Positions 1-35,727 of a stretch of DNA of 35,727 bases are shown here, piece after piece. The stretch comes from Actinomycetes bacterium (GTDB lineage: Bacteria > Actinomycetota > Acidimicrobiia > Acidimicrobiales > Acidimicrobiaceae): contig JAKAQR010000028.1 of the NCBI GenBank assembly GCA_021819725.1, positions 1-35,727 on the forward strand, read 5' to 3'. Position 1 is the first letter of the stretch. Each line of letters starts with the position of its first letter. The notes beneath the pieces are model-generated. The model saw only the letters and a program-made list of their open reading frames with translations, was not told where the DNA came from and did no database searches. Position numbers and translations under genes: made by a program.

Positions 1-334
1 ATGAGGAGTCATAGGGCGCGACATGGTAAGGGTAAGCAAGGAATCCGAAATCGTTCATGTCCGTCGATGCCCGGGCCCTGGCAGAACGGAAAATGCGAGT
101 CGCTTAACTTGCGACTTTCGTGACGAAGTCTTGAGCGGCGAACTCTTCATCTCTGGCACCAAGACACAGCTGTTGACCAGTCAATACCGCGAGACCTACA
201 ACCAGGCCCGAGCGCATAGTTCCCTGGGATACTTGAGTCCTGACGAGTTCTTGGCCCTCGATGTGACAACCCAACGGATAGTGCTCACTTGGTCGGCCAA
301 GTATCGGCAACTACCAAGTACCAGAAACTACTAG
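1..334 (+). pseudogene. IS3-family transposase (OrfB) C-terminal remnant
   Basis: This is the C-terminal part of an IS3-type DDE integrase, the enzyme that moves IS3 elements. Around 70-115 one frame reads PGPWQNGKCESLNLRL, matching the IS3 signature PGSPWQNG-ESFN-RLRDE. From about 110 the match continues in another frame with RDEVLSGELF and then ARAHSSLGYLSPDEFLAL, the hallmark HSSLGYxSPxEF end of the family. The gene is therefore broken by a frameshift near 110, and its N-terminal half lies off the window or is lost. Nothing here could make an active transposase. The open frame from 23 is only partly transposase sequence. Confidence 0.8.
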
Positions 335-451
335 GCGGGAAACCTACTTCCGAGTCGAAGCAGCATAGAGAGTAGAGACCAGAATGACAGGGGTTGTCTC
401 ACAAACGAAGTGGACCGGGTACGAGGACCTTCCAGTAACCATGAGACACAT

Positions 452-1777
452 TCATCGAGGAGATGAAGACCGTCTCAAGTAAAAACGATAGCCACCTTCG
501 GCAATAAAGCTGCCGATGAGGCAACTTAACAATGTGATCCATGTGCTCATATCTCCGTTTCGAATAGCATGATCTAATAGAAACGCGAACAACACCAAAT
601 TGAACAGCCCTGCTACCACCAATGGCCAGGCACGTGCGCCCGTTTGTGCACGCACTCGAAGATGTCCGCTGCTCACGGCACCGTAGATGACAAGGAATGC
701 CAGACTCGTCATCTGGGCGACAGCATCTAGTGGAAAGAACAGCACCAGGAGGATGACAATGCCCGCCGAGACAAGAAGCGATAGGGTTCCATTACGCCCA
801 ACGGTGGAAGTTAGCACGTGTGGTAGCTCACCACTGCGAGCCTCATCGAATGCAACGTTTGATGCAGCGAACAGTGTAGCGTTCACAGCAGATGATGTGG
901 CTAGAATTGCCGCCACCGCCACCGCTACAAAACCAATTCGACCTATAGCGACCTGCCCAGCGTTAGCTAGTACATGACCAGCATCAACAATGATTGTGTG
1001 CTCCGGTAGGATAGCTACGACAAGCGCACTTATCATGACGTAGATTATGGTCACAACCGCAAGCGCAGCGAACATAGCTCGTGGTAGCTCCGTGCGTGGC
1101 TTGGTCATCCGGTTAGATGCGTTAGTCACTACGCCGAAACCCTCATACGTAACGTAGAGAACGGCCGCTCCCGTGATAATCCCAAGCGTGCCTTGGCCTC
1201 CACCGCTGATGAGGCGAGCGGGTCGAGCATCGTGTAGTCCAACTAGCACCAGGCCGATCAGTATTACGATCTCAATAGCTACGATGAATATTTCCGCATG
1301 ACCTACGAGTCTAGAACCAATAATATTCACGGCCAGGAAAGCTAGAACGATCGCAGCGGCAAATACCTTCGCAGCCCACGGCGGCACTGTATTTCCCATT
1401 AATGCGCCGACATACTCAGCAAACCCTGTAGCGTAAAGAGACGTTGCAATTAGATAGCCTAAATACTGAAAGATATTAAGGGCACCGGCAATAGTCCCGT
1501 TTCCATACTCCTGGACAATGAAGTGAGCAGCACCCCCTCGACTTGGAAATTTTGAGCCTAGACGTGCATAGGAATAGACTGAAAGTGCTGAGACTATCCC
1601 TCCTACCGCAAACGCTACAGGTAGATAAGAGCCGGTACTGGTTGCTGCCAATCCTAACAGCGTGTACAAACCCGCACCAAGCATACCTCCTATGCCTAGC
1701 GCCGTGGCTGCAAGAAAACCTATCGTGGTTTTTGAATGCGATGCGTTTGACACAGGTATGGCACGCGACCTTCTCAT
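452..1777 (-). CDS. APC-superfamily amino-acid permease
   Basis: A 441-residue polytopic membrane protein of the amino acid-polyamine-organocation (APC) superfamily, expected to carry an amino acid or amine across the cytoplasmic membrane. Residues near 12-40 hold the conserved first helix (GFLAATALGIGGMLGAGLYT), whose unwound Gly-rich part binds substrate in this superfamily. Later come NIIGSRLVGHAE, YEGFGVVTNASNRM (helix 6 region) and the usual later helices, about 12 segments in all. The frame stays open to 2047, but the extra 90 residues are Pro/Arg/Ser-rich and unlike a permease, so the ATG at 1777 just before the first helix is preferred. No strong ribosome-binding site is visible. It stands alone in its orientation, and the substrate cannot be read from sequence. 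Confidence 0.85.
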   Translation of the reverse strand: MRRSRAIPVSNASHSKTTIGFLAATALGIGGMLGAGLYTLLGLAATSTGSYLPVAFAVGGIVSALSVYSYARLGSKFPSRGGAAHFIVQEYGNGTIAGALNIFQYLGYLIATSLYATGFAEYVGALMGNTVPPWAAKVFAAAIVLAFLAVNIIGSRLVGHAEIFIVAIEIVILIGLVLVGLHDARPARLISGGGQGTLGIITGAAVLYVTYEGFGVVTNASNRMTKPRTELPRAMFAALAVVTIIYVMISALVVAILPEHTIIVDAGHVLANAGQVAIGRIGFVAVAVAAILATSSAVNATLFAASNVAFDEARSGELPHVLTSTVGRNGTLSLLVSAGIVILLVLFFPLDAVAQMTSLAFLVIYGAVSSGHLRVRAQTGARAWPLVVAGLFNLVLFAFLLDHAIRNGDMSTWITLLSCLIGSFIAEGGYRFYLRRSSSPR

Positions 1778-3221
1778 TTGATCGACTCTAGCATGTGAAC
1801 GTCTGGAGGGCCCTCGCCTCAGGTGAATGGGATGTGATGAGATTACCAACCCAGTAATGGGATGAACTGAAACAAGACAGCTGCGAGCGGGAGGACGGAT
1901 GAATCGAGAGGTAGGGGTCTGGTTTGATGGGAGCAGGGTGGGGCAGTTACCTCCCACTATCCTACCTGTATTGTGAATGCTAGGTATAGATAATCCGATC
2001 CAGTTTGCTGGCAAACAGGGCGATATGAATGAGAAGCCAAGGAGCATTTGCTCTCTGACGGTTTGATGTCAACTCGCGAGAGGAAAAACGAGTCAGTGCG
2101 TGGTGTAGCGCTGAGGTGTGTCGCGGGCAACATATAGGTGAGATGACGCATCCGAACGACTGGCTTACGATGGTTGGCCAGCGAAAGCCCGGCCTAGGAA
2201 GTGCCGGAGTCCCTGGTAGTGAAGCCTTCGGGGGTCTCTACGTCTCGAAGGGTATCAAAGCTGCGGCACCGGAGTTACTTGACGAACCGGGAGCGTAGTC
2301 GGTTTGCCTGGATGGCACGATCTCACGGTTACGGGTAACTCAGTGCCAGCCGCTCGCCCGCGAATCGAAGATCTCTTGAACGCTATCATGCCCCCCTCTC
2401 TCGAGATGGAGCATCCGGCAAGAGGCAGATCATGAGTTCTGACCTGGATTTCTGATTCGATCCTGTCTCTTGATTTGATTGTGAGGCTGGCAGATGGGTT
2501 AGCGTAGTGGAAGGGCAGGGTGACAAACGTCTGAGCGCGCCATTTATCGCACCCATGATTGTTAATGCCGACGCGAACTTGTTAACACTACCTTCTAGCG
2601 TAGTGCAAACGGGGTCATACGGAACCTATTAGAGGTCGTCGCGTTGGCGCAGCGATCCGGCTGCGGCACCGGGACGGAACCCGTCGGTCCACTACGCTAC
2701 GTTTCCTGGAGAGTTCTTCGACCGAGATCCAGTCCGTCGGCTAGAACATTGTGACGCCGTGGGGTCTGCAAGGGAACGCCTCACTCGCGTGGGCTTGCCT
2801 GTATGTAGACTTCACAAAGGCAGTCTTCGGCCCAGTCGTAGTTCTGAGATCCGGGCAGAGACCGATTACGCGCTTGAACTCACCGGTCGAGACGTTTGAA
2901 CATCGATCCTGCATTTCGCTCGTCCAAGTATTGGACTGGTGATTATCCTTCAGCTTTCCTCATCTAATGCCTTGGAGCTCTGGGACTAAGGCAAAGATCC
3001 CATTCTATTTGGTTGGTATTCTGAGCTGTAGAGGACTCTACGGGAACCGCCGGGCTGCTGGTATTCGGGTTTAATAAGGATACAGTTGGTGTTCAACGAA
3101 GGTTGGATGCCAGGAGATCGGAGGGTCAGTTCCGATTCCTGAATGCGCCGATGTGGACCGAGGATAGAGGAGCGTGGTGGCAGAGGTTACTAATGACGTG
3201 CCGGTGGAGGATGGCGACGTG
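1778..3221. other. Long gene-poor stretch with a repeated 10-mer
   Basis: No gene is convincingly supported here. An open frame at 2116-2298 (+, 60 codons) has no recognisable homology and no ribosome-binding site. The striking content is the 10-mer TAGCGTAGTG, present twice in direct orientation (2500-2509, 2596-2605) and once inverted (2690-2699). The right end holds the leader of the HAD-type gene. Confidence 0.5.
2500..2699. repeat. Three copies of TAGCGTAGTG (two direct, one inverted)
   Basis: Copies lie at 2500-2509 and 2596-2605 on the plus strand and at 2690-2699 on the minus strand. The first and third also share GA after the core (TAGCGTAGTGGA). The spacing is 96 and about 94 bases. 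They could be binding sites for a regulator or the traces of an old mobile element; no nearby gene settles which. Confidence 0.5.
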
Positions 3222-3902
3222 ATGTTGCGGCCGCTCGCGGTAATTTTTGACGTAAACGAAACGCTGTTCGATTTGCGCGCACTAACGAGCTTCTTCGTGG
3301 CCCGTGGGTTTCCTCCGTATGCTTTGGACTGGTGGTTCGCGGTATTGCTCCGGGATGGAATCGCTGCAGGTGCAGCAGGGGGTTATGCGGCATTCCCTGA
3401 GCTTGCGAGAGATGCTCTTGACGAGGTGGCGGGCCGACTTGAGTGCCCCCTTGACGACGAGGCGGCCGTAGCGATCTTACAGGAGTTTGGTCGCATTCCG
3501 GCACACCCCGATGTAGTGCCAGCCCTTCGGATACTTGAGGAGCAGCAAACCCCCTACCTAGCCCTCACGAACGGAAGCGGGCAAGTTGCTACCAATCTCT
3601 TCGCAGGCGCTGGGCTTAGCGTCTCTCAAGATCAAATCTTGTCGGTCGAGATTACCCAGCGATGGAAGCCTTGTCACGAGCCTTATGATTTTGCTATCAC
3701 ACAGCTGGGAATTCCCTCAAACCGCGTCGCGATGGTGGCTTCTCATCCCTGGGATCTCGCTGGAGCATCGGCTGCAGGCCTGGTGACAGCTTGGGTGAAT
3801 AGGTCCAGTAGGAACTTCCCTCGCGCTTTTCGCTCTCCCAACGCGATGGCCACCACTCTCGATGCGCTGATGGCACAGCTCGTAGCGGCTCCAGCTTCCT
3901 GA
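3222..3902 (+). CDS. Haloacid dehalogenase type II-like HAD hydrolase
   Basis: A 226-residue soluble hydrolase of the HAD superfamily, closest in pattern to type II haloacid dehalogenases and related phosphatases. Motif I is FDVNETLFD with the nucleophile Asp at residue 10. Motif II is LTNGS, motif III is the Lys of RWKPCHEPYDFA, and motif IV is ASHPWDLAGASAAGL, the H-x-W-D form typical of the 2-haloacid dehalogenase branch. True L-2-haloacid dehalogenases usually have D-x-Y-G-T in motif I; the D-x-N-E-T version is common in uncharacterised actinobacterial members, so the substrate is open. The ATG at 3222 is chosen because GGAGG lies 11 bases upstream and the fold starts right after it. A GTG at 3174 would add 16 unconserved residues. 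Confidence 0.85.
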   Translation: MLRPLAVIFDVNETLFDLRALTSFFVARGFPPYALDWWFAVLLRDGIAAGAAGGYAAFPELARDALDEVAGRLECPLDDEAAVAILQEFGRIPAHPDVVPALRILEEQQTPYLALTNGSGQVATNLFAGAGLSVSQDQILSVEITQRWKPCHEPYDFAITQLGIPSNRVAMVASHPWDLAGASAAGLVTAWVNRSSRNFPRAFRSPNAMATTLDALMAQLVAAPAS

Positions 3903-4023
3903 CGAACACGATTGCGCAACCGGGGCGAGGTGGCCGGAGCTGTCCTCAAAGGTGCGCGCGCCATATGCGCGGGATACCGGATCCGGTGGAATACATTGTG
4001 CACCCTAGGGCGCTCCAAGAGGC

Positions 4024-4488
4024 ATGACTGATTCGAAATCTAAGGATTTGACGCTGTACTGGCGGCCCGGATGTCCATTTTGCGTTCAATTGCGCCGGGA
4101 TCTTCGTCGAGCGGGAATACTGTTCCGTGAAGTGAATATCTGGGAGGATCGTGAGGGACGCGAGGCAGTGCGGTCGGTCGCAAATGGATATGAGACGGTT
4201 CCAACCGTGGTGGTTGCCGATAGGGCGTTCGTCAATCCGTCAGCGGGGGAGATTGTTGATTTTGTCAGGACCCAAGCGCCTCAGCTTCTGTCATCCCAAG
4301 GGTTGAATATGAAAAAGGTTAAGACAGACCAGGTGCTTGCTGCGTTCCAATGGATGGTCGTCGCTTTGCTGGTCGTCGCTAGCTTCGCAGCGGAGGGAGC
4401 GGGCCATGTTGGGACAAGCTGGGCTTTGGACGGAGTCAACCTTGTAATTTTCTGGTTCATTCGTGGGGTGCGTCACCGACTGTCGTGA
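4024..4488 (+). CDS. Glutaredoxin/mycoredoxin-like protein with membrane tail
   Basis: A 154-residue protein. Residues 8-88 form a glutaredoxin domain with the redox motif CPFC (Cys17, Cys20), the partner-binding TVP loop (VPTVVV) and a late SAGEIVDFV helix, as in actinobacterial mycoredoxin-type proteins that reduce mixed disulfides using low-molecular thiols. Residues about 104-150 carry two hydrophobic stretches (QWMVVALLVVASFAAEG and DGVNLVIFWFI), so the domain is probably tethered to the membrane facing the cytoplasm. Mycoredoxins usually end after the domain, so the tail is unusual though known in some actinobacteria. A gap of about 120 bases separates it from the HAD gene. Confidence 0.8.
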   Translation: MTDSKSKDLTLYWRPGCPFCVQLRRDLRRAGILFREVNIWEDREGREAVRSVANGYETVPTVVVADRAFVNPSAGEIVDFVRTQAPQLLSSQGLNMKKVKTDQVLAAFQWMVVALLVVASFAAEGAGHVGTSWALDGVNLVIFWFIRGVRHRLS

Positions 4489-4989
4489 GCGAAGTTGCTT
4501 CGTCGATGAGGTTCTGGATCGTCGAGTTTTGGGATTGTACAACTGGTTCGGTTCGACGGTGACTGCCGATGAGGGAAGTCGGACTATCGATCAGCGGGCC
4601 TTGCGGGCCTGAGAGCGGCGCCGCAAGCGGATTCAGCTGAGCTTGGAGTGGCTGTCAGCAGTGGTGAATGGGCAAGGCTTGATGGTGAGGTCGTCACTTT
4701 TCGAGAGCCGGCAGCGCCTCGTCGTTGATGGCATTGCATTGTGAAGGGGTCAACCCTCTCAGTAGGTTGAGAGCGCCAGGTTTGGGCGACGGTCTCACAA
4801 GGTTGATGCCAACTTCGACGTGGATGTTTTGTGTCGATGAACTGCAATTGTACAGAACTGCGGAATAATTCCAGCAGCTTTTGGTCTCCATGTTGATAGA
4901 AGCGCGTTCTGCGTGACGTTGTGACAGTTAAGTCTTGAGTCCTCGATGACGGTGTATCGCCGTGATCAGGTGTTGGAGGGAGGTGCCGG
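4489..4989. other. Intergenic stretch with possible degenerate gene
   Basis: There is no intact gene. On the minus strand near 4690-4890 a fragment reads LLRGLTPSQCNAINDEALPALEK, reminiscent of the C-terminal helix of MarR-type regulators, but the rest is frameshifted and the match is weak. A GCGGCGCCGC palindrome lies at 4615-4624. The last 15 bases hold the ribosome-binding site of the next gene. Confidence 0.35.
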
Positions 4990-6645
4990 TTGGCGAGGAG
5001 TATCGGGCATAGGAAATCGAAGAGGACTCGTCCCGGAGGTTTGCGGATTCTTGGCATCGTCGGCGGTGCCCTGGGTGGCCTCTTGATTGCCATCGGTGTC
5101 CTGTTAGCCTTAAACTGGCCTAAAGCCTCGTTAGAATCTTCATACACGTCGTTAGCCGAGGTCAGCACTTCGGGTGCTACCCAGCCGATTGAACACCTGA
5201 GCGCTACCGCCAATGGCAAGCCAATAGCGGTCAAACTCGAGGGTTCGTCCGTGTTCCCATCGCACAAGCTCCCAACCGGCGTTCCCATCACCGTCTCGGT
5301 CACCCTCGGTCATCCATCCTGGATCTCTTGGATCGCTGGCCGCCAAACCACCCTGACGTTTAAAGGAACCACTCCGCGCGCCAAGCTTCTCGATCCCGTC
5401 GCGATCGCCGCGTCAGGTCAGGCGGTGCAGTCGGACTTTTCAAACCCCGTCTCGGTGGTGGCCTACTCGTATCATTCCTCCACTAAGTACTTAAAACTCG
5501 ATCGAGCTAGCACTCATGTCTCCTTGCCAGGGGCAGCCTCCGCTACGGCAGGATCCCTTCAAGTCGCAGCGGCTCCGGACCCATGGGAGACCCTTCCGGC
5601 GAGTTCTAATATGGTCTTCTTCCGGGCCTCTGGGACGACACCCGAGGCGGTTATCAACCCCGATTTAACCAACCTCGAGCCCGAGTCCACTATTACGATC
5701 ACCCTCTCGGTACCGGTGGCCAAGGCCTTTGGAGCCAAACTTCCGACCATTACCCCTACGATAAAAGGATCTGACCCTGTGAAGGGAACATGGGCTGAAC
5801 CAACTCCCTACACCCTGACCTTTACCCCAACGGCCGGTGACTTCTGGCCTACCGAGACCTTTACCATGACCACTCCCGCCCCTGTCGCTCTCGTCAGCCC
5901 TACTGGTGCTCTCGGCACCACCGGAGCGACCTTCTCCTTGAGTGGTGGGCCAATACCGACCTTGCGACTCCAAGAGCTCCTAGCCCAGCTTGGTTACCTG
6001 CCGGTCTCGTTTAGTTCGCCAACGACTGTCCCTAACACCGAAGCTGCCCAGATACAAGCCCTCACCAATCCACCTCAAGGGTCGTTTAGCTGGAAGTGGA
6101 CAATGCCAACCCAGCTCACCTCACTCTGGAGTGCGGGGAACCCTAATGTCATCACCGAGGGTGCGGCGATGGCCTTTGAGGACTTTAACAGTCTGAACTA
6201 TAACAATAGGTTGGCGAATCCTTTGCTCTTCCCAACCCTCATCCAAGATGTCATCCATAACAAAGTCGACCCTCACCCCTACGCCTGGATACAGGTCCAA
6301 AAGCAACTACCTGAGACGCTCTACCTCTGGGTCAACGGCCAAGTGGTACTGACCTCACCAGCCAACACCGGTATCGCCGGCCTAAGGACCACGAATGGCA
6401 CCTTCCCGATCTATCTTCGCTTCAAAGAGAACTACATGAGTGGCACCAACCCCAACGGCACCCACTACCACGATCTGGTGCACTGGATCAACTACTTCCT
6501 TGGCTCTGAGGCGGTTCACGGATTCCCACGGGCTGCCTATGGCTTCCCTCAGAGCCTTGGTTGTGTCGAACTCCCGATTCCTACGGCGGGCGTGGTCTAT
6601 CCCCAGGTGCACATTGGTACGCTGGTGACGGTGATGCCGAGCTAA
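4990..6645 (+). CDS. Membrane-anchored L,D-transpeptidase (YkuD domain)
   Basis: A 551-residue envelope enzyme expected to form 3-3 crosslinks in peptidoglycan or attach proteins to it. Start: TTG at 4990, with GGAGGGAGG about 7 bases upstream. Residues 18-42 are a single membrane anchor after a basic N-terminus, so the rest is extracytoplasmic. The central 350 residues are rich in Thr, Pro and Ser and probably form Ig-like domains, with a short peptidoglycan-binding-like segment near 330 (LRLQELLAQLGYLP). The catalytic YkuD domain spans about 425-549: His510 in HGFPRAAYGFP, then SLGC with nucleophile Cys525. The usual motif is HGxxxxxxxxxSxGCxR; here Glu follows where Arg is common (CVELP). 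It is monocistronic. Confidence 0.9.
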   Translation: MARSIGHRKSKRTRPGGLRILGIVGGALGGLLIAIGVLLALNWPKASLESSYTSLAEVSTSGATQPIEHLSATANGKPIAVKLEGSSVFPSHKLPTGVPITVSVTLGHPSWISWIAGRQTTLTFKGTTPRAKLLDPVAIAASGQAVQSDFSNPVSVVAYSYHSSTKYLKLDRASTHVSLPGAASATAGSLQVAAAPDPWETLPASSNMVFFRASGTTPEAVINPDLTNLEPESTITITLSVPVAKAFGAKLPTITPTIKGSDPVKGTWAEPTPYTLTFTPTAGDFWPTETFTMTTPAPVALVSPTGALGTTGATFSLSGGPIPTLRLQELLAQLGYLPVSFSSPTTVPNTEAAQIQALTNPPQGSFSWKWTMPTQLTSLWSAGNPNVITEGAAMAFEDFNSLNYNNRLANPLLFPTLIQDVIHNKVDPHPYAWIQVQKQLPETLYLWVNGQVVLTSPANTGIAGLRTTNGTFPIYLRFKENYMSGTNPNGTHYHDLVHWINYFLGSEAVHGFPRAAYGFPQSLGCVELPIPTAGVVYPQVHIGTLVTVMPS

Positions 6646-6956
6646 CCTATCTCGTCCTGGAAGCTGGAAGTGACCTGTAGCTGAGGCCGCGGATCTCGCG
6701 GATGATGATTCACGGTCTAGTCCGGTGGTCCATGGTTTCGTTGTGGAAGGATCAAGACCGCTTGCCTGCGGTCAATCTGGTGGCGTGGTGGTAGCTTCTA
6801 TGAGCTAAATGGCGATTACAGCCCCGGCGTTTGAGTGGTAGAGGGCTCCTACCCCTTCGGACCTTGTGGAATGTGCGAACCGGCACAGCGGTATGTCACT
6901 GGAGTGGACACTCAAAGGACGAAAGGTCTGTGAACCTTGGCAGACAAGCGATGGGC
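6646..6956. other. Intergenic stretch left of the ISL3 element
   Basis: No gene or clear signal was found. A short CCGCG-GATCT-CGCGG inverted repeat occurs about 40 bases after the transpeptidase stop, without a T tract, so I do not call it a terminator. The ISL3-type element was inserted at the right edge; joined across the insertion, the flanks form no recognisable gene. Confidence 0.4.
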
Positions 6957-6964
6957 CGGAATTT
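6957..6964. repeat. 8-bp target-site duplication, left copy
   Basis: CGGAATTT here is repeated exactly at 10578-10585, directly outside the two terminal inverted repeats. An 8-bp duplication is the size expected for the ISL3 family. Confidence 0.9.
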
Positions 6965-6991
6965 GGCTCTCCTGACATTCATGTGGATGAA
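6965..6991 (+). repeat. ISL3 terminal inverted repeat, left
   Basis: Twenty-seven bases starting GGCTCTCCTGACATTC are identical to the reverse complement of 10551-10577. The match stops at the next base. Confidence 0.92.
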
Positions 6992-7512
6992 ATTGCCGTC
7001 TCGTAGGGCAGCTTCAAGTCAATCGGTCCACAAGCCAGCATCACTAGTGCCAGGGTAGCCTTGGCAGAGTGGAACCCATAGGAGCGAGCAATGATGGAGC
7101 GGACTTTGGTGTTGAGTCCCTCGACCCTCCCGTTGGACCCCTGAGTCTGATGGAGGCAAGAATCCCGTCTCGATGAGTTCGGATGGTCTTCCGAGAGCCT
7201 GACGAAGCTCGGCAGTCTCGAACGTGAGGCCCGCTTGCACCAGTGATCAAGCATCTCATTCACCTCGTCGATTTCGAGGTCTCCAGCAAAGATCGCCCGT
7301 AGGGACTCCTTCATCTCATAGGCTCGCCATAGGGCTCCCCCGCGGCGTTTGATGGCCGCGAGAGCTGTTCCCTGGCGTTTGGTTAGGGTGCCTGGATTCT
7401 TCAATAGTGCCCACCGTGCTCCGGCGAACTTACGGGCATAGACAGGCGAAGGGAGCTTCCTCATCTCCCGCCAGAGGTCTTTGCGTACGTCTTCAAGGGC
7501 CTCGGTGCCGAG
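6979..7512 (-). pseudogene. ISL3 transposase, C-terminal exon (frameshifted)
   Basis: This is the downstream exon of the ISL3 transposase. It resumes at 7512 with LGTEALEDVRKDLWREM, then ARWALLKNPGTLTKRQ, and ends with RVEGLNTKVRSIIARSYG and LALVMLACGPIDLKLP, all family-typical (the NGRVEGLNTK-I block contains the catalytic Glu). Between about 7190 and 7136 the family match moves to another frame (KTIRTHRDGILASIRL) and then returns, so two compensating indels lie inside. Removing the intron joins HVVK of the upstream exon directly to LGTEAL. Confidence 0.85.
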
Positions 7513-7575
7513 GTAGGGTCGGACCAGAGCGCCCTGCCAACGTTTCCGCTGGTGGGTTTCTCTGGTCCGCCCTCC

Positions 7576-7609
7576 GAACCGGACTTGCGACTTCCACCGC
7601 ATCCGGCTC
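7576..7609 (-). ncRNA. Group II intron domain V
   Basis: This is the 34-base catalytic hairpin of the intron. It has outer strands GAGCCGGA and TCCGGTTC, the inner GTGGAAGTCGCA region and an AGC triad at the base, close to the universal domain V consensus. It lies 22 bases past the stop codon of the reverse transcriptase, the normal position. Confidence 0.9.
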
Positions 7610-7631
7610 TCCCCGAACCCATACCATCTGG

Positions 7632-9065
7632 CTAAGATGCCTTCTCATCTATCTCCGCCCACGGTGAAGGGATTGCCGCACCACGGTAGCGGTAACGGGT
7701 CACTTTGACTGCTCTGCAGTCAAAGAGTACTTCACCATCGTGCTCGGGCATCCAGGCGTTGGCCAGGTAATGCCGTCGCAGCCACCCCCAGTTCGCACGG
7801 CGATATTTCCGTCGTAGCCAGTGCACTACCCGTAACCAGGTGTACTGGTGTAGATAAGCAAAGCTATCTTTGGATACGCTATGTCGGAAGTAGTTTGTCC
7901 AGCCCCTTAGAACACCATTAATCTGGGCTAAGAGACTAGAGAGCGGGTTGTTCGTTCCCTGTTTGGTAATCGCCTTCACCTTGGCCTTTATCGAAGAGAG
8001 CGACTTCTTCGATGGCCAGGTGTAGACGTATGCCTTGTTTGATCCTCTCTTGGTCTGTCGCTGGATGCGAAAGCCGAGGAAGTCAAACCCCTCGTCAATG
8101 TGGACGGTCATCGTCTTCTCCGGTGATAGGCGTAGACCTACCTTCGAGAGCACCACTGCAACCTCGGCTCGCAAGGCCTCGGCGTGTTCCTTAGTTCCAT
8201 GCACCATTACAACAAAGTCATCCGCGTACCGAATGAGTCGGTATGTGGCTTGCTTGTGCTTCCGGCGCGTGGCTCGTTGAGAACGAGTTCCCATATCGCG
8301 CTCCCAGACTTCGGCGAAGTGTTCGTCGAGTACCGAGAGTGCGATATTGGCAAGTAGTGGTGACAGAATCCCGCCCTGAGGCGTGCCGCTCTTGGTCTCT
8401 CTTGTTAGGCCATCCTCCGAGAGGATGCCGCTATGCAAGAGTGCCTTCACCGTCCCCAAGACGCGTCTATCTCCAATTCGATGACGGACTCGATCCATTA
8501 GGGCCGAGTGGTCAATCTCGTCAAAGCACGCCGTGATGTCACCCTCTAATACCCAGGTATACCCCTGACTAGCGAACATGTGAATCTCAGCGATTGCATC
8601 GTGTGGTCGGCGACGAGGACGGAACCCATAGCTTGCAGGCTTAAAGTCCGCCTCGAAGATCGGCTCAAGGACCAGTTTCAGGCTGGCTTGCACAATTCGG
8701 TCCCGAGCAGTTGGAATGCCTAGGCGGCGGAGTTTACCCGACGCTTTGGGTATCATTCGTTCCCGCACGGGTAGAGGTACGAACCTGCCAGCCTTGAGAT
8801 CATCTCGAAGCTGAATCAGGATGGATATCTCATCTCGGGGGATGTCGCTTGGTCTCACGTGATCCACTCCGGCCGAACGTGCTCCTCGATTACTCCGTAT
8901 TCGATCCCACGCCACCATCAAGAAGGCGGGGTCGTAGACGAGGTTATACAGGTCACAGAACCGACGATTAGGGGCATCGGTCGCCCATTGGTGTAGCTTG
9001 GTCTGCATTCCCAGTACTGTGACCTTAGCTTCATCGAGCGTTGGCCAACATGCGTCAGTATTCAC
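7632..9065 (-). CDS. ltrA: Group II intron reverse transcriptase/maturase
   Basis: A 477-residue intron-encoded protein that helps the intron RNA splice and copies it into DNA at new sites. The N-terminal RT0/RT1 region is followed by PKASGKLRRLGIPTARDRIVQ (RT2), then YGFRPRRRPHDAI, the first active-site Asp in VLEGDITACFDEIDH, SGTPQGGILSPLLANI (RT4) and the catalytic YADD in IRYADDFVVM (RT5). The maturase/thumb domain X is visible near 375-430 (INGVLRGWTNYFRHSVSK-SFAYL). No HNH endonuclease domain follows; the tail is short and basic. The frame is intact and all catalytic residues are present, so the protein looks functional, unlike the host transposase. Confidence 0.95.
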   Translation of the reverse strand: MNTDACWPTLDEAKVTVLGMQTKLHQWATDAPNRRFCDLYNLVYDPAFLMVAWDRIRSNRGARSAGVDHVRPSDIPRDEISILIQLRDDLKAGRFVPLPVRERMIPKASGKLRRLGIPTARDRIVQASLKLVLEPIFEADFKPASYGFRPRRRPHDAIAEIHMFASQGYTWVLEGDITACFDEIDHSALMDRVRHRIGDRRVLGTVKALLHSGILSEDGLTRETKSGTPQGGILSPLLANIALSVLDEHFAEVWERDMGTRSQRATRRKHKQATYRLIRYADDFVVMVHGTKEHAEALRAEVAVVLSKVGLRLSPEKTMTVHIDEGFDFLGFRIQRQTKRGSNKAYVYTWPSKKSLSSIKAKVKAITKQGTNNPLSSLLAQINGVLRGWTNYFRHSVSKDSFAYLHQYTWLRVVHWLRRKYRRANWGWLRRHYLANAWMPEHDGEVLFDCRAVKVTRYRYRGAAIPSPWAEIDEKAS

Positions 9066-9674
9066 CGGCGACCTCCTGGCATTGCAGTACTTCTACTACA
9101 GGTTCGCTGGATTCCTTCGCCTTGTGGACGGCTTTCCCGTCCTCTGACTACTACGAATCCTCCGCCCCATCCCAAGGCCATCAGCCGACGGTGGGCCTGC
9201 CCGCCTCCGCACTGGATGTGCAAGAGCGAGGGCGATCTCGGGATGGTTCCCATGTTCACCATGTTTCCTTTGTCAGGATGGGTGCCCAGCTCTTCCGCTG
9301 CGGCCTCGTCATGGTTACGCCGCAGGCCTTCACCATGACCTCGTACACTGACATAAATAATCATTGCACGAGTTGTCCCTCCTAGTACATAGGAAGGATA
9401 CGCACCGCTGCCCGACCCATATCCACCAGATTTGGGGTCGGTTCCACGCTTAAGCGGGTTCAACCACTGGTTCACTTTCGTTACACCTCTCTGTCTTGCT
9501 AGCCGGACCCGAACCGTCTGGTAGTACCAATTCGTCCCGTCGTTGTCAGGGCTGCTTCCTGCCCTCCCGAGCACCTCCTCGGTTAGACTGCCCTCAGCTT
9601 CGCTGGGATGCTGCGACATCCCAAAGGCGGTGTCCTTTCATCACCGCAGGAATACATGGCGCCTCATGGCGCAC

Positions 9675-10418
9675 CTTCACCACATGGAATGGATCGAGAC
9701 AGATTTGGGCGTTAGGTGCCTTCTCACGGAAGGCCTTGGCAAAAGCTGGGCCGAGGTCCAAAGTGGTGCGCCTTGATCTTGGCGGTTCGCTCTTTGCCCA
9801 GCTCATTAAAGAATTCATCGAGGCTCTTGGCCTTCTTCCCCTCTGCCTGCGTAGACGATCTTGCCCGTCTCGTGGTTGGTAACAAGCGTGAGGTAATTAT
9901 GGTGCTTGCGATAACTGATCTCATCAACTCCGACGACGAAGAGGTCATCAAGACGATTGGGGTTGAGCTCCTCGGCGACCACTCGTTCACAGATTGTCCC
10001 TACCGTGCGCCATGCGACTCGGAGCAGTTTCGTAACCGTGGTCCCATTGAGTCCAATACTGGCATCTTGGCGGTTGCCCAAGCCACGAGGTGCTCAAAGT
10101 CCCTCGTGAAGCGAGACTCCCCAACAGGTCGGGCAAAGGGTACTGCCTCGGTGATGACTCCATGGTTGGGACACCGGAGCCGCCTTGAGTTGGCACGACA
10201 GCCACGTCTGGTGAGCCCCCATGTCGAGGTGTCGCCATCGCGAGTACATGCGTTCTCGTGTCATAACAGAACCGGGCCACATAGGAGCACTTCGGGCACA
10301 CGAGGCTCGACCGAGTGAGCCTGAGTTTTATCAGCAGTTCGTGTGGACGAACTAAAACCTCTACGACAGTGACACCACGAAGGCCTAGCATCTGCTTAAC
10401 TAGAGAGGTAGCGCGCAT
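9675..10418 (-). pseudogene. ISL3 transposase, N-terminal exon (multiple frameshifts)
   Basis: The upstream transposase exon starts at ATG 10418 with AAAGGAGT upstream. The family match runs MRATSLVKQMLGLRG, CPKCSYVARFCYDTRTH (zinc-binding head), YSRWRHLDMG, RLRCPNHGVITEAVPFARP, TTVTKLLRVAWRTVG, FVVGVDEISYRKHHNYLTLV (first catalytic Asp) and NAQICLDPFHVVK (second Asp), ending at the intron. The match changes frame near 10247, 10182, 10083, 9845 and 9757. Amino-acid identity to the family stays high between the breaks, so the decay is recent or artefactual. Confidence 0.85.
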
Positions 10419-10550
10419 GGTTCTGAACTCCTTTTTGATGCGTTGTTAACACCAAATTTAGAGCTCAGAAACCGTGCGCGTTCCTTATGCGGCTATTTCA
10501 GCCCTAATTACCCCCACTGAACTGGGACTACGACTCAGATCCTGGTGAAA

Positions 10551-10577
10551 TTCATCCACATGAATGTCAGGAGAGCC
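10551..10577 (-). repeat. ISL3 terminal inverted repeat, right
   Basis: This is the reverse complement of 6965-6991 over all 27 bases. The transposase start lies 133 bases inside. Confidence 0.92.
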
Positions 10578-10585
10578 CGGAATTT
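10578..10585. repeat. 8-bp target-site duplication, right copy
   Basis: CGGAATTT matches 6957-6964 exactly. Confidence 0.9.
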
Positions 10586-11189
10586 GTTGGACGCTGTTGC
10601 AGGTGGTATTCGCGAGAACTGGTCTAACGGGAACAGATGCCTCTCGGCGGGGGCACCAAGGGGCAACCTGATTAAAGTAGAGCCAGTCGGGCCCTGGCAC
10701 CCCTTCGACTGCCAGAATTCAGATTGCTTCCGATTTTGATGCATGGGACCGGTTGAGTTTCGTGTTCTACGGAGGTGGATGACGCCTACTGCCCTCGCTT
10801 GAGCTGGGGAATGGGAGTTGCCCCGCTTTTTCTTGGGTTGTTTCGCTCTGCTGATGGGATCGGTTCGCGCTGCAATTCGAGTGGGTATCACTTTGGCAAG
10901 AGGTTTTGGTCGGTCGGGCTCAACGTGTGTGATCATTGCTTCTCGTCGCCTCGTGTGGCGAGGACAATGGATATTCAAGTTTGAAAGGAGAGCTGCTTTT
11001 CATCAGGCGAGCTTAGATCGGCAATTGCGACAGCGGCGGGTGGCCTCTTCTATTGGTTTAGATCTCCCTTGGATCCGGTTTGGTATAACTCCGATTGCGA
11101 TCGTCACAGCTTCTACGAGCTGGAATATGGGACGTTGCGGCACGGCCTTCAGGCAGATGACGTGGCGGATTTGGCGACTGTGTTCGGAC
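10586..11189. other. Intergenic stretch between ISL3 and the large minus-strand operon
   Basis: No supported gene was found. Overlapping open frames on both strands (about 10535-10978 minus and 10818-11486 plus) have no recognisable motifs, and the second runs antisense into the radical SAM gene. The last part is the 3' end region of the operon. No clear terminator hairpin with a T tract was seen. Confidence 0.4.
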
Positions 11190-12989
11190 TCATACGGCAC
11201 AGCGATAGGGTCTCGGCAGACTCCCGTCGTCAAGTCTGGCGGCGAGAAAACGTTGAGTAACCAGACGTTTGCCGTTTTGGAGTGTCGAGTCAGGAGGTGC
11301 AAGCACCATGTCCGGGCTCGTGCGTTGGTCGGCACCAGCCGGGTGCCAGTACAGGCCATCTTCGGCAACCGTGAGTTCTGGAACCGTAGAGACGTCAGAG
11401 ATCTCGAGGCCCGAGGTCGAATGACCTCGTTGAAGAAGTGGTCGGACCAGGAAGTTGGTGGCTGGCACTCCTGCCCCAACGAGTAGGCGCTCCGCGTCGT
11501 TCACTTCATGTTCGTTTTCAGGCGTTGCCGTCATGGCCACACGAAGCGTCAAGCCCAGGCTGGTGAGACGATGGATACCCTCCATCGTTCGCGCCCAGCT
11601 CCCCCTCCCACGATGGAAATCGTGAGTCTCAGCGTGGGCGCCATCGAGGGATGTTTGGATCACGAGATTCGGATTGCCAGCAAACTCTCGAAGCTTTTCA
11701 AAGCGCGCGCCTCGGACAATCGTAGCGTTCGTGAGCAGAACGGTTGGCAACACTGCGGTGCTATAACGGAGAAGCTCCGTGAGATCGGCACGCAGGAGGG
11801 GCTCTCCTCCAGTGAGGTAGATCTCTTCGAAGCTCTCTGATTGCGCCTCGTCGACTATTTCGTGGAATCGATCAATCGAAAGTGCGCGGGGAAGGGCGCG
11901 CGGAGAGGACCCGACCGCACAGTAGTCACAAGCGAGATTGCAGTGAAAGTTCGTATAGATCCATAGTCGACGTGGGAAGTACGGGCTACCAAAGAGTGGA
12001 ACGACAGGTAGCTCATCTACGATGGATTCTGGACGAGAAGAGACTCCGATACGCGGAGTGTGTGTCGGATTGTCTTCATCGCTCCAACTTCCCCCAGTCG
12101 GTGTGAAAGACTCTAGCAATGAGGCACGATACAGGTGGTATTTCCCTTGCGAGCGCTCAATCGGGGGTAATACTTCAATACAGGTCGTCCACCATCCGGT
12201 CTCGATCGTTGACACAAAGAGCTCAGGAATTCCGGCTTTGCGCATCGAGACGGACTGGGCTTGCCAATCGTAGGGAAGTTCGACAAGCGTTGCCTTAGCG
12301 ACACCATCAGTTACTTCGATGACCGCGTACCAAACTTCCTGGCGGCCGTTGTTAGCAGGTTTGCCGAGGACGCCAACGTTGACTACTAGTGTTTGTCCAA
12401 AGTGTCGTTGCCACGGCAGGCCAGAATGGGTACAGCAGATGACTCGGGCCCCGCTGGCGTCGATTCGGCGCTGATGCTCCTGATCGGACAGGGATTCCCA
12501 CCAAAAGTCGTTGATCGCCAAGGTTGATCCGTGGACAAGATGGATGTCACACCCCCCAAGGTCGAATCTCTGTTCTGTGGGCAAGGTTCTCATCCACGAT
12601 GCAAAATCGGGCGTGGTGTGTGTTCGCGTGTAGTCGTAAATAAGGTTTGCGTAGCGATTATCAGTGGGATCCCGGTAGCCACATCCACAGTCGGCGTCTC
12701 CACGAGCAATCGCGACGTCATAGTTGCCCGCTATGCACTGGACACCTCCTGCCTTCAGAAGGGGCCAGAGTTCATTGATTTCTGCGCCAAAGCCACCGAG
12801 ATCACCTAGGCAGTACAGCTGATCGCAACCTCGCTGATTGGCGTCGGCAATGAAAGCCGAGAGCGCGTAGGGATTCGCATATGGTCCTCCGCAGACGGCA
12901 ACGCGGTAAGAGTTGGACTTCTCTCGGGGTACGAGCTGACGAGTAGTATCCAAAGTGTTAGCCTTCAAATCAGAGCTCTGATGGTTCAT
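11190..12989 (-). CDS. Metallophosphoesterase-like / radical SAM fusion protein
   Basis: A 599-residue two-domain protein. Residues about 25-240 resemble calcineurin-type phosphoesterases of the YfcE class: LGDLGGFG (62-68), GNYD (88-91), LVHGS and CTHSG. The first metal motif, normally D-x-H in ISDIHANPYAL, reads CGGPYANPYAL, so two metal ligands are missing and phosphoesterase activity is doubtful. Residues about 340-560 are a radical SAM domain with Cys350, Cys354 and Cys357 (CNLACDYC) for the 4Fe-4S cluster, then LTGGEPLL. Start: ATG 12989, with GAAAGG upstream; it overlaps the transporter gene by 20 bases. As last gene of the operon it probably modifies the same metabolite as its neighbours. 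Its reaction is unknown. Confidence 0.85.
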   Translation of the reverse strand: MNHQSSDLKANTLDTTRQLVPREKSNSYRVAVCGGPYANPYALSAFIADANQRGCDQLYCLGDLGGFGAEINELWPLLKAGGVQCIAGNYDVAIARGDADCGCGYRDPTDNRYANLIYDYTRTHTTPDFASWMRTLPTEQRFDLGGCDIHLVHGSTLAINDFWWESLSDQEHQRRIDASGARVICCTHSGLPWQRHFGQTLVVNVGVLGKPANNGRQEVWYAVIEVTDGVAKATLVELPYDWQAQSVSMRKAGIPELFVSTIETGWWTTCIEVLPPIERSQGKYHLYRASLLESFTPTGGSWSDEDNPTHTPRIGVSSRPESIVDELPVVPLFGSPYFPRRLWIYTNFHCNLACDYCAVGSSPRALPRALSIDRFHEIVDEAQSESFEEIYLTGGEPLLRADLTELLRYSTAVLPTVLLTNATIVRGARFEKLREFAGNPNLVIQTSLDGAHAETHDFHRGRGSWARTMEGIHRLTSLGLTLRVAMTATPENEHEVNDAERLLVGAGVPATNFLVRPLLQRGHSTSGLEISDVSTVPELTVAEDGLYWHPAGADQRTSPDMVLAPPDSTLQNGKRLVTQRFLAARLDDGSLPRPYRCAV

Positions 12990-14412
12990 GGTCACCTTTC
13001 TTAAACGTTGAACCTGAGACCTGGTTCACCACTTCCTCAAGAGATCGGCGTGATGGCTCGATCCCTCCAAGTAGGGAGTAGGCCACGATGCCAAGGAACC
13101 CGAGGAGCCAGAACCCTACCACCAATGAGTAGGAGGCAGTCGTTCCAATCTCGACTGCCAGGACCGGAAGGTAGAGCGTGCCGATGATGGCCCCACAGCG
13201 CCCGATGGCAACCGACGTTCCAACCCCGGCGGCACGGAGATGCGTAGGGAACAATTCCGTGAAAGTCGGGTACGCGGAGGTCCAAGCGGCGGTGCCGGCC
13301 GCATTGGCTACGATAAAAGCTGCTGTAACGAGATGAGCATCGCGGCTCGACGTGGCGAGTGCGAGAAGAATGACACCTACGGCGGCCAAGAGATAGGTAA
13401 TAGCGACCATCAGGAGGTGTCCAACCCTGTCGAATGCTTGGGCCATGATGAGTCCGCCGATTAGACCTCCTAGGTTCCCTAGGATATAGAACAGAGGCAT
13501 CGAACGATCCGAGATGTGGACCTGGTGAAGGACCACCACTGACAGCAGTGCGAAGATGCCGTAATACCCAAAGGCTTCCGAGAGGTCGAGCGTGGCACCG
13601 AGCACGAGTCTCCAGCGGTAGCAAGTGAGAAGTTCACGGAGCGCACCGAGCTGATTCGGTGCCCGGAGTTGGTCGATGTCGAGGTTTTGGTGTAGTGGTA
13701 GTGGTGCCGATCCACCGCATGATGCTTCGAAACTACGTAGGACTTGTTGCGCTTCGACTGTGCGACCTTGGGACACGAGCCATCGTGGAGACTCGGGGAT
13801 GCGCCGCCGGAACAGGAGGACCAACAATGCTAGCGCACCTCCGAAGATGAAAAGATATCTCCACGAGGTAGCCGCGGCAATCGCAAAAGTATCGAGCACC
13901 AAGAACGCTAGTAGGCCCGCAGCGATTGCTCCCGCTGGCCAGAAGTTCATGACTATGGCGTTTGCCTTCCCTCTGACTCTGGCTGGTATGAACTCGGCGA
14001 TCGCAGCGTTGACGATGGCATACTCCGCCCCAACCCCAAGAGCTGCAAGAAAGCGGAGTCCATAGACTGCCGTCAGATCTGGGCTGAGTCCTGTAAGGAC
14101 GGTAAAGCCTGCATACCAAAGCAAGGTCCAGAGAAAGAGTCGACGGCGACCGAACCGGTCCGCGAGACGCCCGCCGAGTAACGCACCGAACAGGATGCCT
14201 CCAAGCCACACAGCGAGCACTGCGTCCTGTTCAAAGACGGTCGCATGGAAATAAGTACCAAGCGGGCCGATGGCGTTCGAGAACATTTGAACCTCGAAGG
14301 AATCGAAAAGCCACCCAGCCCCGAGGGCTATCAAAATCGTGGTGTGCATCGGGCTCCAGGCCAGGCGGTCGAGCCGAGCTCCGGTCTCTTGCGGCGTCAG
14401 TCGTGTTGCCAC
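12970..14412 (-). CDS. MFS transporter (metabolite:H+ symporter type)
   Basis: A 480-residue, 12-helix transporter of the major facilitator superfamily. Helix 1 (ILIALGAGWLFDSFEVQMF) with an Asp is typical of the aromatic acid/sugar symporter branches. The loop 2-3 signature is GGRLADRFGRRRLF, the loop after helix 6 has PESPRWLVSQGR, and the second half repeats the signature as AQAFDRVGHL. The GTG start has GGAGG five bases upstream. It overlaps the glycosyltransferase gene by 16 bases and the radical SAM fusion by 20. In this operon it is a good candidate to export the final product or import its precursor; the sequence alone does not give direction or substrate. Confidence 0.88.
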   Translation of the reverse strand: MATRLTPQETGARLDRLAWSPMHTTILIALGAGWLFDSFEVQMFSNAIGPLGTYFHATVFEQDAVLAVWLGGILFGALLGGRLADRFGRRRLFLWTLLWYAGFTVLTGLSPDLTAVYGLRFLAALGVGAEYAIVNAAIAEFIPARVRGKANAIVMNFWPAGAIAAGLLAFLVLDTFAIAAATSWRYLFIFGGALALLVLLFRRRIPESPRWLVSQGRTVEAQQVLRSFEASCGGSAPLPLHQNLDIDQLRAPNQLGALRELLTCYRWRLVLGATLDLSEAFGYYGIFALLSVVVLHQVHISDRSMPLFYILGNLGGLIGGLIMAQAFDRVGHLLMVAITYLLAAVGVILLALATSSRDAHLVTAAFIVANAAGTAAWTSAYPTFTELFPTHLRAAGVGTSVAIGRCGAIIGTLYLPVLAVEIGTTASYSLVVGFWLLGFLGIVAYSLLGGIEPSRRSLEEVVNQVSGSTFKKGDHEPSEL

Positions 14413-15311
14413 AGGTCCCTCCTCACCGGGTCAGCCTGTTCGGTTGTTGGGTGCTCATGATCCCGATTCTGTTCAATAACGGTTCGACCGAAGTTATTCT
14501 GAGAATGGTCATGCCGCTCTTGGATGTCGATGCTCAACGTAGGTTGGGTTACCTTTCGACTTCGTTTCTTTGTTGGAATCAGCGAGGTCCAGAACGGTCC
14601 ACGCTGATACCAGCGGGCGATGTTAGTCGGCTGAACTCCCAGGAAGTAGCAACCCTTGAGGAGCTGCATGAAGACAATCATCGACCAGGTGCCATGTTCG
14701 AGAAATCGGCGCGAGGAGGCGATGGATACAGCCGGAAGTACGACGAGCCTGCCCTGGCGAGTTAGTCGTCGAGAGAACTCAAGATCCTCCATAATTGGAA
14801 GCTCTGGGAAACCACCCAATTGCTCGAACACGGAACGGCGTACAAAGAGTGCCTGATCGCCGAATATCTGATGAAGATATCGTGCTCGTCGTGTCGAGCT
14901 CCATGCAAGGTAATCAAGACCTCGCGTGTGATAATCGAATTCTAACGCGAGCCCTCCTCCGATAATATCGGGACTACTCAGGGCTTCGCGCAGCTGATCG
15001 AAGGCATTGGGATCAATCCAACAATCGGCGTGAATGAACCATAGCACTGGTGCTGAGGCAGCTTGGGCACCACAGTTCATCTGGTGCGCACGGCCTGGGG
15101 GAGAGTTGAGAACGCGAGCTTTTTGCGCTGCAATGGTGGTGGTTGAATCTGTCGACCCACCATCGACGACGATAAGCTCGGCCCCCAGACAGATCTGGTG
15201 TAGGTAGTTGAGGAGTGCCCCAATGGTTTTCTCCTCGTTCAGGGTGGGAATAATGATGGAGATCACCGGAGACGACCTGCGCTCTGTGCCCTGGACATCA
15301 CAAACCGACAT
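14397..15311 (-). CDS. TIGR04283-type glycosyltransferase (arsenosugar-locus family)
   Basis: A 304-residue family-2 glycosyltransferase. The GT-A fold opens with ISIIIPTLNEEKTIGALL, followed by LIVVDGGSTDSTTTIA, GRAHQMNCGAQAA and the metal/sugar-nucleotide motif FIHADC, then a late MEDLEFSRRL acceptor-side motif. This pattern matches the group annotated as arsenosugar biosynthesis glycosyltransferase TIGR04283, originally seen beside radical SAM/selenodomain proteins. After about residue 235 a basic, His-rich tail of about 65 residues is not part of the fold. ATG 15311 has GAGGG five bases upstream. It overlaps the TIGR04282-type gene by 14 bases, the usual pairing of the two transferases. 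Confidence 0.9.
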   Translation of the reverse strand: MSVCDVQGTERRSSPVISIIIPTLNEEKTIGALLNYLHQICLGAELIVVDGGSTDSTTTIAAQKARVLNSPPGRAHQMNCGAQAASAPVLWFIHADCWIDPNAFDQLREALSSPDIIGGGLALEFDYHTRGLDYLAWSSTRRARYLHQIFGDQALFVRRSVFEQLGGFPELPIMEDLEFSRRLTRQGRLVVLPAVSIASSRRFLEHGTWSMIVFMQLLKGCYFLGVQPTNIARWYQRGPFWTSLIPTKKRSRKVTQPTLSIDIQERHDHSQNNFGRTVIEQNRDHEHPTTEQADPVRRDLWQHD

Positions 15312-15987
15312 GAGTCCCTCGTGATATCGGCTTCGCTTGACATAACAGGGATCGAATCTCTGGCGATAGGGTTGGTGCCTTGATCAGTTCGAGAGCATCG
15401 TTAGGGGTGTCGAGGTCTCGCAATGGAGCAAGAAGCCCAACGGAGAGTCTGAAGCTTTTTGCTGCTGCTACAGTCGCTTCGAGAACGTCTGGTCCTCCCC
15501 AAAGGGTGGGGTCAATGTCGAAGACTGAAAGCTCTAACTGGTTCATCGCGATCAGGTAATAACCACCGTCGAGCGCCGGGCCAATCACGACGTCGAAACC
15601 AGAACTCAGCATCGATGAGGCATGGCGCAAGTGCTGCCCAGTTATGAGAGGGATGTCGGTACCGATGATCATCAGCGGTCCAGATGTTCGTCGGTAGACA
15701 TCGTCTGCTGCAGCCATGAGGCGTTTTCCAAGGTGGTCGCCTCGCTGGGCGATGAGATGAATTTGAGGGTCCAACAAGGTGGAGAAGGTGTGACCGGACT
15801 CCGGGGGGTCGAAGCAAAGGTACGTGTTCATCGGGGCAACCTCTCGCGCAAGCTGCACGGCGTTGTGAATCAACGCCTGCTGGAGCTCAACGAGCTGGAG
15901 GTCATTGAGTATTGGGGCAAGGCGAGTTTTTACTTGTCCAGGCCGAGGGGTTTTTGCCATGATCGCAATAGCTGGAGCAGCGCTCAT
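15298..15987 (-). CDS. TIGR04282-type glycosyltransferase (arsenosugar-locus family)
   Basis: A 229-residue nucleotidyl/glycosyltransferase-like protein (DUF2064 group). The signature MAKTPRPGQVKTRLAP near residue 10 resembles the nucleotide-binding loop of MobA/CofC-type enzymes. GDHLGKRL, the acidic IIGTDIPLI and GPALDGGYYLIAM follow, all diagnostic of the TIGR04282 family paired with TIGR04283 transferases. The reaction has not been settled biochemically as far as I know; transfer of an activated sugar or polyol group in arsenosugar formation is inferred from context. It starts at ATG 15987 in an ATGA overlap with the upstream phosphorylase gene. Confidence 0.9.
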   Translation of the reverse strand: MSAAPAIAIMAKTPRPGQVKTRLAPILNDLQLVELQQALIHNAVQLAREVAPMNTYLCFDPPESGHTFSTLLDPQIHLIAQRGDHLGKRLMAAADDVYRRTSGPLMIIGTDIPLITGQHLRHASSMLSSGFDVVIGPALDGGYYLIAMNQLELSVFDIDPTLWGGPDVLEATVAAAKSFRLSVGLLAPLRDLDTPNDALELIKAPTLSPEIRSLLCQAKPISRGTHVGL

Positions 15988-16775
15988 GATTCCACCCGAA
16001 AGACCTCCCCAGCTGGTTGGGGTGTGTGGGCGTTCACGAGGGGTAGTGCAGCACGGATCAGTTCGGCGAAGCGGTCTGCACTCACCCGCATCCGTGCTAC
16101 TAGTGCTTCGATCGGTTCGGGTACGTTGGCGACACCGTTGGCGTAATCGGTGACGTATCCAACGAGGGCGTAGGGCAATTGGGCCTCTCCAGCGAGAACT
16201 GTCTCTGGTCCGCCAGTCTGGCTGATCGCAGTCACGCCACAGGCCGCTAAGGCACTGATTTCTGTTCGAGAGTTGAACCGTGGGCCATCCACATGTCCGT
16301 AGACCCCATTTGTCAAAATCTTTGATTCGAATTCTTTGCCCGCGTTGATGAGTGAGTTTCGAAGATCATCAGAGAAAGGGTGGTCGAAGATCCAGTGCCC
16401 GCGATCTTTCTGTCCCGGAGTGTCAAACCAAGTACATAAGCTGCCGTCTGGCATTCGATTTGACCCGAAGTAAAGGTCGTCAAAGACGATCAGCGAACCG
16501 GGCTCGATTGACGGTTGAACAGCTCCACACGCAGTGCAGCCGATGACGGCGCTCACTCCAAGATCGATGAGGGCGGAGAGGTTAGCCTTATGGTTTACCT
16601 GATGCGAGAGTCGCTCGTGTGATGGCCCGTGGCGTGATACGTGTGCTACCACTGTGTCTCCTACCGTACCAAGTGTCACGTTGACACTACCAAAGGGTGT
16701 TGTAGCATGATGAATCTGACGGTCGATGAGGCCTGGCCACTGGTCGATTCCTGAACCTGAGATGATACCGATCAT
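15984..16775 (-). CDS. MTA phosphorylase-like (PNP family 2) enzyme
   Basis: A 263-residue member of the 5'-methylthioadenosine/purine nucleoside phosphorylase family, which splits a 5'-substituted nucleoside with phosphate into base and sugar-1-phosphate. Visible motifs are GIISGSGI (phosphate loop), VSRHGPSHERLSHQVNHKANL, GCTACGAV, DGPRFNSRTEI and SQTGGPETVLAGEA (substrate pocket). VTDYANG replaces the VTDYDCW of animal MTAP, so one of the two Asp positions near the purine is changed. Between a radical SAM enzyme and two sugar transferases, the natural guess is removal of adenine from a 5'-deoxyadenosyl product rather than from MTA itself. The start overlaps the radical SAM stop (ATGA). Confidence 0.88.
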   Translation of the reverse strand: MIGIISGSGIDQWPGLIDRQIHHATTPFGSVNVTLGTVGDTVVAHVSRHGPSHERLSHQVNHKANLSALIDLGVSAVIGCTACGAVQPSIEPGSLIVFDDLYFGSNRMPDGSLCTWFDTPGQKDRGHWIFDHPFSDDLRNSLINAGKEFESKILTNGVYGHVDGPRFNSRTEISALAACGVTAISQTGGPETVLAGEAQLPYALVGYVTDYANGVANVPEPIEALVARMRVSADRFAELIRAALPLVNAHTPQPAGEVFRVES

Positions 16776-18235
16776 GGTCGCACCTTTACTGTTGCCGAGA
16801 GGTCAGAATCGGCGGATCTCCGTCTTGGAAGCGGTAGGAGCTTTACCAGCTCTCTGTTTTCTGCTGGATCGAGAACGCTGTGTTGGACGCATGCTGGCAC
16901 AATTTCCCCAGTCTCGGGGTGGGCCATTGCGTAGAAGCAGGACTGGAGTCTCTCTTGAGTCTCCAGAATGTGTGGGTCGGTGCTCATCTCCCCTCGCTTG
17001 AGCATTTCCCAGGCAGGCTGGACGTCTTCAGCATTCATGAAGCGATGCATGACGAACGTCATTGGACGCACCTCGTGCTGCAGGAGGGCCCGAACTACGA
17101 CGAGTACTCCGCCAGATTGATGGATCCGGAGCCATAGCCAACGAATGCCAACGAGTACCAAGTGTGGGTGGCAGACAACGACTCTTCCAAGTCTTGGAAG
17201 TAGCAGAGAGATTGGCGCTCCCCAATGAACGCCACCGAGGTATCGGTAAAATTCATCCCGAGTTTGTAGATCATCGGCATCGTCTTCGTCGAGAACGGGA
17301 AACCAGCGCTTACCGAGATAGTACCCGAAAGCTGACCGATTGCAGCGTTCATCGCCAGTTTGAAACACTCGAAACGGCAGTCGAACTCCCGCGCCGGCTT
17401 CAATTTGAGTCCAGACTGAATCGGCGTTCAAGCGAGTGTAGTCCTCTTTCCAACGACGTGGGTTGCCGACAAAGGCTGCCGGTTGGAACGACATCATGTT
17501 AAAGCCCATCGAGTTGCATTCACGGATCAAATCAGGAATCTCGTCGACATTGCCTGGGGTCACCGTCATATTGTGTGCGAGGAAGTACTTCACCCCATAC
17601 TCTCGGCGAAGTCTCTTGAACAGATCGCAAAAGGCCTGACGAAAGGAATTGAGCTCAGTTTCAGAAGTCGGAATACGAAGGCCCCGCCGGCCTCGCATGG
17701 TCGTATCAAAGTGCCCCGCAAATGAAAGTCGTTTGAAACGAGGTTGACCATCACTTCCAATCGCTAGCGCCTTGAGATAGGGGTAGTCCATGTCGCCATG
17801 GGTAAAGCTCATTGGCTCTCGGCCGTGTTCACGCATGATCTGCAACGCCTTGGCGTGATCATTCGGCTCAAGGAGGGTAACTTCGCCTCCGATGAGTTGA
17901 GCGTGAGCATGGGGGCCGCGCTCCGAAGCAAGGTGGGCCATCTGACGCTCGATTTCGGCGAGTGTATGAGGACCGTCGACTCGCACTTGGTTTGCCTCGG
18001 CTGAGTGATAGCACGGAGTACACGCAAAATTGCAGCGCGGGAATACGCCGTGGGTCCCCTCGCAACCAACAGCCATTCGGCCCAGAGTTTGAGAATCCGT
18101 GCGAATATGACCTGGCAGCGCAGCCCACCTAGCGGCGAGTGCCTCTCTAGTGTCGTCGGCTATCGGCCGAGTTGATCGCTCTACCTCTCTGAACCAGCTT
18201 TTCATTCGGGTCCATTGATGTGTCAGAACTCCCAT
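16772..18235 (-). CDS. Radical SAM enzyme, uncharacterised family
   Basis: A 487-residue radical SAM protein. The cluster cysteines are 68, 72 and 75 (CNFACTPCYH), followed by IGGEVTLL, the GGE motif that holds the SAM amino group. Other Cys-bearing blocks are GDERCNRSAFGYYLG in the middle and ACVQHSVLDPAEN near the C-terminus, which could bind an extra cluster or the substrate. A hydrophobic, Arg-flanked segment lies near 340-375. ATG 18235 is chosen because AGAAGG precedes it; ATG 18253 would add six residues without a site. It lacks the look of canonical ArsS as I know it, yet sits where that enzyme would be expected. It overlaps the phosphorylase gene by four bases. Confidence 0.85.
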   Translation of the reverse strand: MGVLTHQWTRMKSWFREVERSTRPIADDTREALAARWAALPGHIRTDSQTLGRMAVGCEGTHGVFPRCNFACTPCYHSAEANQVRVDGPHTLAEIERQMAHLASERGPHAHAQLIGGEVTLLEPNDHAKALQIMREHGREPMSFTHGDMDYPYLKALAIGSDGQPRFKRLSFAGHFDTTMRGRRGLRIPTSETELNSFRQAFCDLFKRLRREYGVKYFLAHNMTVTPGNVDEIPDLIRECNSMGFNMMSFQPAAFVGNPRRWKEDYTRLNADSVWTQIEAGAGVRLPFRVFQTGDERCNRSAFGYYLGKRWFPVLDEDDADDLQTRDEFYRYLGGVHWGAPISLLLPRLGRVVVCHPHLVLVGIRWLWLRIHQSGGVLVVVRALLQHEVRPMTFVMHRFMNAEDVQPAWEMLKRGEMSTDPHILETQERLQSCFYAMAHPETGEIVPACVQHSVLDPAENRELVKLLPLPRRRSADSDLSATVKVRP

Positions 18236-18253
18236 AACACCCTTCTCTCCCAT

Positions 18254-18475
18254 GTTGCTCGGTTGTCTCTGCGACCACAGGGCTTAAGTATCGGAAAACG
18301 TAGCAGCAGACTCTCGGGTTGCCCAAGGAGTGGAACCCCCTTGGTTTCGCGAAACTTCCAGGCATTTCTCGTGGTGCCTGCAATTTTGATGGTAAGTTGA
18401 TCGGCAGGCGCTCCGATAGAGTATTCGCGGGTGGCGTGCTCCTTGAGCGGGTTTTGCAGATGATGGATCGCAACG
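18254..18475 (-). other. Gap in the operon holding an unexplained open frame
   Basis: This is the only sizeable gap in the operon. One minus-strand frame stays open from inside the reductase gene through the whole gap to a stop in the radical SAM leader (about 18230). It reads VEQPFELRIAHNVAIHHLQ, KEHATREYSIGAPADQL and GVPLLGQPESLLLRFPIL, with a composition like real protein, but no ATG, GTG or TTG start is visible. It may be a lost small gene, a former extension, or chance. Confidence 0.35.
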
Positions 18476-19939
18476 TTATGAGCGATTCGTAGCTCGAAAG
18501 GCTGTTCTACCGTTGATCTCCATAAAAAACTGAGCTGCTGCCTGGCGAGTACCAGCTGACCAGGAAGGATACGCGTGAACGGTCTGTGCTAAGCGACCAG
18601 TGAACGCACCCAATCGCAATGCAAGAGCGACCTCGTGAATCATCTCTCCGGCCCTCGGCGCTACGATGGTCGCCCCCAGTAGTCGTCCTCCTCCAGCGTT
18701 TCGGAGAAACGTCCGTGGGCCGGCGATCAACTTGATGAAACCTTCGGTGCGGTTGGCGGTTATGGCTCGGTCTACCTCAGACATCGGGAGATAGGCCACT
18801 CTGCCTCCAACGACCACGGCTTCTGTTTCGGTTAATCCTACGCGAGCGACCTCGGGATCGCTAAAGACGACCGAAGGGATAGATGAGGTCTTGAAGGACC
18901 GCCTACCGAGCCTTCCCAAAGGGTTGGTAATGTTGTGGATTGCGACTCTTCCCATTTCGTCAGCAGCGTGGGTCAGTAACAGACGACCGTTGATGTCTCC
19001 GACCGCGTAGACATCTTTGTTGGTGGTTGCAAGACTGCTATCGGTCTTTACAAATCCGCGAGCATCGACGGCAACTCCAGCCGCTTCCAACTCGAGCCCA
19101 TCGGTTCTGGGATGCCGTCCCGTCGCAACGAGCAAGGCCATGGCTCGCAGCACTTCTTTGCCCGCCGACATCCTCAGTTCAATAGGACCATCCGGCATGG
19201 TCTGTTGAATGCTCTCGAGATGCTGGCCAAGGTGTAGATGAATTCCCGCATCGGAGAAGCATCGCCCCAAAACTGCACTCACCTCCGGCTCTTCTCGGGC
19301 TAACAGTCGGGACTCAGCCTCAATGAGGTGGACATCGACACCGAAGCGTCGAAAAGCTTGAGCCATCTCGCACCCAATCGCTCCTCCGCCAAGAATTGCA
19401 ATGGAAGGTGGCAATGCATTCAGCGCGAAAACCGTCTCATTCGTGAGAAAGGGAACTGAACGAAGTCCTGGTACCAAAGGAATGGAAGGCTGAGATCCAG
19501 TGGCGATCACGATTTTCTGGGCTCGGAGTCTTTGCGATCCTACGACAATCTCGTGTGATCCACAGAAACGAGCAAACCCTTCGACCACCTCGACACCTTC
19601 TTTATGAAGCACAATAGCATCCTCGCCTCCCGCGATCTGGGCTATGGTCTCCTGGATTCTGAACGCTGCTTGGCGAAAAGTGTCACCGCGTGACGCCGCC
19701 TCTATGAGGGTTTTCGATGGAACACAACCGGTAAAGGTGCAGTCTCCCCCAAGGGGTGCATCGGAGACGAGAACGGTTTTGAGTCCACGAGCCACGCCAG
19801 CGCGTGCCGCTGCTAGCCCTCCTGCGCCTCCGCCGATAACCGCGAGATCACACACTCTGGCGACCGTTCGACCACTACTTCTCGAGGGTTGTGACTCAGG
19901 AGGCGACCTGACGTCTTCACCGCGAGCTACATCAGTCAT
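18476..19939 (-). CDS. FAD/NAD(P)-dependent disulfide reductase-like enzyme (MerA/Lpd family)
   Basis: A 487-residue flavoprotein of the pyridine nucleotide-disulfide oxidoreductase family. FAD binding is at 34-45 (VIGGGAGGLAAA), the redox disulfide is Cys67/Cys72 in GGDCTFTGCVPSK, the NAD(P) site is AILGGGAIGCEMA, and a second FAD motif is YAVGDINGRLLLTHAA. In dihydrolipoamide dehydrogenase the C-terminal motif is HAHPTLxE with a catalytic His-Glu pair. Here it is HAYPSWSA (from 455), so both are lost (Tyr and Ala), as in branches that do not reduce lipoamide, such as mercuric reductases. It could reduce a metalloid or a thiol adduct in the pathway. It overlaps the anti-sigma gene by eight bases. 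Confidence 0.88.
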   Translation of the reverse strand: MTDVARGEDVRSPPESQPSRSSGRTVARVCDLAVIGGGAGGLAAARAGVARGLKTVLVSDAPLGGDCTFTGCVPSKTLIEAASRGDTFRQAAFRIQETIAQIAGGEDAIVLHKEGVEVVEGFARFCGSHEIVVGSQRLRAQKIVIATGSQPSIPLVPGLRSVPFLTNETVFALNALPPSIAILGGGAIGCEMAQAFRRFGVDVHLIEAESRLLAREEPEVSAVLGRCFSDAGIHLHLGQHLESIQQTMPDGPIELRMSAGKEVLRAMALLVATGRHPRTDGLELEAAGVAVDARGFVKTDSSLATTNKDVYAVGDINGRLLLTHAADEMGRVAIHNITNPLGRLGRRSFKTSSIPSVVFSDPEVARVGLTETEAVVVGGRVAYLPMSEVDRAITANRTEGFIKLIAGPRTFLRNAGGGRLLGATIVAPRAGEMIHEVALALRLGAFTGRLAQTVHAYPSWSAGTRQAAAQFFMEINGRTAFRATNRS

Positions 19940-20222
19940 TGGACTCGTCTTGGCTGGACGCGCCTTCTCGGATCAGCTGATCACTGAAGTTGCGAAGGCG
20001 TTGTACCGTTTGGGGGTCGAGTAACATCTCCTGCTTACTCAAGGCGGTCTTGATCTCCTGGTAGACCTCAGCTTCCAGGCCGCAACGCCGACAATCGTCC
20101 AGATGCCGGGCTACCTGATCAGCCTTTGCATCAGCGAGTACACCGTCAAGATAGTCCTGTAGGACTCTCATTGTTGTAAAGCAGTAGCGTCTCTCGGCAA
20201 TCATCTTCCAAGGCTTGCTCAT
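19932..20222 (-). CDS. Zinc-finger (HC2) anti-sigma factor
   Basis: A small cytoplasmic protein of 96 residues with the zinc-binding motif H-x3-C-x2-C (HLDDCRRC, residues about 40-47), as in ZAS-type anti-sigma factors of the RsrA/ChrR class that hold an ECF sigma factor. No membrane segment follows, so it senses an internal signal; Cys-zinc sites of this type respond to thiol oxidation or metals. The ATG at 20222 overlaps the sigma stop (TGATG) behind AGGAGG, so the two are translated together. A GTG one codon earlier is also possible. Release by oxidants or thiophilic metalloids is inference. Confidence 0.88.
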   Translation of the reverse strand: MSKPWKMIAERRYCFTTMRVLQDYLDGVLADAKADQVARHLDDCRRCGLEAEVYQEIKTALSKQEMLLDPQTVQRLRNFSDQLIREGASSQDESND

Positions 20223-20794
20223 CACATCCTCCTCTTCGGTGCAAGGCCTGCAATTGTCAGCCGTTTGCGAATTCGCATTCTCGCACGGTGGAGCCGACTC
20301 ATAACTGTCCCAATTGGAATCCCAATGATGGCTGCTGTTTCGGCATAGGTGAGTCCATCAATATCAACAAGCTCAATGATTTGACGGTCCTGCTCGCTGA
20401 GCGCAGCTATGCAACGCATGATCTCGGCATCGAATTCTCTAGCGATGACCACCTCTTCGGTCGAGAGAGTCCCGCCACGAGGATCCTCAGCCTCAACTCG
20501 CGATGCCTGGTCAGGGTCGCGAAGCAATTGCGGGCGTCTTCGACGATGCCGTTTTATCTCAGTATTCCGCATGATCGTAAACAACCATGCACGAGGATGT
20601 GCTCCGTCGAAACGTTCAATCGCCTGGTAGGCGCTCAATAGCGTGAGCTGGACCAAGTCTTCAGCGTCGGCTGGATTGCGCGTGATTGAGAGCGCTACAC
20701 GACCAAGAACTTCGATCTCGGGCACTACATAACGAGCAAACGCATAATGTGGGTGTCCACACGCCGTAGTGCTTTCATCAGATTCGAGATCCAT
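20222..20794 (-). CDS. ECF-type RNA polymerase sigma factor
   Basis: A 190-residue sigma-70 family factor with only regions 2 and 4. Region 2 is ADAEDLVQLTLLSAYQAI and HPRAWLFTIMRNTEIKRHRRR; region 4 is LSEQDRQIIELVDIDGLTYAETAAIIGIPIGTVMSRLHRARMR in two overlapping parts, with a clear helix-turn-helix. It heads the nine-gene operon, directly coupled to its anti-sigma gene, so it most likely transcribes its own operon on a signal. ATG 20794 has GGGAGG about 10 bases upstream; the frame is open to 20911, but those residues are outside the fold. An inverted repeat (20823-20836) lies just upstream. Confidence 0.92.
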   Translation of the reverse strand: MDLESDESTTACGHPHYAFARYVVPEIEVLGRVALSITRNPADAEDLVQLTLLSAYQAIERFDGAHPRAWLFTIMRNTEIKRHRRRRPQLLRDPDQASRVEAEDPRGGTLSTEEVVIAREFDAEIMRCIAALSEQDRQIIELVDIDGLTYAETAAIIGIPIGTVMSRLHRARMRIRKRLTIAGLAPKRRM

Positions 20795-20822
20795 GATGAC
20801 GTAACCTCCCAGGTGAACATAG

Positions 20823-20836
20823 TATTCCTTGGAATA
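20823..20836. promoter_or_regulatory. Inverted repeat TATTCC-TT-GGAATA upstream of the sigma gene
   Basis: Perfect 6-bp arms with a 2-base spacer lie 29-42 bases before the sigma-factor start. Position and symmetry fit an operator or part of the promoter region. No regulator is identified. Confidence 0.4.
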
Positions 20837-21341
20837 AAGAAGAACCTTTGGGAATTTCTTGGCCGTGCTAGAACGTGTTGTTATCCGGAGTCTGACTTGC
20901 GGGTTGATCAAGGCGTAAAGGCGTAGTCAGGGATCCTAGCGGCTTGGCCGGGGAGTGATTGTGGTTCCCGGCTCCGTACTTGTCGCCGGACAAGTTGGCG
21001 AGACTATTATTGGGGTCGCGGGTCAGGAACCGTGCTCTTTGATGCCCGTGTGGGCAGTGAGCTATCGAAGGGAGGGCTGGTAAGTCTGTCTGGAATGCGT
21101 GATATCAAGTCTCTGCTGCACCACTGGCTAGTGGAATCGGCTGGTGGCACCGTTGGTAAGGGTTTGAGCCTTTCGTCTAGTGTCGGATGCATGCGACGCC
21201 GCAAGGTCGTGTTGGGTGACCGGGGATCCGCTTGTCATACTTCACGTCGGGCGCTTGGGCGACAGCGAGATCTATTGTGGGGTCGCTCACACGGCGCTAA
21301 GGAACGCCTCAGCGCTCTTGAACCGTTTGGCGTTTTGGCCC
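20837..21341. other. Divergent intergenic region
   Basis: About 500 bases separate the sigma operon and the methyltransferase. Two overlapping plus-strand frames are open (from GTG 21032 and from GTG 21180), but neither has a ribosome-binding site or recognisable motif. The second simply runs into the methyltransferase. Promoters for both directions should lie here. Confidence 0.45.
20978..20995. promoter_or_regulatory. Perfect hairpin in the divergent promoter region
   Basis: ACTTGTC-GCCG-GACAAGT is a 7-bp perfect inverted repeat with a 4-base centre. It lies between the operon and the divergent methyltransferase, and could be an operator shared by both directions. Confidence 0.4.
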
Positions 21342-22136
21342 GTGCCTAATTCGAACCGATTTCAGAGCCATCGATCTTGGAGTGGGTATCTCGATGAGTT
21401 TCACCAGCAGCACCCCGGTATCACCGAGCAGGTTCTCGGCTCGGCAACTGCCGGTGACGGGGTTACGGCTTACCAGTGGCTTGTGTCCTCGATTGTACTT
21501 GGAGATGAACAGTTGGCTCTTGATCTGGCTTGCGGGAGTGGTCCCGTCCAGGCAGCCGTGAAAGGATTCCATTGGATTGGGTTAGATCGTTCCCAGAGCG
21601 AACTCGCGGAAGCGGCCAGATTGTTGTCGAGTTCACTCGTGCGTGGCGATGCTGACCATCAGCCATTCTCCAGTGGAACGTTCGATTTGTTGACGTGTTC
21701 CATGGCCTTGATGCTCTTCAACCCAGTGGAGGCGGTGTTAAGTGAGATTTCTCGGGTCATCAAGGTTGGTGGCATTTTTGCACTCTTGCTGCCAGGGTCG
21801 TTTCCATTGAGTGCCCGCGACCGCATCCGATATGCCCGTCTACTAGCGGCGCTGCACGAGACCCGCCCTGCTTATCCAAACGGTATTCATCTCGGCCGAC
21901 TCCGATCTCATCTAGAGCGACATCATTTCGTTGTCCTTGTTGATGAACGCAGGTGTTTTCGCTACCAGGTGACGACCGAGCGCCATGCTCATACCTTTGT
22001 TGATTCGCTCTACGTGCCATCTATTACCCCCAAGCGTCTGAAGCGTTCCTATGAGGTGGCTATTGGCTGGACCGGTTCTACGATCGGAGTTCCGCTACGC
22101 AGAGTGGTATGTCAGAGGGTGGGAAGTCCCGAATGA
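21342..22136 (+). CDS. Class I SAM-dependent methyltransferase
   Basis: A 264-residue Rossmann-fold methyltransferase. Motif I is LALDLACGSGPVQ (about 58-70), the acidic residue that binds the SAM ribose is in WIGLDRS, motif post-II is VRGDADHQPFSSGTFDLLTC, and VIKVGGIFALLLPG is motif III. The leading SWSGYLDEFHQQHPGITE block resembles methyltransferases found near TIGR04282/04283 loci (from memory). It shows no Cys triad typical of ArsM arsenite methyltransferases, so the target is unknown. Start uncertain: the frame opens at GTG 21180, but 54 leading residues look non-conserved, so GTG 21342 is preferred; neither has a Shine-Dalgarno. It is read away from the sigma operon. Confidence 0.8.
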   Translation: MPNSNRFQSHRSWSGYLDEFHQQHPGITEQVLGSATAGDGVTAYQWLVSSIVLGDEQLALDLACGSGPVQAAVKGFHWIGLDRSQSELAEAARLLSSSLVRGDADHQPFSSGTFDLLTCSMALMLFNPVEAVLSEISRVIKVGGIFALLLPGSFPLSARDRIRYARLLAALHETRPAYPNGIHLGRLRSHLERHHFVVLVDERRCFRYQVTTERHAHTFVDSLYVPSITPKRLKRSYEVAIGWTGSTIGVPLRRVVCQRVGSPE

Positions 22137-22324
22137 CAAACATAACCCTGCCGCCTTCGTTGTTGTCACGGGACCCGATGCTGCCGAGGAATCCAACAAC
22201 GTTTTACATAGGTGTTGAATATCCTCAGGTCATGGATTTGGAGACGGGTTTGCGGAAGACGTCGGAAAGCTTATTACCGGCTTTGCTGTCAATGGTGTTG
22301 GCCAGCCTGATTGGGATACACTAG
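22133..22324 (+). CDS. Small hypothetical protein coupled to the methyltransferase
   Basis: A 63-residue frame starting at ATG 22133 in an ATGA overlap with the methyltransferase stop; a second ATG in frame at 22109 has GGGTGG nearby. The product ends in a hydrophobic helix (SLLPALLSMVLASLIGIH). No family recognised. The coupling supports a real gene, but it could be the 5' remnant of a longer one, since the sequence after it has no coding character. Confidence 0.45.
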   Translation: MTNITLPPSLLSRDPMLPRNPTTFYIGVEYPQVMDLETGLRKTSESLLPALLSMVLASLIGIH

Positions 22325-22649
22325 TGCTTAAATATTGATCGCCAATCGTCGTGAACTCGGCCCACGAACGGTTGTGAATCCGAGGATACTCGGCATGGTT
22401 ACATCGAACATCCGAAGCAACTGAGCAATGTCGTTACGATATTGCTGGAGCACATAGTTGAGGCGAATTGCTCCTCTGACTCAGTCCATATGGAGTACTC
22501 GATGTTCCTCGTTAGGTGGTTAATTCCCGTCTTGTCACCACACAAATCCTTCTTGGAAATTCTATAGAAGATTTATTGTACCTATCAATGACCTCCAGGA
22601 GCTGGCGCCATCCGGACTCCAGGAGTTAGGGTTGATCAGTTTCCGGGTC
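22325..22649. other. AT-richer intergenic stretch
   Basis: I see no gene, repeat or clear signal here. Base composition is lower in GC than in the neighbouring genes. Confidence 0.4.
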
Positions 22650-23120
22650 ATGAGTGATTAGCCCCGGGTTCTTGGAGGTCGATAGCGACGCCTAACAGAA
22701 CCGTACCACCCTTCTGGTATCTTCTGTGAAGGCTGGTTCCCTCTTCCCTGAAGTAGGCCCAGTTGACTTCGACCGCGCCGGTGAGGTAGTCGCGGTCTGG
22801 AGGTACGAGCGCTGAGCGAACCCGGTGCCATCGTGCACATCCAATCTGACGGGGGCTCAGCTCAACCGCTCGCTGCATGCTGAGAACCGGGATGCCGTCC
22901 TCCCAGCTCGAATAAGGTCTGCTGTAGCTGCTACGTGCCTTAAACAGTCTGCATGACCAGGCGCTTGGATTCTGGTATCGCGGAGAGACAAGACAGGATG
23001 GCTAACACAGTCGAGCCAGATTGTCCACGTCGGTGGCAGAGTACGACTTGATCTTGCCACCGAATGCCGGTTGCGTAACCCGTCGCGGTGATGTTGGTCC
23101 CCTCCGGGTACGAGGGGCTT
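22650..23120 (-). pseudogene. IS1595-like transposase remnant
   Basis: On the minus strand, 22878 down to 22650 reads AVELSPRQIGCARWHRVRS, then DRDYLTGAVEVNWAYF and KGGTVLLGVAIDLQEPG. This follows the ISXO2-like transposase domain of IS1595 elements (VS-x-TAWR-LHR-R, then GxVEVDE-Y, then VAVE). The catalytic Asp-Glu pair of VEVDE has become VEVNW, so it is dead. Upstream to about 23120 the frame is broken by stops and shifts, and the zinc-ribbon head is no longer recognisable. Confidence 0.6.
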
Positions 23121-23360
23121 TCCAGTGGATACTCCGTGGGTTGAGCAATACCTTTGTATATCTTCGAGACCCAAAGCGACGGTGACCTGCTGCGTGCTGT
23201 GCACTTCAGACCAATTTGAAAGACCGAAGAAATTGGAATGGTTACGCTCTCGAACGGGTTTCTCGTCCAATCTCATTCGTGAGGGAAGTGGAATTTGCAG
23301 TCCATTTAGGATGATCTACTTCGTGCGGTCATGTCTTTGTTCAACAAGGAGAGTATATTT

Positions 23361-24173
23361 ATGAAAAACGTTACACAACCAACTTCCCCTATTAGTCTTT
23401 TGACAGTGGGTAGGCTACTTTGGAAACCCGGAATTATTGCAGGGGTTATTGGAGGAATGATGCTTGCCATTGTGATGATGATCACTATGGGAGTAGAAGG
23501 ATCAGGCTTTCTTAGTCCACTAAATCTCGGTCTTGCGTCCTTTGTCTACACGATCGTTCCTCCTATATCAATGTTTCCTGCTCTCATGGGGGCTATGGGC
23601 ATTAAGCTTCCTAGCTCAGTCATGTCTCAACTCACCCCCGCACTACGTAGTGGCCATATTAGTAGTGCGATGGCGCACCATCTCGGATTGATGCTCATCG
23701 CTATGCACGTGCCCGCGGCGAAAGTTCAGATGATCGGTGAATTGATGACGGGACACGCCACAAACTCCACTGTCACCAGTATCCTGTCTAGCCTGAGTCT
23801 CTCGGCTCGCAATGCAGTTATGAGTGCTATGCCCGTAACAGCTGGGCACCTCGTAACCGGGGCTATGTTGCATCTGGTTATGTCAGCAATCTTTGGAGTT
23901 GCTATTTTCGGAGTGATCGCACTGGCTAGCTGGTATAGGCTTCCCGGGATGCGAAGTATATTCGGCATCATCGGTGCTGGGATTCTCGGTGGTGCGGTGA
24001 TATATGTTGTAAATATGTATATCGTTCTTCCTGCGATCAATCCGATGATGGGGTTGGTGCCTCCGCTCGCATTCTTCATTGCTCATCTTGTCTTTGGTAT
24101 GGTAGTTGGACTAGGTGCTGCTGTAACATTCCGCTCGCGAAAGTTGAAAGGCATTTTGCAAAACGCAGGATGA
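23361..24173 (+). CDS. Polytopic membrane protein of unknown function
   Basis: A 270-residue hydrophobic protein with about six membrane segments: near 22-42 (GIIAGVIGGMMLAIVMMITMG), 50-70, 108-122, 160-190 (GHLVTGAMLHLVMSAIFGVA), 205-225 and 235-260. It is unusually rich in Met and Gly, and has several His-Met pairs in or near helices (MAHHLGLMLIAMHVP, MTGHA, MLHLVM). That could mean metal binding, but no family was recognised. ATG 23361 has AAGGAGAG eight bases upstream, a strong site, so the upstream in-frame start at 23331 is rejected. It is flanked by non-coding DNA, with no operon. Confidence 0.7.
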   Translation: MKNVTQPTSPISLLTVGRLLWKPGIIAGVIGGMMLAIVMMITMGVEGSGFLSPLNLGLASFVYTIVPPISMFPALMGAMGIKLPSSVMSQLTPALRSGHISSAMAHHLGLMLIAMHVPAAKVQMIGELMTGHATNSTVTSILSSLSLSARNAVMSAMPVTAGHLVTGAMLHLVMSAIFGVAIFGVIALASWYRLPGMRSIFGIIGAGILGGAVIYVVNMYIVLPAINPMMGLVPPLAFFIAHLVFGMVVGLGAAVTFRSRKLKGILQNAG

Positions 24174-24545
24174 GAAACGGTGTTGCGCTCTAGTCGCCGC
24201 ACTGTTGCAAGTTACTTTGTGAAGTTGATGATCAATGATACGGCATCGTTGGATATTCGGGATTATACGGATGCAGGGAAGTAATTGGACGCTCGTGGAC
24301 CACGCAGTGGTGATGGAAGAGGTCAGGCATTGCCTCCGGTCTGGTTTGTGGGGGAGAGTGAAGTTCGCTCCCTGTCGCACCGATCAAGCATCCGGGTCTA
24401 ACGCTTGTGTCCTTCAAGCGATGAGAAGATCCCTTTATGTCGGGTCTATGAGATGGAGGAGTCGCTGCGGGTGAGTATCGCTGCGGAACCGGCCACTAAC
24501 GAGGTGAATCAGATACGGTGTCATTCATAGCGGGAGGTGTTCTGC
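24174..24545. other. Intergenic stretch
   Basis: No supported gene. Short frames on both strands lack ribosome-binding sites and motifs. Confidence 0.4.
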
Positions 24546-24692
24546 ATGCAGGTATTGCCAGCTTTGATTCAACTCTTGAAGATCATTAGTGTGCAATTGA
24601 GGCGGATCGGTTATGTTTGTACGCCTCGTCACATCTACGAGACAGTTGAAGGAGTCAGCTTTGATATTCGCTTAGTCATTGCTCAGTTGTAG
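24546..24692 (+). CDS. Possible small protein (48 residues)
   Basis: ATG 24546 is preceded by GGGAGG at 24532-24537, eight bases away, one of the better ribosome-binding sites in the window. The product begins MQVLPALIQLLKIISVQLRR, is amphipathic and basic in its first half, and ends at TAG 24692. No family is recognised. Its size means chance cannot be excluded. Confidence 0.35.
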   Translation: MQVLPALIQLLKIISVQLRRIGYVCTPRHIYETVEGVSFDIRLVIAQL

Positions 24693-24965
24693 GGGTTTAC
24701 GTCGACACAATGACTTTGGCAATTGGGAACAAGTGGTTTGGACAAAGTAACTGGGAGCTACATAACCCTCGACGGCCTGCTTGTTCATTGGATTACACGA
24801 TATGTCGTAAGAAGTAGGGTATGGAGTAGTAACTTAAGGATATCGTTAGAACAACACAACACAACTCAATGGCTGGGCGTATAACCTGACAACGATGTGT
24901 GCTTACTTCGGTAGGCTGCTAGTTGTTATAAGCACAATATATTCAATAGTTAAGGAGAAATTCAC

Positions 24966-26021
24966 ATGTATACCGGTCGTCTGTTCCCTGTGTCATTAGC
25001 AGCACTCTCTGGTGTGTTCCCTGTAGCTGCGGCAGCTCATGGCCCTAGTGTTGCGCCGTTGGCAACGGTGGTTGGTGCGTTTCCTGCCCCGACTACTGGC
25101 TCTGGACCAGGGACCTTAGCTCAGCTATCCCTTCCTCGCGGGTCGACTCAGGTTGGACACTATGGTACAGCAAACACCTCCTCAGGGAACAGCTTCTATG
25201 TTGGCTACTCTGCGATCACTCATAGCATCTATACGCCAACGGTTGCTGGCATTACCTATGTCTCAAATAGCTCGTCCCTACAGGTAACAGGGTCATTCAC
25301 TTCGATCCCGGGCGGTCGCATTGCACGGGTGGTGCCTAATAGTAATGTTCTTCTCGTGCTCGCCAGCAATGCTGTAGCCGGCTACACGCTCAACTCTCAT
25401 AGAGCGCTGTTTGCGGATGCAGTAGGCGGCAATGCCGTGGTTCTTAGTCCGGATGGCAGAGTCGCTTTCGTAGGTGGTAACGCGGACTCCGTTATTACAG
25501 CTATCGATGTGCGCGACGGGGAGGTTCTTCGGACCTACAATGTTCCTCAGATTGGCGACATGGTTTGGGCCCACGGCCAGATCTTCGCTGCGGATATAAA
25601 AACCGGGGTCATGACGGTGCTGAATCCTGCGACCGGCGCCACCGTCGCGATCCCTACTCCCGAAGTGGATCCGAGCTTTAGTTATAATGATGTTCCCGCA
25701 GCTACTGCTGGTTTTATGCAGTTAGCCGTTGGTTCCCATCAAGGGACTGTCTATGCCGCAGGCTTTTCTGGTCATATCCTAGAATTTTCGGCGACACGCG
25801 ATAGGTATCTTGGAGAAATCCCCGTGAGTGCAAACACCAATAGCGCCGGCGCTAACCAGCTTAGTGGTTTGGCGATTCTCCCCGGAGGTACTGACGCTAT
25901 AGTAACGGTTGAGAATCTCAGGGAGAGTGTTATCGTCAATCTAAGAAGCGGTGTGATTCAGAGGGTATTTCCCTCCTTTGCGAGTAATCGATGGATACTG
26001 GTTCCAACTAGTAAGCAGTGA
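24966..26021 (+). CDS. Secreted beta-propeller-like (YncE-type) protein
   Basis: A 351-residue exported protein. Residues 1-23 form a signal peptide (hydrophobic core LFPVSLAALSGVFPVAAAA, cleavage after Ala-Ala-Ala likely). The rest shows repeated beta-strand units of the YncE/WD-like kind: VVLSPDGRVAFVGGN-DSVITAIDVRDGEVLRTY, then GQIFAADIKTGVMTVLNPATGATV, GTVYAAGFSGHILEFSA and LAILPGGTDAIVTVENL. Such propellers often bind partners or metals outside the cell; no catalytic residues are evident. ATG 24966 has AAGGAGA seven bases upstream. It is alone and not in an operon. Confidence 0.75.
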   Translation: MYTGRLFPVSLAALSGVFPVAAAAHGPSVAPLATVVGAFPAPTTGSGPGTLAQLSLPRGSTQVGHYGTANTSSGNSFYVGYSAITHSIYTPTVAGITYVSNSSSLQVTGSFTSIPGGRIARVVPNSNVLLVLASNAVAGYTLNSHRALFADAVGGNAVVLSPDGRVAFVGGNADSVITAIDVRDGEVLRTYNVPQIGDMVWAHGQIFAADIKTGVMTVLNPATGATVAIPTPEVDPSFSYNDVPAATAGFMQLAVGSHQGTVYAAGFSGHILEFSATRDRYLGEIPVSANTNSAGANQLSGLAILPGGTDAIVTVENLRESVIVNLRSGVIQRVFPSFASNRWILVPTSKQ

Positions 26022-26079
26022 TATTGCTGATGAGAGCCGGCTCCGTTCGCACGGCCAGCGCCCTTCACGGAATGTGGGA

Positions 26080-26103
26080 TTGATGCCATACCACAGGCAT
26101 CAA
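26080..26103. repeat. 8-bp perfect hairpin after the propeller gene
   Basis: TTGATGCC and GGCATCAA flank an 8-base loop, 58 bases after the stop. AGCGCC/GGCGCT pairs lie further out. Without a T tract it is not a standard terminator. Confidence 0.4.
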
Positions 26104-26604
26104 CGGGAGGCGCTCTGAATAGATGTGAGTTAGCAGGCTTTGCTTCTGGGGCACCATACATAATCCTCTTGGTTAAGGCGCCTGACGGTACGGCTACTTA
26201 GGTGTATGGCACGCTTGGAGCAAACCTACTTGGCACCTCGATAGTCAAGGGTCGTCAGAAGTCGACATTTCTACAAGGCAAGACGTCGCAGTCGGCAACG
26301 GTTTGTCGAAAGTTATCGGCCATCTACTCGGCAATGACGAACTCCATCAAGGCCTTTGTGCCAGCTACTTCGAGAACCACAATGAGTCAGAGGCAGCGGT
26401 ACATCGACTGAGGAAAGGGATCGAAGCGCTTGGGTTTGTGGCCATCCTAACTGAGAAGGTCACGTAGCCCGAACAGTTCATAGCTCCTAGACCACTCTCG
26501 CTTCGTGGGGTACGCAGGTCTTGTCGTCCTCAATTCACCTGGTAGATGGCGTTGGGTTTTGGCGCGTTCAGGTCCGCGTGACTATTCAGGGGTTCGCGAT
26601 GAGG

Positions 26605-26652
26605 TATCGGGGTTGGTCACCCCGATAATTCAGGGTTGCCTTATGCAACCCT
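26605..26652. repeat. Two adjacent perfect hairpins
   Basis: TATCGGGG/CCCCGATA with a 7-base loop (26605-26627) is followed after four bases by AGGGTTGC/GCAACCCT with a 5-base loop (26632-26652). Two perfect 8-bp stems in 48 bases suggest a structured RNA or a protein-binding DNA site. Confidence 0.5.
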
Positions 26653-26862
26653 CTGCGGCACGTGTAACACACAGTACCTCCGGGAGCGCGATTGCAAGCA
26701 GTTCTCTGTGAAGGACTCAGCAACATTCTCAGCCCATAGGATGTTGGGCAGTGAGATTAGAAAGTCGGGGCTCACAGATACGGTATCGGAGTGCCTTCAC
26801 CCCAAAGTGCCTATCTCGGGGGATTCCCCGTTCCAGGGATGATTTCATGGCTTGGGATCCAT

Positions 26863-26898
26863 CGGGTGTTCTTCGAGATTGTCGTGTCCGAACACCCG
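26863..26898. repeat. 9-bp inverted repeat
   Basis: CGGGTGTTC at 26863-26871 pairs with GAACACCCG at 26890-26898 across 18 bases. Confidence 0.45.
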
Positions 26899-27228
26899 TT
26901 CCTTGTGTATTACAGTATGGAATGATTGCACGTTTACGGTAGCATTAGCATTGTAAAACGGCGATGGAGCTCGCTGATGTCGCCCTTTTGAGGCTGATGG
27001 CTCCTATTGAGCGCTTAAGTGGCGAGAATAGGGGCATGTCGTGATATTTCTAAGACAGGAGTCACTCGCGCAGACACGGGAGTCGCGCCGGTGCTCCGTT
27101 TATTGGTGTCGCTGGTCGGCGCGAAGTTGGAGGGAGGCCCGACCAAAAGCACTTGACATCCGCCCCGATGGAGGTCGGGAACAAGATCAGACGTGGACAG
27201 GGCCACCAGGGAAGGGTGTGGTGTGGTA

Positions 27229-27750
27229 ATGGATGACCGCGAGAACGAGGCCATCGTCGAGGTACTCGCGAACAGTCGGAGCCAGATCGGTCACAACCAC
27301 CTCCATCGTTTCCTATGCCTGGAGCGAGGCCTGTTCTCGCTCAGGGCCTGTCTGGCCAACTACGGACTCATCCTCGACTCGCTGGCAGAGGGCGGAGATC
27401 TACTCGACGCGTTCATCCACACGGAGTACCCGGTCCCTTGTGGGTGCCAGGCTATCAGTTGGCCTGTGCTGCTGTCCTGGGTGACCGATGAGGAGAGTCC
27501 TAACGTCAAGTTAGTCTTGGCACCATCGAGTGAGCCTTGTTGGGGGGACGTTGGTGATCTCGACGACCGCCTGGTTAGCTGGCGGGCAGAGAACATAGGG
27601 CGTATCACCTCCTACAAGGACACAGAACCTTGCGGCTTGTCATGCACAATGGACTGCAAGGACGGCAGCAACAAGTTAGGGGAGAGTGGGATTTCGCGAG
27701 AGCGGTTCGGTGAGCGAGTGCTGTTCCACCAGCGGGTGAGGCGAATATGA
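27229..27750 (+). CDS. Hypothetical protein, first gene of the MutS-like cassette
   Basis: A 173-residue protein with no recognised domain. It is acidic at the start (MDDRENEAIVEVLANSR), has a Leu-rich middle (ERGLFSLRACLANYGLILDSL) and several cysteines near 75 and 135-145 (PVPCGCQ, PCGLSCTMDC) that could bind metal. It ends in an ATGA overlap with the first MutS-like gene, so it is translated with it and probably works with it. ATG 27229 is preferred over an in-frame GTG at 27193. The frame is open for 174 codons in a region where the other frames look like shadows, so I take it as real with moderate confidence. Confidence 0.6.
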   Translation: MDDRENEAIVEVLANSRSQIGHNHLHRFLCLERGLFSLRACLANYGLILDSLAEGGDLLDAFIHTEYPVPCGCQAISWPVLLSWVTDEESPNVKLVLAPSSEPCWGDVGDLDDRLVSWRAENIGRITSYKDTEPCGLSCTMDCKDGSNKLGESGISRERFGERVLFHQRVRRI

Positions 27751-29408
27751 CCTCGACCAACCGTGACACGGACCCGAGGCAGCATGAACTCTCTTCGTGT
27801 GCCAAGAGTTCGACCGAGGGGGCAGAAGTCGCGCGAGAGGATCTCGGTGAGTTGGTCATAATCGGCTCGCCCACACCCCATCGTAGTCTTCTATCACCGC
27901 ACGGACTAGATGACGAGCTTGGAACAGAACCAACAGATCGCTCATTTGTCAACGACTTGAACATTGGTCAGGTTGTGACCTCGATAGCTGGCGACCGAGA
28001 GGAGCGCGATCTCATCACCACGCTTCTCTATCGCCCACTACACGATACGACCACAATCCGATTCCGCCACGAGGTGTTTCGGGACCTGGAGGATAAGACA
28101 CTTTTCGAGCGTGTCAAGGGGTCAGTTGAACTGCTACGCCAGACCCGCTCACACTTGGCGCAGCTCGAAAAGATGCAGTCCAAGTATGAGCAGGAGGGCT
28201 GGCTACTCGATGCAATTGCCATCTATTGCCAGGCAGTGACCTCTTTGGCCGACGACCTCAATGCTGACTCGGTCAACTCTCAGGGTCTCCATTCCTTTGG
28301 TGATTACCTGGCAAGCTATACGAGATGTGATGCATTCGTGAGCCTCGCCACTGAGGCTGCACAGCGCAGGGAAGCTCTTGGCCAGATCCAATATTGCGTG
28401 CGCATCCGCGGTGGCCGGGTTGACGTCTATCGATACGAAAATGAACCGGACTACAGCGTTGAGGTGCTGAAGACCTTCGAACGCTTCAAGCAGGGCGCGG
28501 CGAAGGATTATCGTGTCCAATATCGTGTCTGGCCGAGCATCGACCATGTCGGAGCTCAGATGCTAGACCTCGTGGCTCGCCTATTCCCAGAGGAGTTCTT
28601 AGCCCTCGACGAGTTCTGTCGCCATCATGACAAGTTCTTCGATGCAACCGTGCGGCGTTTCGAACGCGAGGTTCAGTTTTACCTGGCTTATCTGGAGTAC
28701 ATGGAACCGTTGAGGGCCGCTGGCCTGAGCTTTTGTTATCCTGAGGTTAGCCAGTCCAAGGATGTGTTGGCCACTGACACGTTCGATTCAGCCCTGGCCA
28801 ACAAGTTGGTCGCCAAAGGACAAAAGGTGATCACTAACGATTTTTCGCTCTCCGGCATTGAGCGCGTCGTTGTCGTCTCCGGACCCAACCAGGGAGGCAA
28901 AACTACGTTTGCCCGCACCTTCGGCCAGCTGCACCATTTTGGGAGTGTCGGAGTTCCCGTGCCTGGCTCGGCTGCCCGACTGTTTCTCTTTGATCGGCTC
29001 TTCACTCACTTCGAGCGCGAGGAGGACCTAGCCAACATGACCGGAAAACTCGAAGACGACCTAGTGCGGATACAGGCCACGCTGATGACAGCGACCTCTG
29101 AAAGTATTATCATCATGAATGAGATCTTCTCCTCGACCACACTGAATGATGCTCGCTTCTTGCTAACGAAGATTCTGGAGAAGGTCATTCAACTCGACCT
29201 GCTTTGCCTCCTTGTCACTTTCGTTGATGAGATAACATCCCTCGCGCCCTCCATCGTGTCGATGGTAAGCATGATCGTGCCAGAGAACCCGACTGAGCGA
29301 ACCCTTAAGGTGGTGCGAGCCCCCGCGGATGGCCTGGCCTATGCTCTGGCCATCGCTGAGAAATACAACCTGACCTATGAGCGTCTGCGCGGGAGGATAA
29401 GTCGGTGA
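27747..29408 (+). CDS. MutS-like ATPase, first of a pair
   Basis: A 553-residue protein whose C-terminal 180 residues form a MutS domain V ATPase: Walker A SGPNQGGKTTFAR (GPNQGGKT at 379-386), then THFEREEDLANMTGKLEDDL and a Walker B region IIIMNEIFSST (Glu459). Mismatch-repair MutS has DE in this motif; here it is NE. Residues about 80-350 resemble the helical core/lever domains (EVFRDLEDKTLFERV), but the N-terminal mismatch-reading domain with its F-x-E motif is absent. It should therefore be an ABC-type DNA- or RNA-handling ATPase with a role other than classic mismatch repair. It overlaps both neighbours by four bases. Confidence 0.88.
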   Translation: MTSTNRDTDPRQHELSSCAKSSTEGAEVAREDLGELVIIGSPTPHRSLLSPHGLDDELGTEPTDRSFVNDLNIGQVVTSIAGDREERDLITTLLYRPLHDTTTIRFRHEVFRDLEDKTLFERVKGSVELLRQTRSHLAQLEKMQSKYEQEGWLLDAIAIYCQAVTSLADDLNADSVNSQGLHSFGDYLASYTRCDAFVSLATEAAQRREALGQIQYCVRIRGGRVDVYRYENEPDYSVEVLKTFERFKQGAAKDYRVQYRVWPSIDHVGAQMLDLVARLFPEEFLALDEFCRHHDKFFDATVRRFEREVQFYLAYLEYMEPLRAAGLSFCYPEVSQSKDVLATDTFDSALANKLVAKGQKVITNDFSLSGIERVVVVSGPNQGGKTTFARTFGQLHHFGSVGVPVPGSAARLFLFDRLFTHFEREEDLANMTGKLEDDLVRIQATLMTATSESIIIMNEIFSSTTLNDARFLLTKILEKVIQLDLLCLLVTFVDEITSLAPSIVSMVSMIVPENPTERTLKVVRAPADGLAYALAIAEKYNLTYERLRGRISR

Positions 29409-30955
29409 AGGCGTATTTGCTCTACAAAGATCAGGACTTCGACTTCGATGCCAATCTTCCGGTCAATCACAGTGATGTCATCCAAGACCTCGAGTTGACC
29501 ACGCTACTCCAGGCCATGGCCCAGGGCGATGAGTTCTTGTTTGAGACGTCTAAACGAGTCGTGCTCACTAGCCTCGACGATCCTGAAGCTATCCGCTACC
29601 GCCAGCAAGTGCTCGCCGACTGCCTGGCCGAGCCTGATATTCTCCGTGAAATGTACGCCGTTGCGCTGGGAGCGCTCAAGGACAAGCGCGGCTTGTGGTG
29701 GGGTTACTCGTCGCAGTACCCGAGCTCCATCTTGTCGGGTGCTGTGCACCAGCTCGAGGCCTTCTTCAATCGGATGAAGGAGCTTCGCCAGATTGCTGAC
29801 CGACATTTGGAGAAATTCCACTCAGTGGGTCTCGGCACCTTGTTGCTAACGCTCCAGCATGAGCTCGATGATGAGTACTTCGAGACGGTTAACTATCATC
29901 TCGAACAGCTCAAGTTCAGACGCGGCGCGCTCATCAGCATGGAGCTCGATCGCTTTAGCAATGGGATCAACTATGTTCTGCGCTCGTCGGGGAAGGCCAA
30001 TTCCAGTTGGAGGGAGCGCTTCGGGATCGACCGACGCTCCTCGTACTCGTTTACCATTTCGCCGCGCGATGAGGCTGGGGCCAACTCCCTCTCAGAAATA
30101 CAAAACCGTGGTATCAATTTGGTCGCTAATGCGGCCGCCCAGTCAGCTGACCACATCAACAGCTACTTCACGATGCTGCGGGCCGAGCTCGGCTTCTACG
30201 TGAGCTGTGTCAATCTACATGAGGAACTGGTAGCCAAGGGTCTGCAACCAGTCTTCCCAGATCCAGCTCCCTTCGAAGAGGTTCGGCTCTCGTTTTCGAA
30301 CCTGCGTGACGCTGCTCTGGCTATCCAAGCCGAACGGCCCGTGGTGGGTAACGATGGTGACGCTGACGGGAAGTCGATGATCATCATCACGGGCGCCAAT
30401 TCGGGTGGCAAGTCTACCTTCGTGCGCAGCGTCGGACTAGCACAGCTGATGATGCAGTGTGGTATGTTCGTGGTCGCTGACGCGTACCGAGCTAGCGTAT
30501 GCGAGGGGGTATTCACCCACTTCATCCGTGAGGAGGACGCCAGCATGACCAGTGGGCGCCTCGATGAGGAGCTGGCGCGGATGAGCATCATCGCCGACGA
30601 AATCGGCCCGGGGTGCCTCATACTCTTCAACGAGTCCTTCGCTGCTACCAACGAACGAGAAGGCTCTGAGATCGCCCGGCAGGTCGTACAGGCATTGTTG
30701 GAGGCCAGAATCCGAGTCGTCTATGTTACGCATTTGTACGACTTCGCTGAGAGCTTCTTGCACCAGCATGCCGCGTCGACACTGTTCCTGCGGGCCGAAC
30801 GAGAACGAGATGGCCGCCGCAGCTTTAGGATGGTCGTGGCTGACCCCCTCTCCACTAGCTTTGGCGAAGATCTTTACCTGCGCCTAGGGGGGTGGTTGGG
30901 TGAGAACGCCGATGTAGGTACGCGGCAAAGAGCGCCGGGTCAACGCCAGACTTAG
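29405..30955 (+). CDS. MutS-like ATPase, second of a pair
   Basis: A 516-residue paralog. The Walker A is IIITGANSGGKSTFVRS (GANSGGKS at 330-337), then FTHFIREEDASMTSGRLDEEL, Walker B CLILFNESFAAT (Glu410), and the conserved His of VYVTHLYDF (443). Like its partner it has no mismatch-recognition domain and starts directly with the core-like region. The two differ strongly, so they may form a heterodimer as MutS dimers do, each giving half of the composite ATP sites. GTG 29405 has GGGAGG about 9 bases upstream and overlaps the previous stop. Its last dozen residues come from transposase DNA in another frame, so its natural C-terminus has probably been replaced. Confidence 0.88.
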   Translation: MKAYLLYKDQDFDFDANLPVNHSDVIQDLELTTLLQAMAQGDEFLFETSKRVVLTSLDDPEAIRYRQQVLADCLAEPDILREMYAVALGALKDKRGLWWGYSSQYPSSILSGAVHQLEAFFNRMKELRQIADRHLEKFHSVGLGTLLLTLQHELDDEYFETVNYHLEQLKFRRGALISMELDRFSNGINYVLRSSGKANSSWRERFGIDRRSSYSFTISPRDEAGANSLSEIQNRGINLVANAAAQSADHINSYFTMLRAELGFYVSCVNLHEELVAKGLQPVFPDPAPFEEVRLSFSNLRDAALAIQAERPVVGNDGDADGKSMIIITGANSGGKSTFVRSVGLAQLMMQCGMFVVADAYRASVCEGVFTHFIREEDASMTSGRLDEELARMSIIADEIGPGCLILFNESFAATNEREGSEIARQVVQALLEARIRVVYVTHLYDFAESFLHQHAASTLFLRAERERDGRRSFRMVVADPLSTSFGEDLYLRLGGWLGENADVGTRQRAPGQRQT

Positions 30956-31510
30956 AACGATCGTTGGCACCAACCTGGTAACAGCCAAGCCCACCTTGGG
31001 GTGGCACTTCGACGAGGCCGCTCTCTATCACGACGCGTCAACCGATGGATGGGATGCATTGCTTGCCAACCTCGGGCCCTACTAGGTCGGCTCCGCTGAC
31101 ATACTTCACAAAGGCCGAGAGGTGACGGATAACCTAGAGGGACCGATTGCTGTTGTCCCCATCTTCTTGGAGAACAATCGTAGCATCGAGACACTCATCA
31201 GTGTCGTCTGTTTTGCGCTGCTTACGTCTAGCTTTGTCGAACGGACACTACATCCGGCTCCTGCACCTGCGGTGAAACCCGCGAGTTCTTGGGTAGGACC
31301 CTTAGCCCCGCCGATGGAAGGATTCACTTTAATGGTCTTCTCTCATCTAAGGCTGATGCTGGTCTCTGGAACCAGCCCGGATCCCGGCCCTACCGGCGCC
31401 CTAGGCCAACACCCTTGCGCTACTCGGTGTCTATCCACGAAGACCTTACCAACGAGGTTAAGGTCATGGCCAGTTGGGATCGACCCCGCACCTGCCGAAG
31501 CCTCGTCTAA
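30927..31510 (+). pseudogene. IS1634-like transposase, C-terminal remnant
   Basis: Reading from 30927 gives KERRVNARLRTIVGTNLVTA, LGWHFDEAALYHDASTDGW and ALLANLGPY, a stop at 31083-31085, then GREVTDNLEGPIAVVPIFLE and NNRSIETLISVVCFALL plus FVERTL. This is the family end block (G-EVVERR-xFKGPLAVAP-FLKNNRRIxAL). After 31290 the match moves between frames (ADGRIHFNGLL, RPRPTPLRYSV). The beginning overlaps the 3' end of the second MutS-like gene. The fragment is inactive, with an in-frame stop and frameshifts. Confidence 0.75.
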
Positions 31511-31768
31511 GTCTCGGAGGGTCGCAAGAACGGCGACCACCTGACCATAGGTATGGCTCTCGGTGACCTCAGAGCTTGCTTTGAGGTCTTCCTTTGGGAA
31601 TTGGTTTGTTGACTTCGCTCGAAGTGCTGCGATCTTATCAGGTGACCAGTGGTTGAAGTTGGCTAGCATGCGAATGCTGTCCTCTTCGCGGTAACTTTCG
31701 CGCAACAGTATGACTAGGGAGACTGACGGTTGGGGATCATGGCCACGTTGAGAACTACTGGCAAACAT
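31480..31768 (-). pseudogene. IS1634-like transposase, N-terminal remnant (opposite strand)
   Basis: From ATG 31768 the minus strand reads VSLVILLRESYREEDSIRML, then ANFNHWSPDKIAALRAK and TYGQVVAVLATLRDLDEA, as in the first 100 residues of IS1634-family transposases (LVESYRE-GKVRQR-LANL, then HG-VAAVL-TLR-L). The match ends about where the plus-strand C-terminal fragment begins. The two halves are therefore inverted relative to each other: either two elements collided or one was rearranged. Confidence 0.65.
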
Positions 31769-32066
31769 AACAGTCAGACTGGTGTCAAGGCTATTACTGA
31801 TTTATCTCGCCAATTCCTGAGCACCCAGGTCACAATGCCCTACTAGCGATTCACTTTGGGAGATAGAAGAGGTGATCCGGGAGGAAGTTCGGGCGAGATT
31901 GAGTTCTGCTTTCGTCCGGCATGGTAAGAGTTGGTCGAACATTACTCCGGCGGCACTCAATCGCCGGCCCGACCAATCGACGCCGATCGCCGTAGGCATC
32001 GGTGGAATAGATCTCGACCAGTCCGGGTTTCTTGGCCGTGACAACTAGAACTGGGCGGCATCCTAA
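31769..32066. other. Intergenic stretch before the GH15 gene
   Basis: No gene recognised. GC content rises toward the next gene. No clear ribosome-binding site is seen just before its start. Confidence 0.35.
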
Positions 32067-33851
32067 ATGATGGAGTGGCAAGCTTCGAGAATTGAAGACT
32101 ACGCGATTATCGGCGACGGGTATAGTGCGGCCTTGGTCGCTACGTCCGGGTCCATCGATTGGCTTTGCTTGCCGCGCTTCGACTCGGGTGCCTGCTTCGC
32201 CGCGCTACTCGGCGGCGCGGAGCACGGATTTTGGAGGCTGGCGCCTGTAGCTGCACCTCGTAGCGTGCTGCGTCGTTATCGCGATTCTACACTTGTGTTA
32301 GAGACCGACATTCGCACCGACGACGGGGTAGTCCGGATCATCGACTGCATGCCCGCTCGGTCTGACCACGCTAGCGTGGTTCGGGTTGTTCAGGGTATCG
32401 CCGGGCAGGTTCCGATGCGGATGGAGCTTGTCGTGCGCTTTGACTACGGATGGGTTGTGCCGTGGATGCAGCGTGCCGGTGACCACCTTCACGGTATCGC
32501 CGGTCCGGACGCGATCTGTCTCGCGACCCCAGTCGCCACAAGTGGCGAAAACCTGTCGACAGTCGCCACCTTCACGGTCAAGAAGGGCGAACAGTTCCCT
32601 TTCGTGCTATCGTGGCACCCGCAGTTCGCGGAGGGCCGCTGTGGTGGTGACGCTAATGAAGCTATTCGCGAAACTGAGGCCTGGTGGAGGGACTTCAGCG
32701 CGTCATGCACCTACGACGGGCCGCATCGCAAGGCCGTAGTGCGGTCTCTCGTCACCCTGAAGGCCCTCACCTACGCACCGACCGGCGGCATCGTTGCCGC
32801 AGCTACGACTTCACTCCCCGAGCAGCTTGGCGGTGGGCGCAACTGGGATTACCGTTATTGCTGGCTGCGCGACGCTACGTTCACCTTGCAGGCCATGCTA
32901 CGCGCTGGCTATCGTGGAGAGGCCGAGGCGTGGCGGGATTGGCTGCTTCGGGTCGCGGCAGGTGATCCGAAGCAGTTGCAGATCATGTATGGACTCGCGG
33001 GAGAACGCCGCCTCACCGAACTCGAACTCGATTGGTTGCCTGGATACGAACGCTCCCGGCCGGTGCGCATCGGCAACGCCGCGTCAGCCCAGGTGCAGCT
33101 TGACGTCTACGGCGAGGTCATGGATGCTCTTCACCAGGCCCGCCATGCGGGTATGGTGCCCGACCCGACGGCGTGGGCACTACAACGTGCCCTTATTGAC
33201 CACGTCGAACAGGTATGGCGTGAACCCGACGAGGGCATCTGGGAGGTTCGCTCCGGGCGGCGCCACTTTACGCACTCTAAGGTGATGGCCTGGGTCGCGA
33301 TCGATCGAGCGGTGCGCGCCGTGGAGGAGACCGGACTCGATGGGCCCGTCGAGCGCTGGCGGGCCCTCCGCTCTGAGATGCACAACGAGATCTGCGAGCG
33401 CGCCGTCGACACCGATCGCGGCTGCTTCGTGCGCTCCTATGGTTCGACCGAGGTTGACGCAAGCCTGCTATTGCTGCCGCTCGTCGGCTTCCTTTCGCCT
33501 GATGACGAGCGTGTCGTGCGCACTATTGATGTTGTCATTTCTGAACTCTGCGAGGAGGGACTGGTACGCCGCTACTGCACTGGCGACGATGGCCTTGCTG
33601 GTGGCGAAGGCGCGTTCCTCGCCTGCAGTTTCTGGCTCGTCGACGCGCTTGTGCTCACAGGGCGGCGCGAGGAAGCCGAGGTGCTCTTTGATCGCCTCGT
33701 CGGGTTGTGCAACGACGTGGGGCTGCTCGCCGAGGAGTACGATGTCGACCAGCGCCGGTTGGTCGGCAACTTCCCTCAGGCGTTCTCCCATGTCGGACTC
33801 GTGAACTCGGCATTCTATCTCGCAGCGACACCACCACGAATGACGCAATGA
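32067..33851 (+). CDS. Glycoside hydrolase family 15 (glucoamylase/trehalase-type)
   Basis: A 594-residue cytoplasmic enzyme of the bacterial GH15 group, which releases glucose from alpha-glucosides or splits trehalose. The N-terminal beta domain starts RIEDYAIIGDGYSAALVA and SGSIDWLCLPRFDS. The (alpha/alpha)6 catalytic barrel has RNWDYRYCWLRDATFTL, EGIWEVRSGRRHFTHSKVM (general-acid Glu region) and LLAEEYDVDQRRLVGNFPQAFSH, whose Glu acts as base. Actinobacterial proteins with this architecture include trehalases, so trehalose is a good guess. No signal peptide. GC content and codon bias look higher than in the upstream region. The stop overlaps the next gene (ATGA). Confidence 0.9.
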   Translation: MMEWQASRIEDYAIIGDGYSAALVATSGSIDWLCLPRFDSGACFAALLGGAEHGFWRLAPVAAPRSVLRRYRDSTLVLETDIRTDDGVVRIIDCMPARSDHASVVRVVQGIAGQVPMRMELVVRFDYGWVVPWMQRAGDHLHGIAGPDAICLATPVATSGENLSTVATFTVKKGEQFPFVLSWHPQFAEGRCGGDANEAIRETEAWWRDFSASCTYDGPHRKAVVRSLVTLKALTYAPTGGIVAAATTSLPEQLGGGRNWDYRYCWLRDATFTLQAMLRAGYRGEAEAWRDWLLRVAAGDPKQLQIMYGLAGERRLTELELDWLPGYERSRPVRIGNAASAQVQLDVYGEVMDALHQARHAGMVPDPTAWALQRALIDHVEQVWREPDEGIWEVRSGRRHFTHSKVMAWVAIDRAVRAVEETGLDGPVERWRALRSEMHNEICERAVDTDRGCFVRSYGSTEVDASLLLLPLVGFLSPDDERVVRTIDVVISELCEEGLVRRYCTGDDGLAGGEGAFLACSFWLVDALVLTGRREEAEVLFDRLVGLCNDVGLLAEEYDVDQRRLVGNFPQAFSHVGLVNSAFYLAATPPRMTQ

Positions 33852-34555
33852 CGACGGCACGGTTCTTTCTTCCTAGCGGGAAATGCGTTCCCGGGATCGA
33901 TGTCGCCCAGATGCGTGCCGTGGATCGTTCCATGATCGAGGACTTCCATATCGAGCTTCCTCAAATGATGGAGAACGCGGGACGTAACCTTGCCGATCTT
34001 ACTCAAAGTCTGTTTTTGCCCCGATCCGCTACGGTGCTCGTTGGTCCCGGTGGCAATGGTGGTGGAGGTCTGGTCGCCGCTCGGCATCTCCACAACCGTG
34101 GAATCGATGTCACCGTCACGGTCGCCTCACGTAGTGTTTCCTCGGTGACTGCCCACCAGCTCGATATTGTTGAGCGGCTCGGTATTGAAGTACGAGAAGA
34201 GCCGACTCCCGCTGACGTGGTCATCGACTCACTGATTGGCTATGGCTTGTCGGGCGACCCAAGTGGCCGGTTCGCCGAGCTTATCAACTGGGCGAACGCT
34301 ACGTCGACACCGGTCCTTGCGCTTGACACGCCGAGCGGCCTCGACTTGACAGCCGGGGCCGCAGCGAGACCGTGCGTTCAGGCCGTTGCCACGATGACCC
34401 TTGCCCTACCGAAAGTCGGCCTAGCTCGTGTGGTCAACGCCGGTGCCCTCTACCTCGCAGACATCTCTGTCCCGCCGTCGCTCTTTGTGGCCATGGGACT
34501 TGAGGTTCCGGTGATCTTCAAGTCCGGCTCGGTTGTTGCGGTCCGTGATGGGTAA
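33848..34555 (+). CDS. nnrE: NAD(P)H-hydrate epimerase (YjeF N-terminal domain)
   Basis: A 235-residue protein with the YjeF_N fold, which repairs damaged NAD(P)H by epimerising R-NAD(P)HX to S-NAD(P)HX. Visible: QMRAVDRSMIEDFHIELPQMMENAGRNLA split in two blocks, the phosphate loop VGPGGNGGGGLVAARHLHNRG, VIDSLIGYGLSGDP and ALDTPSGLD with the catalytic Asp. The dehydratase (NnrD/YjeF_C) half, often fused in bacteria, is missing, so the enzyme would need a separate partner. ATG 33848 overlaps the GH15 stop by four bases. The frame is open upstream to 33707, but only inside the GH15 gene. Confidence 0.88.
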   Translation: MTTARFFLPSGKCVPGIDVAQMRAVDRSMIEDFHIELPQMMENAGRNLADLTQSLFLPRSATVLVGPGGNGGGGLVAARHLHNRGIDVTVTVASRSVSSVTAHQLDIVERLGIEVREEPTPADVVIDSLIGYGLSGDPSGRFAELINWANATSTPVLALDTPSGLDLTAGAAARPCVQAVATMTLALPKVGLARVVNAGALYLADISVPPSLFVAMGLEVPVIFKSGSVVAVRDG

Positions 34556-34614
34556 GTGTGAGGAGAGGCTGGCGCCTCAAGTAACGATGGCGCTTCAGTT
34601 GAGCGGGAACGCCG

Positions 34615-35163
34615 CTACTGCGCAGATGAGAAACTTACCGACTTAGTGTGGGTCTCTGCATTGATGTAGGCGAACTGGGCGTTACAGTCCGGGTGCTTGC
34701 CTCCCTCAAGGGTCTTGGCCTTGGACTGGAGGCTATATCCCAACTCTTGGAGAAGAATCCCTACTGAGGTATGACTCAGAACATGTCCCATCGCTCCAAG
34801 CTCCTCGGAGAGCTGGCGAAGGCTCTTGGTTGTCCAGCGTAGCGGTGAGATAGGATCTCCTCGAGTTGCCGGCTCTACCAGCGACTCAAGGTCACTCATG
34901 AGGCTCGGGTCACTCTCGGTGATCTTCTTGCGCCCAGCTCCAGAACGACGGATTCTCCTTGGAGCCATGTCCTCTGGATGATCTTCGAGTTCTCTTAACC
35001 CAACGTGAATAGCGCGCCGAGAAACCCCTGTCGAACGCGATACTGATGCAATGCCTCCCCGACCCATCGCCTTGGCCTCGCTGGCGGCAACGATCCGACG
35101 CAGTCTTTCATCGAGAGCCCAGGCAATAGAGTTGAACCGCTCTGCAATAGGATCGTTCTCCAT
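34615..35163 (-). pseudogene. ISAzo13-family transposase, truncated N-terminal part
   Basis: The 182-residue frame keeps only the head of an ISAzo13 transposase (full length about 400). It shows GRGGIASVSRSTGVSRRAIHVG (helix-turn-helix), RIRRSGAGRKKI, LVEPATRGDPISPLRW, TTKSLRQLSEELGAMGH and LQELGYSLQSKAKTLEGGKH, ending in AQFAYINAE. The family match stops near 34655; the last 15 residues are unrelated. The whole DDE catalytic domain is missing, cut off on the side of the GH15-NnrE operon. Confidence 0.85.
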
Positions 35164-35657
35164 GTGGTGTGCAGTATGCCGGGAACGACACTCCGTTACA
35201 GTTATCTGCTTACAAGCCCTAAGTGTGCGAGGTGGATACAGAAACGTTTATGTCTCTTCCATGCCACGCTTGATGAACTGAGTCAATTCGCCATCCGACC
35301 ATCGGGACGATGGTCGGATGGGTGTCGCGGTGCGTGCTCAATTGCCACTGTCTATTGCGTAACCGGGGTTGCGAATCAACCTCTTTGCCAATGCGAACTG
35401 GGATTCTGAGCAGACAATCCGAACATTCGGTGATCGTTTCGGATTCGTGTGCGAAGGCAACGAAGTCGAGCGTCACGAAGCCATAGGTTGCATGGGAAGC
35501 GGGGTTCGGTGTTCCATTTGGTGGGGAATTCCAACTCTCCCTGATCCGCTCTCATACTCTTGTGCAAACGCAGATCTGGAGTCGTGACTACAAGTTGGAT
35601 GAAGAGTACCAGGAGTGGTACTACATTGCGTACCATAGACTGAAAGGAGAGTGAGTG
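35164..35657. other. Intergenic stretch with a strong hairpin and a possible gene fragment
   Basis: The left part is the outer end of the ISAzo13 remnant. A 13-bp perfect hairpin lies at 35291-35321. From about 35487 to 35654 a plus-strand frame reads FGGEFQLSLIRSHTLVQTQI, then DYKLDEEYQEWYYIAYHRLK, protein-like in composition but with no start codon, so it may be the 3' remnant of a gene lost upstream. Confidence 0.4.
35291..35321. repeat. 13-bp perfect inverted repeat with 5-base loop
   Basis: CCATCCGACCATC and GATGGTCGGATGG flank GGGAC. No T tract follows on either strand. It is the longest perfect hairpin I found outside the intron. It may be an operator, a transcription attenuator or the end structure of a mobile element. 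Confidence 0.6.
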
Positions 35658-35727
35658 ATGGCGATTTCTCCGAGCGGAGCACGCCGGGGGCTCTTTCCGT
35701 TGATCGAGCGCGTCAATAGTGATCGAG
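35658..35727 (+). CDS. Phd/YefM-type antitoxin, 5' part (cut by window end)
   Basis: ATG 35658 follows AAAGGAGAGTGAGTG. The visible residues MAISPSGARRGLFPLIERV match the start of Phd/YefM antitoxins (MxISxSEARxxLFPLIExVN), DNA-binding proteins that neutralise a RelE/YoeB-type toxin encoded just downstream. Only 23 codons are inside the window, so the toxin cannot be checked. Confidence 0.75.
   Translation, partial: MAISPSGARRGLFPLIERVNSDR

Follow-up and report, generated by a model that had tools for sequence, protein, structure and literature searches.

Our results indicate that the stretch of DNA analysed here (the window; 35,727 nucleotides from an uncultured Actinomycetes bacterium of the Acidimicrobiaceae) probably encodes an arsenosugar-type pathway in which ArsS has been replaced by a radical SAM enzyme lying outside the ArsS clade. 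This reading is based on the linkage between a phosphoesterase-radical SAM fusion protein (FUS) and the TIGR04283 glycosyltransferase, on a phosphorylase belonging to an ArsS-linked clade, and on a gene set shared with an ArsS locus of Burkholderia glumae; the FUS-TIGR04283 linkage and this gene set, together with ArsS and ArsM scores below cut-off, support the variant arsenosugar-like organo-metalloid pathway put forward in the initial annotation. FUS is proposed as the stand-in for ArsS, and we infer arsenic to be the substrate. The other option named in the initial annotation, a different 5'-deoxyadenosyl metabolite, may also apply.

All ten open reading frames previously described for this locus were found, and the domains assigned to them were borne out by Pfam and NCBIfam profile searches. 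The nine minus-strand genes encode, sequentially, an ECF sigma factor (20222..20794; Sigma70 r2/r4_2), a zf-HC2 anti-sigma factor (19932..20225; PF13490), a FAD/NAD(P) disulfide oxidoreductase resembling MerA and lipoamide dehydrogenase (18476..19939; PF07992 and PF02852, with a CxxxxC active site), a radical SAM enzyme named here RSAM2 (16772..18253), a nucleoside phosphorylase of the MTAP superfamily (15984..16775), a CofC-like TIGR04282 transferase (15298..15987; DUF2064; 165.5 bits, cut-off 134), a TIGR04283 family-2 glycosyltransferase (14397..15311; 235.2 bits, cut-off 182), an MFS transporter (12970..14412; PF07690, 146 bits) and FUS (11190..12995; PF12850 (Metallophos_2), 43.4 bits, and PF04055, 80.5 bits); a class-I SAM methyltransferase (21180..22136, plus strand; PF08241) lies divergently. 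The presence and coordinates of the nine genes thus stand, but their overlap does not extend to every junction as had been described: the FAD-reductase and RSAM2 genes are 222 bp apart, with overlaps of 4-26 bp at the remaining seven junctions. Over 19.7 kb the window shares 99.9% identity with a contig of G001, the nearest genome, and a second G001 contig carries all nine genes, with 94.6% identity to the window across the operon; this second copy may be a true duplication or come from a co-binned sister strain. Since it is intact and dN/dS between the two copies is 0.08-0.28 in 9/9 genes, the operon is real, beyond chance. The sigma-factor reading frame is open to TTG 20911; judging from the second copy, which starts at the ATG equivalent to 20794, the gene probably begins at that ATG, giving a protein of 190 aa.

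The absence of a canonical ArsS from the operon, also claimed initially, was confirmed by checking both radical SAM proteins against TIGR04167 (cut-off 300 bits): FUS reaches 60.2 bits, over profile positions 10-148 of 303, and for RSAM2 this profile is not among the matches listed. The same search gave ArsS over cut-off in 0/60 relatives (G001 and 59 others, the window's own assembly being outside this set). FUS comprises a phosphoesterase-like domain (residues ~29-273) and a radical SAM domain (~342-601), the latter having its best NCBIfam match in the Rv1681 family (NF049973; residues 342-599), at 254.2 bits and below the cut-off of 380. In a phylogenetic tree, 9 ArsS rows formed one clade (100/100) and the 9 FUS rows fell outside it, with uncertain deep joins. 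The D-x-H metal motif is missing from the phosphoesterase-like domain, where the DVH of 3rqz aligns with GPY (G37 and Y39 in 43/43 ungapped rows), and a CGC motif is conserved (C103 and C105 in 45/46 rows); with the former lost and the latter retained, this domain may bind a substrate instead of hydrolysing it.

FUS was detected in 7/396 genomes of a phylum sample and in 13/199 of a class sample, 10 of those 13 being new, which amounts to 17 sampled actinobacterial genomes. TIGR04283 is present in 17/17 of them and lies within 2 kb in 16; in the 10 new class genomes it lies within 1 kb in every case (10/10). Of the phylum genomes, 29 carry TIGR04283 over cut-off and all 7 FUS genomes are among them, an association with a hypergeometric probability of 5e-9 (7 among 29 of 396) that ignores relatedness, the sampled genomes not being independent. 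The survey of gene neighbourhoods suggested as a check on the initial annotation tied FUS to TIGR04283 and likewise linked the genes of the operon with ArsS loci. ArsS over cut-off occurs in 4/29 TIGR04283 genomes, each time adjoining the transferase and never with FUS, and in 18/29 both FUS (at E 1e-60) and an ArsS over cut-off are missing; TIGR04283 was also found in two (G102 and G307) of the 20 listed same-class genomes without FUS. It should be considered that TIGR04282 and TIGR04283 carry the word "arsenosugar" by annotation. FUS homologues with 60-63% identity over the radical SAM part are present in named Streptomyces, and one genome (G588) matched the radical SAM half only.

The closest parallel in gene content is the ArsS locus of the B. 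glumae plasmid p2_BGR15S (116-135 kb), which gathers within 18 kb TIGR04282, TIGR04283, an MTAP, an MFS transporter (44.8% identical to that of the operon), a FAD reductase, an ECF sigma factor, a zf-HC2 protein and an RSAM2 homologue. Unlike ArsS loci, the window contains neither ArsS nor ArsM, and its radical SAM enzyme is of the FUS type, fused to a phosphoesterase-like domain; the best sigma-factor family also differs (TIGR02947 in the window, TIGR02943 in B. glumae). A 339-aa protein of B. glumae resembles the phosphoesterase-like domain of FUS weakly (BLASTP 23%, E 6e-5); it is missed by the profile and was absent from the results of a multi-query BLASTP. On a Roseomonas plasmid, an unfused FUS-like radical SAM protein occurs together with a CGC phosphoesterase (profile E 9e-44), an RSAM2-like protein and TIGR04282. 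Bacterial organoarsenical clusters also include arsQML for arsinothricin, in which a radical SAM enzyme makes the C-As bond (PMC8552651), and bsn for bisenarsan (PMC12159101), and simple methylated arsenicals and bisenarsan are named for actinomycetes in the latter review; arsQML and the key genes of bsn were not recognised among the ten genes. The ArsL family is not among the matches listed for either radical SAM protein (for FUS, the best 25 of 57), and among the papers listed in searches of the open PMC literature, none was recognised as dealing with the operon, FUS or RSAM2.

The phosphorylase scores below the MTAP cut-off (TIGR01694; 165.1 vs 274.85 bits) and belongs to an actinobacterial clade linked to both ArsS and FUS: its members come from 9 FUS-type rows, 4 ArsS loci and another 2 genomes, and they grouped together with 100/100 support on a branch of 3.29. 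Ten MTAP-like rows fell outside this clade, although for 5 of the ten the same genome also contributes a phosphorylase to it. The proteobacterial ArsS-linked MTAPs lie outside it. The four ArsS loci (G094, G195, G388 and G415) combine TIGR04283 with a same-clade phosphorylase, as in the window; there, the phosphorylase is 42-48% identical to that of the window and lies directly after ArsS. In G158, G435, G201 and G346, the phosphorylase and FUS are on different contigs; the form with at least 49% identity is missing from 4/10 class FUS genomes, and it was found in 2/18 genomes without FUS (G102 and G307 left out).

RSAM2 matches PF04055 at 25.8 bits, below the gathering score of 29.5, and its cysteines 64, 74, 78, 81, 304, 439 and 455 are invariant in 52/52 rows. 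A profile search against solved structures gave no match below E 0.19, the fold comparison being informative instead: the best match was the tetraether lipid synthase Tes (GDGT-MAS, PDB 7tom), with 18% identity in the aligned part, although family scores are far below the cut-offs for both Tes (NF045702; 25.2 vs 450 bits) and TrsS (NF045646; 25.1 vs 490 bits), and none of the scanned window genes could be recognised as one for tetraether lipids. A selenoprotein nature of RSAM2 was considered and rejected for relatives G158 and G345, in which the single TGA reported as internal lies, by translation, at the C-terminal end and is therefore a plain stop; an internal TGA was also reported for G583, G476 and G573.

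RSAM2 occurs in FUS loci as well as in ArsS loci, and this distribution bears on which radical SAM enzyme takes the place of ArsS. Were RSAM2 the adenosyl-transferring enzyme, with FUS acting later, the overlap of its gene with the phosphorylase start would mirror the four actinobacterial loci in which ArsS directly precedes the phosphorylase, and its presence in 14/17 FUS genomes would be expected. We nevertheless consider this quite improbable, given that G145, G177 and G346 have FUS, TIGR04283 and the phosphorylase with no RSAM2 at E 1e-30, that 6/10 RSAM2 genomes of the phylum sample have neither FUS nor TIGR04283, and that RSAM2 homologues lie near a canonical ArsS on two proteobacterial plasmids (B. 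glumae and Cupriavidus).

The claim that a canonical ArsM is lacking held as well: the best NF008823 match in G001 scores 55.5 bits (cut-off 263), no ArsM-like gene was found by tblastn (E 1e-8) in the G001 loci L027 and L028, and no arsenic gene was recognised by NCBIfam and Pfam profiles among the ten operon-region genes. A methylated arsenical would therefore come from elsewhere or from another enzyme. The divergent methyltransferase was rejected as ArsM, with a best ArsM-type score of 22 bits (cut-off 240) and no place among the G001 NF008823 matches; it reaches 50 bits against NF045667 (cut-off 155), and its homologues lie near RSAM2 in L011 and L013-L016. Across 51 loci searched, some overlapping, an ArsM-like gene (E 1e-8) was present in L061, L108 and L110 only; no RSAM2 homologue was seen in L061, nor in L108 and L110 among the genes as annotated, and none of the RSAM2 loci in this set has an adjoining ArsM. 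This observation hints at RSAM2 replacing ArsM at the level of the locus; a strict, genome-level substitution is not supported, since G435 and G201 have both, with ArsM elsewhere in the genome. A fuller scenario has two new radical SAM activities on arsenic in one operon: FUS would have evolved independently of ArsS into another adenosyl-arsenic synthase, while RSAM2, tetraether-synthase-like and with four further invariant cysteines, would take over from ArsM by forming a different arsenic-carbon or arsenolipid bond. As a whole, we regard this scenario as unlikely.

ArsM over cut-off is absent in 7/13 FUS/RSAM2 genomes tested, G001 included, which would also fit the same enzymatic logic applied to another element, FUS adenosylating selenium, sulfur, antimony or carbon to yield a non-arsenic 5-substituted ribose glycoside. 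Pointing the same way, a plasmid search with FUS retrieved two more distant loci, one in Miltoncostaea with selA, selB and selD near the FUS-like radical SAM gene and one in Mycolicibacterium (44.6% identity) with a deiodinase-like gene; these loci differ from that of the window in carrying acyl-CoA dehydrogenase and PhnD-like genes, and in encoding radical SAM proteins too short for the fusion. Against another element stand the partner gene set, which is that of ArsS loci, and a non-ArsS radical SAM protein in G301 that adjoins TIGR04283 and is fused to an ArsM-like domain; on balance we give this alternative a low probability.

The SigR-RsrA pair is a thiol-stress switch of Streptomyces, and the regulatory genes of the operon resemble it in two respects. 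The anti-sigma factor has Cys15-His41-Cys45-Cys48, at offsets 0, 26, 30 and 33, which we take to be the spacing of RsrA and which L028, L011, L016 and L031 share with one zf-HC2 protein of B. glumae; and a SigR-like promoter motif, GGAAT-N18-GTT (20803..20828, minus strand), lies 8 nt upstream of the sigma-gene ATG. This motif also precedes the sigma genes of L028, L011 and L031, but not that of L016. Unlike SigR-RsrA, the pair heads a biosynthetic operon, and scores fall below the cut-offs of RsrA (TIGR03988; 29.1 vs 62.5 bits) and of SigH_actino, the best NCBIfam match of the sigma factor (TIGR02947; 109.9 vs 251.55 bits). The window contains 3 matches to the motif vs 0.88 expected, and 3/100 shuffles reach 3; a second one (23235..23260, plus strand) is 70 nt upstream of a gene at 23331-24173 (plus strand) without Pfam match, a possible further member of the regulon. 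The FAD reductase scores 350 bits against MerA (TIGR02053), below the cut-off of 454, and its translation has no cysteine at the C-terminal end, where MerA has a vicinal pair.

MTAP-type enzymes accept 5'-deoxyadenosine, and the RsrA-type spacing and the disulfide reductase would suit a thiol-stress regulon in which the phosphorylase merely salvages this by-product of two radical SAM enzymes, while the true product of the operon is some unrelated redox compound, e.g., a low-molecular-weight thiol. We hold this to be very improbable: several of these genomes have a second, less similar MTAP-like gene and yet keep the distinct, long-branched clade with FUS and ArsS, and the operon gene set resembles that of ArsS loci.

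Under the preferred reading, an arsenosugar-type pathway with ArsS replaced, thiol or arsenical stress would free the ECF sigma factor from its zinc anti-sigma factor, and the operon would then be transcribed from the GGAAT-N18-GTT promoter. The FAD disulfide reductase would keep thiols, and hence the arsenical, reduced, and the radical SAM domain of FUS, having taken the place of ArsS, would like it join a 5'-deoxyadenosyl radical to the trivalent arsenical. The phosphorylase, as suggested by its ArsS-linked clade, would strip adenine to give 5-arsino-5-deoxyribose 1-phosphate; TIGR04282 and TIGR04283 would activate the sugar and pass it to an acceptor, and the MFS transporter would export the product. 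RSAM2 would perform a second radical modification.

Searches for arsenosugar capacity based on ArsS would miss this lineage. If FUS does adenosylate arsenic, radical SAM enzymes came to form the adenosyl-arsenic bond twice, in distinct clades. RSAM2, which occurs both in FUS loci and close to ArsS on two proteobacterial plasmids, suggests that the synthesis of arsenosugars or arsenolipids includes a step not yet described.

Nine open reading frames (ORFs) were read on the minus strand of the window, from 20911 down to 11190, together with a divergent methyltransferase gene at 21180-22136. Domain scans bore out the gene list of the initial annotation, and the overlap it had claimed for these genes held at seven of eight junctions; the flavoenzyme gene and that of RSAM2, a radical SAM (rSAM) enzyme encoded at 16772..18253, are separated by a 222-bp gap. 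Two products scored above the curated thresholds of families whose names refer to arsenosugar biosynthesis: TIGR04282 (165.5 bits, cut-off 134) and TIGR04283 (235.2 bits, cut-off 182). The MTAP-like phosphorylase (15984..16775, minus strand), the flavoenzyme, the anti-sigma factor and both rSAM proteins each scored below the cut-off of their listed NCBIfam families, and the general ECF model was the sole pass among those listed for the sigma factor.

The other rSAM protein, here FUS, joins a phosphoesterase-like domain to an rSAM domain (11190..12995, minus strand). In 396 genomes evenly drawn from the phylum, FUS was found in 7 (threshold E 1e-60) and TIGR04283 over its cut-off in 29; all 7 FUS genomes fell among these 29 (hypergeometric 5e-9, relatedness not corrected), with both genes less than 2 kb apart in 6 and on separate contigs in G346. 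A second sample, 199 genomes from the class of G158, contained FUS in 13, 10 of these new and G158, G201 and G435 overlapping the phylum count; G588 matched the rSAM half only, in a 311-aa frame. As controls, 20 of the 186 class genomes without FUS were named and 18 were searched beside the 10 new FUS genomes. TIGR04283 was present in 10/10 new FUS genomes, each time less than 1 kb from FUS, versus 0/18 controls, for which the fair count is 2/20 because the left-out G102 and G307 have TIGR04283. RSAM2 followed the same distribution (10/10 versus 0/18), and the phosphorylase (at least 49% identity) was found in 6/10 versus 2/18; G544 and G583 display the contiguous order TIGR04283, phosphorylase, FUS. 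The two phosphorylase-bearing controls, G137 and G179, carry neither FUS nor TIGR04283; their phosphorylases are 50-53% identical to that of the window, which may suggest another role or another adenosyl adduct. Of the six RSAM2 loci in the named genome collection, one came from an Acidimicrobiales MAG; the other five belong to MAGs whose title reads Actinomycetes bacterium.

The 29 TIGR04283 genomes split into 7 with FUS, 4 with ArsS (TIGR04167, the canonical arsenic-adenosylating rSAM enzyme) over cut-off and 18 with neither, and in none of the 29 did FUS and ArsS occur together. In all 4 ArsS genomes, ArsS adjoins the TIGR04283 transferase, and the gene after ArsS encodes a phosphorylase with 42-48% identity to that of the window. 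Judged from sequence, FUS would occupy the place of ArsS. Among the 18 genomes with neither, G062 and G301 have a different rSAM gene adjoining the transferase, and no rSAM was identified in the TIGR04283 stretches taken from 13 others. In a maximum-likelihood tree of 28 phosphorylases, a single clade (100/100, branch 3.29) grouped 4 actinobacterial ArsS-linked rows, G141, G252 and 9 FUS-type rows, the latter including near-copies (window and contig C5 of G001), one whose contig stops short of the FUS position (L012), and four with phosphorylase and FUS on different contigs (G158, G435, G201 and G346). Outside lay 10 less similar MTAP-like rows, 'housekeeping' by our own label, and 3 MTAPs from proteobacterial ArsS loci. 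In the rSAM tree, 9 ArsS rows formed a single clade (100/100, branch 4.81) with FUS outside, deep joins being unreliable.

The nearest genome, G001 (2.9 Mb, 95% complete), matched window positions 9675-29390 on contig C68 at 99.9% identity and, on contig C5, 11003-22752 at 94.6% and 22910-29390 at 91.5%. All nine genes are intact in both copies, with dN/dS of 0.08-0.28; either a duplicated locus or a co-binned relative could account for the second copy. The match of this copy starts at 11003 and falls short of a stretch just downstream of the operon (6979-7602, 7632-9065 and 9987-10418, minus strand). There, two short ORFs resembling pieces of an ISL3-type transposase flank a gene for a group II intron reverse transcriptase/maturase (PF00078, PF08388). 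In G570, FUS-TIGR04283-RSAM2 clusters occur near 1.27 Mb and 3.36 Mb of contig C1; since both share a single contig, duplication of the FUS locus is real at least there. Separately, two adjacent window genes (27747-30955, plus strand) have MutS domain V (PF00488) alone as their prominent Pfam match, unlike full MutS.

A tblastn search of 72,556 plasmids with RSAM2 matched 47 records (45 Burkholderia, 1 Cupriavidus and 1 Roseomonas), at 26-30% identity among the matches listed. The B. glumae stretch (~18 kb) encodes DoxX, a TVP38/FAD oxidoreductase, zf-HC2, a second FAD oxidoreductase, TIGR04282, TIGR04283, MTAP and DUF6969, followed by MFS, zf-HC2, ECF sigma, CcdA and thioredoxin, and finally ArsS, a 339-aa protein, NlpC/P60, the RSAM2 homologue and DUF547, besides three more hypothetical genes. 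Identities to the window were 44.8% for MFS (451 aa), 40.9% for TIGR04283, 34.5% for TVP38/FAD, 32.2% for MTAP, 30.9% for RSAM2 (259 aa), 30.6% for TIGR04282 and 27.3% for sigma. The 339-aa protein retains the CGC motif but is a weak match to the phosphoesterase domain of FUS (23% identity, E 6e-5), and the profile of that domain missed it. Cupriavidus tblastn matches alone gave the order ArsS, FAD, TIGR04283, TIGR04282, MTAP, RSAM2, DUF547 in less than 8 kb. The Roseomonas stretch carries TIGR04282, DUF547, the RSAM2 homologue, PhnD and PhnE genes, an rSAM sharing 35% identity with the FUS rSAM across 161 aa and, as a separate gene, a phosphoesterase matched by the FUS profile (E 9e-44), with neither TIGR04283 nor MTAP annotated; no second rSAM gene is annotated in the stretches of the Thiodictyon, Acinetobacter, Hymenobacter and Pseudanabaena plasmid ArsS loci. 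From these gene contents, much of the set thus recurs across phyla, with the proposed adenosylating rSAM differing. On plasmids of Miltoncostaea and Mycolicibacterium, Rv1681-like rSAM genes are accompanied by genes for acyl-CoA dehydrogenase and PhnD-like proteins; the former rSAM adjoins family-2 glycosyltransferase and DUF2064 genes, with selA, selB and selD near, and the latter lies near a deiodinase-like gene.

Regarding regulation, the anti-sigma factor residues C15, H41, C45 and C48 have the RsrA-type spacing, also found in four other actinobacterial copies (one a near-copy) and one B. glumae zf-HC2 protein. Three matches to the SigR-like promoter motif GGAAT-N18-GTT lie in the window, versus 0.88 expected (three reached in 3/100 shuffles): 8 nt upstream of the sigma ATG, 70 nt upstream of the gene at 23331, and, at 32004-32029 (plus strand), 37 nt upstream of a GH15/trehalase-like gene (32067-33851, plus strand). 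It also precedes the sigma gene in the second G001 copy and in loci L011 and L031, the last two with divergent pairs; L016 carries genes for both sigma and anti-sigma factors but shows no match, and 88 of the 111 loci scanned lack one.

Family and domain scans recognised no arsenic genes in the operon, and no ArsM (arsenite methyltransferase) over cut-off was found in G001. The rSAM gene adjoining TIGR04283 in G301 (L061:7327-9462, minus strand) fuses a domain resembling arsenite methyltransferases (NF008823, 248.8 bits, just below the cut-off of 263) to a non-ArsS rSAM distantly akin to FUS (29% over 169 aa), and may represent a third way of adenosylating arsenic. Arsenite-methyltransferase matches in G198, G293 and G425 have one internal TGA each and are possibly selenoproteins. 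Our results establish this system at the level of operon gene content, gene association, clades, motifs, selection and predicted folds. In the pathway we propose, FUS would adenosylate arsenic, the phosphorylase would free adenine from the adduct, and transferase steps and then export would follow, with the operon responding to stress.
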